From positions 1-64,000 of the forward strand of contig JAGFIY010000067.1 of NCBI GenBank assembly GCA_024103215.1: DNA of 64,000 nt. The letters are read 5' to 3'. The notes under the pieces were generated by a model that was not told where the DNA came from, made no database searches, and was given only the letters and a program-made list of their open reading frames with translations. Shown one piece after another: positions 1 through 64,000 of the stretch. The position numbers were made by a program, and so were the translations under genes. This DNA comes from Melioribacteraceae bacterium. GTDB taxonomy: Bacteria; Bacteroidota; Ignavibacteria; Ignavibacteriales; Melioribacteraceae. The stretch's first letter is position 1. The number at the start of each line of letters is the position of its first letter.

Positions 1-218
1 GAAAATTCGCGGAAGACAATGGGTTCGATTCCAAGATCGACAAACTTAGAAAGAATGCCAACAATAGCTATAGCGCTACTGAACAGACCGAAATTTTCCA
101 CACCAAGGGCCCGTGCCGCTATTACAAAAATCACAAAATTAAAAACAAGCGGAAGACCCTGTCCAAAAGTTAAGGAAAATATATTTTTAGTTATTTTGTT
201 GATGGATAACCTATTCAG
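1..218 (-). CDS. Wzx-type polysaccharide flippase, N-terminal part only (cut by window edge)
   Basis: The minus-strand frame is open from about 218 to the window edge. It encodes the start of a multi-membrane-span protein that aligns by eye with the first 60 residues of the complete flippase at 3570-4982: both have a KNIFS/RNIFS start, an 'ARALGVENFGLF'-like turn and a 'LAIVGILSK'-like segment. The role would be moving lipid-linked sugar units across the inner membrane, as in the MATE-like Wzx/RfbX family. The frame has no ATG, GTG or TTG upstream of the conserved region. After an in-frame TAA the first near-start codon is CTG at 218. The ATG that overlaps the stop of the preceding glycosyltransferase runs into a stop after three codons. 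A rare start or a small frameshift is therefore likely. The family is fairly sure; the start is not. Confidence 0.6.
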   Translation of the reverse strand, partial: MNRLSINKITKNIFSLTFGQGLPLVFNFVIFVIAARALGVENFGLFSSAIAIVGILSKFVDLGIEPIVFREF

Positions 219-237
219 ATATTATTGGATTAATAAT

Positions 238-1395
238 TCATCTTACTGTTGTTTCCCATACAACCGAATTCTTTTTAAAGAGGAACTTTATAAAACCGAC
301 AGCCAAAGCAATGTTTGAAATCATAAAAAAATTAGGGAGTGAAAATATTTTCAGCCGTATTTTGAGTAAACTCAAAACAAACCCAATCAGAGAAAAGAGA
401 TAAAAAAAACTCTGCAGATATAAAAGAAATTTCACCGTGCTATTTTCATGAAAGTATATCAAACTAAGTAAAAAAATTATCAAAAGAATCTGCGGAACAA
501 ACCACCGGATCACTTTATGAGACCAAAATGCGTAGGAAACAAGTAAATTTTTTGAAAAAAGCAGTTGAATGAAGAATATCATGGTTTGATAATTTGTTGC
601 AGCAAATCTTACTTTGCGATTAAACTCTTGTTTTACTGACTTTGCAACACTCTCTCGTCCTACTGCATTATCGGCGTAGACAAATTTCATTTTATTTTTC
701 AGAACATTCAGCGATAAAAAGAAATCATCAGTTACTGCTTTACTAATAGGAATTTTCTCCAAATATTTTTTTCTTATTGCAAATACACCACCGTTGGCTC
801 CTATCAGAATCCCCAATTTCCCTTCAGCCCGTTTTATAAAGGTCTCATATTCCCAATAGCTTTTTTCCTCAATTCCTTCCTTTTTATCAACATTTTCATC
901 TTCAAGTATTAATCTTCCGCTTACACCACCAATGCTGATGTCTGAAAAGTAAACAACAAGATTTTTAATACAATCTTTATCAAACTCTGTATTAGCATCT
1001 GTGAACAATACAATTTCATTACTTACATGCTCAAATAATTTATTAAGAACTCCTGCTTTACCCGACCTTTCATTATAGATAAACACTTTCAGCCAATCGT
1101 ATTCGGATTGTAATTTATGCAGTATTCTATTCGTGTTGTCATTCGAATTATCCGACCCTACTAGAACCTCTATTTTAGAGTGATCATAATCCTGAATTGC
1201 AAGATTTCTTATTCTCCTTTCAATTACTTTTTCTTCATTATAAGCAGCTATCAGAATGGTTATTTGGGGGAGGTATTCAGGTAGATTAGGTTTGGACTTA
1301 AATAGAGCTAAATAATGGATACAGATGGGGTACACAAAATATGTGTGAATAAATAAGTAAATAAAAGCAAATAAAATAATTTCCCACATATACAT
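238..1395 (-). CDS. membrane-anchored family 2 glycosyltransferase
   Basis: 385 residues. An N-terminal membrane span (about residues 4-26) is followed by a GT-A glycosyltransferase domain opening with 'ITILIAAYNEEK'. It has the DxD-like sugar-nucleotide site in 'LFTDANTEFD' and a 'VTDDFF' motif where processive family 2 enzymes carry their acceptor-site aspartate. Several C-terminal membrane spans follow (about 285-375). This layout matches cellulose-synthase-like and PgaC-like enzymes, which add sugars from UDP or GDP donors at the cytoplasmic face of the inner membrane. The gene sits in the polysaccharide operon, 63 bases after the upstream GT4 gene and just before the truncated flippase. 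The sugar and linkage cannot be told from the sequence. Confidence 0.85.
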   Translation of the reverse strand: MYMWEIILFAFIYLFIHTYFVYPICIHYLALFKSKPNLPEYLPQITILIAAYNEEKVIERRIRNLAIQDYDHSKIEVLVGSDNSNDNTNRILHKLQSEYDWLKVFIYNERSGKAGVLNKLFEHVSNEIVLFTDANTEFDKDCIKNLVVYFSDISIGGVSGRLILEDENVDKKEGIEEKSYWEYETFIKRAEGKLGILIGANGGVFAIRKKYLEKIPISKAVTDDFFLSLNVLKNKMKFVYADNAVGRESVAKSVKQEFNRKVRFAATNYQTMIFFIQLLFSKNLLVSYAFWSHKVIRWFVPQILLIIFLLSLIYFHENSTVKFLLYLQSFFYLFSLIGFVLSLLKIRLKIFSLPNFFMISNIALAVGFIKFLFKKNSVVWETTVR

Positions 1396-1458
1396 ATATA
1401 ATTAATTGAATTAATATACATAAAAATGAAGAACGATTTCTGTGTTAATTTAGGACTT

Positions 1459-2634
1459 TTATTTCAAAACAGAGTACATTTTCGTGAGTATTTCGGCATC
1501 ATTTTTCCAATTATACTTCGCTTCAACAGCAAGTCTACCGTTTTTACCATAATCATCTGAGCTAGATAACATTTTACAAATTTTATCGGCACAATCTTTA
1601 TAATCGTTTGATTTGAACACTTCTCCACATTTTGTTTCGATTACAATTCTTTTCAGAGGTTTTGCATCAGCTACGAGTACCGGTTTAGCAAAAGACATAT
1701 ACTCGAACAATTTATGAGGAATTGTATTGTCGATAAAATCATTGGACGGCTGGGGGATAATGCAGATCTTTGCTTCTGAAATATATTTCCCTATATTTTC
1801 GTGACCACACCAGTCTTTAAGTTCAACATTTCCAAATAAACTAAACTGCACAACAAGATTATTCAATTCTTGCTTTGCAGGACCATCACCAATAATTAAA
1901 AGTGTTGAGTCGGGAAAATCCGAGATTACTATTGACATCGCCTTAACCGGTGTATCTAATCCTCTTTCCGGACTAACTGTGCCCGTATATAATATTAAAT
2001 TTTCGGACTCATCATTTAGAGATTCTAGTTTTAACGATTTAGTAAATGTAGCAAGGTCTACAGTATTCGAAACTGTGAATATCTTACCCTCCGGCACTCC
2101 AAAAGAAATTAATCTTTTTTTGTTTTCTTCAACTACAACAATTATTCTATCGGATACCTTTATGAGCAAATTATCTAGAATTCTTGCTAGAGTCGGATTT
2201 TTGAATATAAAATTCAAAATCCCTTTTTTCTTAAATTCTCTTAAAGCATCGGGATAATTTTCATGCATATCATAGATTAATGGAACGTCGAAAAGAATCT
2301 TTAGGATATATCCCAATGGGACCATTGGAAGATCATGGGCGTGAATAAAATCCGGTCGTATCTTTATTGCTATTTTAATGGCCTTAAAAAGATAACGCGG
2401 GTTTAAAAAAAGAGGAAAATTAATAATCTTATTAAGTTTTTTTGATTGAAACACTGCAACAATTCTAAATATCGTACAGAACTCGAATTCCGGTGATAAT
2501 CCTTTGTTATATTGATTACAAATCACAGTTACGTCATAACCATTCTGCGATAAAGTGCGAATTTCCTTTTCCAGTCGAATGTCAGGAGGGAACACTGTTT
2601 GGGATAACATTAAAATCTTTTTCTTACTTGCCAT
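1459..2634 (-). CDS. family 4 (GT-B) glycosyltransferase
   Basis: 391 residues with the two-domain GT-B pattern. The N-terminal domain starts 'KKILMLSQTVFPPDIR' (acceptor side). The C-terminal donor domain begins around 'YTGTVSPERGLDTPVKA' and carries 'IPHKLFEYMSFAKPVL', in which the glutamate and following residues normally hold the nucleotide sugar. It should act in the cytoplasm as a retaining transferase that builds the repeat unit. The first codons overlap the end of the preceding GT2 gene by 11 bases, which points to translational coupling. It begins with a clear ATG at 2634. Donor and acceptor are unknown. Confidence 0.87.
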   Translation of the reverse strand: MASKKKILMLSQTVFPPDIRLEKEIRTLSQNGYDVTVICNQYNKGLSPEFEFCTIFRIVAVFQSKKLNKIINFPLFLNPRYLFKAIKIAIKIRPDFIHAHDLPMVPLGYILKILFDVPLIYDMHENYPDALREFKKKGILNFIFKNPTLARILDNLLIKVSDRIIVVVEENKKRLISFGVPEGKIFTVSNTVDLATFTKSLKLESLNDESENLILYTGTVSPERGLDTPVKAMSIVISDFPDSTLLIIGDGPAKQELNNLVVQFSLFGNVELKDWCGHENIGKYISEAKICIIPQPSNDFIDNTIPHKLFEYMSFAKPVLVADAKPLKRIVIETKCGEVFKSNDYKDCADKICKMLSSSDDYGKNGRLAVEAKYNWKNDAEILTKMYSVLK

Positions 2635-3568
2635 TTCTCAACATTATTGCTTTGGGTAAATAAATTATTTGTTTCAAACAAAGAAACGATTTATTTAAAA
2701 AAGATTTGTTAAATATTCCTATAAAAATATAAGTAGGAATCCGAATGACAATTCCGAGAACAAATATCGAAATGATAATTGTACTTTTGAGAAAAGAATA
2801 GTGCTTACTGAAATATTGAATTTTTGATATCAGAATATGTTTGTACTTGAACCACGATTCTTCCCCAGCTGTTGCTCCGCCTAAATGAATAACTTCGGTA
2901 TTCGGATAGAAAATTACTTTCCCACCAAAATTAATTGCCCGCTTGCATAAATCTTTTTCCTCTGAATAAAAGAAAAATCTTTCGTCAAATCCTCCAAGCT
3001 CGTCAATAAACTTTTTATTTGATAATATAAAAGCACCTTTAATGATGTGCACAGATTTTGGATCTTTCAGCTCAGAAAAATTTTCGTAATATCGATTGAA
3101 CACTTTTGATTTGGGAAAGAATGTATAAAGGAAAAAACTTGTAGTTAGTGTATTCCAGATCGAATCAAATCTATCAATTGATATTTGGATTGAACCGTCA
3201 TCATTAAGTAATCTGCATCCAATTAACATTCTACTATCATTGGACGATTCTAGAAATAATAGAATTTTTTGAAGAGTGTTTTCCTTGAATATAACATCAT
3301 TGTTCAAAAATAAAATGTACTTTCCCTCAGCGATATTCAATCCTTTATTATTGGCAGCAGCAAATCCAATATTATCATCATTCTTAATCACTCTAATGTT
3401 GGAAAAGTCAACTATAATTTTAGAAATATCGCCTTCGGAACTTGCATTATCAACTATTATTACCTCAAATGAGATTCCTGAAGTAAATTCGTATAAACTC
3501 TTAAGACATCTTTTCAAGATGTTAAAGGAATTATAACTTACTATAATAACTGATAATTGAATAGGCAA
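2624..3568 (-). CDS. family 2 glycosyltransferase, rhamnosyltransferase-like
   Basis: 314 residues. The GT-A domain opens 'LSVIIVSYNS' and has the donor-binding 'LFLNNDV' (the DxD-equivalent NND) near residue 91. The late 'GGFDERFFFYSEEKDLCKR' segment is typical of WbbL-like rhamnosyl and related transferases. A hydrophobic C-terminal stretch (about 255-300) suggests membrane association. Only a TTG is available as start (3568), one base after the stop of the flippase gene, so translation is probably coupled. rmlB in the same operon supplies an early dTDP-rhamnose-pathway step, which fits but does not prove a deoxysugar donor. Confidence 0.83.
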   Translation of the reverse strand: MPIQLSVIIVSYNSFNILKRCLKSLYEFTSGISFEVIIVDNASSEGDISKIIVDFSNIRVIKNDDNIGFAAANNKGLNIAEGKYILFLNNDVIFKENTLQKILLFLESSNDSRMLIGCRLLNDDGSIQISIDRFDSIWNTLTTSFFLYTFFPKSKVFNRYYENFSELKDPKSVHIIKGAFILSNKKFIDELGGFDERFFFYSEEKDLCKRAINFGGKVIFYPNTEVIHLGGATAGEESWFKYKHILISKIQYFSKHYSFLKSTIIISIFVLGIVIRIPTYIFIGIFNKSFLNKSFLCLKQIIYLPKAIMLRNGK

Positions 3569-3569
3569 T

Positions 3570-4982
3570 TTACTTCTTTATTAGTTGTGATTTTATAAAG
3601 GACAATTCATCTTTGTTGTAAACACCCAATGTAAAAAGTGCTGCAAGAAGTATTGTCAAATTTAATGGTATATAAATGAAAATGTTCCACTCCTTTGTCA
3701 GATATCCGATTGTTGTTACAATTAAAATCCAGGGTATTATTCTTCCCATATTTAACCACAATCTGTAATGCAATTTACTTAATACAAAAAATAGAAATGA
3801 AGTTCCGATCATCAGTGCTATAATTCTTGACAGCGCCGCACCATCAATATAATAAATTGGTATGCTTAGAAACGCAAATAATGAAAAAGAGAGAGAGACT
3901 ATTAAGATATAAAAAATGTTAAATTTTTGTTTATTATGAATTGTCAACATATCTAATAAAAAGAAATTGATAAAATTAAACACTAATGAGAAAAATAAAA
4001 TTGAAGTTGCTAAAGACGCAGTGGAATAGCCATCACCAAATATTAACGTTATAAAAAATGTTGATTTAAAAGTGAATAATACGCTTGCGGAAAACGAAAT
4101 AATAATAAGTGATTTTAAAATTGTTGCCAACTCCGATTGAATTGATATATTTTTCTTAATTTTTTTTACAAAAATGGGAACAACTGTCATTACTATTGCA
4201 GAAGGAACTATTAGAAATGGTCTTGTTAATCTAACCGCAATTGAGTAAAAACCTACTGCCTCTTTACCATAAAAATAATCAACAAAAAGTATATCCAATT
4301 GCAAAAATAAAAATGAGACGACAACAAATCCGTAAAGTGGCAGCGATTCTTTTAGGTACCATTTGATTTTTGTGAAATCAAAATAAAATGTAAAATTGTA
4401 GTCTTTTATCACATACACCAGAATGCCTAAAAATCCCGGTAGACTAGCAGCGACGTATACGATTATAAAAAAGTAAAATTTATTCTCAACGAAGAGCAAT
4501 CCTATCATCAACAATAACATTAAAACTGCATCAATTATCGTAAATAATGAGGGTAGATGCATGCGGAGGTCTTTTTTGAAAAAAACTTGAAGTAGATCTC
4601 TAAAGTTTGTTTCCTTTGAAGACACTATTAGATTTATGAAAAGTAGATTTACTAAAAGAATTGTAATGAATTCGAAATTAAGAAAATACAAAAATAAATT
4701 GGTAAGTAATATCAGGATGATAAAAACAGCTAATCTAAAAATAAAAATTGATGATATGCTTTCACGGCACTCATTATCTTTAGAACACTCGCGAAGTATA
4801 ATTGGATTAAAACCGAAGTCGATTATCTTTGATAAAATTCCTACAATTGCCAGCCAATAATTAAATAAACCAAATTCCTCGACCGAAATGTTTCTGGCAA
4901 CAATGCCGAATACAACTATTAACAGTACTACCGAGAGAAATTGGCTAACTGTTATTGAAAAAATGTTCCTAGCTGCTTTCAT
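3570..4982 (-). CDS. Wzx-type polysaccharide flippase
   Basis: 470 residues, hydrophobic almost throughout with about a dozen predicted membrane spans, in the MATE-like polysaccharide biosynthesis family (RfbX/Wzx). It would flip undecaprenyl-linked repeat units from the cytoplasmic to the periplasmic face of the inner membrane. The start ATG follows directly on the stop of the Wzy-like gene. The downstream glycosyltransferase begins one base after its own stop, so this is a tightly packed operon. A second, related flippase begins at the far end of the cluster (218 to 1), so the locus has two. Confidence 0.85.
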   Translation of the reverse strand: MKAARNIFSITVSQFLSVVLLIVVFGIVARNISVEEFGLFNYWLAIVGILSKIIDFGFNPIILRECSKDNECRESISSIFIFRLAVFIILILLTNLFLYFLNFEFITILLVNLLFINLIVSSKETNFRDLLQVFFKKDLRMHLPSLFTIIDAVLMLLLMIGLLFVENKFYFFIIVYVAASLPGFLGILVYVIKDYNFTFYFDFTKIKWYLKESLPLYGFVVVSFLFLQLDILFVDYFYGKEAVGFYSIAVRLTRPFLIVPSAIVMTVVPIFVKKIKKNISIQSELATILKSLIIISFSASVLFTFKSTFFITLIFGDGYSTASLATSILFFSLVFNFINFFLLDMLTIHNKQKFNIFYILIVSLSFSLFAFLSIPIYYIDGAALSRIIALMIGTSFLFFVLSKLHYRLWLNMGRIIPWILIVTTIGYLTKEWNIFIYIPLNLTILLAALFTLGVYNKDELSFIKSQLIKK

Positions 4983-6302
4983 TTACGTTTTTACCGTCTT
5001 TTTTGCGTTCCGAAACTCAAGCAGATAGAAAACAATTATTAAAATTCCAATGGATATAAACCAATTTGCCCCCCGTGTTATCATCATCAGAAAGGAAAAC
5101 CAAATTATTAAGAATAGATGAACCAAGAAAACAAGATGATGAGGTTTACCGTGTTTAAAAAATTCTAACCAGTTATAAAAAACAAAAAAGCCGATTATAA
5201 AAGGAACTAGAAAAACTCCCAGAGTTCCAAAATCAGCATCAAGTTCTCTAAGGTATGTCCCCGTATTAACCCATTCAGGCACATAATAAGCACGTTGATA
5301 TATGATTGAAGGTTCAGTTACGTTAAATTTTGAAAGGATATTATATACTAACTGAAATGTGTTTTCGCCAAATCTATTCTCCTCAACTTGCTTTACATAA
5401 TATTGATTTAACACTCCCAAATGACCGCTAAGATAAAGATAAATTGATGGCGTGATAATACTGCTCCCCTTCATAGATTGCAGTTGTCGAGTTTCGCCAG
5501 AAAAGGTCTCATCAGTTCCTCTAAAATCTCGAATAAGTAAAACACTAAAAACAAGGAGAACGATAAAAGTCGTATTTAGAATTATCGATGAATAACTTCT
5601 CTTTTTTGCTTTTTCTACTATTCCTTTGAAATAAAAACGGCAAATAATATATATAGTTACAAATTCCAAAAAACCGTAAAGGATACTTTGTCGTCCAACC
5701 ATTGCAATTCCTTTAATTACAGTCGTTAAAAATGGTAATGTTGCTAAAACCGAATATTTACCCTTGTATGCTGTAAGGATGGCGACAAAAAAAATTGCCA
5801 AATAAGTGGCGACTGAGATATAGGGAAATACACCTTCCATTTCCCCTGATGTACGCATTTTATATACTTTGCTTAGATTAACCAGGACCTCGGGAATGGT
5901 ATTAAATTTTACTAATAAGACCATCCAATGCTGTATTGCCCCTAATAGACCGACAACGGTAAAGAACAATGATAAAGAAATTAATGTTTTTTCGCTTTTT
6001 TCTAAAAACCCCAGCAGATAACTATTCTGGTTATTTGATGTGTATTCAACTTGCCCGAGATAAAAATATCCAAGCAAAATCCCAAAAAGAAAACAAAAAT
6101 AGGAGCCGATAATAACAAACCAGGTTTGGGAAGTGAGCTCGACATAGTTTATCAGACGAAGTTCATAAAAAAATATCAATCCGCCCCAAATGATCACATA
6201 CACAGATATCGGATTAAAAAATCTGTGGAAAATAGTTTTACCTAAGTATAATGAAATAATTACAAGAAGAAGTAATAACAAAAAAACCATGCTATAAGGC
6301 AT
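4983..6302 (-). CDS. Wzy-like O-antigen/oligosaccharide polymerase
   Basis: 439 residues with about ten to twelve predicted membrane spans and one long non-membrane loop (roughly residues 265-355), the usual shape of Wzy/EpsG polymerases. These join flipped repeat units in the periplasm. Sequence conservation in this family is low, so the call rests on topology and position: it lies between the chain-length regulator and the flippase. The first 11 bases overlap the end of the Wzz gene. Ligases of the WaaL type have the same topology but are less likely here, given the complete Wzx/Wzz/exporter set. Confidence 0.7.
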   Translation of the reverse strand: MPYSMVFLLLLLLVIISLYLGKTIFHRFFNPISVYVIIWGGLIFFYELRLINYVELTSQTWFVIIGSYFCFLFGILLGYFYLGQVEYTSNNQNSYLLGFLEKSEKTLISLSLFFTVVGLLGAIQHWMVLLVKFNTIPEVLVNLSKVYKMRTSGEMEGVFPYISVATYLAIFFVAILTAYKGKYSVLATLPFLTTVIKGIAMVGRQSILYGFLEFVTIYIICRFYFKGIVEKAKKRSYSSIILNTTFIVLLVFSVLLIRDFRGTDETFSGETRQLQSMKGSSIITPSIYLYLSGHLGVLNQYYVKQVEENRFGENTFQLVYNILSKFNVTEPSIIYQRAYYVPEWVNTGTYLRELDADFGTLGVFLVPFIIGFFVFYNWLEFFKHGKPHHLVFLVHLFLIIWFSFLMMITRGANWFISIGILIIVFYLLEFRNAKKTVKT

Positions 6303-7503
6303 TTATTTTATAGAAACTCGAGATTCTTGAATAAAATTTGAGTTCTTTTAATTGAATTATATTAAGCTCTTGATTTTGCTTCTTATTTAAAAGCTGCTCT
6401 GATCTAATAATTATTACTGTAAAAAATAATCCGGCTAAAAATAATACCGATAAAATAATGAATGATTTTTTGGGTGAGTATTTAAGTTGTGGTGGAATTG
6501 CTTCATCAAGAACTATAATATTCGGAAGATTTTTTTGTTCTTCCATCACTGCTTGCTCATATATTGGAAGAGTATATTCAAGAAGTTTAGATTGAACTTC
6601 TAAATTTCTGTAAATTCTAAAATATTCTCTTTGCAGAGTAGGAATCGTATCAAGTTTAAAAAAGACAACAGAGCTATTGGTTGTATATTTCCCTTTTTCT
6701 ATCTCATTTAATTTTTCTTTTAATAATTTAGCTTCTTGTTCGGCTAACTTATATGTAGGTGTATTTATACCTTGTGTGTTTTTGAGCAAATCCAACTGCA
6801 GTTCTTTCAGAGCCAGTTCGGATTCTAGTTTTGCCATTACCTGGAATGTTAGTTCAAATTGTTCCGGAATAACATAAACCTTATACTTTTCTTGAAAATT
6901 CTTAAGATCAACTTCAGCGGCACTAAGATCGTCTAAATTCTTAAAATACCTTTTCTCAACAAATTTTCTGTAACTTGTTGCATATTCAAGACTATAATGA
7001 CGATGCAGACTATCTAATACCTCAACAAAATAGTTAACTATGGATGCAGCAATCTCCGGATCTTCATGAATCATACTTATCTCAAGCAATCCATTTTCAG
7101 TCAAATCAAACTTCGCATCATCTCTAAGTGCTTTAAGTACTTTATCCCTCTTGTAACTTGTGATGTCGTAATAATCAATTAAATTAAATTTATCCACAAC
7201 ATTTAACAGAATTTTTCTACTTTCCAAATAGCCAAACAATTTTTCGGTACCGGTTCCAGAAGAACCCAACAATGCACTTCCCAAAAAAGATGAACCAACA
7301 TTTGAAAGCACATTGCCGAGAGCACCCATATTAGAATTCTCTTCGGCAAGCATAATTACCGAGTTCGCTTTAAATTTTTCCGGAATCAAAAAGGTAATAC
7401 CCAGAGTAATGAATGCTATTATTAACAAGTTTATAAAAAGCAACTTTTTCCATTTGTATAATATTGATAAGAAATCCGTAAACGTTCTTTTTTTTGATTC
7501 CAT
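6292..7503 (-). CDS. Wzz/GumC-type chain-length determinant protein
   Basis: 403 residues. An N-terminal membrane span (about 18-40) is followed by a long periplasmic, partly coiled-coil region (about 170-330) and a second span near 345-370 preceded by a 'PKKSF' motif, as in Wzz/PCP proteins. The short cytoplasmic tail lacks the Walker motifs of a fused tyrosine kinase, so this is a chain-length regulator without kinase. It would set polymer length together with the Wzy-like protein next door and connect to the SLBB exporter encoded just upstream (gap 15 bases). Confidence 0.85.
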   Translation of the reverse strand: MESKKRTFTDFLSILYKWKKLLFINLLIIAFITLGITFLIPEKFKANSVIMLAEENSNMGALGNVLSNVGSSFLGSALLGSSGTGTEKLFGYLESRKILLNVVDKFNLIDYYDITSYKRDKVLKALRDDAKFDLTENGLLEISMIHEDPEIAASIVNYFVEVLDSLHRHYSLEYATSYRKFVEKRYFKNLDDLSAAEVDLKNFQEKYKVYVIPEQFELTFQVMAKLESELALKELQLDLLKNTQGINTPTYKLAEQEAKLLKEKLNEIEKGKYTTNSSVVFFKLDTIPTLQREYFRIYRNLEVQSKLLEYTLPIYEQAVMEEQKNLPNIIVLDEAIPPQLKYSPKKSFIILSVLFLAGLFFTVIIIRSEQLLNKKQNQELNIIQLKELKFYSRISSFYKINAL

Positions 7504-7518
7504 TGAGTATTCTTCTAA

Positions 7519-9003
7519 TTATTTAAATAATAAAACTAAAGTTGCAACACCGCCTAAAATTCCGGCGATCGACCCGATAACGCCGAGATACCACCAGAAT
7601 TCTTGAATGGGTCTTTCTTTTTTAACATATATGTAATCTCCAGCTTCAACGGGAACTTCTTCATGATCCTCTACAAGGTACCAATCACGTGATTTGCCTT
7701 TAATGAGATAAACTTCATCATCACCGTATGCTATATCGGTATAACCGCCTGCATCATTTATATAATCCCAAACCGACTTTTGTCCATCGACGTTATAATA
7801 ACCGCTTTCTCTTACTCCTCCCCAAACGAACACTGTTTCGCTCTTTTGGGGTACAATTATTACATCTCCATCATTCACGATGAACTTTGAGGTTTCGGAA
7901 TCGGGTTTATTAATCTCTGCAAAATCAACACTAACCGAACTTTCAAAAATTCGTAATTGATTATCGAGTTTGAAATAAAGTGTATCCCGAAACTGCAGAT
8001 TTGCAGTTCGATACATTCTCAACAGTTCAAGATCTATTAAATTAGAGCGGAATGTTTCTTCCAAATCCATAAGGTTTTGCTCGGTTACGCTTCGTGCTAA
8101 AATTTCCTTCCGAAGAGTGTTGAATGAGTCATAATTTCTTACCAATTCCGAAAATTTTAATGAAGCATTAGGAGTAAACCCACCTGCTTTTTCAATTACT
8201 TCTTTAAGTGTTGTCGAATTTTTTGAAATTGGAATATAACCCGGTCTATTTACTTCGCCGAGTACAAGTACTTGATATTTTTGTTTGTTCAGTTCGGAAT
8301 ATAACACTCTTATTCTATCCCCAACTTGTAGAGGATATTCCTCATAAACCGGCACTTCAACTGTTTCGATTGTTTCACCGTTGTTTTTCAATCTTGTTAT
8401 TTCAGCTTTTGTGATATCGGTATAAGCGGTATTTATTCCATGTGCAAAGAAAATTGCAGTCTGAAGGTTATCCCCTTCAACAAATTGAAATTCTGTGGGT
8501 TTGTTTACTGCTCCGTCAATCGAAACAAAATGCACTTTATCATCATAAGCAGGAAAAACAATTACATCACCGTCTTTTAAGTAGGGATTGTGTTCAAAGT
8601 TCCCGGTTAATCGGAACATCGCTAAGTCAATAATTAGTTCCGAACCATCTTTCCTTTTTAGTTCAATATTTCTCAGAGCATATTTCTCAAAATTCTTCTT
8701 GAACTCTACCATGCCTTCTTCGCTTCGTACAGCCGTAAGCAGAGTAGCTTTAGTTTCATTGTAAATTCTCGTGACAAATTGATCTAATCTTTCAGTATTC
8801 AACGAAGGAAATGAACCGTTTACAATAAAATCGCCGCCAATAGTTATCGATATAGAATTAAAGGCAATGGCATTTATACTGTTTTGCGAATTCTCTGAAG
8901 AAGAGAATTGTGCACTGAGATTATTGAAGAAAATAAAACTTATTGCGAATAATATTGTTATCGGCTTAAACAACTTGCTCATGGGAATTATATTGTTCAT
9001 CAT
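7519..9003 (-). CDS. SLBB-domain polysaccharide export protein (Wza-like)
   Basis: 494 residues. An N-terminal signal peptide ends near 'FFNNLSAQ'. A polysaccharide-export domain with 'YLKDGDVIVFP' follows, then repeated SLBB folds marked by 'GAVNKP', 'LGEVNRPGYIP' and 'GGVRESGYYNVDG', and a single hydrophobic C-terminal helix (about 470-492). The family forms the outer-membrane or periplasm-spanning channel for exported polysaccharide. The open frame starts at 9003, but the ATG at 8982 (MSKLF) puts the signal peptide closer to the start and shortens the overlap with rmlB from 38 to 17 bases, so it may be the real start. Confidence 0.85.
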   Translation of the reverse strand: MMNNIIPMSKLFKPITILFAISFIFFNNLSAQFSSSENSQNSINAIAFNSISITIGGDFIVNGSFPSLNTERLDQFVTRIYNETKATLLTAVRSEEGMVEFKKNFEKYALRNIELKRKDGSELIIDLAMFRLTGNFEHNPYLKDGDVIVFPAYDDKVHFVSIDGAVNKPTEFQFVEGDNLQTAIFFAHGINTAYTDITKAEITRLKNNGETIETVEVPVYEEYPLQVGDRIRVLYSELNKQKYQVLVLGEVNRPGYIPISKNSTTLKEVIEKAGGFTPNASLKFSELVRNYDSFNTLRKEILARSVTEQNLMDLEETFRSNLIDLELLRMYRTANLQFRDTLYFKLDNQLRIFESSVSVDFAEINKPDSETSKFIVNDGDVIIVPQKSETVFVWGGVRESGYYNVDGQKSVWDYINDAGGYTDIAYGDDEVYLIKGKSRDWYLVEDHEEVPVEAGDYIYVKKERPIQEFWWYLGVIGSIAGILGGVATLVLLFK

Positions 9004-9991
9004 AATATTTTAAGTATTCCTTGTTTATAATTCTTTCCCACCAATTTTTGTTTTCCAGGTACCAATCAATCGTTTTAGAAATTGCCTCTTCGAAATCAAA
9101 TTTTGGTTTCCAGTTCAACTCAGTTTTTATTTTTGATGCATCAATTGCATATCGTCTGTCGTGACCGGGTCTGTCCTTAACGTATTCAATTAAGTCTTCC
9201 GATTTATTTAATTTTTCAAGAATCAGTTTAACTATATCTATATTTTTCATTTCGCGTTCGGCACCGATGTTATAAACCTCACCAATTTTTCCTTTATCGA
9301 GAACCATCTCTACCGCAAGATTATGATCTACAACATATATCCAATCGCGGACGTTTAATCCGTCTCCGTAAACCGGAAGCTTCTTTCCGTTTACAGTATT
9401 TAGGATCATTAAAGGTATTAATTTCTCGGGGAATTGGTAAGGACCGTAATTGTTTGAACATCGAGTGATTAATGTGGGAAGACCGTAGGTGTGATGAAAC
9501 GCCTGAACCATCAAATCGGCAGAAGCTTTGCTCGAAGAATATGGACTGTTGGGAGCTATCGGAGTAGTTTCAGTAAAGTATCCTTCCGGACCAAGACTCC
9601 CGTAAACCTCATCGGTTGAAACTTGCAGAAATTTTTCAATACCAAATCTTTTTGATGTTTCGAGAAGTATGTTTGTGCCGATTACGTTTGTCGTAAAGAA
9701 AACTTCAGAACCCAAAATGCTTCTATCAACATGTGATTCAGCAGCAAAATTAATCACATAATCAAATTTAAATTTTTCGAAAAGCGAGGTGATAAGCTCT
9801 TTATCGGTTATGCTTCCTTTTACAAAATTGTAATTGGAATTTCCCTCGGATTCTTTCAGATTCTCAAGGTTTCCAGCATATGTTAAAGAGTCAAGATTAA
9901 CGATTTTCCAATCATCTCTTTTCTTAAGAATTGTGTTGATAAAATTACTTCCAATAAATCCGGCGCCGCCGGTGACTAAAACATTTTTCAT
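8966..9991 (-). CDS. rmlB: dTDP-glucose 4,6-dehydratase
   Basis: 341 residues, full length for the family. It is a short-chain dehydrogenase-type protein with the NAD-binding 'GGAGFIGSNF' at residues 7-16, 'STDEVYGSLG' and the catalytic YxxxK in 'SPYSSSKASAD'. It converts dTDP-glucose to dTDP-4-keto-6-deoxyglucose, the branch point for dTDP-rhamnose and related deoxysugars. It is the first gene of the polysaccharide operon in this window. No rmlA, rmlC or rmlD is present here, so those steps must be encoded elsewhere or another deoxysugar is made. Confidence 0.95.
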   Translation of the reverse strand: MKNVLVTGGAGFIGSNFINTILKKRDDWKIVNLDSLTYAGNLENLKESEGNSNYNFVKGSITDKELITSLFEKFKFDYVINFAAESHVDRSILGSEVFFTTNVIGTNILLETSKRFGIEKFLQVSTDEVYGSLGPEGYFTETTPIAPNSPYSSSKASADLMVQAFHHTYGLPTLITRCSNNYGPYQFPEKLIPLMILNTVNGKKLPVYGDGLNVRDWIYVVDHNLAVEMVLDKGKIGEVYNIGAEREMKNIDIVKLILEKLNKSEDLIEYVKDRPGHDRRYAIDASKIKTELNWKPKFDFEEAISKTIDWYLENKNWWERIINKEYLKYYDEQYNSHEQVV

Positions 9992-10002
9992 TTTATACCA
10001 TA

Positions 10003-10743
10003 TTAAAAAGCTAAGAATCCTAAATATACACCTGTTTGAACAAAAAATGAATTGCCGGATAAATTATTCGGCACATTTTTTAATTCGATCTCATTTGCGT
10101 ATTCCCAATCCTCCCCCAAAGTAAATTGATAACCCCCTCCGGCTCTGAACGAGAGAAATCTGTTTATGGGAACATCTAAGTTTATTGTGGGACTGATAGT
10201 ATAATAATTATTTTCGATTAAATAAGTCTTTTTGCTTTCAGAGGGAGAATTTAAGTAATCATTCCAGACATCATCCCAATCGATTGATCCGCTGTTCTGA
10301 AAAACATTTATTTCAATGTTTCCTCTGCCGAGAATTGCTCCCACTGAGAGATTCACATTTTTAACAAACGGCAGAGTATATTCTATGCTTACGCCCCACC
10401 CGCCAATTGAGTACTCTGCTTCCCTAGTCGCAAAATCAAGCACATTTTCAACAGAGGACGAACCACCGAAACTCATTGCACCGATTCGTAAATTCTCGAT
10501 AAACAATACATAAGCATAGCCGCTCACTCCAAGAGCGAACACCCCACTCTTGCTTATTTCTCCCAACTCAAGCAGATTCAGCTTTGAATTGAGTTCGTCA
10601 ACATTAGGAAACATCCAAACGGGTGAGAAACCAAACGCTGCACCGAACTTCCCTATCTGAGCGCTTCTGCTTGACTGTGCTTGGACATCAAAACAGAGCA
10701 AAATAGCGAGAATCACAAAAATGCTTAAAGAGTTTTTCATCAT
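10003..10743 (-). CDS. exported protein of unknown function, likely outer-membrane barrel
   Basis: 246 residues that I do not recognise as a named family. A signal peptide (residues 1-22, ending 'DVQAQ') is followed by alternating short hydrophobic and polar stretches rich in glycine and aromatics. The C-terminus ends in phenylalanine ('YLGFLAF'), both typical of small outer-membrane beta-barrels in Bacteroidota relatives. It lies between ftsZ and rmlB on the same strand. A 179-base gap separates it from ftsZ, so it probably has its own promoter. No link to division or polysaccharide export can be shown from the sequence. Confidence 0.6.
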   Translation of the reverse strand: MMKNSLSIFVILAILLCFDVQAQSSRSAQIGKFGAAFGFSPVWMFPNVDELNSKLNLLELGEISKSGVFALGVSGYAYVLFIENLRIGAMSFGGSSSVENVLDFATREAEYSIGGWGVSIEYTLPFVKNVNLSVGAILGRGNIEINVFQNSGSIDWDDVWNDYLNSPSESKKTYLIENNYYTISPTINLDVPINRFLSFRAGGGYQFTLGEDWEYANEIELKNVPNNLSGNSFFVQTGVYLGFLAF

Positions 10744-10922
10744 AAATCTTTCAGGGGAAAAAATTAGCTAAACGAATTGTAATAATAATCAATTTTACTT
10801 ATTTGAGAAAATTTCGGCAGGTCAATTTTTTATATCATATGAATTAAGAAGAGACCGGACAAATGCCAATCATTGTCACCACAACAAGGAGACATAAAAT
10901 CCGGCCTCAACAGGAAAATGAA

Positions 10923-12194
10923 TTAATCCATCATCATACTTAGGAAAGACGAGCTGTCTTCGTCCCTCCAATCTTTTTCATCTTTTTTCGGCTTATGTTC
11001 TTCTTTACTGCTTTTAAGTTTATCGAACTTGAAACCACCTTTTTCTAAACCCGAAGAATCTTTCATAAAGTTGCCGGTACCTCTTACACGGTGAATAGTG
11101 GGAATATCGAGAATATTTCTGTCATTAAAATCCTCTTCATTAAATGCATAACCACCGTAAATCGGTTCTTCGATTTCCTGCTCTTCATCGACTTCAACTT
11201 GCTTAGCGGTTCTTTTTGATTTTGCATCATAGGAACTGAATCCGGTTGCAATTACTGTGTAAGAAACATATTCGTTCATGTCTTCTTTGTTTACCCAACC
11301 AAAGATAATATTTACTTCTTCGCCGGCAGCTTCATAAATTATTTTGTTGCCTTCTTGAATTTCCTGCATAGTTAGGTCGTTTGATCCGGTTACATTTAGA
11401 AGAATGTTTTTTGCTCCTTTAATATTAATACCTTCGAGCAGAGGAGATGAAATTGCTTTTTGAGCTGCTTCAATAGCGCGGTTTTCGCCGGAAGCAATTC
11501 CGCATCCCATAAGTGCTTCTCCGGACTCGTTCATTACCGAGCGAACATCGGCAAAGTCAACATTTATAATTCCGGTAATCGTAATAATATCAGCAATTCC
11601 TCTCGTAGCTTCGTAAAGAACTTCATTGGGTTTGTCGAATGCAGCGGAAGCAGAGACTTGTTTATCCAAAATGTTGAGCAGTCTTTCGTTAGGAATAACA
11701 ATCAAACTATCCACCGATCTCCTCAGTTCGTGGATTCCTTGTTCGGCATTCATCATTCTTTTTTTACCTTCCCACTTAAATGGTTTAGTAATTATACCTA
11801 CTACAAGCGAACCAAGGCTCTTCGCAATTCCCGCTACAAGCGGTGCTCCGCCAGTACCTGTTCCGCCGCCCATTCCGGCAGTGATGAACACCATATCACT
11901 TCCTTTAAGAACAGATTCAATTTTTTCCCTGTCCTCTTCCAAAGCTTTTCTACCAACGTTTGGATCGGCTCCGGCACCCAATCCGCGGGTAATATTCGTT
12001 CCAATTTGAATTTTGTGATGTGCGCTGCTGTTATGAAGGGCTTGTGAATCGGTATTTATTGCAACATATTCAACACCTTTTAAACCCTTCTTCATCATAC
12101 TTTCTATTGCATTACAGCCGCCGCCTCCAACGCCAACGACTCGAAGTTTAGCAGAATCGATCTGATCGCGATCAAGTGTACAGAATTTTGGCAT
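10923..12194 (-). CDS. ftsZ: cell division protein FtsZ
   Basis: 423 residues. This is the tubulin-like GTPase that forms the division ring. Visible marks are the N-terminal 'GVGGGGCNAIE' nucleotide loop, the tubulin signature 'GGGTGTGGAP' near residue 107 and the synergy-loop 'NVDFADVRSVM'. The conserved C-terminal tail peptide that normally contacts FtsA is recognisable as 'LDIPTIHR', but about 54 more residues follow it, charged and ending 'FLSMMMD', so it is not at the extreme end. It is the last gene of the dcw cluster, 26 bases after ftsA. Confidence 0.97.
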   Translation of the reverse strand: MPKFCTLDRDQIDSAKLRVVGVGGGGCNAIESMMKKGLKGVEYVAINTDSQALHNSSAHHKIQIGTNITRGLGAGADPNVGRKALEEDREKIESVLKGSDMVFITAGMGGGTGTGGAPLVAGIAKSLGSLVVGIITKPFKWEGKKRMMNAEQGIHELRRSVDSLIVIPNERLLNILDKQVSASAAFDKPNEVLYEATRGIADIITITGIINVDFADVRSVMNESGEALMGCGIASGENRAIEAAQKAISSPLLEGINIKGAKNILLNVTGSNDLTMQEIQEGNKIIYEAAGEEVNIIFGWVNKEDMNEYVSYTVIATGFSSYDAKSKRTAKQVEVDEEQEIEEPIYGGYAFNEEDFNDRNILDIPTIHRVRGTGNFMKDSSGLEKGGFKFDKLKSSKEEHKPKKDEKDWRDEDSSSFLSMMMD

Positions 12195-12220
12195 TTTAAT
12201 CCTCCTTGTTGTGGTATTTA

Positions 12221-13462
12221 TTATAATTCGTCAAATATCTCCTGTAATCTTCGGATAAAGTTCGAAAAAATATTTTTCTTCTTTTTTGAAGATTTATCCT
12301 TAATAATTGAATCAGATGCTGTTGAACCGGGAATACCTTTTATCAATCCTGCAACAGTTGCAAATTCCGGACTTCCGATTTCGTTCGATAATCCGCTTCC
12401 TAACTCCAACGGAACTCCGATTCTTGCCGGACATCCGAACACTTCCTCCGCAAGTTCAGTGCAGCCTTTCAGGAGCGAACCACCGCCGGTCAACACGACG
12501 CCGGCTTTAATTTTATTTTTTGTCCCGGAATTTCTTATATCGTTTTCAATAATCGTAAACAACTCACGCATCCGCACGCTAATAATCTGGGTTAAAAGCG
12601 AGATCGGAATTTTAATATTTCCTCTTGCTCCAACTCCTTTAATATAAATGTCCTCATCCTTAATTATCGCACTTTCCGTTGCATATCCGTATTCTTTTTT
12701 AAGCTTCTCCGCCTCTTCAGTTACAATTCCGAGAGTTTCACGAATATCTTTCGTAACTTGATTTCCCGCAACTCCGATTACTTTTGTGTGTACAATACTT
12801 TTTTCACTATATATTGCGACATCGGTTGTGCCGCCCCCTATATCTATCAGTACAACTCCAAGATCTTTTTCGCTTTCGTCGAGAACCGATAAAGATGAAG
12901 CAATCGGTTGAAGTATATATTCTCGAATTCTCAAACCGGCTCGTTCAACTGATTTTTTTATGTTCTGAATTGCCGGAATTGACGCAAGCACGACATGATT
13001 GACTGCTTCGAGTCTTGAACCGCACATACCAATCGGGTCTTCTATTCCACCTTGATGATCAATTATGTACTCTTCCGGAATAATGTGGAGAATTTGTCTA
13101 TCGGAGGGAATGCGGATTGTCTTTACATCTGTTTTTAATCTCTCAAGATCATCTGCTAAAATTTCATTATCCGGGTTGCTTATTGTTACATAGTTTCTGT
13201 GTCTTAAACTGGTGATATGTTCGCCGGCAACTCCAACATTCACTTCGTCAACCTCAACGCCGGCTCGGTTAATTGCGATGTCCAAAGCCTCTCTAATAGC
13301 CTCAGCTGTTTTTGCAATATTAGCTACAAGCCCTCTATTTAATCCTTCGGAAGGAGCAACACCAAAACCCAGGATATCAATTAAATCACCGTTTTTTTCT
13401 GCAATCACCGCACCGACTTTTGTCGTACCTAAATCTAATCCGGCTACAATATTCTTTTTCAT
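12221..13462 (-). CDS. ftsA: cell division protein FtsA
   Basis: 413 residues of the actin-like ATPase that tethers FtsZ to the membrane. The phosphate loops 'GLDLGTTKVG' (residues 9-18) and 'DIGGGTTDVAIY' and the adenosine motif 'VLTGGGSLLKG' are all present. The C-terminus ends in an amphipathic segment ('FSNFIRRLQEIF') that matches the membrane-targeting helix. Its ATG overlaps the ftsQ stop as ATGA, which suggests coupled translation. Confidence 0.96.
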   Translation of the reverse strand: MKKNIVAGLDLGTTKVGAVIAEKNGDLIDILGFGVAPSEGLNRGLVANIAKTAEAIREALDIAINRAGVEVDEVNVGVAGEHITSLRHRNYVTISNPDNEILADDLERLKTDVKTIRIPSDRQILHIIPEEYIIDHQGGIEDPIGMCGSRLEAVNHVVLASIPAIQNIKKSVERAGLRIREYILQPIASSLSVLDESEKDLGVVLIDIGGGTTDVAIYSEKSIVHTKVIGVAGNQVTKDIRETLGIVTEEAEKLKKEYGYATESAIIKDEDIYIKGVGARGNIKIPISLLTQIISVRMRELFTIIENDIRNSGTKNKIKAGVVLTGGGSLLKGCTELAEEVFGCPARIGVPLELGSGLSNEIGSPEFATVAGLIKGIPGSTASDSIIKDKSSKKKKNIFSNFIRRLQEIFDEL

Positions 13463-14232
13463 ATACTATTTTCCTCTTCGGATTCGTTCTGCATAAAGCC
13501 TAAATACATCAGTCCGTTGTATCTAAGATCAACATAATCGAGAACAAAGTTCAAGTTTTGTCCATCGGTTGTTTTCCAGAGAGTGTTGAAATAGATAACT
13601 TTTTCAATTTCATTCTGCCTCCCGATCACAACGGGAAAATTTATATCGGAAAAAGTAAGAATAATATCACCGCCGTTTCTTAAATCGATTTCCGATAGTT
13701 GATCGTAAAGTCCGGGACCTGCTAATTTCAGTGCTTCAATAATTTGAAATCCGGTAAATACATCATCATAATTTCTTAAATAATTTCCCGCAACAATTTT
13801 CCGCGGCAGCATCGGATTTGTTAAAACGGGATAATCAATTTGTTTAGTAAAAGGAACAATCGGCAGTAATTCAAATGATTCAGTGATTAAGAATTGTTCG
13901 GTTCCATCGTAAATTATTGCTTCGATCGATTTTTCTTCTATTCTAACCAAAACTTTATTGTTGCCGTCGTAACGAACTTCAGCTTTATTTATATAAGGAT
14001 GTTTTTCTATTCTGTCTTTTATCAGGGATAGCGTTAGTTCATCTTCGTCATTTTTATTTTTCAATTTTGCGAAGCGAAAATACTGGTCGCTGCTTAACAT
14101 CAAGTTACCTTCCAGTTCAATCACATCTATGTGATAACCTTTATCGGATTCAAGAGTGAAAGTTAAATAAACTAAAACTATCACGAATAATCCGAAGATG
14201 ACGTATCGAAATATGTTTGCTCTTTTTTTCAT
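13459..14232 (-). CDS. ftsQ: cell division protein FtsQ/DivIB
   Basis: 257 residues. There is a short basic cytoplasmic start, one membrane span (about residues 8-27), then a periplasmic POTRA-like domain beginning 'IDVIELEGN' and a FtsQ beta domain. FtsQ bridges early and late division proteins and binds FtsL/FtsB. Identity rests on topology, length and its position between murC and ftsA, with ATGA overlaps at both ends. Sequence conservation is naturally low in this family. Confidence 0.9.
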   Translation of the reverse strand: MKKRANIFRYVIFGLFVIVLVYLTFTLESDKGYHIDVIELEGNLMLSSDQYFRFAKLKNKNDEDELTLSLIKDRIEKHPYINKAEVRYDGNNKVLVRIEEKSIEAIIYDGTEQFLITESFELLPIVPFTKQIDYPVLTNPMLPRKIVAGNYLRNYDDVFTGFQIIEALKLAGPGLYDQLSEIDLRNGGDIILTFSDINFPVVIGRQNEIEKVIYFNTLWKTTDGQNLNFVLDYVDLRYNGLMYLGFMQNESEEENSI

Positions 14233-15602
14233 TTTTTCAATTCTTCAACAAACTTTTCGCCGTATTTCCAAATGTCCCCCGCACCAAGAGTTACAATAAT
14301 ATCTCCTTCTTTGCTCAATTTTTTCAACAGTGCGGGAATTTTTGTTTTATCCGGTTCATAATGAACATTTTTGTGTCCGTAACTTTTCGCAACATCTGTG
14401 ATAAGTTTTCCATTAACTCCTTCAATCGGTTCTTCTCTTGCAGGATAAACATCAGTGCAGATAAATAAATCCGAGTTAAGAAACGATCTGCCAAACTCTT
14501 GATAGAAATCCCGTGTACGTGAGTATAGATGCGGCTGAAAAACTGCAACTAATCTTCTCTTCCATCCTCCCCTTATCGCGGCAAGAGTTGCATTAATTTC
14601 GGTTGGATGGTGAGCGTAATCGTCAATAACCATCAGTTCATTATCATACTTAGTTTCGAATCTCCTATAAACTCCGGCAAAAGATTCAATTGCTTCTTTA
14701 ATAATTTTAAAATCTATTCCAATCTGCATTGCAATAGAAACTGCAACGAGCGAATTTTTTATCATATGAAGACCTGGAACATTCAATTTTATTTGGCCGA
14801 GTTCCTGTCCAAAATAAATTACCGAATAGGTGTTTGAATGTTCAGAAAAACTTATATCAACTGCTCTTACATCCGCTTGATTTGTTATTCCGTATGTTAC
14901 AATTTTTCTTGGGATTTCGGGAATAATTTCCTGAAGCGCCGGCTCATCAAGACAAAGGACAGCAAATCCAAAGAACGGTACTTTGTTTGCAAACTCGATG
15001 AAAGCTGATTTAATATCATCCAAATCATTATAGATATCGAGATGTTCTTTTTCCAAATTAGTTATTACTGCTATGCTTGGAGTAAGTTTTAAAAATGATC
15101 TGTCAAATTCATCGGCTTCAACAACTATATATTCGCCTTTTCCCAGCCGCGCGTTTGTTCCTCCTAAACCGCTTAATTTTCCTCCGACAATAATTGTCGG
15201 ATCAATACCGGCTTTGGTTAAAACCAAACCAACCATGGAGGTAGTAGTAGTTTTACCATGCGTTCCGGCAATTGCGATGCCGTACTTCATGCGCATCGTT
15301 TCGGCAAGCATTTCGCTTCTTTTTATGACAGGAATCTTCAAATCCATTGCGGCTTTAACTTCAGGGTTCTTCAAATTAACAGCAGAAGAATAAACAAGCA
15401 CATCAACATCCTTTAGATTCTCCGGTGAATGTCCTTCATAAATTTCCATTCCAAGATCACTTAAACGATTTGTTACTTCGGATAAAGCGATATCGCTTCC
15501 CGAGACTTTAAAACCCCGGCTCCATAATATCTCGGCCAAACCGCTCATCCCGATACCACCGATTCCAACAAAGTGAACTTTTTTAATAAATGTTTCAATC
15601 AT
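14229..15602 (-). CDS. murC: UDP-N-acetylmuramate--L-alanine ligase
   Basis: 457 residues, three-domain Mur ligase. The N-terminal UDP-binding motif 'VGIGGIGMSGLAE', the ATP loop 'GTHGKTTTTSM' near residue 112, the 'NLEKEHLDIY' metal and substrate region and 'DDYAHHPTEI' near residue 345 are all intact. It adds the first amino acid, L-alanine, to UDP-MurNAc in the cytoplasm. murB and ddl, which often follow murC in other dcw clusters, are absent here. Confidence 0.97.
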   Translation of the reverse strand: MIETFIKKVHFVGIGGIGMSGLAEILWSRGFKVSGSDIALSEVTNRLSDLGMEIYEGHSPENLKDVDVLVYSSAVNLKNPEVKAAMDLKIPVIKRSEMLAETMRMKYGIAIAGTHGKTTTTSMVGLVLTKAGIDPTIIVGGKLSGLGGTNARLGKGEYIVVEADEFDRSFLKLTPSIAVITNLEKEHLDIYNDLDDIKSAFIEFANKVPFFGFAVLCLDEPALQEIIPEIPRKIVTYGITNQADVRAVDISFSEHSNTYSVIYFGQELGQIKLNVPGLHMIKNSLVAVSIAMQIGIDFKIIKEAIESFAGVYRRFETKYDNELMVIDDYAHHPTEINATLAAIRGGWKRRLVAVFQPHLYSRTRDFYQEFGRSFLNSDLFICTDVYPAREEPIEGVNGKLITDVAKSYGHKNVHYEPDKTKIPALLKKLSKEGDIIVTLGAGDIWKYGEKFVEELKK

Positions 15603-15605
15603 AAT

Positions 15606-16712
15606 TTAATTAATCGCCTCGGCTAATTTTATAACGTTATCGGCAATAATATTAACCGCATCCAAATTTGAGAATTCTCTTATTTTCGAAGAATAACTTT
15701 CAAGCAATTCTTCATCATTTATGATTTTTAAAACGACATTCAGCAAGTCATCATTAACTTTTGAATCATCAATCAAAACAGCGGCGTCGTTATCGCAAAT
15801 TGATTTCGCATTCAAGTATTGGTGATTTGCCGCAACATTTTGTGAAGGCACAAAAATCGTGGGAATTCCCAATGCTGCAACCTCGGCAATTGTTGTCGCG
15901 CCTGCACGGCAAACTGCCAGATCACATGCCGAATATGCCGCGGACATATCGTCAATAAATGCAGAAACTTTTATCCTTCCGTTTGAAAAGGATTTATATT
16001 TTTGATAGTAATTAGCACCGCATTGCCAAATAATCTGAATTCCCTTACGCAGATATTCGTCAATGTTGTTCCCTAGTGCTTTGTTTATCGAAGCTGAACC
16101 TAGACTTCCTCCAAGAACAAGGAGTGTTTTTCTTTCTATATCCAATTTAAGTTTTTTTCTAGCTTCTTTTTTATCAATCTTTTTAAGACTAATCCTGACC
16201 GGATTTCCTGTTAATTTTAACTTATCCTTTTCTCTAAAGTATTTTTCGGATTCCTTAAAACTGATATGAATTTCATCAGCCTTCTTTTCCAGAAACCGAT
16301 TTGTGATTCCTGGATAACTGTTTTGTTCGAGTAGAACAATTTTACTTCCGAGCAGTGAAGAAGCCCAAATTACGGGTCCGGAAACATAGGCACCGGTTCC
16401 CAACGCAACACGCGGTTTGAATTTTGCATTTATGACTATTGACTGCATCACCGAGACAACTACCTTTAAGGGAAGTAGTATATTTTTCATCGTTAGTTTT
16501 CTAGAAAATCCGGCTATCCAAATCGACTTAAATTCAAATCCATTTTCAGGAACTACTCGCGATTCAATTTTATTTTTTGTGCCAACAAATAATATTTCAG
16601 ATTCCGGTTTTAAACTTTTCAATTTTTGCGCAACAGCAATAGCCGGATAAATGTGTCCTCCGGTTCCGCCCCCCGCAAACAAAAATCGATATTTGTTAAA
16701 CTGTTTGGTCAT
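15606..16712 (-). CDS. murG: UDP-GlcNAc--lipid I GlcNAc transferase
   Basis: 368 residues of a GT-B fold enzyme that converts lipid I to lipid II on the inner face of the membrane. The N-terminal glycine loop 'FAGGGTGGHIYPA', the second loop 'VLGGSLGSASIN' and the UDP-GlcNAc site 'CRAGATTIAEVAALGIP' are clear. The 5' end overlaps the end of ftsW by 17 bases and murC follows after three bases. Confidence 0.97.
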   Translation of the reverse strand: MTKQFNKYRFLFAGGGTGGHIYPAIAVAQKLKSLKPESEILFVGTKNKIESRVVPENGFEFKSIWIAGFSRKLTMKNILLPLKVVVSVMQSIVINAKFKPRVALGTGAYVSGPVIWASSLLGSKIVLLEQNSYPGITNRFLEKKADEIHISFKESEKYFREKDKLKLTGNPVRISLKKIDKKEARKKLKLDIERKTLLVLGGSLGSASINKALGNNIDEYLRKGIQIIWQCGANYYQKYKSFSNGRIKVSAFIDDMSAAYSACDLAVCRAGATTIAEVAALGIPTIFVPSQNVAANHQYLNAKSICDNDAAVLIDDSKVNDDLLNVVLKIINDEELLESYSSKIREFSNLDAVNIIADNVIKLAEAIN

Positions 16713-17820
16713 TTACTCTAACCAAAGTTATATCCTTCCGTTTTTGATTTTCAATTCCGATGTTGATAATAATGCCGACAGAGATTGCAAACAGAATAAT
16801 CGATGTTCCGCCAAAGCTGATGAACGGAAGTGTAATTCCTGTAGTTGGGAACAAACCAGTCACGACCGCAGCATTTATAAAAGCACTCAACACAATGTTT
16901 ACCGAGAACGCGAATGCGAGCAGTTGACCAAATTTATCTTTTGCTTTTTTTGCCACAATTAATCCAATTAAAAAAATTGATAAATAAGCAAATAAAACAA
17001 GAACGGTTCCTATAAAACCTATCTCTTCACCAACGATTGAAAAAATAAAATCGCCGTAAGCTTCGGGAAGGAAAAAATCACTTTGTCTGCTTTGCCCGAT
17101 TCCTACACCAAACAATCCGCCGCTTCCCAAACCTATCTTTGCCTGCAGCACTTGAATGTTGATTTCGCCGCCCTTTGTAAATCCTTTTACGAAATCAAAA
17201 ATTCTTTCCCTCGAATGAGAGAACAACATCATAACACTTCCTGCACTTACAATGCCGGTAAACATTATTGATGCTAAATGTTTAATTCTTGCTCCGCCAA
17301 CAAAAAGTAAAATAAATGAAAGCATAACAATTATAAGACTCGTGCTTACATTTGGTTGGAGCATTACCAAAAATGCAACAAGACCTATCCAGACCAACAA
17401 ATAAAAAAGTCCGTTTTTGAAATCTTGAATATGTTCGCCTTTCTTTTCAATAAGAACTGCTAAGTGTGTCAAAAGCACAAACTTTGCAAGCGAAGACGGC
17501 TGAAATTGAAGAAAGCCTAAATCAATCCATCTTTTTGCCCCTTTAATCTCGGGAGCGAAAAAGAATGTAAGAATTAGTATAAAAATAACAATCACCATTG
17601 CAATTTTGCTGTAATCTCTGTAGTGTTTGTACGGAATTAGCGAGAAAAGTATCATTGCACCCACCGCGATAAGCACTTTCCAAATATGAGACTGAAACAT
17701 CGTATAAATGCTATCAGTTTTAGACGCACTGAATGTCCCGCTCGCGGAAAATACCATTGCTGCGCCTATGATCATCAATACAACAACAATTACAGCTAAT
17801 GATCTTACAACTATTTTCAT
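16696..17820 (-). CDS. ftsW: SEDS-family septal peptidoglycan glycosyltransferase FtsW
   Basis: 374 residues, about ten membrane spans, with the SEDS landmarks 'GAKRWIDLGFLQFQPSSLAK' around residue 94 and the C-terminal 'GITLPFISFGGTS'. FtsW polymerises lipid II at the septum together with the transpeptidase FtsI encoded in the same cluster. RodA is the close relative, but the position between murD and murG identifies FtsW. Its start overlaps the murD stop (ATGA). Confidence 0.95.
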   Translation of the reverse strand: MKIVVRSLAVIVVVLMIIGAAMVFSASGTFSASKTDSIYTMFQSHIWKVLIAVGAMILFSLIPYKHYRDYSKIAMVIVIFILILTFFFAPEIKGAKRWIDLGFLQFQPSSLAKFVLLTHLAVLIEKKGEHIQDFKNGLFYLLVWIGLVAFLVMLQPNVSTSLIIVMLSFILLFVGGARIKHLASIMFTGIVSAGSVMMLFSHSRERIFDFVKGFTKGGEINIQVLQAKIGLGSGGLFGVGIGQSRQSDFFLPEAYGDFIFSIVGEEIGFIGTVLVLFAYLSIFLIGLIVAKKAKDKFGQLLAFAFSVNIVLSAFINAAVVTGLFPTTGITLPFISFGGTSIILFAISVGIIINIGIENQKRKDITLVRVNDQTV

Positions 17821-19169
17821 ACAACCATCTCGTTTACTGCTTCTTTAAATTTTCTTCCCCGGTCTTCGTAATTTTCGAACATATCAAAACTTGCACAAGC
17901 CGGCGAAAGCAAAACAACTTCGCCCGGGTGTGCTTCTTTCCGTGCAAGTTTGATAGCTTCTTTTAAACTTCTAACCTTTCTAACGTTTACAAATGATTCG
18001 AAGTGTTTCTTTATCTTATCGGATGAAGATCCAATTGCATAAATTTTCTTTACAATCCTTTGGACTTGGTTATCAATTTTTGTGTAATCGTTTCCTTTAT
18101 CTTTTCCTCCCAATATCAAGTAAACAGCTTCATCAAAACTTTCAAGGGCATACCAAACAGCATCAACATTTGTCGCTTTCGAATCGTTTATGTAATCAAC
18201 TCCTTCGATTTCAGCAACAAATTCGAGCCTGTGCTCAACCGGTTCAAATGTTGAAAGCGCATTTTTAATCGCTTCGTTCGGGAGATTAATCAGTTTGAAA
18301 ACATTCAGAACCGAAAGAACGTTTGAGAGATTATGTTTCCCTCTGAGAATTACATCGTTTTTTCCACAGACTACTTCCTCACCATCCTCGTTTTTGAAGC
18401 ACAAATTCTGCCCTCGTAAAAATGTTCCTCTTTCTACTTCTGAATTTGTTGAGAAAGAATATTTTGCGGCTCTGCAGTTTAAATCTTGCTGGGCAATTAT
18501 TGGATCGTCATAATTTATAATCGCGTAATCTGCCTCGTTTTGGTTTTCAAAAATTCTGAATTTCGATAAAACGTAATTTTCAAGTTTGTTATCGTACCTA
18601 TCCAAATGATCCGGAGTGATATTTAGCAAAACAGCAAAATTTGGTTTGAATTTTTCGATAAAGTCCAGTTGAAAACTAGATACTTCGAGAACAACAAAAT
18701 CAAGCTCATCAACTTCCAGAGCAATATCAGAAAATGCCAAACCGATATTACCTGCAGCATAACTTTTTACACCGCAGCTTTTCAACGTATAAGCCGCTAG
18801 CGATGTCGTCGTTGTTTTGCCGTTAGTCCCAGTAATTGCAATAATTTTTCCTTTACAGAAATTATATGCAAATTCAATTTCGCTTATGATTTTTTTATCT
18901 GCTTTCATCAGCTTGAGAACAACGTTCGAATCACTTGGGACTCCAGGACTTAACACAGCAAAATCGCAGTTTAAGATTTGATCCGAATGAGATCCGAGTT
19001 CAAATTTTATTTCTTCTTTTTCGAGAAGTTTACATCTTTCACTAATCTTGTCGCTAACCGAGAAATCACTCACGAACGGGACAGCTCCCATTTTTTTTGC
19101 GAGAAGTGCTGCAGCTATTCCGCTTCTTTCAGCCCCGATGATTGTAATATTTTTTCCTTTGATCTCCAT
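17817..19169 (-). CDS. murD: UDP-MurNAc-L-alanine--D-glutamate ligase
   Basis: 450 residues, Mur ligase fold. The ATP loop 'GTNGKTTTTSL' (about residues 113-123), 'NITPDHLDRY' and the C-terminal 'LLSPACASFDMFENYEDRG' substrate motif are present. It adds D-glutamate as the second residue of the stem peptide. The start shares one base with the mraY stop (TAATG), part of the unbroken translational coupling across the cluster. Confidence 0.97.
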   Translation of the reverse strand: MEIKGKNITIIGAERSGIAAALLAKKMGAVPFVSDFSVSDKISERCKLLEKEEIKFELGSHSDQILNCDFAVLSPGVPSDSNVVLKLMKADKKIISEIEFAYNFCKGKIIAITGTNGKTTTTSLAAYTLKSCGVKSYAAGNIGLAFSDIALEVDELDFVVLEVSSFQLDFIEKFKPNFAVLLNITPDHLDRYDNKLENYVLSKFRIFENQNEADYAIINYDDPIIAQQDLNCRAAKYSFSTNSEVERGTFLRGQNLCFKNEDGEEVVCGKNDVILRGKHNLSNVLSVLNVFKLINLPNEAIKNALSTFEPVEHRLEFVAEIEGVDYINDSKATNVDAVWYALESFDEAVYLILGGKDKGNDYTKIDNQVQRIVKKIYAIGSSSDKIKKHFESFVNVRKVRSLKEAIKLARKEAHPGEVVLLSPACASFDMFENYEDRGRKFKEAVNEMVV

Positions 19170-20278
19170 TAACGTATCTTGAACGATGCCAAACTTATAA
19201 TTGCGAAAATGATTGTTAAGATGTAAAACCTAATTACTATTTTCGGTTCCGCCCATCCTTTCATTTCGAAGTGATGGTGAAGAGGAGCCATCTTAAAAAT
19301 CCTTCTACCCTCGCCGTATTTCTTCTTTGTATATTTGAAATAAAGTGTTTGAATAACCACTGACAAAATTTCTAAAAAGTAAATCCCGCCTAGGATTGGG
19401 ATCAGTAATTCTTTCTTAATTAAAATTGCAGTAATCCCAAAAGCTCCTCCGAGAGCCAGAGAACCTGTGTCGCCCATAAAAATCTGTGCGGGATAGAAAT
19501 TGTACCATAAGAACCCTAAGCCAGCGCCGATGATTGCGGCGATAAATACGGTCAATTCTCCCGCACCAGGTAAGTATATGATGTTGAGGTAATCGGAGTA
19601 AATTACATTCCCGCTAACATAACTTATTACAGCTAATGCAAGCATAACAATAATAGTCGAACCGATAGCTAATCCATCTAATCCGTCAGTTATGTTAACG
19701 GCATTTGAAGTAGCAGTTATGATGAAAATTACGGCCGGGATATAAAAATAGCTGAAATCGAAATTCAGATTTTTAAAAAACGGAAGTGTTGTTTCGGAAT
19801 TGTATTGACTGAATTCTGGTAGGTAGTAAATTGCACTTCCTACAATCAGTCCAACGAAAATCTGTCCGAGCAATTTATATCTGGCAATCAAGCCTTTTGA
19901 TAATTTCTTAACAACTTTAAGATAATCGTCTACAAATCCAACAAGCCCGAGAAATATAGTTCCGATCAAGACGAGAATGATATAAGTACTTTTAACATCA
20001 CTCCATAAGAGCACCGGAATTGAAATTGAGATTAAAATAATTATACCACCCATAGTTGGTGTTCCAGCTTTAAGATGATGAGTTTGCGGTCCCTCTTTTC
20101 TAATTGTTTCTCCAATCTGTTTTTTTTGAAGCAGACTGATGATTTTTGGTCCAAAGTAAAGACTGATCAGTAAAGCAGTGATAGCCGCAAGTGCTGATCT
20201 GAAAGTCAGATACCTGAAAATATTAAACCCCGGAGGTCCAAACACTTCGTTTATATAATCGAACAAATAGTAAAACAT
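19169..20278 (-). CDS. mraY: phospho-MurNAc-pentapeptide transferase
   Basis: 369 residues, about ten membrane spans. It has the aspartate-rich 'GFVDDYLK' motif, 'NAVNITDGLDGLA', 'FMGDTGSLALGG' and the late 'HHHFEMKGW'. MraY transfers phospho-MurNAc-pentapeptide to undecaprenyl phosphate to give lipid I, the first membrane step of peptidoglycan synthesis. It starts on the last base of the murF stop. Confidence 0.97.
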   Translation of the reverse strand: MFYYLFDYINEVFGPPGFNIFRYLTFRSALAAITALLISLYFGPKIISLLQKKQIGETIRKEGPQTHHLKAGTPTMGGIIILISISIPVLLWSDVKSTYIILVLIGTIFLGLVGFVDDYLKVVKKLSKGLIARYKLLGQIFVGLIVGSAIYYLPEFSQYNSETTLPFFKNLNFDFSYFYIPAVIFIITATSNAVNITDGLDGLAIGSTIIVMLALAVISYVSGNVIYSDYLNIIYLPGAGELTVFIAAIIGAGLGFLWYNFYPAQIFMGDTGSLALGGAFGITAILIKKELLIPILGGIYFLEILSVVIQTLYFKYTKKKYGEGRRIFKMAPLHHHFEMKGWAEPKIVIRFYILTIIFAIISLASFKIR

Positions 20279-21666
20279 CAGTTTAACCTATTTGTAAAGA
20301 GTTCAACATATTGTTCCATTTTCATTCCCCGTGAACCTTTGACCAGTACAACCGATTCTTCAAATCCGTCGTTCATGATAAATTTCATTAGGTCATCACT
20401 CGATTCGAAATGCTTTTTGATCAAGAAACGGTTCTTCAACTCCTTATTAAGATATTTCATATTGCTTCCGATCGTATAAATTTCTTGGATATTACTTTCA
20501 ACAATATATAGGACAAGTCTTTGGTGTATCATTTTTGCTTTTCCACCGAGTTCAAAAATGTCGCCAAGAATTGCAGCCTTGCGATTATATGTTTTTATTT
20601 CGCTCAATAATTCCAGCGCAGCTTTAACCGAATTAGGGCTTGAATTGTACGAATCATTAATTACAACTCTGTTCGATTGTTTTATGATCGTCAATCTGCC
20701 TTCAACAGTTTTCAGTTTTGCTGCTCCTGATAAAATTTCATTTTTGTTCATACCAAGGTTTAAGGCAACAGCAGCAGATGCAATAAAATTCTGCGCATTT
20801 GAAAATCCGGGAACTGGAAGGGTTGCAGAAAACTCTTTGTTTTTAAAATTTATTTTTACTTTAAGATTGCCCTCATCAGAAACCGATTCAACTTTCCCTC
20901 GAACTTCATAATTTCTATTGAACCCGTATCTAACGGCATTTTCAAAATTTCCGTAATAATGATACAAAACAGGATCATCTACATTTACGAATAACTTTCC
21001 ACCGGCATTTAGTGTTGATTTGAATAACTCTTCTTTCTCTTTGAATACACCGTCAATATCTTTTAAAAATTCAATATGCGACTCGCCAATATTGGTTATC
21101 AATGCAAAATCGGGTTGGGCGATATCTGCCGTATATTTTATCTCACCGAAATGGTTAGTTCCGTGTTCGATAATTATAAAATCTGTATCCTTCGAAGCTG
21201 AAAATATCGTTAAAGGTACGCCGATATGATTGTTGTTGTTTGCTTCCGATTTTACAACATTATATTTTTCTTTTAACAGCGTTGCTAAAAATTCTTTGGT
21301 AGTCGTCTTGCCGTTGCTACCGGTAATCGAAATTATTTTCCAACCATATTTTTTTCTGAGAATGTTTGCTAAATGTCCGTATGCTTTTGTTGTATCATTA
21401 ACTGCAATAAAAGGTCGGTTTAGTTTTTTAAATTTCTCGAGCTTTGATTTATTTATAACAACAATATTTGCTCCTTTTTTATAGGCATCTTCAACAAATT
21501 TGTGACCATCAAATTTTTCGCCTTTAATAGCAAAATAAACGGCACCTTTCCTAATCGTTCTCGTATCTATCGAAACCGAGTGAGATGTTTTAAGTTCATC
21601 CGGATAGAAAATTTCAGCACCCGGAATATTGAACAGATCCTTAATTGTGACGTTTAGTTTTGACAT
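20278..21666 (-). CDS. murF: UDP-MurNAc-tripeptide--D-Ala-D-Ala ligase
   Basis: 462 residues, Mur ligase fold with ATP loop 'ITGSNGKTTTKE' near residue 115, 'NIGESHIEFL' and the C-terminal-domain 'NDSYNSSPNS'. It adds the D-alanyl-D-alanine dipeptide to complete the stem pentapeptide. The ATG lies inside the end of murE (13-base overlap). No ddl gene is present in the window to supply the dipeptide. Confidence 0.96.
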   Translation of the reverse strand: MSKLNVTIKDLFNIPGAEIFYPDELKTSHSVSIDTRTIRKGAVYFAIKGEKFDGHKFVEDAYKKGANIVVINKSKLEKFKKLNRPFIAVNDTTKAYGHLANILRKKYGWKIISITGSNGKTTTKEFLATLLKEKYNVVKSEANNNNHIGVPLTIFSASKDTDFIIIEHGTNHFGEIKYTADIAQPDFALITNIGESHIEFLKDIDGVFKEKEELFKSTLNAGGKLFVNVDDPVLYHYYGNFENAVRYGFNRNYEVRGKVESVSDEGNLKVKINFKNKEFSATLPVPGFSNAQNFIASAAVALNLGMNKNEILSGAAKLKTVEGRLTIIKQSNRVVINDSYNSSPNSVKAALELLSEIKTYNRKAAILGDIFELGGKAKMIHQRLVLYIVESNIQEIYTIGSNMKYLNKELKNRFLIKKHFESSDDLMKFIMNDGFEESVVLVKGSRGMKMEQYVELFTNRLN

Positions 21667-23141
21667 TGCTTTAAGTATTTCTCCGCTGTTTCTCTGTCGG
21701 AAAAGTGAGATTTCACTCCTTTTACAATTTGATAAGTTTCGTGACCTTTACCGGAAATAAGAATTATGCTATCCTGTTTTGAATTAATGATTGCCGTTTT
21801 AATTGCTTCTTCACGGTCTTCCAGAACTTGATAATTATTCTTTTCAACACCATTCAAAATGTCATTTATTATTGACATCGGTTCCTCTTCACGTGGATTA
21901 TCGCTTGTGATAAAAACATAATCGCTTAGATCAGTTGCGTATTTTCCCATCAGCGGACGTTTTGTTTTATCTCGGTTCCCTCCGCATCCAAACACGGTAA
22001 TAATTTCCTTCTTCTGACTAAGCTTATTATTTATCTCATTCACAGCAAGAAGAGCTTCTTTTAAACTGTCAGCTGTATGAGAAAAATCTATTATTACTTT
22101 TTTTTCAAAACCCGGAATCACCTCAAATCTTCCTTTGATGCTCTTTAGATTTGCAATTCCTCCGGTGATTTGATCCTGGTTCAATCCTAGAATACTGCCT
22201 ACCGAAGCTGCTGCAGCAGCGTTATATATATTAAATTCACCAATCAAACTAGTTCTTATTTTTTTTGATTTATTACCTGATGAAAAAACAAATTGTGATC
22301 CTTCAAAGTCATATGTTGAGTCGCTAATGTTAAAATCGCACTTGCCGTTTGCCCCATATGAAACCAAATGTGCTTTTGAATCTTTTAACAGTTCCGAACA
22401 ATTCTCGTCATCGGCATTGAAAACAGCAAAAGCGTCTTCCCGAAGATTATCAAAAAGAATCTTCTTCGATTTTAGATAATGTTCCTTGCTTTCATGGAAA
22501 TCCATATGATCTGAAGTAAGATTTGTAAAAACAGCAAAGTCGAAATCAAGATAATCGACACGGTGCAGAGCCAGTGAATGAGACGAAATTTCCATCACGC
22601 AAAATTCGATACCTTTATTAACCATTTCAGACAAGTAATAATTTATCTCATGCGATTCGGGTGTTGTTAACCGTGAGGTTATTTTTTCTTCTCCAATAAT
22701 ATTTTCCACTGTTCCAATTAATCCTGAGTTAAAGCCTGCATTATCCAAAATATTTTTTATTAAATAAGAAGTTGTTGTTTTTCCCTTAGTTCCGGTTATT
22801 CCTATTAACTTCAGTCTTCTTGAAGGTCGATCATAAAAAATATTTGAAATTTCAGCCAATGATTTTCGTGTATCGTCAACGAGGATAAGAGCACATTCGT
22901 TAATTCTAAAAAGATCATCCGGCAGTGAACTATTCTTATCTGCAACAATTGCTTTTGTTCCTTTTGAAATCACTTCCGGTATAAAGTTGTGTCCGTCAAC
23001 TTTAAATCCTTTAATTGCAAAAAAAAGTGTATCTGCATCCGCTTCACGACTATCGATAGATAATTTGGAAATATCTATCTGGTCAGGTAAACCTTTCACT
23101 TGTACGTTACTCACATTATTTAATATTTCTACAAGTCTCAT
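21654..23141 (-). CDS. murE: UDP-MurNAc-L-Ala-D-Glu--diaminopimelate ligase
   Basis: About 495 residues, Mur ligase fold, with the ATP loop 'GTKGKTTTSYL' near residue 116 and 'NLTSDHMDFH'. The 'DNPREEEP' motif is the DNPR signature of enzymes that add meso-diaminopimelate rather than lysine, so the wall is predicted to be of the DAP type. I place the start at the ATG at 23141, which forms TGATG with the ftsI stop, rather than at a TTG one codon earlier. Confidence 0.96.
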   Translation of the reverse strand: MRLVEILNNVSNVQVKGLPDQIDISKLSIDSREADADTLFFAIKGFKVDGHNFIPEVISKGTKAIVADKNSSLPDDLFRINECALILVDDTRKSLAEISNIFYDRPSRRLKLIGITGTKGKTTTSYLIKNILDNAGFNSGLIGTVENIIGEEKITSRLTTPESHEINYYLSEMVNKGIEFCVMEISSHSLALHRVDYLDFDFAVFTNLTSDHMDFHESKEHYLKSKKILFDNLREDAFAVFNADDENCSELLKDSKAHLVSYGANGKCDFNISDSTYDFEGSQFVFSSGNKSKKIRTSLIGEFNIYNAAAAASVGSILGLNQDQITGGIANLKSIKGRFEVIPGFEKKVIIDFSHTADSLKEALLAVNEINNKLSQKKEIITVFGCGGNRDKTKRPLMGKYATDLSDYVFITSDNPREEEPMSIINDILNGVEKNNYQVLEDREEAIKTAIINSKQDSIILISGKGHETYQIVKGVKSHFSDRETAEKYLKQCQN

Positions 23142-25159
23142 CAATTTAATCTTAAATTTTCAATTTTATTTGTAGGTTCACATTTTATCAAAAGTACGGT
23201 TCCATCGGTTATTGCACTGCCGGCTTCAATCGATTGCGAAACCACATTGCCCGTCCCTATAATTTTGTATTTCAAATCAAGCGAGGATAACATTGCAATT
23301 GCATCCCTTTTGCTTTTAGTAAGCAAATTGGGCATTGTCATTCTGTTAACCAACGTCTTATCAGTCTGGTTTTCAGTATTTTCTTTTTCATCAACATTTA
23401 GAAAAATTAGCTGGTCATTTACAGGAGCGTTGTTAAGATCGGCAAACAATTGATTCTCGATATCATTCCTTTCAATATCTTGGCGCTGGGGAACTAGATT
23501 AAAATCTGCCTTAAGCAATCTTTCGGCAATTCCTTTGAAAATAGGGGCGGCAACCTCACCGCCATAATATTTTTTTTTCGGGTTCGTAATGAGTATTAAG
23601 CAAATCAACTGGGGATTTTCAACCGGAAAGAAACCAACAAAAGAAGAGTTATAATTTTTCTTCTCATATTTACCGTCCAAGTAACGCTGACTAGTTCCGG
23701 TTTTGCCCCCGACATAAACATTATCCAATCGAGCTGCTTTACCTGTGCCGTTTTCCACAGCCCCTTTCATAAAATCAATAATCTTCTCTGATGTCTTTTG
23801 AGATATTACTTTTCTTATCTCTTCCTTTTCCCCGATAAAAATTGTATTCCCCTGTTTATCTAAAATTTTATCAATCATATATGGTTTAAGAAGTTTACCG
23901 CCATTGATTAGCGCAGAAAATGCTGTTATCAACTGGAGTGGTGTGACACCAATTTCATAACCAAAAGATAGATAAGGCATTGAAACAGCAGAGTATTGAT
24001 TCGGTTTTCTCAACGTGCCTCCTACTTCTCCGGGCAACCCCAATGAAGTTGATTGACCTAATCCGAAATCCCGTAAATATTTGTACAACTCATTTGGTTT
24101 TAAGCGTGTTACAAGTTTACTCATTCCTATGTTACTAGAGTGTTCAAATATTTCCCTTACAGTTAGTTTGTCGTATTTATGCGTGTCTGATATTTTCACA
24201 TTTCTAATGAAGTAACTTCCGTTTTCTGTATCTATTACTTCATTTTCCTTGACAAGATTTTCTTCGAGAAGGATTGACATAATTATGGATTTGAGCGTTG
24301 AACCAGGTTCATAAATATCGGAGATGGCTCTGTTTCTTCTAAAACTGTCCGAAAAATCCCCGGCATTTGAGGGATCAAAATTTGGATAATTAGCTAAAGC
24401 AAGAACTTCACCGGTGTTAGGATTCATGACTATACCGACTGCTGTTTCGGCATTGAAATCGTTGAATCCTTGCTGGAGTTCTTCTTCGAGAATTCCTTGA
24501 TAATTTTTATTTATCGTAAGATAAACATCGTTTCCGTCAATGGCGGGAATTGAAAATTCTTCATCAACTGAAACTATCGCACCGTTGCCGTCCTTCTCCA
24601 AAGAAAGTTTTCCGTCGATGCCTGTTAAATAATCTTCACACTGGTTTTCAATACCGCTCACTCCAGTTGATTCAAAATTAGTAAATCCAAGAATGTGTGA
24701 AGCTAATCTACCGTAAGGATAAATCCTTGTGAAATCTTCCTGCCTAAAAATTGAAGCGTTTACAAATTCGTTCAATAATATTGCTTCCCTTCTACTTGCT
24801 TTTTTTACGAGGCAGATATTACCCGAGCCATTTTCAATTAAATTTTTATAATAGCCTTTAGGTTTGCTGAAGATTTTTGAAAATACGGAAGAAATAGTGT
24901 CGATGTTTTCACGTGCTGCTTTCATCCGAGTGTCGATGTAAATAGAAATATCGTCTTTTGAATAAGCAAGCACATTTCCTTCTCGGTCCTTTATCACACC
25001 GCGCTTTGCTTTTAGAATTTGAGATTTGTTTTGCTGACGTTTTGCTTTGTCAACATAGATTTGATGATCATTCACTTGAATTACGAACAACTGAACGCAC
25101 AGCACTACAAAAAATGCCGATATAACCAGCGTTACTATAATTGTTCGTAAACTATTCAT
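23141..25159 (-). CDS. ftsI: septal penicillin-binding protein FtsI with PASTA domain
   Basis: 672 residues. An N-terminal membrane span (about 7-27) is followed by a PBP dimerisation domain and the transpeptidase domain with SxxK in 'EPGSTLKSI', SxN in 'EHSSNIGMS' and the KTG triad in 'VGGKTGTSQ'. A C-terminal PASTA domain follows (roughly residues 605-668, starting 'MPNLLTKSKRDAI'). The enzyme crosslinks septal peptidoglycan with FtsW. The PASTA domain makes it resemble PBP2x/SpoVD-type class B enzymes rather than E. coli FtsI, which lacks one. It overlaps the end of ftsL by 8 bases. Confidence 0.95.
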   Translation of the reverse strand: MNSLRTIIVTLVISAFFVVLCVQLFVIQVNDHQIYVDKAKRQQNKSQILKAKRGVIKDREGNVLAYSKDDISIYIDTRMKAARENIDTISSVFSKIFSKPKGYYKNLIENGSGNICLVKKASRREAILLNEFVNASIFRQEDFTRIYPYGRLASHILGFTNFESTGVSGIENQCEDYLTGIDGKLSLEKDGNGAIVSVDEEFSIPAIDGNDVYLTINKNYQGILEEELQQGFNDFNAETAVGIVMNPNTGEVLALANYPNFDPSNAGDFSDSFRRNRAISDIYEPGSTLKSIIMSILLEENLVKENEVIDTENGSYFIRNVKISDTHKYDKLTVREIFEHSSNIGMSKLVTRLKPNELYKYLRDFGLGQSTSLGLPGEVGGTLRKPNQYSAVSMPYLSFGYEIGVTPLQLITAFSALINGGKLLKPYMIDKILDKQGNTIFIGEKEEIRKVISQKTSEKIIDFMKGAVENGTGKAARLDNVYVGGKTGTSQRYLDGKYEKKNYNSSFVGFFPVENPQLICLILITNPKKKYYGGEVAAPIFKGIAERLLKADFNLVPQRQDIERNDIENQLFADLNNAPVNDQLIFLNVDEKENTENQTDKTLVNRMTMPNLLTKSKRDAIAMLSSLDLKYKIIGTGNVVSQSIEAGSAITDGTVLLIKCEPTNKIENLRLN

Positions 25160-25478
25160 ATTTGGCTTTGATAATATTTTTTATTTGTTCAATCTGTTGT
25201 TTACTCACTCTTATTGAATCGAAGTTACTTCTGCTTCTAACCAAGCCCAATTTTTCTTCCGCCAAAGGAACTATTCTATCCTCCCTGCTCTCGACTTGTA
25301 CGGCAACAACAAGATCTTCAATCGTTTGGTTTCTTACTTTAAGCTCCTGCTCAGCTTTAGCGATATCGTTATTAAGATTTTTAATCTCCTTTCTTACAAA
25401 AGCGTTTAAAAGAAAAAAAGCGGCAAGCATTATAAGCCCGAGGAAAAGATGTTTAATATTTAAGCTGTTTTTTTTCAT
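25152..25478 (-). CDS. ftsL: FtsL-like division protein
   Basis: 108 residues. A short basic start is followed by one membrane span (about 10-27), a coiled-coil stretch (about 30-60) and a conserved-looking 'LAEEKLGLVR' end segment, the usual shape of FtsL/DivIC proteins that form the FtsQLB complex. The identification leans on length, topology and its position between rsmH and ftsI. The ATG overlaps the rsmH stop as ATGA. Confidence 0.85.
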   Translation of the reverse strand: MKKNSLNIKHLFLGLIMLAAFFLLNAFVRKEIKNLNNDIAKAEQELKVRNQTIEDLVVAVQVESREDRIVPLAEEKLGLVRSRSNFDSIRVSKQQIEQIKNIIKAKYE

Positions 25479-26398
25479 AATCTTTCTGCTGCTCTTAACT
25501 TTGCGCTTCTTGAACGATTGTTTTTTATTACCTCAGTCTGTTCAGGCACAACGGCTTTTTTTGTTAGAATCTTTAATCTTGCTTCTTTATCGCACTGGCA
25601 GACAGGAAAATCCGGAGGACAAATGCAATTAAGACTTTCGTATTTAAAAAAGTTTTTCACAATTCTATCTTCAAGAGAATGATAACTAATTAGAACGAGT
25701 CTGCCGTTCTGTTTCAAAAATTTAACTGCTTCCTCAAGAAAAACTTCAAGCTCGTTCAATTCGTCATTGACATAAATTCTTACCGCTTGAAATATGCGAG
25801 CCATTGTTTTTGCAACGAAATTTGCAGGAACAATCCCCTCTACAATTTTCTTTACTTGATCGCTTTCGGAAAATTTAATTCTTCTGCGCGCTTCAACAAT
25901 TTTTTTGGCTATTTGCCGTGATTTTCTTTCCTCACCGAAGCGCCAGAAAATTTCAGATAATTTTTCCTCATCAAGCGAGTTTAAAACATCCGCCGCTGTT
26001 TGAAGATTGTCTTTATTCATGCGCATATCCAGAGGAGTGTTTTCTCTAAAAGCAAATCCCGAACTAATATTATCCAACTGAAAAGAAGAAACGCCAAGAT
26101 CAGCAAAAATTCCGTCGAACTTATCAATCGATTCAAGTTTTGAAAGAACGCCGATTTTGGTAAAGCTTGTGCGGTAGATACTAATTCTTTTCTCGTCCAA
26201 AAATCTTTGTTTACAGAATCTTACCGCATCAACATCTTTATCTGTGGCAATAACCTTGCCTTCAGAATTTAAACGAGAAACTATGCCCGATGTGTGCCCT
26301 CCAAAACCGAGAGTACCGTCGAAATAAATTCCAGAACTATTTGTAACTAAATACTCTAATGACTTTTCTAATAGAACGGGTTCGTGAAGCTGTTCCAT
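25475..26398 (-). CDS. rsmH: 16S rRNA (cytosine-1402-N4)-methyltransferase
   Basis: 307 residues. The S-adenosylmethionine site is in 'YFDGTLGFGGHTSGI' near residue 27. The family also shows 'GIFADLGVSSFQLD', 'PLDMRMN' and the late 'ISYHSLEDRIVKNFF'. The product (formerly MraW) methylates C1402 of 16S rRNA in the ribosomal decoding centre. It is the second gene of the dcw cluster, one base after mraZ. Confidence 0.97.
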   Translation of the reverse strand: MEQLHEPVLLEKSLEYLVTNSSGIYFDGTLGFGGHTSGIVSRLNSEGKVIATDKDVDAVRFCKQRFLDEKRISIYRTSFTKIGVLSKLESIDKFDGIFADLGVSSFQLDNISSGFAFRENTPLDMRMNKDNLQTAADVLNSLDEEKLSEIFWRFGEERKSRQIAKKIVEARRRIKFSESDQVKKIVEGIVPANFVAKTMARIFQAVRIYVNDELNELEVFLEEAVKFLKQNGRLVLISYHSLEDRIVKNFFKYESLNCICPPDFPVCQCDKEARLKILTKKAVVPEQTEVIKNNRSRSAKLRAAERL

Positions 26399-26399
26399 A

Positions 26400-26840
26400 T
26401 CAAAGCTTCATAACTTCTTTCGCTATGTCTTCATAGGAATAAGGTGAGGCTTTGATATAATCATCATATACTTCAGGGTTCCACACTTCAATTTTGTTCA
26501 TTGCTCCTAAAATGAAAACGTCTTTTTCAATCGACGCATATTCAATCAAACTTTTAGGAACCATTAAGCGCGACTGCGAATCAAGCTTATCTTCACTGGC
26601 TTCCTGAAGAAGCATTCTCACAAACCGCGATTCTTTCGGGTCGAATGTGTTTAATTTTGCCAGTTTATCGGCAACAACAACTTTCCACAAGTCCATCGGA
26701 TAAATATCGATGTTCTTCTCAGTTCCGCGCGTAAGAACAAACGAATCGTTTGATTCGGGATTGACGTACTTCCGCAACTTGGCCGGAATGCTTATCCTTC
26801 CCTTGCTATCGATTGAATATTTAAAGTTGCCTATAAACAT
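26400..26840 (-). CDS. mraZ: transcriptional regulator MraZ
   Basis: 146 residues with two tandem SpoVT/AbrB-like halves. The first opens 'GNFKYSIDSKGRISIPAKLR' and the second contains 'DSQSRLMVPKSL'. MraZ is a DNA-binding autoregulator of the dcw cluster that recognises short G-rich repeats near its own promoter. Here it is the first gene of the cluster and candidate boxes lie just upstream (26866-26880). Confidence 0.95.
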   Translation of the reverse strand: MFIGNFKYSIDSKGRISIPAKLRKYVNPESNDSFVLTRGTEKNIDIYPMDLWKVVVADKLAKLNTFDPKESRFVRMLLQEASEDKLDSQSRLMVPKSLIEYASIEKDVFILGAMNKIEVWNPEVYDDYIKASPYSYEDIAKEVMKL

Positions 26841-26865
26841 AATTTGACATTATTTGGGAAAATTC

Positions 26866-26880
26866 AACACAATTACCCAC
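26866..26880 (-). promoter_or_regulatory. possible MraZ-box repeats
   Basis: On the minus strand, 26 bases upstream of mraZ, GTGGG is followed after five bases by GTGTT, giving a ten-base period. Known MraZ operators are TGGG-type repeats with the same spacing. Only one of the two repeats is a full match, so this is a weak candidate. It lies just downstream of the candidate -10 box, which would suit autorepression. Confidence 0.3.
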
Positions 26881-26888
26881 TAGATAGC

Positions 26889-26918
26889 AAAATAATGGTT
26901 TTTCTTATCTAAAGTCAA
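26889..26918 (-). promoter_or_regulatory. candidate promoter of the dcw cluster
   Basis: Minus strand: TTGACT (26913-26918), an 18-base spacer, then TATTTT (26889-26894). This fits a housekeeping sigma-70-like pattern about 50 bases upstream of the mraZ start. Promoter consensus in this phylum can differ, so this remains a candidate. Confidence 0.4.
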
Positions 26919-26960
26919 GTATTTTTTAATAAATTATTAATTACTGTGTGTTGGAATAAA

Positions 26961-26993
26961 AAAATCCCGCAGTTGAGGTTTCTGCGGGATTTT
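26961..26993 (-). terminator. terminator after corA
   Basis: A perfect 12-base inverted repeat (AAAATCCCGCAG and CTGCGGGATTTT) has a 9-base loop and runs of A/T on both flanks. On the minus strand it lies about 80 bases after the corA stop and upstream of the mraZ promoter, so it separates the two transcription units. Confidence 0.88.
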
Positions 26994-27071
26994 GAGGGTA
27001 CTATAAAAACAGATTTTCGGTAACTATACTATCGGCAATAGTCTAAAAAAGTTTAGGAGAAAAAAAATTCT

Positions 27072-28187
27072 TTACAACCATTTTTTTCGCTTGAAATAAA
27101 ACAGCAGAAAGATTCCCGTCAAAGCCATTAGCCCCAGAACAATAAAATATCCATATTTCCAATTAAGTTCGGGCATGTTCGAAAAATTCATTCCGTAAAT
27201 TCCGGCAATAAATGTAAGGGGGATGAAAATAGTTGCAATTAGAGTTAAAAATTTCATTACCTCATTCATTCTGTTACTGAGACTTGAAAGATAAATATCA
27301 ATTAAAGTTGTTATTGATTCCCGCTGAATTTCTATAGACTCGTAAAGCTGCATTATATGATCGAACGAATCCCTGAAGTAAATTAAATTCTTTTTGGAAA
27401 TGTAGTTCGATTCAAGTCTGATAATATTTGAAATTGCTTCCCGCGTGGGACGAATAACCTGCTTTAGATTATAAGCCTCTTTTTTTAGTAGCTGAATTTG
27501 ATGAAGATCCGATTGATCAGGTTTTTCGAGCAGTTTTTCTTGCATCACTTCGATCCGTTCGCTAAATTCCTCCACAACAAGAAAATAGTGATCGATGGTA
27601 AAATCAATCAGCACATAAAACAGATAATCACTTCTCGATTTACGGAAAATATTTTTCCCGGATTCAATTCTTTGAAGAATTTTTGAAAAATCCTCGCTTA
27701 GATCGTCGCGGAAGGTAAATAAAAAATTTGCAGTTAGAAGGATGGAAATTTGATCGTATGAAACATCTTTGTTTTCTTCCCAATTTATTTTTTTCATCAC
27801 TAAAAAAATATCCTCGTCATAATAATCAATTTTCGGTTGATGATTACTATTGGCGATATCCTCAAGAATCAGCGGATGAATCTCGAAAATTTCTCCGAAT
27901 TTTTTAAGATTATCGATATCGCCGAAACCATTAAAATCGATCCATTGAACAGTTTTTTGATTGCCTCTCTCTTTTATTTTTGCCAGTTCTTTATCACTTT
28001 CAATTACATAATGGTTGAAAATATTTTCATCATATTCAATAAGAGTAATAACAGCTTTCTCGTTTTTCTTATCGCCAACGTGAATAACCGTCCCGGGCGG
28101 GGCGCCTACTTTTTTCTTAAGCTGTTCTTTTTTCCTTGGTGAGATAATCCGTCTAATTTTCCCGATGTTGCGCTTAATTTTCATCAT
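27072..28187 (-). CDS. corA: CorA-family magnesium/cobalt channel
   Basis: 371 residues. A large soluble N-terminal domain with long helices is followed by two C-terminal membrane spans (about 313-333 and 345-365). The invariant pore signature is present as 'GIYGMNF' at the end of the first span. CorA forms a homopentameric channel for Mg2+ and sometimes Co2+ or Ni2+ in the inner membrane. It is monocistronic, with a strong terminator downstream. Confidence 0.95.
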   Translation of the reverse strand: MMKIKRNIGKIRRIISPRKKEQLKKKVGAPPGTVIHVGDKKNEKAVITLIEYDENIFNHYVIESDKELAKIKERGNQKTVQWIDFNGFGDIDNLKKFGEIFEIHPLILEDIANSNHQPKIDYYDEDIFLVMKKINWEENKDVSYDQISILLTANFLFTFRDDLSEDFSKILQRIESGKNIFRKSRSDYLFYVLIDFTIDHYFLVVEEFSERIEVMQEKLLEKPDQSDLHQIQLLKKEAYNLKQVIRPTREAISNIIRLESNYISKKNLIYFRDSFDHIMQLYESIEIQRESITTLIDIYLSSLSNRMNEVMKFLTLIATIFIPLTFIAGIYGMNFSNMPELNWKYGYFIVLGLMALTGIFLLFYFKRKKWL

Positions 28188-28320
28188 AGAATTTTACCCG
28201 AAGTTTGCAGTTTGTAATTTGATTTTAACTTAAGAAAATGAATCGTACGGTGCAACGGTAAAAGAGTATTAAGATCCTCCAATTAAAATTATTAGAAACA
28301 TTAAACTATTTAAAACAAAA

Positions 28321-28342
28321 TAAGCCTCAACAATGAGGCTTA
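28321..28342 (-). terminator. displaced original terminator of the tRNA-Thr gene
   Basis: A perfect 9-base hairpin (TAAGCCTCA, loop ACAA, TGAGGCTTA) is followed on the minus strand by TTTTGTTTT. It lies 13 bases beyond the stranded tRNA 3' fragment at 28356-28397. It is most simply the host tRNA's own terminator, now cut off from the tRNA by the inserted element. Confidence 0.65.
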
Positions 28343-28350
28343 AATTTTTC

Positions 28351-28397
28351 GAACGAGCCGACTATCGGACTTGAACCGATGACCTGCTCATTACGAA
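28351..28397 (-). repeat. left attachment copy with stranded 3' half of tRNA-Thr
   Basis: 47 bases identical to 35208-35254 except at one position (T at 28388, G at 35245). On the minus strand bases 28356-28397 are the 3' half of a tRNA-Thr: anticodon loop, anticodon-stem 3' arm, T arm and acceptor strand. The 5' half is missing, so this is a non-functional fragment. Its anticodon-stem arm (TGAGC) pairs perfectly with the 5' arm (GCTCA) of the intact gene, which marks it as the original host sequence. Confidence 0.9.
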
Positions 28398-28484
28398 GGA
28401 ACAGGTTTCTTTTATTTTTATCCTCTAAATGGACTTTTTTTAGCAACTCCCTACATTTTTCCTTAAAGATTTGGGAGTATTTCA

Positions 28485-29567
28485 ATGTACTTAACCAAAT
28501 CAAAAAAGTCTCCATACTATCAAATCATATTTGAAAGAGACGGTAAAAGAACAACTAAAAGCACTAAAACAAAAATCAAATCTGAGGCTCTAAAGTTCCT
28601 TTCCAATTTTGAAAAAAAGATAAATGAGAAAAAGAAAATTGAGACGGTTTCTCTAAAAGATTTTAGAGAACACTATCTAAATTATTTATCAGGCACTCAT
28701 TCGCAAAATTATCAAAGAGCAGTTAGAACTAGTTTTAGAGAATTGTTAAAATTTTGTGGAAACATAGACTTAAACAAAATTTCAATCGTTTCTATCGATA
28801 CCTTTATTTCAAAAGTATATGAGAGAGCTCCACAAAGTTCATTAACTTACTACAGAATATTAAAAGCGGCTTTTAACAAGGCTTTGAATTGGGATTTAAT
28901 AGAATCAAATCCTCTTATGAAAATACGAGCTCCAAAAATCAAAAAGAACTTACCGATCTTTATTTCTCAAACCGAACTAAATATAATTTTAGATTTTGTT
29001 TCTGAGGATTATCTTAAAAATCTTTATTTATTTGCTTTCCATACTGGACTTAGAGCCGGCGAAATAGTTAATTTAAAGTGGAATTCTGTTTCATTGAAAA
29101 AAAGGATTATCACATTACACCAGTCAAATAGTTACACTACGAAAAGTAAAAAAGAGAGAGTAATACCTATCAATTCCAAACTTTACAATATCCTTTATAG
29201 CATTTTTCCCATAGAAAAAGAAATAAATTCCATTTTAGGAAATGCGGAAAATTTAAAGCTGCCTGATTATGTATTTTGCCGGATTAAGGGAGTTAAACTA
29301 GGAACGGATTTCATTTCTAAAAAATTCAAGAAGGCAATTAGGAAAGCCGGTATGAACGATAAAATCCATTTGCATACTCTCAGGCATAGCTTTGCTAGTA
29401 ATCTTGTTCAAAGGGGGGTTTCATTGTACACTATTAAGGAATTACTTGGACATTCGGATTACAGGACTAGCCAAATATATTCACACTTGCAGCACAACAA
29501 TTTATTTGAAGCTGTAGAATTATTATCTGAATCTGATTCTAAGAATAACGGTTTTAAATTGCCTTGA
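28485..29567 (+). CDS. tyrosine recombinase/integrase (element integrase 1)
   Basis: 360 residues. A short N-terminal arm-binding-like region (about 1-45, lysine-rich) is followed by a core-binding SAM-like domain (about 55-140) and the catalytic domain. The catalytic set is complete: Arg in 'HTGLRAGEI' near residue 190, Lys in 'KKERVIPI', His-x-x-Arg in 'LHTLRHSFAS', His in 'LLGHSDYR' and the nucleophilic Tyr in 'QIYSHL'. It starts just inside the left attachment copy and is the best candidate for inserting the element into tRNA-Thr. A 111-bp DNA block (28971-29081) is almost identical to part of the second integrase. Confidence 0.93.
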   Translation: MYLTKSKKSPYYQIIFERDGKRTTKSTKTKIKSEALKFLSNFEKKINEKKKIETVSLKDFREHYLNYLSGTHSQNYQRAVRTSFRELLKFCGNIDLNKISIVSIDTFISKVYERAPQSSLTYYRILKAAFNKALNWDLIESNPLMKIRAPKIKKNLPIFISQTELNIILDFVSEDYLKNLYLFAFHTGLRAGEIVNLKWNSVSLKKRIITLHQSNSYTTKSKKERVIPINSKLYNILYSIFPIEKEINSILGNAENLKLPDYVFCRIKGVKLGTDFISKKFKKAIRKAGMNDKIHLHTLRHSFASNLVQRGVSLYTIKELLGHSDYRTSQIYSHLQHNNLFEAVELLSESDSKNNGFKLP

Positions 29568-29862
29568 TTCGTTCATAAATCGATTCTGAGGCACTTTGTT
29601 TTTAAAAGGATACCCAAAGCCGTCTTAATTTCTTAATTACTACTATTTTTTGATAAATGTTTTGATTTTAAGCTAAAAACGTACAAAAAGACACTTAGTA
29701 ATTAAGACAAAAGCCGTCTTAATTACTATCTTAATTAGTATAAATAACTTATTATTACGATATATGAGAGATTTACAAAGAAATAAAATGAGTTGGATAA
29801 ATCCAAAATTATAAAGTAATTTATAGTTAGATATTGTTAACCATAATTTAGGCAGGTAAATT
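29568..29862. other. non-coding interval with palindromic repeats inside the element
   Basis: 295 bases, very AT-rich, with no convincing gene. It contains GTCTTAATT at 29622-29630, then the perfect inverted pair at 29698-29726, and a run of A/T leading to the next gene, whose start is preceded by 'ttaggcaggtaaatt'. It could hold a promoter, operator or replication origin; nothing in the sequence decides which. Confidence 0.6.
29698..29726. repeat. palindromic site, GTAATTAAGAC / 7 nt / GTCTTAATTAC (copy 1)
   Basis: Perfect 11-base inverted repeat with a 7-base spacer (AAAAGCC). A site with identical arms and identical spacing occurs at 34655-34683, at the other end of the element's gene block. 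A partial copy lies at 29622-29640. Conserved arms with different spacers suggest a dimeric protein-binding site or origin iteron rather than only an RNA hairpin. Confidence 0.8.
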
Positions 29863-30531
29863 ATGAGTGAATTTAAGTTCTTAGATCAACTAAGTAACAA
29901 AGATTTACATTTATTAGAAGATATTAAATCAGATTTCAAAAAAGAGACCGGAAAAGATTTCTTTCTCAAAATTGATTCTTTGGATTATATCTTAAACCAC
30001 TATCGGCACATTTTAGAAAACATTCCAGGACCAAAAACCAAACAAATTCAAAGAGTAAGAAGGACAAATTTTGTTAATAGTTGGTATGGTAATGAAAGGG
30101 AAATTTTTAGAGAAAAAGTATTTGCCTCAGACCTTGACAAAACTAATTCTAGTAAAATAAAGGTAATTAAAACTAAAATTGGATTTGTAAAGCAGTTAAA
30201 AAAGAAACTCGAAAATGAGTTATTAAAAAAATCAATGATACCGGAAATAAGTTCTAAGAAAACTTTAGATATTATTCAATCCGATCCAATCTTTAATAAA
30301 CTTTCAAAAGAAACAAAGGATTTAATCCAAGTAGAAAATGGAAACCTTATTTGGAAAGGTAATATTAAGATGTTTTGCGAAAATGTAATTAATGAAACGT
30401 ATAATCCAGATATGGAATTTGATCTATATGTAAATGATTTATATAACAAGTTTGAATTTGCAAAATTTCCAGATTATACCGTAAAAAGATTAATTGAAAA
30501 TGCAAAAAAACATAAAGCAATTAGATATTGA
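29863..30531 (+). CDS. element protein of unknown function
   Basis: 222 residues, no signal peptide or membrane span, rich in lysine, asparagine and isoleucine. I do not recognise a family. The middle (about residues 95-130) is strongly basic and probably helical ('KQLKKKLENELLKK'). The C-terminal half contains 'LIWKGNIKMFCENVI' and ends in another basic stretch. Basic helices are compatible with nucleic-acid binding, which is only a guess. It lies between the two integrase genes, immediately upstream of the structured leader at 30571-30712. Confidence 0.6.
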   Translation: MSEFKFLDQLSNKDLHLLEDIKSDFKKETGKDFFLKIDSLDYILNHYRHILENIPGPKTKQIQRVRRTNFVNSWYGNEREIFREKVFASDLDKTNSSKIKVIKTKIGFVKQLKKKLENELLKKSMIPEISSKKTLDIIQSDPIFNKLSKETKDLIQVENGNLIWKGNIKMFCENVINETYNPDMEFDLYVNDLYNKFEFAKFPDYTVKRLIENAKKHKAIRY

Positions 30532-30570
30532 AAAAAGTGAGAAAATAAGTGAAATAAAGTGAATGACATA

Positions 30571-30712
30571 GCGGCTTAGCTGCCGTAAGTTTGAATAGTT
30601 TGTTTAATGTAATGAACTAGGGCAGGCTAGCCAAATAGGGAATTAAATAGAGCCTTTTGGAAACTTCGATGCTACCTGCCTAGCTGAGAAGTGGAAGAAA
30701 GGCTTTTTTTTT
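30571..30712 (+). promoter_or_regulatory. structured leader with attenuator-like hairpin before integrase 2
   Basis: A GC-richer island. A terminator-like hairpin is formed by AGCCTTT (30651-30657) with AAAGGCT (30698-30704), inner stems ACTTC/GAAGT and GCTA/TAGC, and loop CCTGCC, followed by nine T ending 6 bases before the integrase ATG. GGCAGGCTAGC (30621-30631) can instead pair with GCTACCTGCC (30671-30680), which would open the terminator. A separate small hairpin (CGGC/GCCG) sits at 30572-30585. Two mutually exclusive structures suggest attenuation or a small RNA. Nothing is known directly. Confidence 0.5.
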
Positions 30713-30718
30713 GAGAAA

Positions 30719-31693
30719 ATGCAAAACATAGAATTAATTCACCTTGCTGCCGACTTGCTTCAAAGACTTAGTTCCGATAAGAACTTAAAACTTGAAGAGT
30801 TTGCGAACGAATATATAGGCTACCTAACCGGCACTCATTCACGGAGCTACATTAGAGGCAACCGAACGGCATTTAATCAGTTAGGAAGCTATTTGGGAAA
30901 CATATATTTAAAACAATTAAATGTTAAAGCTGTTGATGCGTTTATAAATAGCACCTATCAACGAAGTCCACAAGCTGCAGCTACATATTATAGAATTTTA
31001 AAAGCAGCATTTAACAAAGCGGTGCAATGGAATTATTTAATAGATAATCCATTCAACAAAATAAAAGCTCCACGCCTCAAAAAGAACTTACCAGTATTTA
31101 TAAATGAAACCGAACTAAATATAATTTTAGATTTTGTTTCTGAGGATTATCTTAAAAATCTTTATTTGTTTGCCTTCCATACCGGACTTAGAGCCGGTGA
31201 AATAGTTAATTTAAAGTGGTGTTCTGTATCACTATCAGAAAGAATAATTACTCTGAAGCAATCAAATACATACACAACAAAGAACCGAAAAGAGAGAATA
31301 ATACCAATTAATTCTACAGTCTATCAATTACTTTCCGAAATCTATCCAATTGAAAGACAAATAGATAACATACTGGGTTATTCCAACAATAAACTGAAAG
31401 CCGATTATATATTTTATCGGATTAGAGAAGTTAAATTAAGAACGGATTTTGTCAGTAAAAAATTTAAAAGGGCAGTAAGAAAAGCCGGATTAAACCATCA
31501 AATACACTTACATACACTTAGGCACTCATTTGCTTCTAACTTGGTGCAAAGGGGGGTTTCATTAATTATAATAAAGGAACTCCTAGGACATAGTGATTAT
31601 CGGACTAGCCAAATTTATTCACATCTGCAACAATCAAATTTAAAGAATGCAGTCGAAAAACTAACTAACAACAAAGGGGGGGAATATGAATAA
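30719..31693 (+). CDS. second tyrosine recombinase (element integrase 2, short N-terminus)
   Basis: 324 residues. It lacks the first ~45 residues of integrase 1 (the arm-binding-like part) but has a full core-binding domain and catalytic set: Arg in 'HTGLRAGEI', Lys in 'KERIIPI', His-x-x-Arg in 'LHTLRHSFAS', His in 'LLGHSDYR', Tyr in 'QIYSHL'. It is therefore probably active. Bases 31109-31219 match integrase 1 at 107 of 111 positions, far closer than the surrounding sequence. This points to recent exchange or gene conversion. The ATG follows a T-rich terminator-like hairpin, and the 3' end overlaps the next gene by 8 bases. Confidence 0.88.
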   Translation: MQNIELIHLAADLLQRLSSDKNLKLEEFANEYIGYLTGTHSRSYIRGNRTAFNQLGSYLGNIYLKQLNVKAVDAFINSTYQRSPQAAATYYRILKAAFNKAVQWNYLIDNPFNKIKAPRLKKNLPVFINETELNIILDFVSEDYLKNLYLFAFHTGLRAGEIVNLKWCSVSLSERIITLKQSNTYTTKNRKERIIPINSTVYQLLSEIYPIERQIDNILGYSNNKLKADYIFYRIREVKLRTDFVSKKFKRAVRKAGLNHQIHLHTLRHSFASNLVQRGVSLIIIKELLGHSDYRTSQIYSHLQQSNLKNAVEKLTNNKGGEYE

Positions 31694-32141
31694 TTTATAT
31701 TCATTAAGTTCTAAACAACCAAACTACCGGTATGTATCAGACCGAGAGACCGTATTAATTAACGTTAGGGATCATTGCGGAAATCAAACATCAAAGCTAG
31801 CCGTATGCTATTATGACCGTTCCTCAGATTATTTTGCGGAAATGCAAACCAACAAGCCGGTTTATTTGGATTCGAACAGCTACATACTTTTAAACCAGTG
31901 GCAAGCTATGACGTTAAGCAGCCATTCATTTGATCGATTTGAACTAGATAATGATTCACTTCAAATTAGAGTAATAGACGGAGTGCAGCCGTACCAAATA
32001 GGGTTGAGTTCAATTCGGGATAAACGAGATGTATTAAACTGGGTTTATCATTTAAGTTCAAAGAATTGGATAACGAAAGAAATAATACAAGATTTTATTC
32101 TTTTATGTAGTATAGTTTTTAATTTTGATCTTCGGATTTAA
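31686..32141 (+). CDS. small element protein of unknown function
   Basis: 151 residues, soluble, unrecognised. Its ATG overlaps the end of integrase 2 and is preceded by a run of seven G that can serve as ribosome binding site. It ends two bases before the primase-like gene, so it is probably co-transcribed with the replication genes. A 'YILLNQWQAMTLSSHSFDRF' stretch and a hydrophobic C-terminus ('FILLCSIVFNF') are the only notable features. A role as replication accessory or regulator is possible from position only. Confidence 0.55.
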   Translation: MNNLYSLSSKQPNYRYVSDRETVLINVRDHCGNQTSKLAVCYYDRSSDYFAEMQTNKPVYLDSNSYILLNQWQAMTLSSHSFDRFELDNDSLQIRVIDGVQPYQIGLSSIRDKRDVLNWVYHLSSKNWITKEIIQDFILLCSIVFNFDLRI

Positions 32142-32143
32142 AA

Positions 32144-33289
32144 TTGATTATCCAAATTAAAAATAACGTCTCCATCTTGCAAGTCCTTTCTTATTTGGGA
32201 TTGAAGCCGAACGGCAGCAATTTTATTAACTCAATTTATAAGGACGAAAAAACACCTTCATTAAAAATATATCCAGAAACAAATACCTTCTTTTGTTTTG
32301 CAACAGATCAAGGTGGAGACGTTATAAAGTTTTATTCTGATTATAACAGGATAGATACAAAGCAGACAATCAAAGAACTATCGGAAATCTTTTCGATCAA
32401 AAAATATCCTTATTCAAACGATCTATCTGTTTCCGGTGAAGCAAAAAGCAACCGGCAGCCGGAACAAAAATATTTCTTATTGCAATCGGAAAAAGAATTA
32501 TTCGATGAAAGAGCTGCAATAGTGGAATTTGACGGAAACGAAGATCAACAAACAGCCGAATCATTAGCATTTAATCAGATTTTGGAAAACCGGAAAGAGA
32601 TTCAATCAAAAATATATGAAGCAGTTTATAAGTTTAGCTTATCAAAAGGATTTGACGAAGCAGCATATAAGTATTTAACCGGAAAGAACAGAGGACTTAC
32701 CGAAAAATCGATAAATGATTTTAGACTTTTTACGATTAACGGAGTAAAGGAAATAATTGAGTTTCTTAAAGATAATTTCAGTAGAGACGAAATAAAGATT
32801 TCCGGTTTTTTCAAGAACAAATATTTCATATTTACTAAGCATAGGCTAATCATTCCTTACATTGAAAACGGCAAGATCGTTTATTTAAGAGGGCGTTATT
32901 TCTACAAAGGCAATATCGAACCGGAAAATTTCGGGAAATACATAGGTTTGAATAATTGGAGTCTTACACTCAGTCCTAAAAGATTTTATAATTCTGATTT
33001 GTTGAAAGAACTTATTCCATATGAAGATTTAATAATTACTGAGGGTGAATTTGATTGCATAATAACAAACCAGATCGGATATAAAGCTGTAGGAATTTCG
33101 GGAGTTTCAAATTTTCCAGAACAAAAGATCAAACAAGTTAAAAACTACAATATTCATTTAGCCTTTGATTCGGACGAAGCCGGACAAAAAGCAATTAAAA
33201 AAATTTCACATCTATTTGACAAGCCAATTAAAGTAATAAAGCTGAAAGTTCACAAAGATTTAACGGAGTTATTCAATGCAGAACAATAA
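32144..33289 (+). CDS. primase-like protein, degenerate CHC2 zinc-finger fold plus TOPRIM domain
   Basis: 381 residues. The N-terminal ~70 residues match the DnaG CHC2 zinc-finger pattern in spacing and flavour ('VLSYLGLKPNG', 'EKTPSLKIYPE', 'GGDVIKFY'), but the usual Cys/His ligands are mostly gone: only one Cys remains, in 'FFCFAT'. A TOPRIM domain follows near residues 285-350, with the catalytic glutamate in 'IITEGEFD' and the acidic pair in 'AFDSDEAGQ'. It probably helps replicate the element. The only plausible start is a TTG at 32144. It overlaps the next gene by 14 bases. Confidence 0.75.
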   Translation: MIIQIKNNVSILQVLSYLGLKPNGSNFINSIYKDEKTPSLKIYPETNTFFCFATDQGGDVIKFYSDYNRIDTKQTIKELSEIFSIKKYPYSNDLSVSGEAKSNRQPEQKYFLLQSEKELFDERAAIVEFDGNEDQQTAESLAFNQILENRKEIQSKIYEAVYKFSLSKGFDEAAYKYLTGKNRGLTEKSINDFRLFTINGVKEIIEFLKDNFSRDEIKISGFFKNKYFIFTKHRLIIPYIENGKIVYLRGRYFYKGNIEPENFGKYIGLNNWSLTLSPKRFYNSDLLKELIPYEDLIITEGEFDCIITNQIGYKAVGISGVSNFPEQKIKQVKNYNIHLAFDSDEAGQKAIKKISHLFDKPIKVIKLKVHKDLTELFNAEQ

Positions 33290-34646
33290 TTCATTAAAAG
33301 ATTTATCAAAAGTAGAAATCAAAGAAGTAAATAAGCATAAAGATAATGAAATTAGATTCGATCTAAGTTTACTGAATGAATCTGTATTTAAAAGAATGAT
33401 TGTTTACTATGATTCAGTTTCACAAAGTCCGCTAGAGTATTTATTAACCGGAACTATAGCAAGTCTTTCCGGTGCAGCCGGTAAAAATATTTATTTCAAG
33501 ATTACCGATTCTATGTTGATTCATTTAAATGTTTGGGCTGTAATAATAGGACGTTCTACTGTTATGAGAAAAACGAGTGCTTTAAACCTAGTGAAAGAAG
33601 ATTTACAGAGAATAGAATCAAAAAATTATAGTGAGTTCAAAAAGATTTATGATTCATATTTGCTAGACTTAGAACGAGCAGCAAACAAAAAGGAAAGAGC
33701 CGAAATAAAAAAACCGATTCGGAAATATTATTTACTTCCGCAAGACAGCACTATCGAATCCTTATCAGATATTTTATCACATTCGGATAGGGGTTTATTA
33801 ACTCATTCGGAGTTTGGCAGTTTTCTGCTTCAACTCAATAGGGGTTATTCTGCAGACGCTAAACAGTTCTTAACTACTCTTTACGATGTTCCAGATGTTT
33901 ATGAAGTTTCTAGAGTAACTAAAGAAAACACTTTATTAGAAAGACCTTATATAAGTATTTTGGGAGCTTCAACTATCGACTGGATTAAAGAAAACAGTTC
34001 CGAATCCGATTTAAGATCGGGATTCTTTGCAAGGTTTATTTATTCAATCCGCAACATACCAGATAAGCAGTTTATTCCATTGTTGAAGCTAAGGGAAATT
34101 ACAAAAAGATCGGAGTATTATATAAACACTAGAGAAATTTATAATTATTTGATTGGACTGAATGATAAAATAGAATTAGAGATAACAAACGAAGCTGCAG
34201 ACTATCATATCAAATATGATCTTGATAGTTATAAGGAATTATTGAACTCAGAAAATGAAAACGAATTAAGTTTTAAGGCAAGATTATTGATTTACTCTCT
34301 AAAGTTTGCCGGTTTAATTGCACTAACAGAAAAACGGCATACTATAAACCTGAACGATATGAAAGACGCTATAAATATAACTGAGTATTACAAAAAGAAT
34401 GTTGAAGCATTGTTGAATAAAGAATTGATCGATAATGATTTTGAAAGAAAGGAACAAAAGATTATTTCATTAATTAACCGGAACGGAAATAAAATAATAA
34501 GATCAACTTTGTTGAATAACTTTAAAGGCAAGGCTAAGGATTTAGATGAATTGCTAGAGAATTTGAAGGAAAAGGAATTAATTGAAGTAATTAAGGAAAA
34601 AAAACCTACTGGTAAAACTGCAACTTACTACAGAGTAATTAAGTAA
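33276..34646 (+). CDS. DUF3987-like putative replicative ATPase/helicase
   Basis: 456 residues. It resembles the DUF3987 proteins found next to primases in phages and islands: a conserved opening ('PLEYLLTGTIASLSGAAGKN'), then a P-loop-like 'IIGRSTVMRKTSAL' near residue 95. The loop departs from the classic GxxxxGKT form. A short C-terminal winged-helix-like part (about 385-450, 'IISLINRNGNKIIRSTLL') may bind DNA. Its position directly after the primase-like gene suggests a primase-helicase pair. Family assignment is by eye and moderate; helicase activity is inferred only from context. Confidence 0.6.
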   Translation: MQNNNSLKDLSKVEIKEVNKHKDNEIRFDLSLLNESVFKRMIVYYDSVSQSPLEYLLTGTIASLSGAAGKNIYFKITDSMLIHLNVWAVIIGRSTVMRKTSALNLVKEDLQRIESKNYSEFKKIYDSYLLDLERAANKKERAEIKKPIRKYYLLPQDSTIESLSDILSHSDRGLLTHSEFGSFLLQLNRGYSADAKQFLTTLYDVPDVYEVSRVTKENTLLERPYISILGASTIDWIKENSSESDLRSGFFARFIYSIRNIPDKQFIPLLKLREITKRSEYYINTREIYNYLIGLNDKIELEITNEAADYHIKYDLDSYKELLNSENENELSFKARLLIYSLKFAGLIALTEKRHTINLNDMKDAINITEYYKKNVEALLNKELIDNDFERKEQKIISLINRNGNKIIRSTLLNNFKGKAKDLDELLENLKEKELIEVIKEKKPTGKTATYYRVIK

Positions 34647-34762
34647 TTAAGACAGTAATTAAGACGTTTTTTGTCTTAATTACTCCAAGCTCTTTTCCTT
34701 TGTTTTTAGCTTATTTTCTTAATAATTATATAAATATATATAGAATAAAGAGTAATTAAGAC
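34643..34762. repeat. cluster of GTAATTAAGAC repeats at the distal end of the element gene block
   Basis: Direct copies lie at 34643-34653 (overlapping the end of the ATPase-like gene), 34655-34665 and 34752-34762, with an inverted copy at 34673-34683. The pair at 34655-34683 forms the same 11-7-11 palindrome as 29698-29726. Copies 12 bases apart in direct orientation plus a palindrome are arranged like replication iterons or a multi-site operator. Confidence 0.75.
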
Positions 34763-35176
34763 GTTAAGAAGGGGGTTAGGGGTAAAAAAAAAGAATGCTT
34801 TAAGATTTAACAAAGGTACTTTCCAGGATTTTATATACGGATTGCGGCGACTTGCAGAAAAAGGCTACTTTTATATAATTTTATATTAGCCTGTTCCTGT
34901 TTATTTACTGTAGCTATTGAGAGAAAAAATAATTTTCCTTAACTTCATTTCTAAAAGCTAAACGTTCATAAAAATTTTTTATTTACGAAAAAAGCCGGTT
35001 TGGTTTTATAGGGCTTTGAACTCCCTTGCTTTTCCAGATCGGTTTTTTTCATTAATAAAATCTTTAGGAAAATAGTTCTTTGGAGTTCTGAAAAAGTCCA
35101 TACAAAAGTCCCTCAAACTTTGGCAAGAAAAGGCTAGTAATGAGATGGTTTGTTTAAATTTAACTAAAACAAAAAA
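34763..35176. other. non-coding interval at the right end of the element
   Basis: About 410 bases with no gene I can support. A short open frame without a start codon runs through 34752-34889 and reads protein-like in part ('FNKGTFQDFIYGLRRLAEKG'), possibly a remnant. Around 34990-35050 a partly complementary pair (GCCGGTTTGG and CCAGATCGGT followed by seven T) could be a weak terminator for the element's plus-strand genes. Confidence 0.5.
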
Positions 35177-35203
35177 TCCTTATAACTTATTTAGTTATAA
35201 GGA
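35177..35203 (-). terminator. element-supplied terminator of the tRNA-Thr gene
   Basis: A perfect 11-base inverted repeat (TCCTTATAACT / AGTTATAAGGA) with 5-base loop is followed on the minus strand by six T. It lies 10 bases beyond the tRNA 3' end. It is unrelated in sequence to the displaced terminator at 28321-28342, so the element brought its own terminator along with the tRNA 3' half. Confidence 0.8.
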
Positions 35204-35207
35204 CTTA

Positions 35208-35254
35208 GAACGAGCCGACTATCGGACTTGAACCGATGACCTGCGCATTACGAA
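35208..35254 (-). repeat. right attachment copy within tRNA-Thr
   Basis: Partner of 28351-28397, 46 of 47 bases identical. It covers the anticodon loop to the 3' end of tRNA-Thr plus five bases. The single difference, G at 35245, creates a mismatch in the tRNA anticodon stem. This half therefore came from the element. Confidence 0.9.
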
Positions 35255-35285
35255 TGAGCTGCTCTACCAACTGAGCTAAGTCGGC
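35213..35285 (-). tRNA. tRNA-Thr (anticodon CGT)
   Basis: A 73-base cloverleaf without encoded CCA: acceptor GCCGACT/AGTCGGC, D arm GCTC/GAGC, anticodon loop TTCGTAA, T arm ATCGG-TTCAAGT-CCGAT. The anticodon CGT reads ACG (threonine). The anticodon stem GCTCA/TGCGC has a central U-C mismatch, absent from the stranded host fragment at 28356-28397. This is the integration target of the element. It lies 19 bases after the bS22/mS38-like gene and is probably on the same transcript. Confidence 0.92.
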
Positions 35286-35304
35286 TTAAAACAAACTTAA
35301 ATTA

Positions 35305-35400
35305 TTATTTACCTTTCTTTTTATGTCTGTTTTTTCTTAAGCGTTTTTTTCTTTTGTGTGTCGACATTTTATGTCGTTTTCTTTTTTTTCCACAAGGCAT
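35305..35400 (-). CDS. bS22/mS38-like tiny basic ribosomal protein (AURKAIP1/COX24 domain)
   Basis: 31 residues starting 'MPCGKKRKRHKM' and continuing with 'THKRKKRLRKNRHKKK', almost all Lys, Arg and His. This matches the very short AURKAIP1/COX24-domain proteins annotated throughout Bacteroidota and is related to mitochondrial mS38 and mycobacterial bS22, which sit on the small ribosomal subunit. A good ribosome binding site (AGGAG) precedes the ATG by six bases. It is too short for standard ORF cut-offs and easily missed. It lies between the TPR gene and tRNA-Thr. Confidence 0.85.
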   Translation of the reverse strand: MPCGKKRKRHKMSTHKRKKRLRKNRHKKKGK

Positions 35401-35413
35401 AAGTTTCTCCTGC

Positions 35414-36199
35414 TTAATGTTGATTTATTAATTCTTTCGCGCGTTTTCCGATTTCACTTTCAGAATTTAAGGCTGCTGTTTTTTCCCACCAGCTTATTGC
35501 TTCGTCGTGATTACCGGCGGATAAATTTATAATCCCCAAATTAAAATGAGCAATTTGATGCGTAGGATTTAATTCCAGCGCTTTATTCATAACCTCAATT
35601 GCTTTCGCGTAATCCATTTTCTCAAAATAACATACTCCCAAATCAACCCATACATCAGCTTCATTTGGATGTGTTTGTAAATACTGTGTATACTTTTCAA
35701 TCGCTTTATCAAAAAATCTAGAATCTCCAAGTAGATGAGCCAACTGAAGAAGTGTTTGATGATCATTAGGATTTGCTTGATAAATTTTTTCAAGTTGATT
35801 TATTTCTTCCAGTTTTGAGAGATCAACTCCACCGTGCTGCTGCTGAAATGACGTATTTTGATTTGAAGTAGTAACTTTTGGCAAAGGATCAAACGTTCCG
35901 GAACCATAAAGTAGCAGCAAACCGATTACAGCAAGCGTTAATCCGATATAAAGCAGTCTAACCGGGGATAATGATTGTCCTTCCTTTTTCTTCCTGCCTG
36001 CTTTGTTTATGGGATGATCGGAATTACTTTCTTTTTGGTTCGAATTCGATTGTTCGGTTTGTCCGGATTCGGGCGATTTTTCAGTCGGTGTTATGTTAGA
36101 AAGATCTGCTCCGCATGAAACACAAGCTTTGGTTCCGAGATCGTTTTCTTCACCGCAAACATCACATTTAAGAACATTGTTGTTTAATTTATCTGACAT
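35414..36199 (-). CDS. zinc-ribbon and TPR membrane protein
   Basis: 261 residues. An N-terminal zinc ribbon has paired cysteines ('CDVCGEE' near residue 11 and 'CVSCGAD' near 27). A low-complexity polar linker and one membrane span follow (about 79-100), then three or so tetratricopeptide repeats (about 130-255, for example 'ADVWVDLGVCYFEKMDYAKA'). TPRs mediate protein-protein contact. The specific partner is unknown. It lies between the HU-like gene and the bS22-like gene, probably in the same operon. Confidence 0.8.
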   Translation of the reverse strand: MSDKLNNNVLKCDVCGEENDLGTKACVSCGADLSNITPTEKSPESGQTEQSNSNQKESNSDHPINKAGRKKKEGQSLSPVRLLYIGLTLAVIGLLLLYGSGTFDPLPKVTTSNQNTSFQQQHGGVDLSKLEEINQLEKIYQANPNDHQTLLQLAHLLGDSRFFDKAIEKYTQYLQTHPNEADVWVDLGVCYFEKMDYAKAIEVMNKALELNPTHQIAHFNLGIINLSAGNHDEAISWWEKTAALNSESEIGKRAKELINQH

Positions 36200-36211
36200 A
36201 AGTGAAACTAA

Positions 36212-36517
36212 TTACTCCTTTTCCGCAACTTTATTTTTCAAACCTCTATCAACGGCTGCTTTAAAATCTTTAGAAAATTTAAAAACTGGCACGAAATGTT
36301 CAGCAACATAAACTTTTTCACCGGTTCTAGGATTTCTTGCATAACGTGCATTTTTCTTCTTCACCCTATAACTTCCGAATCCCCTAATTTCTATCCCGTT
36401 TCCTTCACGTAAAGATTGAATAACGGTATTAAGAAAGCCTTCAATAATCGCCTCGGTTTCCAGTTTTGTCAGTCCGGTCCCGGCAGCAACTTTTTCGACT
36501 ATATCAGCCTTAGTCAT
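36212..36517 (-). CDS. HU/IHF-family DNA-binding protein
   Basis: 101 residues of the histone-like family. It has an N-terminal helical dimerisation part ('TKADIVEKVAAGTGLTK'), the 'GNGIEIRGFGSYRVKKKNAR' region and the DNA-bending arm 'ARNPRTGEKV', followed by 'PVFKFSKDFKAAV'. It bends DNA as a dimer and helps organise the nucleoid. HU and IHF subunits cannot be told apart safely here; the 'RGFGSF/Y' type motif leans toward IHF-like. A well-spaced promoter lies upstream. Confidence 0.93.
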   Translation of the reverse strand: MTKADIVEKVAAGTGLTKLETEAIIEGFLNTVIQSLREGNGIEIRGFGSYRVKKKNARYARNPRTGEKVYVAEHFVPVFKFSKDFKAAVDRGLKNKVAEKE

Positions 36518-36562
36518 TTGACATTCCTTAAACTTTTTTCACAACTTTTTCTGAAGCCGTGA

Positions 36563-36591
36563 AATATATCAAAAAAAAATTGAACATTCAA
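36563..36591 (-). promoter_or_regulatory. candidate promoter of the HU-TPR-bS22-tRNA unit
   Basis: Minus strand: TTGAAT (36586-36591), a spacer of exactly 17 bases, TATATT (36563-36568), about 45 bases ahead of the HU start. This is the best sigma-70-like match in the window. A palindrome TTAGGT/ACCTAA at 36598-36619 lies directly upstream and could be an operator. Confidence 0.5.
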
Positions 36592-36776
36592 AGAAATTTA
36601 GGTTGGTAAAACTACCTAACTTCTTAAAATAAAATCATTTACGGAATCCACCAGCTCTGTTTCAAATTGATACATACTCTCAATTAAAGACTTATAAAAT
36701 ATCATAAACCTTCTTAAACAGTTCATTTTCTCTGGCATATTTGTTGTTTTACTTAGTATGTAATAAGGAAATATAT

Positions 36777-37334
36777 ATGAATTTAATACCTATTGTCTAT
36801 ACTAGTTTATTAATATTTGTCGCTGTAACATTTGTTGTTATAGTTGTTTCGTTCATTATTTATAAGTTGCGAAACAGGAACGACATTTATGTTAAAAAAC
36901 ATGAATTAAGACCAATTGTTAAGAAATCCACAAATGAGGATTCTGACCAAAGAATTGCAAATCCACAACGTCAGGAAAACTATTTAAAAAATCCGGTTCC
37001 AGAACCAAGATATTCCACGAGAGAAGTGCCGGCACCGGTTTATCTCCAGAGTGAATATAGACCAAATAGTACACCCAATAAGCCTGTTCAAAGAATTGAA
37101 ATGTTAAGGGAAAGTCGTCCGCGTGAAAGTTATACCCAAACACAAAACACAAGACCCCAAATTAGTAAAGTAAGGGTCACTAATCCAGAAGACAGGTTTA
37201 GAGTTCTGAACAATCCAATTCAAAGTGAAAATGGAAATGCAAATCCCGCTAGAAACTATTCGGGCGGTGGCAATATGATGAACTATTATGCAAATGACGA
37301 TTTAGCATGTTTCCCCCCGGTTTATTTCAAGTAG
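36777..37334 (+). CDS. small membrane protein of unknown function (paralogue A)
   Basis: 185 residues from the ATG at 36777, chosen because AAGGA lies six bases upstream. An earlier TTG at 36741 has no such site. One N-terminal membrane span (about 5-30) is followed by a long, polar, proline-, arginine- and asparagine-rich and probably disordered tail. The N-terminus is similar to the next gene ('IVYTSLLIF' versus 'IIYTSLFIF', then 'KHELRPIV' versus 'KQELKPIV'). I do not recognise a family. Possibly a membrane-tethered scaffold. Confidence 0.6.
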   Translation: MNLIPIVYTSLLIFVAVTFVVIVVSFIIYKLRNRNDIYVKKHELRPIVKKSTNEDSDQRIANPQRQENYLKNPVPEPRYSTREVPAPVYLQSEYRPNSTPNKPVQRIEMLRESRPRESYTQTQNTRPQISKVRVTNPEDRFRVLNNPIQSENGNANPARNYSGGGNMMNYYANDDLACFPPVYFK

Positions 37335-37400
37335 CATGCAACTGCAATTGCATAATTAAGACGATTCCTTTATAATTCAGATTAAAATTTGAATTATAGC

Positions 37401-37808
37401 ATGGAATTCATTCAGATAATATATACAAGTCTCTTTATTTTTGCCGGATCGGTAATAATCTTCCTTATCATATCTTTTATTCTCTACAAACTAAAAAAAA
37501 TATCATTGGGTGACGTCTCAGAATCTGAAGTAAGTAAACAAGAGCTTAAGCCGATTGTAAATAGAAAAAGAAGAAAGTCATCAAAATCCGGAAAATCAGT
37601 TCACTCTAACTCCAGAGACAGCCTCCATAAAGGAAGAAAAAAGGATTCGAAGAGACAGGAAAAACCAACTCGGTTGCATACTTCGTCAAAAGTCGAAAGT
37701 GAAGAAAAACAGAAAATTAAAAATACCGAGGGAAATATTCTCGATCATTATTCGGACGATAATCATTCTGATGATTTAACACCGATTAAAATCACAAGGA
37801 AAAAATAA
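37401..37808 (+). CDS. small membrane protein of unknown function (paralogue B)
   Basis: 135 residues from the ATG at 37401. One N-terminal membrane span (about 4-28) is followed by a strongly basic, serine- and lysine-rich tail ('NRKRRKSSKSGKS') and an acidic end. It is a tandem paralogue of the preceding gene by its start and by the 'ELKPIV' motif, while the tails have diverged. No function can be assigned. Confidence 0.55.
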   Translation: MEFIQIIYTSLFIFAGSVIIFLIISFILYKLKKISLGDVSESEVSKQELKPIVNRKRRKSSKSGKSVHSNSRDSLHKGRKKDSKRQEKPTRLHTSSKVESEEKQKIKNTEGNILDHYSDDNHSDDLTPIKITRKK

Positions 37809-37848
37809 TTACCGTTTATCCACACATTTCTCTACTGTAATTTGTTTC

Positions 37849-37877
37849 TTGAATAATTGCGAATAAAAAGATAGATT
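37849..37877 (+). promoter_or_regulatory. candidate promoter of the copper operon
   Basis: TTGAAT (37849-37854), 17-base spacer, TAGATT (37872-37877), 25 bases ahead of the chaperone start, which also has a good AAAGGAG ribosome binding site. No clear CueR- or CsoR-type operator is visible. Confidence 0.45.
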
Positions 37878-37901
37878 ATCTTCTTTCAGAAAGGAGCAAC
37901 A

Positions 37902-38093
37902 ATGAAAGTTATCTATAACATTTCCGGAATGACATGTATGCACTGCGTTAAGGCAGTTGAAATTGAATTAAAGGAAGCCGGTATAAAAAATTTCCATGTT
38001 GAGATCGGAAAAGTTGAAGCTGAAATATCGGATAGCACCGATGAACAAAAAATAATCGATGCTATAAAAGAAGCAGGTTATGAAGTAATATAA
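37902..38093 (+). CDS. copZ: copper chaperone, heavy-metal-associated domain (CopZ-like)
   Basis: 63 residues, a single HMA domain with the metal-binding 'GMTCMHC' at residues 9-15. It carries Cu(I) in the cytoplasm and hands it to the ATPase encoded two bases downstream. A strong ribosome binding site (AAAGGAG) precedes the ATG. Confidence 0.9.
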
Positions 38094-38095
38094 AT

Positions 38096-40327
38096 ATGAA
38101 AAAGTACAATTTGGATGTAAAAGGCATGACCTGCGCGAGCTGCGTTGCCCGCGTTGAAAAGGTGCTGAGCAAAAATGAAAATGTATCCGATGTAAAAGTA
38201 AATTTTGCGTCAGAAAAAGTTTCGTTCGAAGCAGATGAAAGTAAAGTAGATCTTAAAAACCTTGCTAAATCAATTTCCAACTACGGCTACGAATTAATTC
38301 TACCACAAGATCAATCTGTTGAAAATAATTTGATTAAATCCACAATGGATGAGCACGATCATGATCACGATTTGATGAAACTTAAGAATGAGCTGCTGTT
38401 ATCAGTAATTTTGACTGTTCCGATTTTTATTATCAGCATGCTTTACGATTTTGATTTCTTTCGTGAAGTGTGGGATATTAACCGCAACACCACGAATAAA
38501 ATCCTGTTTCTATTAACAATTCCGATAATCTTTATTTCGGGAAAAAGATTTTATCAAATCTTTTGGAAGAACATAAAACATTTTACTTTTGAGATGAACT
38601 CGCTAATTGCAATTGGAACAGGCGCAGCATTTCTTTACAGCACTTTCAGCGCATTATTTCCGGAGCTGATATCTTCAGCAGGAGTCATTCCGCACGTTTA
38701 TTTTGAAACCGCCGCTGTTATTATAACTCTGATTTTATTCGGAAGATATCTTGAAGCAAAAGCGAAAGAAAAAACTAAATCCGCTATCAAAGAGCTTCTT
38801 GAACTTAAACCAAAGACGGTTAGAGTCATCAAAAACGGAGAAGAGAAAACAATTCCAATAAATGAATTAAAAATCGGTGATGTAGTCATTGTTAAACCGG
38901 GCGAAAAAATTGCCGCCGACGGAAAAATACTTGAAGGAAGCTCAACTGTTGATGAATCAATGCTTACAGGTGAAAGCATTCCGGTTGAAAAAGGAGTTGA
39001 TTCAAAAGTCATCGGTGGTACGGTAAATAAAACAGGATCATTCAATTTTGTGGTCGAAAATATAGGTGATAATTCTATCCTCGGACAAATAATCCAACTA
39101 GTTGAAGAAGCACAAGGATCAAAAGCAGAAGTTCAAAAACTTGCGGATAAAATTGCTTCTGTCTTTTCGCCCGCTGTCGTTGTTGTGGCAGCAATTACTT
39201 TTATCGTTTGGTTTATTGCGGCTGATGAAAATGCATTTAATCTTGCGTTAATAAATTTTGTTGCAGTTTTAATAATAGCATGTCCATGTGCTCTCGGATT
39301 AGCAACTCCGACTGCAATAATGGTTGGAACGGGATTGGGAGCCAAGAGAGGAATTTTGATTAAGAACGGGGACAGCTTAGAGCTTGCACATAAAATCAAT
39401 GTAATAATTCTTGATAAAACTGGTACTATTACCGAAGGTCAACCTAAAGTAACCGACTTCGAATGTATATCAGAGAATAGAAATGAAATATTGGAAATTA
39501 CCGCTTCGCTCGAGAACAAATCAGAACATCCCATTGCCGAGGCGATAGTATATTTTGCAATTAAAGAAAAAGTCGAACTTAAAAACGTTGAATCCTTTGA
39601 TTCAATAACAGGGGAAGGAATAATAGGAATGGTAAACGGAAGAACCTCTGCTATCGGAAGCAAGAAACTTATGGAATCCTTCTCTATTAAAACCGACAAG
39701 TTTGATGAGATGTTTGCCAAATTAGCATCTCAAGCAAAAACCACTATCTTCATAGCTGTTGAAAATCAAGTTGTTGGATTAATAGCAATTGAAGACCCGG
39801 TTAAAGAAAGCTCAAAAGATGCAGTCAAGGTATTAAAGGAAATGGGGCTCGAAGTAATTATGGCAACCGGTGATAACGAACAAACAGCAAAAGCAATTTC
39901 AGGAAGAGTAGGAATAGAAAAATACAGATCGGAAGTTACCCCAAAAGAAAAACGAGACTTAGTAAAGGAACTTCAAGAAAAAGGAAATGTTGTGGCAATG
40001 GTTGGGGACGGAATAAACGACGCACCTGCATTAGCCCAAGCAGATTTAGGCATAGCTATGGGAACCGGAACCGATGCAGCAATCGAATCTTCGGAAATTA
40101 CTCTCGTTAAGGGAAGTTTAGACGGTGTTGTTAATTCAATCAAACTCTCGCGGGCAACGTTGCAAACAATAAAACAAAATTTGTTTTGGGCTTTTATTTA
40201 CAACACAATCGGGATTCCGCTTGCAGCATTTGGGTTACTCAATCCTATGATTGGTGCAATTGCAATGGCATTCAGTTCGGTATCTGTTGTAACAAACTCA
40301 CTTAGATTAAGAAACAAAAAATTATAA
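38096..40327 (+). CDS. copA: copper-exporting P1B-type ATPase
   Basis: 743 residues. An N-terminal HMA domain with 'GMTCASC' (residues 11-17) and a His/Asp-rich linker ('DEHDHDHD') precede eight predicted membrane spans. The ion site 'CPCALG' is near residue 396, the phosphorylation motif 'DKTGT' at 440, the P1B-specific 'SEHP' follows, and the hinge is '[15 protein letters not shown]'. The CPC motif indicates Cu(I)/Ag(I) export across the inner membrane. It forms an operon with copZ. Confidence 0.95.
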
Positions 40328-40329
40328 AA

Positions 40330-40359
40330 AAAGGGACGCCAAAATTTTTGTGTCCCTTT
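40330..40359. terminator. bidirectional terminator between copA and pepF
   Basis: Inverted repeat AAAGGGAC/GTCCCTTT (with further weak pairs inside), flanked by A-run on the left and T-rich sequence on the right, starting 3 bases after the copA stop and about 20 bases after the pepF stop. It serves both convergent genes. Confidence 0.75.
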
Positions 40360-40379
40360 AAATTTCAATTACTGTTAAA

Positions 40380-42287
40380 TTATTCTGCCAGTAATTTTTC
40401 AAGCTGATCCAACAACGAATTCATTTTCTTAACTACTGCAAGAATAACTTCGGGAGAATTCATATCGACTCCGGCTTTCTTCAATACATCAATCGGATAT
40501 TCGCTGCTTCCGGCTTTAAGGAAATCAAGATACTTATCAATCGCAGGCTGACCTTCAGCTTTTATTTTTGCCGCCAATGCTTGTGATGCTGCAAAACTTG
40601 TTGCGTATTGATAAACATAAAAGTTGTAATAGAAATGCGGAATTCTCGCCCATGTGTAAGTTTCTTCTTTGTCGAGGATCATATCAGGCCCCCAATAAGC
40701 TTGATACATTTCGCCATACTTCTCACTCAGTTTTTCCGGCGTAAGAGCCTCCCCTTTTTCCGAAGTTTCATGAGCCCACTGTTCAAAAGCGGCAAATCTA
40801 GTTTGTCTGTAAAAAGTGGTTGTAATATTGTTCAGCTCTTTTTCAATCAGCGCAAGTTTTTCCTCTTTGGTTTTCGCATTTTCAATCATATAATCAAGAA
40901 GTAAAGCTTCGTTTGTTGTTGAAGCCACTTCGGCAACAAAAATGGAGTAATCGGCATAAGGATACGGTTGATTAAGCCCGGTATAATGAGAGTGCATATT
41001 ATGCCCCATTTCATGAGCAAAAGTGAAAAGATCATTTAACTGATCGTTCCAATTAAGAAGCACATAAGGATGCACCCCGAAAGTAGTTCCGGAAGAATAA
41101 GCACCACTTCTTTTGCCTTTTGTTTCGTAAACATCTATCCATCGGTTGTCGAAAGCAAGTTTCAAACTGTTCAAATAATCTTCACCTAGAGGTTTAAGTG
41201 CTTCGAGAAGAATTTCTTTAGATTCATCGTAGGTATAGTCCTTTTTAACTGAAGGGAAAAGAGTTACATAAGTGTCGTAAGCATGGAAATCTTCTAAACC
41301 AAGAACTCGTTTTTTAACCGAACACCATCTATTAAGAGGTTGAAGATTTTCATTTACTGTATTTACTAAATTATCGTATACCGAGAGCGGAATATTATTT
41401 GCATCAAGTGCTGCTGCTCTGTTTGACTCGTACTTTCTAGCTTTTGCATTGAAGGAAATTGCTTTCAAATTTCCGTTAAACATCGCACCGAGCATGTTTT
41501 TGTATTCTTCAAAAGGTTTGTAATATGCTTTGTATGCCCTTTCGCGAAAATCTCGATCGGTTGAATAAAGCGCTGCATAATATCTTCCGTCTGAAATTTT
41601 GATTTCATTTCCTTTATCATCTTTCACTGTAGGGAACTGAATATCCGCATTCTTATACAAACTGAATACATTGTATGGAACCTGCTGAAGTGGGGCTGAA
41701 AGAGCCATCAATTCTTCCATATCTTTTGTAAGTGTATGCTCACGGGTTCTAAGGAGATCATCAAACATATGCTCGTAAATTTTTAGTCCCTCTTCCTCTT
41801 TAACAAACGACCACAATTTTTCCTCATCCATTTTAAGAATTTCGGGTCTGACAAATGAACTTAAAGCAGCTACGTTCGAATAGAGCGACATTATTCTGTC
41901 ATATCTTCCTTGATTTCCTTCATGTGTAAGATCCAGATCGCGGCTCAAACTTGCGTAAAGAAAAAGTCTGTCAATCTTCATGCTCAATTCTTCGTCGAAT
42001 TTAATACAGGCGAGTAAATCTGCAGCCGAATTTCCCAACTTTCCCTCGAACTGAGAATATTTTGATGCATTTTCTTTTACCCAATTAAAATCAGTTTCCC
42101 ATGTTTCATCGGTTTTATAAACATCGGTTAAATTCCATTTGTACTCTTCAGCAATTTTATCCCGCGTGGGAAGATCTCCTCCTCCATCCTGTGCAAAAAG
42201 AAAATTCGATGACCCAGCAAAAAGCGAAAATGTTACTATCAAAACTACCCTCACTAATTTTTTAATTGATAATTTTGCGTGTTGCAT
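40380..42287 (-). CDS. pepF: oligoendopeptidase F, M3 family, exported
   Basis: 635 residues. A signal peptide (about 1-33, ending 'NFLFAQ') is unusual for this mostly cytoplasmic family and suggests a periplasmic enzyme. The zinc-binding HExxH is 'HEMGHNMHSHY' at about residues 425-429, with the third ligand expected in 'FVAEVASTTNEALL' downstream. It would hydrolyse short peptides. The POT peptide transporter encoded next door could import the products, which fits a peptide-scavenging pair. Confidence 0.93.
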   Translation of the reverse strand: MQHAKLSIKKLVRVVLIVTFSLFAGSSNFLFAQDGGGDLPTRDKIAEEYKWNLTDVYKTDETWETDFNWVKENASKYSQFEGKLGNSAADLLACIKFDEELSMKIDRLFLYASLSRDLDLTHEGNQGRYDRIMSLYSNVAALSSFVRPEILKMDEEKLWSFVKEEEGLKIYEHMFDDLLRTREHTLTKDMEELMALSAPLQQVPYNVFSLYKNADIQFPTVKDDKGNEIKISDGRYYAALYSTDRDFRERAYKAYYKPFEEYKNMLGAMFNGNLKAISFNAKARKYESNRAAALDANNIPLSVYDNLVNTVNENLQPLNRWCSVKKRVLGLEDFHAYDTYVTLFPSVKKDYTYDESKEILLEALKPLGEDYLNSLKLAFDNRWIDVYETKGKRSGAYSSGTTFGVHPYVLLNWNDQLNDLFTFAHEMGHNMHSHYTGLNQPYPYADYSIFVAEVASTTNEALLLDYMIENAKTKEEKLALIEKELNNITTTFYRQTRFAAFEQWAHETSEKGEALTPEKLSEKYGEMYQAYWGPDMILDKEETYTWARIPHFYYNFYVYQYATSFAASQALAAKIKAEGQPAIDKYLDFLKAGSSEYPIDVLKKAGVDMNSPEVILAVVKKMNSLLDQLEKLLAE

Positions 42288-42482
42288 ATTAACCTCAAGT
42301 TATTGAATCATTTATCTATTTAAAAAACTTAGAAATCGACAACACATTATTAAATGACAATTAAAATTACTAAAAAATGATGGTTATTAATCTATCGGAA
42401 GAAGAAAAAATCCGATCTTAGGGTTCAATTTTATTTTGATTTTACATAATTTTCAGAATTCTTTTATTATTGAGGAGTGCCG

Positions 42483-43841
42483 ATGACAAACATTGAGGTA
42501 GAAACGAAAGAAAGCTGGCGTTTTCCTAAGGAGTTTTGGCTGGCTAACTTAATGGAACTTTGCGAGCGTGCCGCTTATTACGGTTTTTTTATCGTACTTA
42601 CTCTTTACTTAACGGATATTGTTGGATTTGACGATAAAGCGACTGGTGTTGTTGCCGGAATTTTCTTTGCTTGTTTATATTTGTTTCCTCCTTTTGTTGG
42701 TGCTATCGGGGATAAGATCGGTTTTAAGAAAGGACTTATAATTGCTTTTACTCTCTTGACTATAGGATATTTTCTGCTCGGTGTTTGGCACGAGAAATTT
42801 CTTGTAATAATTTTTCTTTTTATAGTCTTAATCGGCGGCTCCTTTATTAAGCCTTTAATAACCGGAACAGTTGCTAAAACCAGTTCGGAAGTGAACAGAG
42901 CAAGAGGCTTTTCACTTTTTTACTGGATTGTGAATATTGGTGCGTTCAGCGGTAAAACTTTTGTACCCTATATACGCCAAGGAATCGGTTTAGAATATGT
43001 AAATTTCTTCTCTGCGGCAATGAGTTTCGTAGCTCTTCTATTTGCAATCTTTCTTTTCAAACCATTGGATGCGAAGCTTGAGCCAAAATCTATAAAAGAT
43101 GTATGGAGATCATTAATAAAAATTTTCAGTACGGGAAGGTTAATAACTCTTACGTTAATCGTAACCGGTTTCTGGATTATACAGCATCAGCTTTATGCAA
43201 CTATGCCGAAATACGTAATAAGACTTTTAGGCGAAGAAGCAAAACCCGAATGGCTGGCAAACGTAAATCCTGCGGTTGTAGTACTGTTTGTTGTTTTAAT
43301 AACACAATTAACTAAAAAACACAAAGCAGTAAATGCAATGCTTGTGGGAATGCTGCTTATGCCTTTTTCGGCATTAGCTATGTCAATGAGTCAAGAGCTT
43401 GAAAAAATTACCGGACCTGTAATTCAAATATTCGGATTTCTTTCCGCTCACCCATTGACGGTTATGATGATAATCGGCATCGCAATCCAAGGATTGGCAG
43501 AATGTTTTATCTCACCACGATTTTTGGAATACTTTTCTTTACAATCCCCAAAAGGAGAAGAAGGGCTTTATCTTGGTTTCAGTCATTTACATTCATTCTT
43601 TTCAGCATTGTTAGGATTTATATCGTCGGGATTCTTACTAGATGCCTACTGCCCCGATCCTAAAACTTTGCCCGAAGGTTTAACTGAAATTCAAAAGGCG
43701 GCATATTATTCCGATGCTCATGTTATTTGGTACTATTTTCTTGCTGTTGGATTAGTTTCGGCTTTGGCATTATTCATCTTCCGTTTAGTGACTAACAGAA
43801 TTGATGCAAAGCTTGAAGCAGAGAAGAAAACAAGTTCTTAG
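42483..43841 (+). CDS. POT/PTR-family proton-coupled peptide transporter
   Basis: 452 residues, about twelve membrane spans, major facilitator fold. The family motif 'ELCERAAYYGFF' (the ExxERFxYY equivalent) is near residue 23. It would import di- and tripeptides with protons. I place the start at the ATG at 42483 because AGGAG lies five bases upstream; an in-frame GTG two codons earlier overlaps that site. Its stop interlocks with the stop of the convergent amidase gene. Confidence 0.88.
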   Translation: MTNIEVETKESWRFPKEFWLANLMELCERAAYYGFFIVLTLYLTDIVGFDDKATGVVAGIFFACLYLFPPFVGAIGDKIGFKKGLIIAFTLLTIGYFLLGVWHEKFLVIIFLFIVLIGGSFIKPLITGTVAKTSSEVNRARGFSLFYWIVNIGAFSGKTFVPYIRQGIGLEYVNFFSAAMSFVALLFAIFLFKPLDAKLEPKSIKDVWRSLIKIFSTGRLITLTLIVTGFWIIQHQLYATMPKYVIRLLGEEAKPEWLANVNPAVVVLFVVLITQLTKKHKAVNAMLVGMLLMPFSALAMSMSQELEKITGPVIQIFGFLSAHPLTVMMIIGIAIQGLAECFISPRFLEYFSLQSPKGEEGLYLGFSHLHSFFSALLGFISSGFLLDAYCPDPKTLPEGLTEIQKAAYYSDAHVIWYYFLAVGLVSALALFIFRLVTNRIDAKLEAEKKTSS

Positions 43842-44932
43842 TTGATTACAATTTTCTTGGAAAACGGTCGGCTGTGATTTCCGTTTTTGTTGCGGCATAA
43901 TGCGGTTACTTGATATTCGCCTTTTTCGAGATTTGGGATTTCAAGAGTAACAATTCCTGTACTTTCATCATATTGATGCATAAGTGTAATGCCGTCAAGT
44001 TTCACTTCGATTGATTCGGGATCGAGTGAATAAAAATAATTTATCGACAATTTCAATAAAAGCCGGCTCTTGTTAAGAATACTTTCATCCGCAAGCAGTT
44101 CAAATGATGGTACACCGTTTAAGAAATAACGACCAATTCCTTTAAATATTCCCCAAGCTTGAATCTCATTGAATTCCGGAATTCTTAATCTTTTGTTTTC
44201 AAGTCTGTTTGTAAAGAAAGCGCTTTCTATTAGAACGCCGGTCATATTTGTTTCGCGCAAAACAGCAAAACCCTCTCCCGGATAAATAATATAATCAGAA
44301 TATGTCCCGTCGAAAGAACCCAAACCTCCGGGATTCCTCATTACGTAAGCCAATTCTCTTTGAATAAATTTTGCGAGATCATGGCTCGAAGCTTTGTAAC
44401 TTGTATCCCCTTCTTTTGCATGATAGAAAGTACTTGTATAATTTGTTTTGTAATCATTTATTGATGAACCCGCATTATGATGAATGCTCAGGAACAAATC
44501 CGCATTAAAACTTTCGGCTAATTCAGCTCTTTCATACAAACCGATTGTAACATCTTTATCACGCGACATACCGACAACTGCTCCGGCTCTTAGCAATAAC
44601 GCTCTCAAGTAAAGAGAGACACTTAAGTTTACATCGGCTTCGAGCAAACCGCCCAAATTTTTATTACGTATGTCATCTCCTCCATGACCGGGATCGATAA
44701 ATATTCTTAATCCTTTTAAGTATTCTGAGTACTTTTGAATTACTTTTTCTCTGTCTTCCGGATTTTCCCAATCACTTGGTTTTTCGTAAAGCGGTATTGT
44801 ATTAAAATCATCAATAGCATCAGTCATAATTTCATCTGCTGCTTCTTGGTTTTCTTCTTTTTCAACCTGACGAAATGTTGAGCAAGCCGAGGCAAATAAA
44901 ATTATTGCCGCAATTAATAAACCAAATTTCAT
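43838..44932 (-). CDS. N-acetylmuramoyl-L-alanine amidase, lipoprotein
   Basis: 364 residues from the ATG at 44932. That start gives a signal peptide with a lipobox ('FASAC') and sits four bases after the upstream helicase stop. A longer frame to 45010 would overlap that gene. The Amidase_3 zinc domain has 'IFIDPGHGGDD', the second ligand region 'GGLLEADVNLS' and 'LFLSIHHNAG'. A short beta-rich domain closes the protein. It should cleave the amide bond between MurNAc and the stem peptide in the periplasm, anchored in a membrane. Confidence 0.88.
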   Translation of the reverse strand: MKFGLLIAAIILFASACSTFRQVEKEENQEAADEIMTDAIDDFNTIPLYEKPSDWENPEDREKVIQKYSEYLKGLRIFIDPGHGGDDIRNKNLGGLLEADVNLSVSLYLRALLLRAGAVVGMSRDKDVTIGLYERAELAESFNADLFLSIHHNAGSSINDYKTNYTSTFYHAKEGDTSYKASSHDLAKFIQRELAYVMRNPGGLGSFDGTYSDYIIYPGEGFAVLRETNMTGVLIESAFFTNRLENKRLRIPEFNEIQAWGIFKGIGRYFLNGVPSFELLADESILNKSRLLLKLSINYFYSLDPESIEVKLDGITLMHQYDESTGIVTLEIPNLEKGEYQVTALCRNKNGNHSRPFSKKIVIN

Positions 44933-44936
44933 GATC

Positions 44937-47900
44937 TTAGAAATTTTTAACACAGTTCTTCCCATCCGGTGAATAATGACATTTGCTGCAATGTTCAAAA
45001 TTCGGAACAAAATTTTTAACTCTTATATTTCCAATAATTTTCTCTATCACCTTCTCAAAATCATCTAAATCCTTAATTCCGATATTTTTTTTAAATTCAA
45101 TCTGCGGCTGTTCAATAAACGCAAGTCTCAATTCATAATTTTTGATTTCATTGAACTGCTTGCTGATAACAAGCGCATAAAACATTAGTTGTGGAAGATA
45201 ATGATTGCCTTTCGCTTCAGCCTCCGAAGGATGAAAGGAATCCGATTTATAATCGACAATTATAATTTTGCTCTCGTCAATGATCAATCGATCTATGATT
45301 CCGTAGAGAAAGTAATCTTTATGTTTACTATAAATTTCATATTCCTTAAAATAGTTCGGGAATGATCTGATATGTTTCCACAATTCTGAATTAAGAAATT
45401 TATTAACCGAGTTTTCTATATTATTAATTTCTTTTTGTGATATTGAACTCAAATTTGGTATACTCATCTCTGCTTCAGCTACAGTACGGATGATATATTG
45501 CAAGTTGAGTATATTTTCTTTTTCTAATACTTTATGAATGATTGAGCCTTTCACATTAGGATTAATTTCTTCCTCTGAATTTTCGGAAGAATTAAAATCG
45601 AACTGTTCCTTATCTTGTTTAAGTAAGTTTAGCAGTTTTCCATAACCGAGATCATAAGTCAATTGATATTTAACCGGACATTGAGTAAACGTTGCAATTT
45701 TTGTGGCGGAAATTATCTCATTTTCTTCCTTATCAAAAACATCATGTGTCTCAATTTCAAGATCATCAGAATTAATTTTAAATTCTTCCACTTCAACCTG
45801 AGCTGTTTCAAAAACATTTTTTATTATCGGTAATTTGAATTGAAGTTCCTTTTTATAGTACTCAAATTCTTTGCCTTTTAATTTCATAAACTCCTGCTTA
45901 AAATAAATATCGATATCATTGGAATTCGTAAGACTATCTTTTCCAAAAACACTTTCGCAGAAGCCAAGGAATGAATCACTATCAAAATTTGTTTTCTTTC
46001 TCTCACCAGAAATTATCAAATGATTCATCGCCCTAGTAGATGCAACATAAAACAATCTTTTTATTTCCGCCGATTGCTTCCTTCGTTCGATATAATCATA
46101 CAAAGCACCAATGTATGTCTTTTTATATTCCCCGAAAAAATTACCTTCTACCGGAAGCTTAGTAAGAAATCCAAATCTTTTATCCATTGAAATAGATTTC
46201 GAAGCGAGTCTTTCAGATTTCGCTTTGTCGTGCGAGTTGAACAAAATAACAGTATCGAATTCAAGTCCCTTAGACTGATGTACTGTCATTAATCTAACAG
46301 AATTATCAGATAGATCAATTGCTGCTTGTCCTTCTTCATCCTCACGTTCTGACGCAGCTGAGAGAAAATCAACAAAATCGTACAGGTTCGAAAATCCTTG
46401 TGCTGATTTTTCGGAAGCAAGTCCGATTAATTTTTCAATGTTTGCAAGATCCTGATCACAGTTGCGCTTTGCCGCCACTGCAGAAACATAACCAGTGTCA
46501 TTAAGAATTTTTCTAATGAGCTTTGGAAGCTGCAAAGTTTTAGCAAATGAAAGATGATTTTGAAGAATTTCAATCAAATAATTCTTTTCGTTTGAAACAG
46601 AATAAGTCTTCAACTTTTCGAAAAATGTCTCTCCTTTACTTCGCGAAATTTCGAATAGCGCAATATCGGAAAGGGAGAAAAACGGAGAGCGAAGTATAAC
46701 CGCTAGCGCAAAATCGTTTGAAGGATTTATTAAGAAGGCAAGATAATTGGTTATATCATAAACGATCGGCTGATTGTAAAATCCTTTTCCGCCAACTATT
46801 GTAAATGGTATTCCGCTTTCAGAAAATGATTTTGAGAGAGGTTCAAACCATTTGCGCTTTCTGCAAAGTACCGCAATATTTCCATAATTGAAATCATCTT
46901 TTTCATCACGAAGTTTTTGAATTCTTGAAACAACCAATTCCGTCTCAGAAATGTTCTCATCCTCGGAAATCAGAAACTCAACCTTCCCTTCTTCTTTCTC
47001 GTCACGTCCGCAAATCAATTCTACGTAAGGAATTTCATTAAATGTATCGTTTCTTTTGTCAAATAATTTTGAGAAAACAGCATTTACAAATGCTGCAATG
47101 TTCGGTGCCATTCTGAAACTGTGAGGTAAAGTAAGAATTGAATCTACACTTGATTTACTTCCTATATCATATTTTGTAGTTTCAAATATTTCTGGTTCGG
47201 CTCCACGGAATCTATAAATACTCTGCTTTTCATCACCGACCACAAACAGATTACCGGTTTCAAGATTTCTAAGAATCGGCATCATGATTTTATACTGAAG
47301 CTCGTTTGTGTCCTGATATTCATCAATCATTATATAATGATATTTTTCCGCGAGTTCATTCCGGATATCTTCCTTATTCAGTAAATCGCGGGTAATTAAA
47401 AGCATGTCCTCAAAATCGAGCGCACTTCTGTCACGTTTTTTCTGAGAATAGATTTCAAGTAATAATTCATAAATATCTTTTAACAGGAAATTAAATGAAG
47501 CAAGATTTTTTATGGCTTTATCATACTCATTATCAAATAATAACTCTTTAATCTGCGAGAATTTTTCTTCAAGATACTTTATTTCTGATGAGCAATTCCC
47601 TTCAGTCTTCTTTATCCAGTTCTTTCTTAAAGTATATGTTGCTGTAAGAAATTCCGGATTAGATTGGAAATATTTTAACTGCTCGATTAAATCTTTTTTA
47701 TTATCAAAATTCGATATAAAGTTATCAACCAAAACTACGTATTGATTCTCGGGTTGTATTTTTTTTACTTCGTCATTGATCAATTGAATGTTGTAGATGA
47801 TTTCTTCAAAATTGAAATCAATTATCCTTGCTAAGCTTTCTATAAAATAATTTTTATAATATTCAGCAAGAGATTGTTCATTGTGAGTTTTGAGCAATTC

Positions 47901-48476
47901 CAAAATTTCGTATGAAGTGTAGCGAGAATGGATTAATTCTCGAAGTTCCTTTACCGTATTTTTTCTTGAGCCAAGAATTCTGATTATTTTTTTTAGTTTG
48001 CTACTTACAGAAGTATCTTTATCAATCTGATGAAAAAGTTCTTCAATAGATAAATCAATCAGTTCCGATGCGGCAGCAGCATCAAGAGGAACAAAAGCTG
48101 CATCAATACCGGCTTGCGGCGCATATTCTCTAAGAATATTCACACAGAATGAATGGATTGTGCTAATATTTGCTGATACCAAATATTTACGCAGCGAGAT
48201 TAATTTTGACTTTATTTCCGGAATTTTCTCCGTGAGTATTCTTGATTCAATTTCTTCGGAAATATTTTTATAGAGTTCGCTTGCCGCTTTTTCAGTAAAA
48301 GTAATAGCAACAATGTTACGAAGATTAATCCCCGGTTGAATTGCAATTTCAACAAAGCGTTTTTTTAATACAAATGTTTTTCCGCTTCCTGCGTTAGCAG
48401 TAAGTGAAATATGCTTTTTGTAATTAAGAGCTTTCTGCTGAAACGGTGTTAATTTTTTCTCGTGTTGAGCTGACAT
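44937..48476 (-). CDS. UvrD/AddA-like helicase with C-terminal iron-sulfur nuclease
   Basis: 1179 residues. Superfamily 1 helicase motifs: Walker A 'TANAGSGKTFVL' near residue 28, 'MIDEYQDTNELQ', 'LPHSFRM', 'LMTVHQSKGLEFD' and 'LFYVASTRAMN'. The C-terminal PD-(D/E)XK nuclease has 'IIVDYKSDSF' near residue 1075. A Cys near 933 ('FTQCPVKYQL') and three at the end ('CSKCHYSPDGKNC') form the four-cysteine pattern of an iron-sulfur-stapled nuclease. It should process double-strand breaks for recombination. No addB-type partner adjoins it. Confidence 0.9.
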   Translation of the reverse strand: MSAQHEKKLTPFQQKALNYKKHISLTANAGSGKTFVLKKRFVEIAIQPGINLRNIVAITFTEKAASELYKNISEEIESRILTEKIPEIKSKLISLRKYLVSANISTIHSFCVNILREYAPQAGIDAAFVPLDAAAASELIDLSIEELFHQIDKDTSVSSKLKKIIRILGSRKNTVKELRELIHSRYTSYEILELLKTHNEQSLAEYYKNYFIESLARIIDFNFEEIIYNIQLINDEVKKIQPENQYVVLVDNFISNFDNKKDLIEQLKYFQSNPEFLTATYTLRKNWIKKTEGNCSSEIKYLEEKFSQIKELLFDNEYDKAIKNLASFNFLLKDIYELLLEIYSQKKRDRSALDFEDMLLITRDLLNKEDIRNELAEKYHYIMIDEYQDTNELQYKIMMPILRNLETGNLFVVGDEKQSIYRFRGAEPEIFETTKYDIGSKSSVDSILTLPHSFRMAPNIAAFVNAVFSKLFDKRNDTFNEIPYVELICGRDEKEEGKVEFLISEDENISETELVVSRIQKLRDEKDDFNYGNIAVLCRKRKWFEPLSKSFSESGIPFTIVGGKGFYNQPIVYDITNYLAFLINPSNDFALAVILRSPFFSLSDIALFEISRSKGETFFEKLKTYSVSNEKNYLIEILQNHLSFAKTLQLPKLIRKILNDTGYVSAVAAKRNCDQDLANIEKLIGLASEKSAQGFSNLYDFVDFLSAASEREDEEGQAAIDLSDNSVRLMTVHQSKGLEFDTVILFNSHDKAKSERLASKSISMDKRFGFLTKLPVEGNFFGEYKKTYIGALYDYIERRKQSAEIKRLFYVASTRAMNHLIISGERKKTNFDSDSFLGFCESVFGKDSLTNSNDIDIYFKQEFMKLKGKEFEYYKKELQFKLPIIKNVFETAQVEVEEFKINSDDLEIETHDVFDKEENEIISATKIATFTQCPVKYQLTYDLGYGKLLNLLKQDKEQFDFNSSENSEEEINPNVKGSIIHKVLEKENILNLQYIIRTVAEAEMSIPNLSSISQKEINNIENSVNKFLNSELWKHIRSFPNYFKEYEIYSKHKDYFLYGIIDRLIIDESKIIIVDYKSDSFHPSEAEAKGNHYLPQLMFYALVISKQFNEIKNYELRLAFIEQPQIEFKKNIGIKDLDDFEKVIEKIIGNIRVKNFVPNFEHCSKCHYSPDGKNCVKNF

Positions 48477-48480
48477 AATT

Positions 48481-51400
48481 TTAGTTAAGTACGGGAAATT
48501 CTAGAGTTATTGTTGTCCCTGAGGAAGAAGTGCTTTTAACAAAAATTCTGCCTTCCAGGTTTTCCATGAGACGTTTAGCCAGGGTTAATCCAACGCCCAT
48601 CCCCAATTCTTTTGTAGTAAAATTGGGACTAAATATTTTATCCACAATTTCATCGGAAATTCCGCTTCCGTTATCGATTATATCTAAAATTAATTTTTTC
48701 TCCTTTCGGCTAAGTTTAAAAATAATCTCTGTCGCGTCAGCTTGAATCGAATTACGAATGAGATTAATCAAAGCTCGTCTTAATTGCTGAACATCTCCTT
48801 TTATCTCACTTATTTCTTCGGGCAGATCTAATATTATTTTAACATGCTCATTCATAAAAAGATTCACAGCATCATTAATAACATTTCTCAGCTTGATTGT
48901 TTCCATTTTTATTCCCGGCATTCTCGCGAAGCTAGAAAATTCTGAAGCAATATTTTTTAGAGTCTCTATTTGATTTATTAAAGTTTTTGTCACCTTCTTG
49001 AAGATTTCGTCAAACTTAGGAGATTTATCCGAATGTGCTGCAATCAGTTGCTGAACCGATAGTTTCATAGGGGTTAGCGGATTTTTTATTTCGTGTGCAA
49101 CTTGTTTTGCCATTTCTTTCCATGCACTTTCTCTTTCAATTTCAGCCAGTTCAATTTGATTCTTTTTAATTTCCTCAACCATCAGATTAAACTCCTCAAC
49201 AAGCTGTTGAACTTCGCCGCGGGATTTTTGTTCGATCTTCAACCCCAAATCACCCGATGCCACCGACTTAGTAGCAATAGTCAGTTTTCTTATAGGTGAA
49301 GAAATTTGATTCGCGAGCAATGTGCTGATTACGATTATCAGCAACACCGCAAATGAATAAACTCCAAATATAAATATACTTGCATCCGTCTCAGAAAGAG
49401 GAAGAAGAATTGAATTAAACAAATCACTGACTTTTATAACATATTCATCATTACCTATTTTTGATCTTCTATAGACTGCCTCATATTGATAATCATTTAT
49501 CTTCTCTTTAACAAGAATTGAATTTTTCCCATCGAGATAAAGTTTTTCCTGCACAACAGGATCCAATAACGATGAAAGTAATCCACTATCATAATAAAGT
49601 TTCTTTGACGCATAGCTAAGCTGTTTATCCTTGAAAAGTGCAAAAGATATACCCAAATCACTTTCTACTCTTTTATACAACATATCAGTATTAAAAGCAC
49701 CTGGGATGTTGTATTTGTTAAGATATTCGGCAACTGATGTTGTTCTTTTTAATAGCTTATAATGAATTGCACTTTCGTTTTTTTGATCCGTAAGCTGCTT
49801 AAAATAAATTGCCATTGTTATCATAGGAATAATCGAGATGAAAAGGAGAACAAACAGTAACTTTGCACGGAATGTAAAAAGTCGTTCTTTATTTTTGTTA
49901 AACTCAAATGCGAATGTCATCAGCGCAAAGAAGAAAATAATGATTGAATGAATAAAAAACACTTTGAAAAAATGAAACAGATTAAATGAAAGATCATTCA
50001 ATTTTGAAGCGGCTGCAATAATTTTTTCAAAAACATCTCTGTCATCCTTCAATAAATAAAAAACATACTCCTCTCCATCGACGTGCAGGTTCATCCACGC
50101 TTCATTAAGTCTTGAAAATTCAGCATCACTAATCTTTTTAATGTTTTCAGTTCCAATGTCAACCTCGCTTATTGAATTAACAAGATTGCCATCCTGTATC
50201 TCGAATAGATTAACCGTGTTGAGACTAAACTGAGGTTCCATCAGATAAATGTTCTGTCCCATAAATGCCGGAAGAAATTTTAGGTCGATACCTGAAGGAT
50301 TGTTGTAAGTGCATACTTCCAAATATATTTCCTTATCAGGAAGATTGATTCTTCGTATTCCGGAAAGTACATGTCCTTCAGAACTTAAAGCCGCAAATCT
50401 TTCAAGTTCAAGATCTGTATCTTCGGGCAGCGTAGTCCAAAGTCGATCTCTAAAAAGTTTTTTGTCAAAATTAATTTCGCCTATCGTCTGAAAGTTTGAA
50501 TCAAGAATTCTAACACATGAAACTATCCCTTCTTGATGAAGGAGACTGCTGTTCCAAACTCTGAAACAGATTCTTGATGCCGAAAGTGGATCATTGAGAT
50601 AAGAAAAAATTAGTTCCTCATTTTCTTCTTTGTTAAGGGTTTCAAAGATAACATAATCAAGCCAATGCTCTTTTGGTCTTATTAAATCTTCAGCAAACTT
50701 TTTAAGTGACTCCCTTTGCTGTTCACCGTTATAATGATTTAATAAACTAACTGTAACGAAGGAAGATGAAAAAGCGATATACAAAAAAATAACTTTACTG
50801 TAACTTTGATGAATTACTATAAAATAGAGCACAGCAAATAAAAGTGTTATGAGAACAACTCTTAAAAAAATTGTTAACTGTGGATTGGACTGAATAAAAT
50901 GGTAAGCAAGACCAAGTAATTGAACTGCAACAAAAACACCCACAAAAAAAGGAAGCAACTTCCAAGATTTTTCATAGGACAAAAATCTAAACAATAGAGC
51001 AAATAAAATTACCGATGCAAAAATTATTATTACCCCCATCAACAAAATATTGAGATGCATCAGTAAAATTGGCGGATCCGGAACTATGTTGAAATCTTCG
51101 AAGTAATAAATCGATGAGTCAAAAACAACACTTTTTATCGCGGAACCGAGAGCCCTAAACAATACAAGTGAGATCAAAATTATAGTAACTGATATTAACA
51201 GTTTAACTATATTTCCAATTTTTCTGTTTTGTGCAAAATCAATTTTCTCTAAGACAAAATATTTAGAAGTAATCAGTAACGCAGAAATTAAAACAAGCAG
51301 TGATAAAAGCAGTTCTAGCGGTGATTTTACTATACCGAATCCCCATGTTGAAGAAAAATATGAAGAATTGAGTAATTCCGATTTGAGAATTAAAGCAGGA

Positions 51401-52317
51401 ATATTGAGCAGGAATAACCCTATACGGAGAGAAAGGATTAGAAGAATAAAAGATGTTGCTTTAATAATCTTTGAATCCAGCCTTGCTGTTTTAAACCATA
51501 ACCAGATTACAATTGTCAAAAGCAGCAAAAATAAACTGATTGATTGAATAGACCCAAAATTTTGATTGAGCTCTATTATGTAATTATCTAAGATCGGCTT
51601 CTGAGTTAGAACTTCGACGGAGACATTCGCTTCATTATCAAGAAGTTCAAAAGAAAAATATCTGCCGTTTATAACTTCTTTATCCTCCGGGAAATAAATA
51701 ACTTTAATATCAGTATTCAATAGTTTTGATAAAAAACTACTAAAACTCCTCTCAATATTTTCAATATCAAAATCAATAAATGTTTCAAACGGAGAAATTG
51801 TTGCTAATAAAAACTGACTGTTTCCTAATTCAAATTCTTTTAATAAAACAAAATGAGTTGAAGTTACTGTGTTTATGAATTGAGAAGAATATCTCCTAAA
51901 ATTGACATTGCTGAATAGATTCCCAACATCATTGAGTCCACCGTTCCAAGCTATAAGACTATCTTCATCATTATAAATTTGATGAAGCAAGTTTTCATTT
52001 TTTCCCAACTTACTGAAAGACGATATAATTTCATCTACGTTTTGAAGCGAATCAATTCGTGTTATCATTTTACTTTCAGCGAGTCTAATACTGCTCAACT
52101 TACGACCGAATTCTTCTTGAGCGGTTTGTTTTATAATTTTAATTTTTTCGGAAAGCACTTCGTCCCAATTTTCACGTACTGAATCAATTTTCTGCGGCGA
52201 ATAAATTCCCACACCTATTGTAGTTAGTAAAAACAATGAGATAAAAAAGGCTAATATTTTATTTTTGCCGGAAGGTAACTTTTTCATTTCGTCATCGAGA
52301 TGTGAGTAATTCTCCAT
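48481..52317 (-). CDS. very large NtrY-like sensor histidine kinase
   Basis: 1278 residues. One N-terminal span (about 17-36), a periplasmic part (about 40-250), a block of roughly eight spans (about 255-530), a second large outer domain, further spans near 780 and 825, another outer domain and a span near 990 lead into HAMP, HisKA and ATPase domains. The phospho-acceptor is the His in 'VAHEIKNPLTPMK' near residue 1075. The ATP-binding boxes 'NLIRNSIQA', 'DNGSGIS' and 'GMGVGLTLAKRL' are intact. No response regulator adjoins it. An alternative ATG at 52287 forms ATGA with the upstream stop. Confidence 0.87.
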   Translation of the reverse strand: MENYSHLDDEMKKLPSGKNKILAFFISLFLLTTIGVGIYSPQKIDSVRENWDEVLSEKIKIIKQTAQEEFGRKLSSIRLAESKMITRIDSLQNVDEIISSFSKLGKNENLLHQIYNDEDSLIAWNGGLNDVGNLFSNVNFRRYSSQFINTVTSTHFVLLKEFELGNSQFLLATISPFETFIDFDIENIERSFSSFLSKLLNTDIKVIYFPEDKEVINGRYFSFELLDNEANVSVEVLTQKPILDNYIIELNQNFGSIQSISLFLLLLTIVIWLWFKTARLDSKIIKATSFILLILSLRIGLFLLNIPALILKSELLNSSYFSSTWGFGIVKSPLELLLSLLVLISALLITSKYFVLEKIDFAQNRKIGNIVKLLISVTIILISLVLFRALGSAIKSVVFDSSIYYFEDFNIVPDPPILLMHLNILLMGVIIIFASVILFALLFRFLSYEKSWKLLPFFVGVFVAVQLLGLAYHFIQSNPQLTIFLRVVLITLLFAVLYFIVIHQSYSKVIFLYIAFSSSFVTVSLLNHYNGEQQRESLKKFAEDLIRPKEHWLDYVIFETLNKEENEELIFSYLNDPLSASRICFRVWNSSLLHQEGIVSCVRILDSNFQTIGEINFDKKLFRDRLWTTLPEDTDLELERFAALSSEGHVLSGIRRINLPDKEIYLEVCTYNNPSGIDLKFLPAFMGQNIYLMEPQFSLNTVNLFEIQDGNLVNSISEVDIGTENIKKISDAEFSRLNEAWMNLHVDGEEYVFYLLKDDRDVFEKIIAAASKLNDLSFNLFHFFKVFFIHSIIIFFFALMTFAFEFNKNKERLFTFRAKLLFVLLFISIIPMITMAIYFKQLTDQKNESAIHYKLLKRTTSVAEYLNKYNIPGAFNTDMLYKRVESDLGISFALFKDKQLSYASKKLYYDSGLLSSLLDPVVQEKLYLDGKNSILVKEKINDYQYEAVYRRSKIGNDEYVIKVSDLFNSILLPLSETDASIFIFGVYSFAVLLIIVISTLLANQISSPIRKLTIATKSVASGDLGLKIEQKSRGEVQQLVEEFNLMVEEIKKNQIELAEIERESAWKEMAKQVAHEIKNPLTPMKLSVQQLIAAHSDKSPKFDEIFKKVTKTLINQIETLKNIASEFSSFARMPGIKMETIKLRNVINDAVNLFMNEHVKIILDLPEEISEIKGDVQQLRRALINLIRNSIQADATEIIFKLSRKEKKLILDIIDNGSGISDEIVDKIFSPNFTTKELGMGVGLTLAKRLMENLEGRIFVKSTSSSGTTITLEFPVLN

Positions 52318-52712
52318 TTATCATGAAAGAATTCCATCGATATGAAGAGTTTTAATTTATTTTTTTTTCCTGATGAAACATATTCAATATCACCAAATGC
52401 AACCGGGTTTTCGGATTCTTCCGATGCTGTTTCAAAACTAACTTTTATAGGATTAATGCCTATTAAAAAATCTTGAATTATGTAGTAGGATTGATTTGCA
52501 CTGAAATAACCTTTTGTTCCGTCGCTTAAACTTATATAAACTCTGCTGTTTAGATAATCGGAAAATAAGCTTACATTAGTTTTTTCAATTCCATTATGTG
52601 CTTTATTCAAAATAAAATTTATTTCACTTGTTTTATCTTGAGCAGATAAAATTTGAAAACCTAAACACAATAATAATATAAGAAACATTTTCTTGATCAA
52701 TTCAAATCCCAA
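52284..52712 (-). CDS. DUF4783-like small exported protein
   Basis: 142 residues with a signal peptide (about 1-24, ending 'ILSAQ') and an NTF2-like pattern ('FNLIL..HNGIEK', 'YYIIQDFL', 'FFHDKWRITHI'), resembling the DUF4783 family of Bacteroidota. No enzymatic residues are evident. It immediately precedes and overlaps the giant histidine kinase gene by 3 or 34 bases depending on the start, so the two are probably co-expressed and it might supply a periplasmic partner. Confidence 0.65.
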   Translation of the reverse strand: MGFELIKKMFLILLLCLGFQILSAQDKTSEINFILNKAHNGIEKTNVSLFSDYLNSRVYISLSDGTKGYFSANQSYYIIQDFLIGINPIKVSFETASEESENPVAFGDIEYVSSGKKNKLKLFISMEFFHDKWRITHISMTK

Positions 52713-52743
52713 ATAATTATTAAAATAACCAAATAGATAAAAA

Positions 52744-52770
52744 AAAGCATACCGTTTATTGGTATGCTTT
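52744..52770 (-). terminator. terminator after the fibronectin-type lipoprotein gene
   Basis: A perfect 10-base inverted repeat (AAAGCATACC / GGTATGCTTT) with 7-base loop, followed on the minus strand by a T-run. It separates the lipoprotein gene from the DUF4783-kinase unit. Confidence 0.85.
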
Positions 52771-52798
52771 GACGGGAGAAGAGAGGAAGTGACTAAAC

Positions 52799-53641
52799 TT
52801 AATTATAATTTTTCTTAAGCTCTAATTCATAAATATTTCTTTTTTCATTTTTAGGTTTCGGTTTCAGCTGCTGCTCGCCTTGAATTGTTTGATAAGCCCA
52901 ATCGAAAAACATTCTTTCCTGCTTAACCGAACTAATTCTAATTTTCGCAAAGTGCATATCCCAAGTCATTATGACATAAGTGTGTCCGGGCAGTGCTTTT
53001 ACATATTTTACATTATCTCCGGGGTTCATTGTCACCCAGCCGTCAATCGGTGCATAAGTTATGTCGTAAATATCATTAGTTGGGCCCATATCTTGAATTT
53101 CCGTGTCATACCATACGTTTAGATAGAGCGTTCCTTCATAATTTTCGAAAAAGAAATCCGCTGAATATTCGTCATCAATATAATCGTAAGGAAGTATAGA
53201 ATAAGTGCTAAAATCATAACCGGAATTCTCGGGATATCTTCTAAAATCGAATACTGAAACATTCCTACCTTCGGGACGGGGCGCGCCGTAAGCAACATCG
53301 TAACTTAGTTCACTTTCATTTCCATTATAGTCATATGCAACAACAGCATAATAGTATTTATCACCGTTTACCGCATCATAATCGATATAGAAATTGTTCT
53401 CAGTACTGCCAATTAATTCGTATCTTCCTTGATAGTCCCAAGCAAAATAAACGTTGTAACCAGCAAGATCCGGTTCATTGTTGTGATCCCAAAGAATATC
53501 GACTTGATTATCGCCCACATAGGTCGTTACGTTTCTCGGTGGTTCAGGCGGTGTGGAATCATAATAATATTCATCATCATCGCAGCTTGTGGCGGTTACA
53601 AGTAAACCGGCAAGTAATATCAGATACAGTAACTTTTTCAT
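52799..53641 (-). CDS. lipoprotein with fibronectin type III domain
   Basis: 280 residues from the ATG at 53641, chosen for its GGAGG ribosome binding site; a TTG seven codons earlier is less likely. A lipoprotein signal ends at 'VTATSC' and acidic residues follow. A fibronectin type III domain runs from about residue 31 ('PPEPPRNVTTYVGDNQVDILW' region) to about 120. The remaining 150 residues are rich in Tyr and Asp and unrecognised. It is likely attached to the outer membrane. It has its own terminator and no clear partner. Confidence 0.75.
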   Translation of the reverse strand: MKKLLYLILLAGLLVTATSCDDDEYYYDSTPPEPPRNVTTYVGDNQVDILWDHNNEPDLAGYNVYFAWDYQGRYELIGSTENNFYIDYDAVNGDKYYYAVVAYDYNGNESELSYDVAYGAPRPEGRNVSVFDFRRYPENSGYDFSTYSILPYDYIDDEYSADFFFENYEGTLYLNVWYDTEIQDMGPTNDIYDITYAPIDGWVTMNPGDNVKYVKALPGHTYVIMTWDMHFAKIRISSVKQERMFFDWAYQTIQGEQQLKPKPKNEKRNIYELELKKNYN

Positions 53642-53741
53642 TTTATCCTCCGCTTTTAGCAAATATAAAGCAAATGAAATGCCAAAAACTATAATGGAAT
53701 TTATTTTGATTTTCTATCGTTTTTCAAAGATTATAAAAGGC

Positions 53742-53773
53742 TGTGTCCATTTATGTAGACTAAAATGGACACA
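53742..53773. terminator. perfect hairpin after pyrC, probable terminator
   Basis: TGTGTCCATTT (53742-53752) and AAATGGACACA (53763-53773) form an 11-base perfect stem with 10-base loop, 17 bases beyond the pyrC stop. On the minus strand it is followed by GCCTTTTA, a weak T-run. The shape would also suit the end of a small inverted-repeat element, for which there is no other support. Confidence 0.55.
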
Positions 53774-53790
53774 TAATTATCCACTAATTA

Positions 53791-55074
53791 TCACAAGGAG
53801 TGATATTGATTCTGATAGTATAATTTACCTTTGTTAATAACGGCAACCGATTTGCCTGTGAGTAACCGGTTGTTAAAAGGCGAGTTTCTAGATTTCGATT
53901 TGAACTTACTCACTTCAACAGTCCAGACAAGGTCAGGATCAAAAATTGATAAGTTTGCTTCCACTCCCTTTTCAATTTTGGGAACTGGAATGTTTAAAAT
54001 TTTCCTTGGATTGATCGCAAGTTTTTCTATCAATTGCTCAATCGTTAGTCGATTTTTGTGAACTAATTCACTTAACGCTAATCCAAGTTCTGTTTCCAAA
54101 CCGAGAATACCATTGGGGGCATAGATAAATTCCATCTCTTTTTCCTCGATTGAATGAGGAGCATGATCACTTGCAATACAATCGATAGTTCCATCGATCA
54201 AACCCTCGATAATTGCTTCTACATCAGCAGCTTTTCTTAATGGGGGATTCATCTTAAAGTTTGTATCGTATGATTTAAGTGAATCATCTGTAAGTGTAAA
54301 ATGGTGAGGAGTAACCTCCGCTGTTACATTAATTCCTTTTGCTTTTGCTTCTCTAACGATTTCAACAGCTCGTTTCGAACTGATATGTGCAATATGAACT
54401 TTTCCCCCAGTATATTCTGCCATAAGAATATCACGCATAACTATTAAATCCTCAGCAACACTGGGAACCGATGGAAGTCCTAAAAGTGTTGAAACTTCGC
54501 TTTCATTCATCGCCCCGTCAGCCAATGATTCATCCTCACAATGTTCAATTACGGGAGCGTTATACATTTGAAGATACTCAAGAGCGTTTCTTAAAAGAGA
54601 AGCACTTTTAACAGCAACACCGTCATCAGAAAAAGCTCTTGCACCGGCTGTATAAAGTTCTGCGATAGGAGCTAAAGACTCTCCTTCGCGTCCGACAGAA
54701 ACCGCACCGATCGGGATGACTTCTACAAGATGATTTTTTGCTTTTTCGAGAATTGAACTTACAACTTCGGCATTGTCTATAGCGGGTGATGTATTAGGCA
54801 TGCAAGCCACTCCGGTAAAACCTCCCGCAGCTGCCGAGTTGCATCCGGTTTGAACAGTTTCTTCGTCCTCCCGTCCGGGTTCACGCAAATGAACGTGCAT
54901 ATCGAACAAACCGGGCGCACAGATAAGACTATTTCCTTCAATAACTTGATCGCATCCTTTTTCGTCGATTTGTCCTATTTCTGCAATTGTTCCGTTTGAA
55001 ATCAGAATATCTTTTCTTTGATTTAATGATTGAGCGGGATTTACAATTTGAATATTCTTAAGTAGTAATTTCAT
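53791..55074 (-). CDS. pyrC: dihydroorotase
   Basis: 427 residues, amidohydrolase fold of the longer class I type. Zinc ligands lie in 'FDMHVHLREPG' near residue 59, 'VIEHCED', 'VHIAHISSKRA' and 'CIASDHAPHS' near residue 300. It cyclises carbamoyl aspartate to dihydroorotate, step three of pyrimidine synthesis. It follows pyrB by 14 bases in a pyrR-pyrB-pyrC operon. Confidence 0.95.
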   Translation of the reverse strand: MKLLLKNIQIVNPAQSLNQRKDILISNGTIAEIGQIDEKGCDQVIEGNSLICAPGLFDMHVHLREPGREDEETVQTGCNSAAAGGFTGVACMPNTSPAIDNAEVVSSILEKAKNHLVEVIPIGAVSVGREGESLAPIAELYTAGARAFSDDGVAVKSASLLRNALEYLQMYNAPVIEHCEDESLADGAMNESEVSTLLGLPSVPSVAEDLIVMRDILMAEYTGGKVHIAHISSKRAVEIVREAKAKGINVTAEVTPHHFTLTDDSLKSYDTNFKMNPPLRKAADVEAIIEGLIDGTIDCIASDHAPHSIEEKEMEFIYAPNGILGLETELGLALSELVHKNRLTIEQLIEKLAINPRKILNIPVPKIEKGVEANLSIFDPDLVWTVEVSKFKSKSRNSPFNNRLLTGKSVAVINKGKLYYQNQYHSL

Positions 55075-55088
55075 TTTTCACCTTTTAA

Positions 55089-56006
55089 TTACAATGTTCC
55101 AAGTAGATAAAGGACCGCCATTCTCACAGCAACTCCGTTTGTAACTTGATTAAGAATTATTTGATACGGACCATCAGCGACTTCCGATGAAAGTTCAACC
55201 CCTCTATTAATCGGACCGGGATGAAGTATAACAATATTCGGATTATTTTTTTCAATTCTCTCGGCTGTGATTCCAAAGTAATTGTGATATTCGCGAACAG
55301 AAGGAATGTTGGTTCCGGCTTTTCTCTCCAATTGAATTCTTAGTACGTTTAACACATCGTTTTCTTGAATAGCTTTATCGATGCTGTGCAGCACTTTCAC
55401 TCCTAAAGATTCGATACCACGCGGGATCATCGTTGGTGGTCCGCACACAGACACTTTAGCTCCCATTGTGATTAAGCCGTGAATATTTGATAATGCAACT
55501 CTCGAATGAGCTATATCGCCTACAATACACAATCTTAATCCTTCAAATGACTTAAATTTTTCTCTAATGGAGTACATATCCAACAAAGCTTGCGTCGGAT
55601 GTTCGTGTCTGCCATCGCCTGCATTTATGATATTGGCATTAGAAATTTTCGTAAGAAAGTGAGGAACTCCGGCTGATTGATGTCTCACAACGATCATATC
55701 AATTTTCATTGCCTCAATGTTCTTAACGGTATCTTTGAAAGTTTCACCCTTTTTTGTGCTACTCATCGAAGTTGAGAAGTTAACCGTATCGGCAGATAAT
55801 CTTTTTTGAGCTAGTTCGAAAGATATTCTTGTACGGGTCGAGTTTTCGAAAAAAAGATTTACTATTGTTTTACCGGTTAGAGTAGGAACTTTTTTGATGG
55901 GACGTTCAAGCACTTCTCTGAAAGTGCTGGATGTATCAAGGATTAATTGAATATCCTCTCTGGGTATACCGTAAAGACCTAATAAATGTCTGTTTGAAAG
56001 TGGCAT
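55089..56006 (-). CDS. pyrB: aspartate carbamoyltransferase, catalytic subunit
   Basis: 305 residues. The carbamoyl-phosphate loop 'ENSTRTRISFE' is near residue 54, 'HPTQALLDMY' near 140 and 'LHPGPINRGVE' near the end. It condenses carbamoyl phosphate with aspartate, the committed pyrimidine step. No regulatory-chain gene (pyrI) is adjacent, so control probably comes through PyrR or the leader rather than allostery. Confidence 0.96.
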   Translation of the reverse strand: MPLSNRHLLGLYGIPREDIQLILDTSSTFREVLERPIKKVPTLTGKTIVNLFFENSTRTRISFELAQKRLSADTVNFSTSMSSTKKGETFKDTVKNIEAMKIDMIVVRHQSAGVPHFLTKISNANIINAGDGRHEHPTQALLDMYSIREKFKSFEGLRLCIVGDIAHSRVALSNIHGLITMGAKVSVCGPPTMIPRGIESLGVKVLHSIDKAIQENDVLNVLRIQLERKAGTNIPSVREYHNYFGITAERIEKNNPNIVILHPGPINRGVELSSEVADGPYQIILNQVTNGVAVRMAVLYLLGTL

Positions 56007-56023
56007 TAAATTTCTCTCTTATT

Positions 56024-56569
56024 TTATTTTTCTTCTGTTTCTACAAGATAGATCGAATCTTCTTTATCTATCTCATTCATTTTAACTTTTATTTCTTCAT
56101 TTATGGAAGTCGGAATGTTTTTCCCAACAAAATCGGGCTTGATCGGGAGTTCTCTATGCCCTCTATCCACCAGAACACAAAGTTGAATTGTGTTGGGTCT
56201 TCCAAGATCCATAAGTGCATCAAGTGCGGCGCGGACTGTTCTTCCCGTATAAAGAACATCGTCGATCAGGATTACATCCTTTTCGTTTATGTCGAACGTT
56301 ATGTCAGTAACAGAAACTTCAGGTTGTTTAAGCCTGGTTCTAAAATCGTCACGATATAATGTCACATCAAGGATTCCAAGTTGAATTTCCGATTGATCGA
56401 TTTCTTTAATCTTTTCGTAAATTCTACGGGCAATAAATTCACCTCGGGTTCTCATTCCAATTAAAACGATATTTTCAGAACCGCGGTTTCTTTCCAAAAT
56501 TTCGTGCGCAAGTCTTGTAAGTGTTCTTTGAAGACCGGCTTCGTCGATAATTTTTGCTTTTATGTTCAT
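56024..56569 (-). CDS. pyrR: PyrR bifunctional regulator/uracil phosphoribosyltransferase
   Basis: 181 residues from the ATG at 56569; a TTG two codons upstream lies within a T-run and is unlikely. The PRPP-binding motif '[18 protein letters not shown]' is near residue 95. PyrR senses UMP and, in Gram-positive bacteria, binds pyr leader RNA to control attenuation; it also has weak uracil phosphoribosyltransferase activity. Here it heads the pyr operon directly after a terminator-like hairpin. Confidence 0.92.
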
Positions 56570-56634
56570 ATACAAAAAATCCTCATTGGCATAAGCCGCT
56601 GAGGTTCTCCTATTGTTGTTGTTTTATTTTTCAT
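56566..56634 (-). promoter_or_regulatory. pyr leader: attenuator-like hairpin and possible 22-residue leader ORF
   Basis: A hairpin at 56581-56604 (CCTCA/TGAGG outer stem, GGC-TTAT-GCC inner) is followed by six T ending 5 bases before the pyrR ATG, so it looks like an intrinsic terminator. A reading frame starting ATG at 56634 ('[14 protein letters not shown]...') runs through the hairpin and its TGA overlaps the pyrR ATG as ATGA. A GAGG inside the 3' arm could be the pyrR ribosome site. No convincing PyrR-binding consensus is visible. The leader peptide is tentative. Confidence 0.5.
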
Positions 56635-56712
56635 TCCTTTTTTATCTCTCCGGATAAATTTAAAGGTTTATTTTTCTGGTAAACTTAGATTATTTTTCTC
56701 TCTTTGTAAAGT

Positions 56713-58515
56713 TTAGTTCAAATTATAAACAATATTTAATCTCCCCATCGGATCCACGCCTATTACCCAAGTGTCATCTAAAGCCCCTTTATGCCGATTT
56801 ACGAAATACGTCCCGATAAAATATCCTATAGCCGCACCAAAGAAAGTATCTGATATCCAATGCGAATTTGAAATAATTCTTTGTGAAACAGTCAATACTG
56901 CAGGTGTAAAAAATGCTGCTTTCCAGTACCATTCATCAACGTGAGCGGCTAATACTGACGACATCGAAAAGGCAACTGTTGCATGACCTGAAGGCAAAGC
57001 TCTTTGTCCGCTTCCTTCATAATCTGTCCAGTAAAAATCAAAATTATCCTCACTTGCATAAGGGCGCGATCTTCCGAATAATCCTTTAAGAGTACTTGTC
57101 ATCGTGTTAGCAACCCAATATGATTCAAAAAGCTCAAGACCGATCAGAAGTATTTTTTTATTCTGTGCGATCAAACCCGCTCCAGCAACAGCCCCAGAAA
57201 TTAAATATGCCGTAGACCCTCTTCCGAACAACTCTCCGGCTTCGATCAAGGGAGTATCTTTTAAGTGAGAATTACGCATCCCAATTTTTCTTATTTCCTT
57301 ATCCAGCGAGAATAAAGCAGCGGTTCCTCCCAACACACCCGCAAAAATGAACCAATCTTCGGCATCCCAACGGTAAGGAGTAATGACCAATGAAACAGCA
57401 TCCTCAACAGCCATAGAAGCAAGAGTTTTAATATCCTTCTGCGGCTGCTTATCCCAGAATTCCAATTCCTTTACGGTAAATACCGCACTTGTGGTTGCTT
57501 TAAGCCCGCCTTTATCTTCAGCAATAAAAATTAGTGTATCGCTTCCTCGCCAAACTTCCGGGTATTCAAATAATGCAATATTTTCCGAAGTGATTTCAGA
57601 TGTTATAAACTTATTTCCGGTAATCAACCATTTTATTTTATCATTATCCGGATCTTTAACAAAATCATCGAGATGAACCGGGGAGAAATTTTGATTTGTA
57701 AAAATTGTCTGAGACGAAATTGGATACACAATAGGCGGATCGTTGACCGGATTAACGTTAACTTCAACTTTTTTGGAAACAAAGTTTACTGAATCATCTG
57801 AAACTAAAAATTGTAACGTATCACTGCCATACCAATTTTCATTTTTTGATGAAATACTAAAAACTCCGTTTCCAATTTGAGTTATAGTTAGTTCGTTTGA
57901 TTTTTCGAAATCGAAAACTAAATAGCTTGATTCAGTGTCGATATCAATTACAAAATCTATCAATCGAAATTCATCCAGAGATTTGTCTTCATCAAATTCC
58001 AAGTAAGCCGGGAGATTATAAAATTTTGGCGGATCATTCACGGGAGTGATATCTACATAAATTTTATGAACGTAATAATCTTGAATTTGATTTATCACTC
58101 CGAACGAAATTGTGTCCTTACCACACCAATCATCATCCATCGGAAAAATTTTTAAATTGCCATTTGGTAACAACTGAACAGGTAGCCTGCTCTGCCGTAC
58201 AAAAAATCTTACATCCCCAATTTCTTCATAATTATCAATTAAGTCTGGAAGAAACACTGTTAAGACATCATATCCTTCCATGAGCCCGAATTCATTTTCG
58301 CCCGAGAAGCTTGGTGGAACGAATTTTACTTCCGTTTCCGCAGAATCTACTTTGTTTTCTAAAGTATCAACATTAACTGGAGTTATCTCTTTTGATTTAT
58401 TATCGGGAGGAAATGTATCAATACTTTTTTTAACAGGATTATTTGATAACAAATAAATCACAACGGCTGTAATTACTGCAATAAAAAGAAATAAATATAT
58501 TTTAGTCTTCCTCAT
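56713..58515 (-). CDS. PAP2-family phosphatase with cadherin-like repeats
   Basis: 600 residues. An N-terminal span (about 5-23) precedes three or four Ig/cadherin-like repeats (about 70-345) marked by 'PVNDPPKFY' and 'PVNDPPIVY', which are extracytoplasmic. The C-terminal PAP2 domain is a membrane-embedded acid phosphatase with the three signature blocks 'KGLFGRSRPY', 'LPSGHATVAF' and 'SNSHWISDTFFG'. Such enzymes dephosphorylate lipids such as undecaprenyl pyrophosphate. The fusion of repeats to a PAP2 domain is unusual. Confidence 0.85.
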   Translation of the reverse strand: MRKTKIYLFLFIAVITAVVIYLLSNNPVKKSIDTFPPDNKSKEITPVNVDTLENKVDSAETEVKFVPPSFSGENEFGLMEGYDVLTVFLPDLIDNYEEIGDVRFFVRQSRLPVQLLPNGNLKIFPMDDDWCGKDTISFGVINQIQDYYVHKIYVDITPVNDPPKFYNLPAYLEFDEDKSLDEFRLIDFVIDIDTESSYLVFDFEKSNELTITQIGNGVFSISSKNENWYGSDTLQFLVSDDSVNFVSKKVEVNVNPVNDPPIVYPISSQTIFTNQNFSPVHLDDFVKDPDNDKIKWLITGNKFITSEITSENIALFEYPEVWRGSDTLIFIAEDKGGLKATTSAVFTVKELEFWDKQPQKDIKTLASMAVEDAVSLVITPYRWDAEDWFIFAGVLGGTAALFSLDKEIRKIGMRNSHLKDTPLIEAGELFGRGSTAYLISGAVAGAGLIAQNKKILLIGLELFESYWVANTMTSTLKGLFGRSRPYASEDNFDFYWTDYEGSGQRALPSGHATVAFSMSSVLAAHVDEWYWKAAFFTPAVLTVSQRIISNSHWISDTFFGAAIGYFIGTYFVNRHKGALDDTWVIGVDPMGRLNIVYNLN

Positions 58516-58530
58516 TAACAGACGTTTAGA

Positions 58531-61500
58531 TTATTTGAGCAGCATTAATTTCTTTGTATCACTATTTTTATCAGTTGTTATCCTATAAAAATATATACCG
58601 CTTGCAAGATTTGATGCGTTGAAAGTTATCTCATAAGTTCCCGCATTCTTATAATCTGAAAGCAACGATTCAACCTCTCTGCCTAACAGATCATAAATTT
58701 TCAGCGATACATTTGAATTGTATGGGATAGAAAATTTGATTGTCGTAGTTGGATTAAAGGGATTAGGAAAATTGTTATACAATCTGAATTCCGCCGGTAC
58801 ATTCGCTTTAATCTCTTCGATAGATTTTTCGATAAATTCGCTTGTACCAGCTATATACTTAAATTTATATGATTTATTTTTAATAATTGTGATTTGACGG
58901 TTTTCATCAACTATTTGATTCGTTTGCAAATCAAAGATCACAGTTGAAAAACCGTTCGGTAATTCGCTAAACAAATTTTCCGAGAATCTAATTATATCAT
59001 CTTCTAAACTGTTTGCAACAATCAAATCAAATATATGACCTTCATCCAATAATTCGATAGCTGCAGAATATGTTTTTTCATCACCGGATAAGTATGCTGA
59101 AAGACCATCAAAAACTTTTGGAACAGATGGGATTTTGCTTATATCACTTCCCGCCTTTTCTAAATTATTATCTCTAAAACCAATATAAAGTTGTTCCTCT
59201 TCGTTCCTCCCTTTAACCTTAAGATCAGATAACCAAGACAAATTCGACAATTGTTTTGGAAATAAATCCGGGTAGTATATTCCATGATTTGTAAAAGTAA
59301 TTTGTTGAATTCCGTCTGGCACATAATAACCGACTCCCGGCCGCATTACGCTCGTCAACCTAAACGAACCAGTACCGGTTTCATACTTATAAAGAATTAC
59401 GCTAGAATCAACTTCAACGTCGAATGTGTACGGACTAGTTATAGCTTTCCACCCCGAACCGTCTAATACCATAACATTTTCACTCAACTTTCGTGTAAGC
59501 ACCGAGTTCTCATAAGTATACGAAAGATTAAATGATTCCTTTAAAGCTTGAGCTACAAAGTATGCTTTACCGGGTTCTAAATAATATTCTTGATGCTGAA
59601 CAAATCGATCGGTGGAAGAATCAAACGAGTAAAGAATCCACTCACCGTCTAACATCATCTCTCTTCCTCCGAATTCAACAAACACTGAATCTGTCAACAC
59701 GTCACCAAAAGGATACCCAAAGAAAACCCATTTTGTATTTGCTCGTTCGGCGGATTCAGCCGGAGTTGATTTGGGAACACTAACCGAAACAGTTGAGTAA
59801 TTATCGAGCACCACTTGAACATCTATTTCATCGAAAATGTTTATCGAATCCAAAATTGTTCCGTTATTGCTCACTGTTATTAAATCCGCATAAAGAAGCA
59901 TTCCCTTTTCATTTACTTTGTCGAATGGGATCAAATATCTGCCGTCGCCGGCATTCACAGCTCTTCGTACTCCGCCCGGACCGCCAAGATAATAGTTAAA
60001 TCTGACGCCAAGGTTCTCATACATTCTTAATACTGATGGATCAATAAAAGACTGAATAGTTGTTGCCTCTCCTACAATTAATGCTTCGTCATTGAAAGAT
60101 GCACCGTTTATTCTTATGCCGTTCCTCAAAACTGAAGTAGATTGCAGACTGTCGTATTTTCCTTTTACAGAAAATTTAATCGGCGATTTACCGAATCCGT
60201 TATGCCAAATAATCAGTGAGTCTTCGACTTCTTCATGAAAAGTGGGACTGAGAAATTGAATAAGAAATTCTTTGGATTGTCCGGGTTCCAAAGTGTAAGA
60301 ATTCGGTTCCTCGGTAATTATATTGAAAAAATATTCGTCAAATCCGAGAGAAAAAGTTAAATCCCTGCTCCCTGTGTTTTGTACGTCAAAAGTTTTGTTA
60401 TTGTCAGTGAGCGTTTCAAATGTAATTGAAGATATTGCATTTAGCTGTTGAATTGTTTCTAGAGCAATCTCGCCGCCCCTGCCTATTCCTTCGATTACGA
60501 AAGAATAATCTTTTATTGGATAAGAATTCGTTTCAATGTCTAACTGAGCGCGGTGTTGTCCGAGTTTTATAGGCGAAAATTCTACTTGAACCAAAGTTGA
60601 ATCTCCCGGATTTACACTCTCGGGAGATCTAATAATTTTAAATGCAGATGTATCCTCACCAGTGATCAGATATTTATTGATCTTAAGTCTTGTATTGCCT
60701 TCAACATTTTTTATAAAAAATGAAGAGATAGATTTTGTGGCTGATTGTGTTGTATCGAACAATACTGAATCAACACTAAAAGAGGCTATTGCTCTCTGCA
60801 GCAATACTGATATCTTAACTTCGCTTGTATCATTTTCCGGCGCTGAATTTCTAATCAGCACCAATGAACCTCTCACATTCATTGAATCTACTTGTGTTGT
60901 ATCGATTTTAATAAGAAGTGAATCTTTTTGTCCTGGTGCTAAGAACAACGAATTTTTGTTAACGCTGAATATCGAATCCGGTGTCACAAAAATTTCATCA
61001 ATACCAAGCTGTTGCTCTCCCTCGTTAGATACGTAGAACATTTTGAGCGAATCGGTTGGACTATCCGACTGATTTATTGAATCTGCTAAAAAAATCGGAT
61101 CAAAGATAAACCCCGGAGTTGTAAAAAAATTAGCCTCATTCCAAGGGCTTAGTTCTCCCGCAATATTTCTAACTCTAACGCGCCAAAAATATTCCTTAAA
61201 GTAATCCAGATCGGCAATATCGTAATATGTATTAGATGTTCTTTGATCAATCAATAAATTTTGAAACTCGCTGTCCTCGCTAAATTGAAAATCGTATGCG
61301 GTGCCTCCGGGAACAGATTCCCAGTCAATTCTTAATTCAAGAGGAGCGTTCCGTTGTCCGGCTTCCGGGAAAACGATTATGGGGGCGACTAAACCTGTCT
61401 TAAATCGGTTTGCCACCGACCAACCACTGATCATATTGTCAACATTTAATGCACGAACTCTCCAATAGTAAAACGTGTTATAGTCAAGTTCATCAACAAC

Positions 61501-62010
61501 ATAGGATGTATCCGGCAAAGCCTCGGCAAGTATCAATTCAGTAAAAGCAGAATTTCTAGCTACTTCAAGCCTGTATTCAGAGTTGTTGGGATTTTTATCC
61601 CATACCATAGTAACAACTGTATCTAGATTGTTTGCTCCGTCCTTGGGTGAAATTAAAATTGGGGTTGATGGAAAGTCAACAGTTGTAAAATTGCGAATTT
61701 CTGACCAAGAGCTGTTTTTCGCTGAAAGCACTCTCCAAAACAACGTCATATTATTTGGCAGGTTGCTGATTACAACACTTGTATCCAATCTATCGGATTC
61801 ATGTACAATATAACTGGGATCAAATGTAATGTTGCGTGAAATTTGAATTCTGTAAAAAAGTTCTTCAGGAATACTGCGCCATCTGAATTCAAGATTATCA
61901 GTCTGCACATAGTTGAGATTATTTTCCGGACGGATCAAATCAGGACCTTCCTGCGCGTGTAATTCAAATGTAAATAGAAAAAATAATATAGCTAAAAAAC
62001 TTTTTTTCAT
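58531..62010 (-). CDS. large secreted protein with fibronectin III and choice-of-anchor repeats and type IX sorting domain
   Basis: 1159 residues. A signal peptide (about 1-19) is followed by three fibronectin type III-like repeats (about 24-298) with recurring 'YYWRVRA'-type strands, then ASPM/Hydin-like 'choice-of-anchor' repeats (about 310-620). A long unrecognised middle leads to a C-terminal T9SS sorting domain (last ~80 residues) with 'NNFPNPFNPTTTIKFSIP' and 'LASGIYFYRI'. It should be exported through the outer membrane by the Por system and stay on the cell surface. No enzyme domain is recognised. Confidence 0.88.
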   Translation of the reverse strand: MKKSFLAILFFLFTFELHAQEGPDLIRPENNLNYVQTDNLEFRWRSIPEELFYRIQISRNITFDPSYIVHESDRLDTSVVISNLPNNMTLFWRVLSAKNSSWSEIRNFTTVDFPSTPILISPKDGANNLDTVVTMVWDKNPNNSEYRLEVARNSAFTELILAEALPDTSYVVDELDYNTFYYWRVRALNVDNMISGWSVANRFKTGLVAPIIVFPEAGQRNAPLELRIDWESVPGGTAYDFQFSEDSEFQNLLIDQRTSNTYYDIADLDYFKEYFWRVRVRNIAGELSPWNEANFFTTPGFIFDPIFLADSINQSDSPTDSLKMFYVSNEGEQQLGIDEIFVTPDSIFSVNKNSLFLAPGQKDSLLIKIDTTQVDSMNVRGSLVLIRNSAPENDTSEVKISVLLQRAIASFSVDSVLFDTTQSATKSISSFFIKNVEGNTRLKINKYLITGEDTSAFKIIRSPESVNPGDSTLVQVEFSPIKLGQHRAQLDIETNSYPIKDYSFVIEGIGRGGEIALETIQQLNAISSITFETLTDNNKTFDVQNTGSRDLTFSLGFDEYFFNIITEEPNSYTLEPGQSKEFLIQFLSPTFHEEVEDSLIIWHNGFGKSPIKFSVKGKYDSLQSTSVLRNGIRINGASFNDEALIVGEATTIQSFIDPSVLRMYENLGVRFNYYLGGPGGVRRAVNAGDGRYLIPFDKVNEKGMLLYADLITVSNNGTILDSINIFDEIDVQVVLDNYSTVSVSVPKSTPAESAERANTKWVFFGYPFGDVLTDSVFVEFGGREMMLDGEWILYSFDSSTDRFVQHQEYYLEPGKAYFVAQALKESFNLSYTYENSVLTRKLSENVMVLDGSGWKAITSPYTFDVEVDSSVILYKYETGTGSFRLTSVMRPGVGYYVPDGIQQITFTNHGIYYPDLFPKQLSNLSWLSDLKVKGRNEEEQLYIGFRDNNLEKAGSDISKIPSVPKVFDGLSAYLSGDEKTYSAAIELLDEGHIFDLIVANSLEDDIIRFSENLFSELPNGFSTVIFDLQTNQIVDENRQITIIKNKSYKFKYIAGTSEFIEKSIEEIKANVPAEFRLYNNFPNPFNPTTTIKFSIPYNSNVSLKIYDLLGREVESLLSDYKNAGTYEITFNASNLASGIYFYRITTDKNSDTKKLMLLK

Positions 62011-62022
62011 AACAATTCTCGC

Positions 62023-62493
62023 TTATGGTTTTGGAGGTAATCCGAAAGTTTTTGAAGATGTCTGTTCAGATGACGAATTCTCTTTCCAAATCAAATATCC
62101 TGCCCCGGCAAGAACAGCTGCAGTAACAAAATAAAAAATCTCGGAACTGAAGATTGAATTACTCTTACTAGATTCCTCTTGAACAGGAAGATTAAGTTCG
62201 ACTTTCGCTAAAGTATTTTTAGCAAACCGATTTGTTTGATTTACAATAACAGAAAGTTCCAAATCTGAAATTGTGCTCTCAAAATTAACATCATTCTTAT
62301 TAACAAATCTTTGATTGAGGGTTTTATTAAGTGCATATGTCCCGGTTGTGTAAGTACTACTCATAAGTAGACTTGATAAATTTTCCGGAAGCACTCCCGA
62401 ACTTTCATCAGTCAAGTATGTTTGCGCATAAGTTATTCCCGAAAAAGTTATGAACACAAGAAATAAAACAATATTTATATGATAAGTTTTCAT
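62023..62493 (-). CDS. small exported protein with one C-terminal membrane span, unknown function
   Basis: 156 residues. A signal peptide (about 1-23, ending 'ITYAQ') is followed by a polar middle and a single membrane span (about 122-139) before a short charged tail ending in 'LPPKP'. I do not recognise a family. It lies between the barrel protein and the large secreted protein with 12-15-base gaps, so the three are likely one operon. Confidence 0.6.
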   Translation of the reverse strand: MKTYHINIVLFLVFITFSGITYAQTYLTDESSGVLPENLSSLLMSSTYTTGTYALNKTLNQRFVNKNDVNFESTISDLELSVIVNQTNRFAKNTLAKVELNLPVQEESSKSNSIFSSEIFYFVTAAVLAGAGYLIWKENSSSEQTSSKTFGLPPKP

Positions 62494-62508
62494 AGCTGTA
62501 CTTTTTTG

Positions 62509-64000
62509 TTATTCAAATAACGAATTAAAATATAAGTGAATTTGGAATAAGAATCTTAAATCTAGATCCGCACCGACCGGATGATAACTCTCTTCTTGAT
62601 TTAACAAATTTCTAAACACAACATTTGCCCAAACTTTCCTATCCCAAAACCATTTACTAAGGGAAAGTTCAAGCAGAAACTTTTCCTTCAATTTATAATT
62701 GTAAAAAGAATTCGACTGCTGTTCTACATAACGGTATTCAAGCCATGTTGTGGATGAATAATACTTAAATCTCGTCCAAGTCGAAAAGCTTTCAGCAACA
62801 TTAAACATTAACTCAAGAGCTGCCGTATGTTCCGGCAGACGCATCCACTTTTCCGACAAAAGATTAGTTCCGCTGACATCTGTTTGAAACTGATAATATA
62901 CCTTTGTCGAAAAACAATCCGAGATCTTCAGCTTAATTTCAGAATTCACACCTGCGCTGCATAAAAATTCGTTGCTCCTAAAATCAGTAACTTTTTCAAG
63001 AGTAAATTGTTCCGGAATATATCGAATCGATTCCAATTCAACTAATTGATTCTGCAATTCGGAATAAAACGCAGAAAGTCTCAGATTTACAATCTGCTTG
63101 AAGTTCCAGTCATAATAAAATGCAAAATCTAATACCGAAGATTTTCCTAAATCATAATCTGATTGAGTAACCAAATTTGTTACATTGCTAGAGTAACCTT
63201 CTTTATACCAAGTCCAATAATCTAGTAGTTCTCTATAAAATTTTTCAGAATAACTAAAATTCAGCCCAATAGAATTCCAGCGATCAACTTTGTATAAATT
63301 TTGTAATCCAACTCTGATACCGGAATCATTTTTGTATTTCGTCAACTGCAGATCAAAATTTTGAATTAATTTTGAAGTCGGTTTGAGAAGCAGCGACGCA
63401 AAAAATTTCCCAAACACAATGTGATTTATGTTCAATATCTCGGTTGTTGAAGGCACATTTTGTTCATAAATAAGACCCACAGTTAATTCGTAAAGATTTT
63501 GTCTCATGACTCCGTTTAATCTGGCATAATATTTTTCATGCTTCCAATCGAAATTTAAGTAACTCCAATTTTCCCGGAAGCCCAGCTCATTTTTGGTGAA
63601 TGAAAAATCGTACTCCAAAGAAATTATTTTCGAAAAACTCAGTGATCCCGAAATACCTGATTGTAGATAATTTCGCATCGATGGAATTTCATTTTGGTAA
63701 GGATCAAAAAAATAGAAATCCGCATACTCACTTGAGCCAAAGTAAAAATTGCTTTTGCCAATTTTATAATCAAATCCAAGCAGCAGTGACGAAGAATTTA
63801 ATCTGGACTTCTTATCGCCAATTGACAACCGCCCAACTCTTCTTTCAAGCTTCGGATCTGTAACAAAGTTTTCGTTTGATTTATAATTGGCGCTTAAGTA
63901 CCAATTCTTGCCGCCGGCATCGATACCCCCACTAAGATCAAAATTTAATTTATCAACATTGTCAGTTTCATATGTTGTAAATTTATATGGCCCCGGATCA
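62509..64000 (-). CDS. outer-membrane beta-barrel protein, C-terminal part (5' end outside window)
   Basis: The frame stays open to the window edge, so at least 497 residues and no visible start; an internal TTG at 63828 is not the true start. The protein is a long series of amphipathic strands rich in Tyr, Phe and Asn with short turns and ends '...LYFNSLFE', like the barrel half of TonB-dependent receptors or related porins. No plug domain is visible in the part present. Transport substrate unknown. Probably the first gene of the operon running to 58531. Confidence 0.6.
   Translation of the reverse strand, partial: DPGPYKFTTYETDNVDKLNFDLSGGIDAGGKNWYLSANYKSNENFVTDPKLERRVGRLSIGDKKSRLNSSSLLLGFDYKIGKSNFYFGSSEYADFYFFDPYQNEIPSMRNYLQSGISGSLSFSKIISLEYDFSFTKNELGFRENWSYLNFDWKHEKYYARLNGVMRQNLYELTVGLIYEQNVPSTTEILNINHIVFGKFFASLLLKPTSKLIQNFDLQLTKYKNDSGIRVGLQNLYKVDRWNSIGLNFSYSEKFYRELLDYWTWYKEGYSSNVTNLVTQSDYDLGKSSVLDFAFYYDWNFKQIVNLRLSAFYSELQNQLVELESIRYIPEQFTLEKVTDFRSNEFLCSAGVNSEIKLKISDCFSTKVYYQFQTDVSGTNLLSEKWMRLPEHTAALELMFNVAESFSTWTRFKYYSSTTWLEYRYVEQQSNSFYNYKLKEKFLLELSLSKWFWDRKVWANVVFRNLLNQEESYHPVGADLDLRFLFQIHLYFNSLFE

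Follow-up and report, generated by a model that had tools for sequence, protein, structure and literature searches.

The window, by which we mean the whole stretch of 64,000 nucleotides analysed (contig JAGFIY010000067.1), contains a 6,857-bp insertion at 28351-35254 in a tRNA-Thr(CGT) gene, which is probably a minimal phage satellite, a pared-down member of an undescribed satellite family of the Ignavibacteriales. Phage satellites are known from few bacterial groups, and this Bacteroidota order is itself known largely from metagenomes. Because tail and packaging genes are missing from the window element itself, its satellite status rests on kinship: genes, att position and a structured RNA, R1, tie it to a family in which the larger members have genes for terminase, tail completion and tape measure but no recognised capsid gene. 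New here are R1 itself, a terminator hairpin with a loop complementary to the ribosome-binding site of p222 (a protein of unknown function), and element-specific repeats at two sites.

A previous sequence-only reading had proposed that the element is framed by 47-bp repeats of tRNA-Thr, and these repeats are real, agreeing at 46 of 47 positions, with a wider match of 96% over 50 nt between 28348-28397 and 35205-35254 (Table 1). The right-hand copy is the 3' part of the intact tRNA-Thr(CGT) gene, on the minus strand at the right end of the element. The tRNA is now served by a new terminator carried on the element, and the old terminator is stranded outside attL. All six plus-strand genes of that reading were found as intact open reading frames: both integrases match Phage_integrase, the primase-like protein combines CHC2 and Toprim, the 456-amino acid protein matches DUF3987, and the two unknowns (p222 and p151) have no Pfam match. 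It had also noted a lack of capsid and transfer genes, and indeed Pfam and PHROG-type profile searches returned no capsid, portal, terminase, relaxase or coupling protein. There were no convincing defence genes among the proteins scanned.

The two recombinases of the window element are close paralogues, with 65% amino acid identity and a run of 300 nt at 78% DNA identity, and, judged from sequence only, both keep the expected catalytic residues. In the recombinase tree, two old clades hold the int1 and int2 proteins of most elements; in the window, L021, L023 and L155, int2 clusters with its own int1, and one recombinase copy has therefore replaced the other more than once. The p222 protein is fast evolving, with a single detectable homologue among 164 genomes, at the same place in L021, and fold searches with its predicted structure (pLDDT 69) gave no match; the structure model of p151 was too poor for a fold search.

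Table 1. Features of the element and its insertion site, in window coordinates
Feature	Position	Strand	Basis and remarks
Original tRNA-Thr terminator	28321..28342	-	Terminator scan and sequence; beyond attL after integration
attL	28351..28397	.	47-bp copy of tRNA-Thr 3' half; 46/47 identical to 35208-35254
int1, tyrosine recombinase, 360 aa	28485..29567	+	Phage_integrase E 3e-33; orthologues 42-59% identical in relatives
Repeat site 1, inverted copies of AGTAATTAAGAC	29622..29740	.	After int1; 27 9-mers in common with site 2, p 0.001
p222 ribosome-binding region TAGGCAGGTA, proposed small-RNA target	29849..29858	+	Complementarity test
p222, unknown protein	29863..30531	+	No Pfam match
CTAGGGCAGGCTAGC, mimic of p222 ribosome-binding site, can pair with hairpin loop	30617..30631	+	Sequence
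Terminator hairpin, proposed small RNA	30650..30712	+	Fold with CCUGCC loop apical; loop 30673-30682
int2, tyrosine recombinase, 324 aa, sister of int1	30719..31693	+	Phage_integrase E 2e-35; tree support 100/96
p151	31686..32141	+	phrog_12459 7e-10; no Pfam match; C-terminal domain recurs in relatives
Primase, CHC2 zinc finger and Toprim, 381 aa	32144..33289	+	Pfam CHC2 and Toprim matches
DUF3987 helicase/primase-like protein, 456 aa	33276..34646	+	PF13148 E 1.9e-24
Repeat site 2, AGTAATTAAGAC repeats around A+T-rich stretch 34714-34743	34634..34762	.	After DUF3987; candidate replication origin
R1 structured RNA	34937..35055	+	R1 covariance model 94.7 bits; covariation
R1 parts	upstream strand 34952-34969; hairpin 34988-35049; pairing part of loop 35016-35033
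Replacement tRNA-Thr terminator, element-borne	35174..35206	-	Terminator scan
attR	35208..35254	.	Within tRNA gene
tRNA-Thr(CGT)	35212..35285	-	ARAGORN; Rfam 64.1 bits; intact, reconstituted by element

Orthologues of the DUF3987 protein, 44-72% identical, occur in nine other genomes of the order, with Melioribacteraceae, Ignavibacteriaceae, Ignavibacterium and Stygiobacter among the named hosts. Six of these relatives are complete at both ends (L021, 7.0 kb; L022, 11.4 kb; L023, 7.9 kb; L026, 4.4 kb; L027, 5.3 kb; L028, 8.0 kb), lie in tRNA-Thr(CGT or TGT), tRNA-Met or tRNA-Lys genes and carry neither capsid nor relaxase. Their recurrent gene order is int1, a variable protein, int2, small proteins, the primase and DUF3987, the exceptions being L026, without int2 and the variable protein, and L027, without a recognised primase. 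Given that these six relatives, in other genera, hold a like gene block between 47-87-nt repeats of their own tRNA genes, chance can be excluded, and the window element is real, conserved and compact. The sequence-only reading would have fallen had relatives lacked tRNA repeats or been decayed pieces of something larger; every relative with both ends on its contig has such repeats, and none is part of a larger prophage or conjugative element.

The tRNA-Thr(CGT) gene adjoins the same TPR gene at 29 of 30 loci examined. At this TPR-linked site the element is present in the window and G126 only, with other integrases at two loci; R1 also lies beside tRNA-Thr(CGT) in G105 and G006. The remaining sites are best described as showing no sign of the element within ∼1 kb and are not proven empty, because int1 sits at the far end of the element, and an empty-site test by CorA synteny gave nothing because the flank is not conserved. 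Beyond attL in L022 there are further tRNA-Thr fragments (17049-17109), as though the site had been occupied before by another element. We also observed a second type of twin-recombinase island that is common in the order (L146-L150, L158, L161 and others), with two convergent int1-type recombinases, a ∼775-amino acid protein (Prim-Pol and PriCT_2 in L146) and variable cargo.

In several relatives there are single phage genes for tail parts or for DNA packaging, implying travel in the particles of other viruses. Inside the att repeats of L022, a 633-amino acid tape-measure protein (phrog_8462, 3e-52) is encoded 34 nt after DUF3987, and in L023, again inside the repeats, the int2 and primase genes flank one for a tail-completion protein (phrog_27, 1.6e-18; above the cut-off for Pfam Minor_tail_Z). 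Two R1-bearing elements, L193 and L196, found through R1 without recourse to these tail genes, and the R1-bearing IMG/VR contig L212 combine a TerL gpA terminase with a tape measure and a tail-completion protein between att repeats 12.3-12.8 kb apart. The TerL matches score 1.7e-82 and 2.8e-83 in L193 and L196, to which L212 is 76-88% identical, and TerS is present in L212, with L193 and L196 having homologues of it; of the proteins scanned in these three elements, none was recognised as capsid or portal. With further tape measures in L200, L155, L159 and L207, at least eight elements that belong to the family or are allied to it have a tape measure, and three have a terminase. More distant DUF3987 elements of other Bacteroidota also have terminase genes, large and small in L082 and small in L084. 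These two (L082 at 5410-12478), from other Bacteroidota families, also have a small HTH gene and resemble PICMIs with terminase. No family member turned up when viral contigs were scanned with DUF3987, with the primase of the window element or with the tape measure of L022, the primase giving a 27% match only and DUF3987 none at all, and a helper search found no tail-gene homologues in ten host genomes tested.

The sequence-only reading had left the element as either a phage satellite or a cryptic mobilisable island. That description holds, and the tail genes of L022 and L023, with the terminase, tail-completion and tape-measure genes of L193, L196 and L212, now favour its satellite half. Under the other half, a conjugative helper acting on an unrecognised oriT, or else natural transformation, would move it as an integrative mobilisable element or genomic island, and the tail genes of relatives would be passive cargo. 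Small Bacteroidota islands of the NBU type, with a primase and an integrase, are mobilised by conjugation, and the absence of a packaging gene from the window element would suit such a route; however, the element has no relaxase or coupling gene either, and random cargo would not keep bringing back phage morphogenesis genes without capsid genes, as the recurrent tape measures and terminases do here. We therefore regard a conjugative or transformational island as unlikely. Still harder to sustain is a prophage that has decayed by loss of its structural genes, for which the phage-type integrase, primase and helicase could be cited: all six genes are intact with no structural-gene remnants, and the compact layout, att ends exact, is shared by elements at different tRNA genes across several genera; such conserved minimal relatives already speak against decay. 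A phage satellite remains the preferred reading. That the sequence-only reading knew of no described family in Ignavibacteria with this gene order agrees with a full-text literature search, in which no paper combined Ignavibacteria with both prophage and satellite.

Nine closely related elements were compared, and each has a hairpin between DUF3987 and attR, its stem 16 bp long and its loop 28-34 nt. A covariance model of this R1 RNA found 21 further loci, located by the RNA only. The resulting table of 30 loci comprises the nine model sequences, 20 new loci and L212. R1 matches are present in 27 of 160 genomes of the order and, among 396 genomes of the phylum, in none that lies outside it, and no Rfam match to R1 was found in the window or in the family members searched. 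A tRNA gene (tRNA-Val, Ser, Phe, Met, Thr and others) lies within ∼400 nt at 24 of the 30 loci, and att repeats frame 17. The window element meets the definition of the R1 family, with R1 beside attR, an int1-type recombinase at the other end and tRNA att repeats. Of the pair cells in 29 aligned sequences, 94.9% are paired, double changes occur in 16 of 19 pairs, and the covariation score is 0.668 compared with 0.27 in shuffles and no more than 0.23 when slid, with the caveat that the alignment was fitted to the model and so favours the structure. The loop also pairs with the strand just upstream, at p ≤ 0.05 in 13 of the 20 loci not used to form this idea (Fisher 3.5e-15), the window's own pairing not being significant alone (p 0.10-0.41). 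The R1 structure and the family are well supported. What R1 does is inferred: no consistent target was found when its loop was compared with gene starts, and its place upstream of attP and int1 in the circular form suggests control of int1. It is possible, although we put this forward only tentatively, that R1 represents a new class of regulatory RNA, confined in our sample to one order and positioned beside attP, that couples integration state to recombinase expression and makes immunity or incompatibility specific to the individual element, the latter because loop and partner strand covary freely.

R1 also occurs in att-framed mini-elements of 1.2 and 1.7 kb without a recombinase (L195 at 12186-13372, and L206 at 10565-12337 in the reverse-complement coordinates of L206), possibly dependants of larger elements. 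Contigs L199, L205 and L209 stop ∼10 to 130 nt from the R1 5' end, as if the assembly had broken at a sequence with several contexts.

A second RNA may act on p222. The p222-int2 interval (30532-30718) folds better than its shuffles (z -2.5), and the apical loop TACCTGCCTA of its terminator hairpin is a perfect 10-nt complement of the p222 ribosome-binding site (p 0.002). When the interval was compared with every gene start tested, leaving out the gene whose leader lies inside it, the best perfect helix fell on the preceding protein in six of seven elements (p 0.002-0.007 each), with a complementary sequence that differs in nearly every one of the six; L028 fails the test (p 0.98). The idea was drawn from four of the seven elements; with these set aside, the remaining three give 8e-4. 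Whole-duplex energies failed to single out p222; being dominated by A+U-rich pairing and by self-overlap at int2, they were replaced by the perfect-helix test. A small RNA directed against the p222 start is, on these complementarities and without expression data, moderately supported.

Two other explanations bear on these RNAs. Both hairpins might be ordinary intrinsic terminators with incidental complementarities, which is compatible with a satellite and competes only with the control proposed for it. T runs do end both hairpins, and R1 would halt transcription running antisense into the tRNA, yet this account explains neither the covariation of R1 loop and upstream strand over 20 independent loci nor why, in six of seven elements, the complementarity falls on the start of the preceding gene, and we think it somewhat unlikely. 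That R1 is a guide RNA steering the recombinase to a particular tRNA might be supposed from its position adjoining att and from loops that differ between elements; however, L027 and L202 are both at tRNA-Lys(CTT) and have different loops, so we rejected this role as scarcely credible.

The 12-mer AGTAATTAAGAC, which can form a hairpin, occurs at two sites inside the window element, and in five of seven elements 9-mers are common to both sites (p 0.001), in sequence that is largely element-specific. By analogy, we infer that these sites could form a two-site origin like that of P4. For the satellite as a whole, we propose that int1 would integrate and excise the element, perhaps assisted by int2 or p222 (there are no excision data), and that the DUF3987 protein and primase would replicate the circle from the origin formed by the two repeat sites. 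Capsid, tail and lysis would be provided by a helper phage, and relatives with their own tape measure might build chimeric tails; helper use, origin function and packaging are all inferred, with no helper identified and no packaging data. A small hairpin RNA from the p222-int2 interval may pair with the p222 ribosome-binding site and hold p222 off, which under this inferred control would make p222 the likely trigger, and R1, which in the circle immediately precedes attP and int1, could act as a pseudoknotted terminator limiting transcription into int1.

A satellite family in the Ignavibacteriales, seen in 27 of 160 genomes by R1 alone, has R1 as the sequence signature by which the rest of it can be found. 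Its members are graded in size and content, from recombination-and-replication elements of 4.4 kb up to elements of 12 kb that have terminase and tape measure, so that comparing them can test what the minimal satellite gene set is; the proposed small RNA offers a testable switch. The family also adds independent cases of satellite-encoded tape measures, hitherto experimentally shown in PLEs only.

The window element is a discrete integrated element with att repeats, an integrase and replication genes and without a full virion set, which fulfils the general criterion for a satellite, although it fully meets the membership criteria of none of the known families. The PICMI satellites of Vibrionaceae replicate with a DUF3987 primase and lack capsid-remodelling genes (PMC10803314), and the window element is likewise very small, with an integrase and DUF3987 core, few accessory genes and no capsid remodelling, meeting their criterion of a DUF3987 (or DUF5906) primase (PF13148, 1.9e-24). 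In contrast, PICMIs sit at fis and need AlpA, whereas our element sits at tRNA-Thr(CGT), none of its six proteins has a Pfam match to AlpA (PF05930 or PF12728), and it has two recombinases, a separate CHC2/Toprim primase and R1. The PLE satellites of Vibrio cholerae use a tape measure that they encode themselves to build chimeric tails (PMC12987554), and relatives described here also encode one; the window element differs in that no tape measure or tail assembly chaperone was found in it (Pfam, PHROG), and in host phylum and core genes. Unlike PICIs and cf-PICIs, it has no terS, capsid or packaging genes with an alpA or stl regulator, terminase being restricted to larger relatives, and unlike integrative mobilisable elements it has no relaxase, coupling protein or recognisable mobilisation gene.

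Satellite P4 has a two-site origin (ori and crr) with element-specific repeats, and a small antisense RNA (CI) serves as its immunity switch. The two-site repeats and the proposed small antisense RNA of our element would be close functional parallels, although P4 capsid, polarity and head genes are absent from it (no PHROG or Pfam match to the head-size and polarity genes) and DUF3987 and the primase stand in place of an alpha-type initiator. Just under the Rfam cut-off, c4-2 matches (E ∼1e-5 to 1e-4) lie in the terminase-bearing elements L212 (1995-2064, plus strand) and L193 (10873-10941, minus strand); the window element has no C4 covariance-model match up to E 10. In the C4 antisense RNA of phages P1 and P7 (Rfam clan CL00128), loops cover a ribosome-binding site (PMC5320573), and the small RNA proposed here resembles it in placing a loop over a ribosome-binding site through pairing that is specific to each element.
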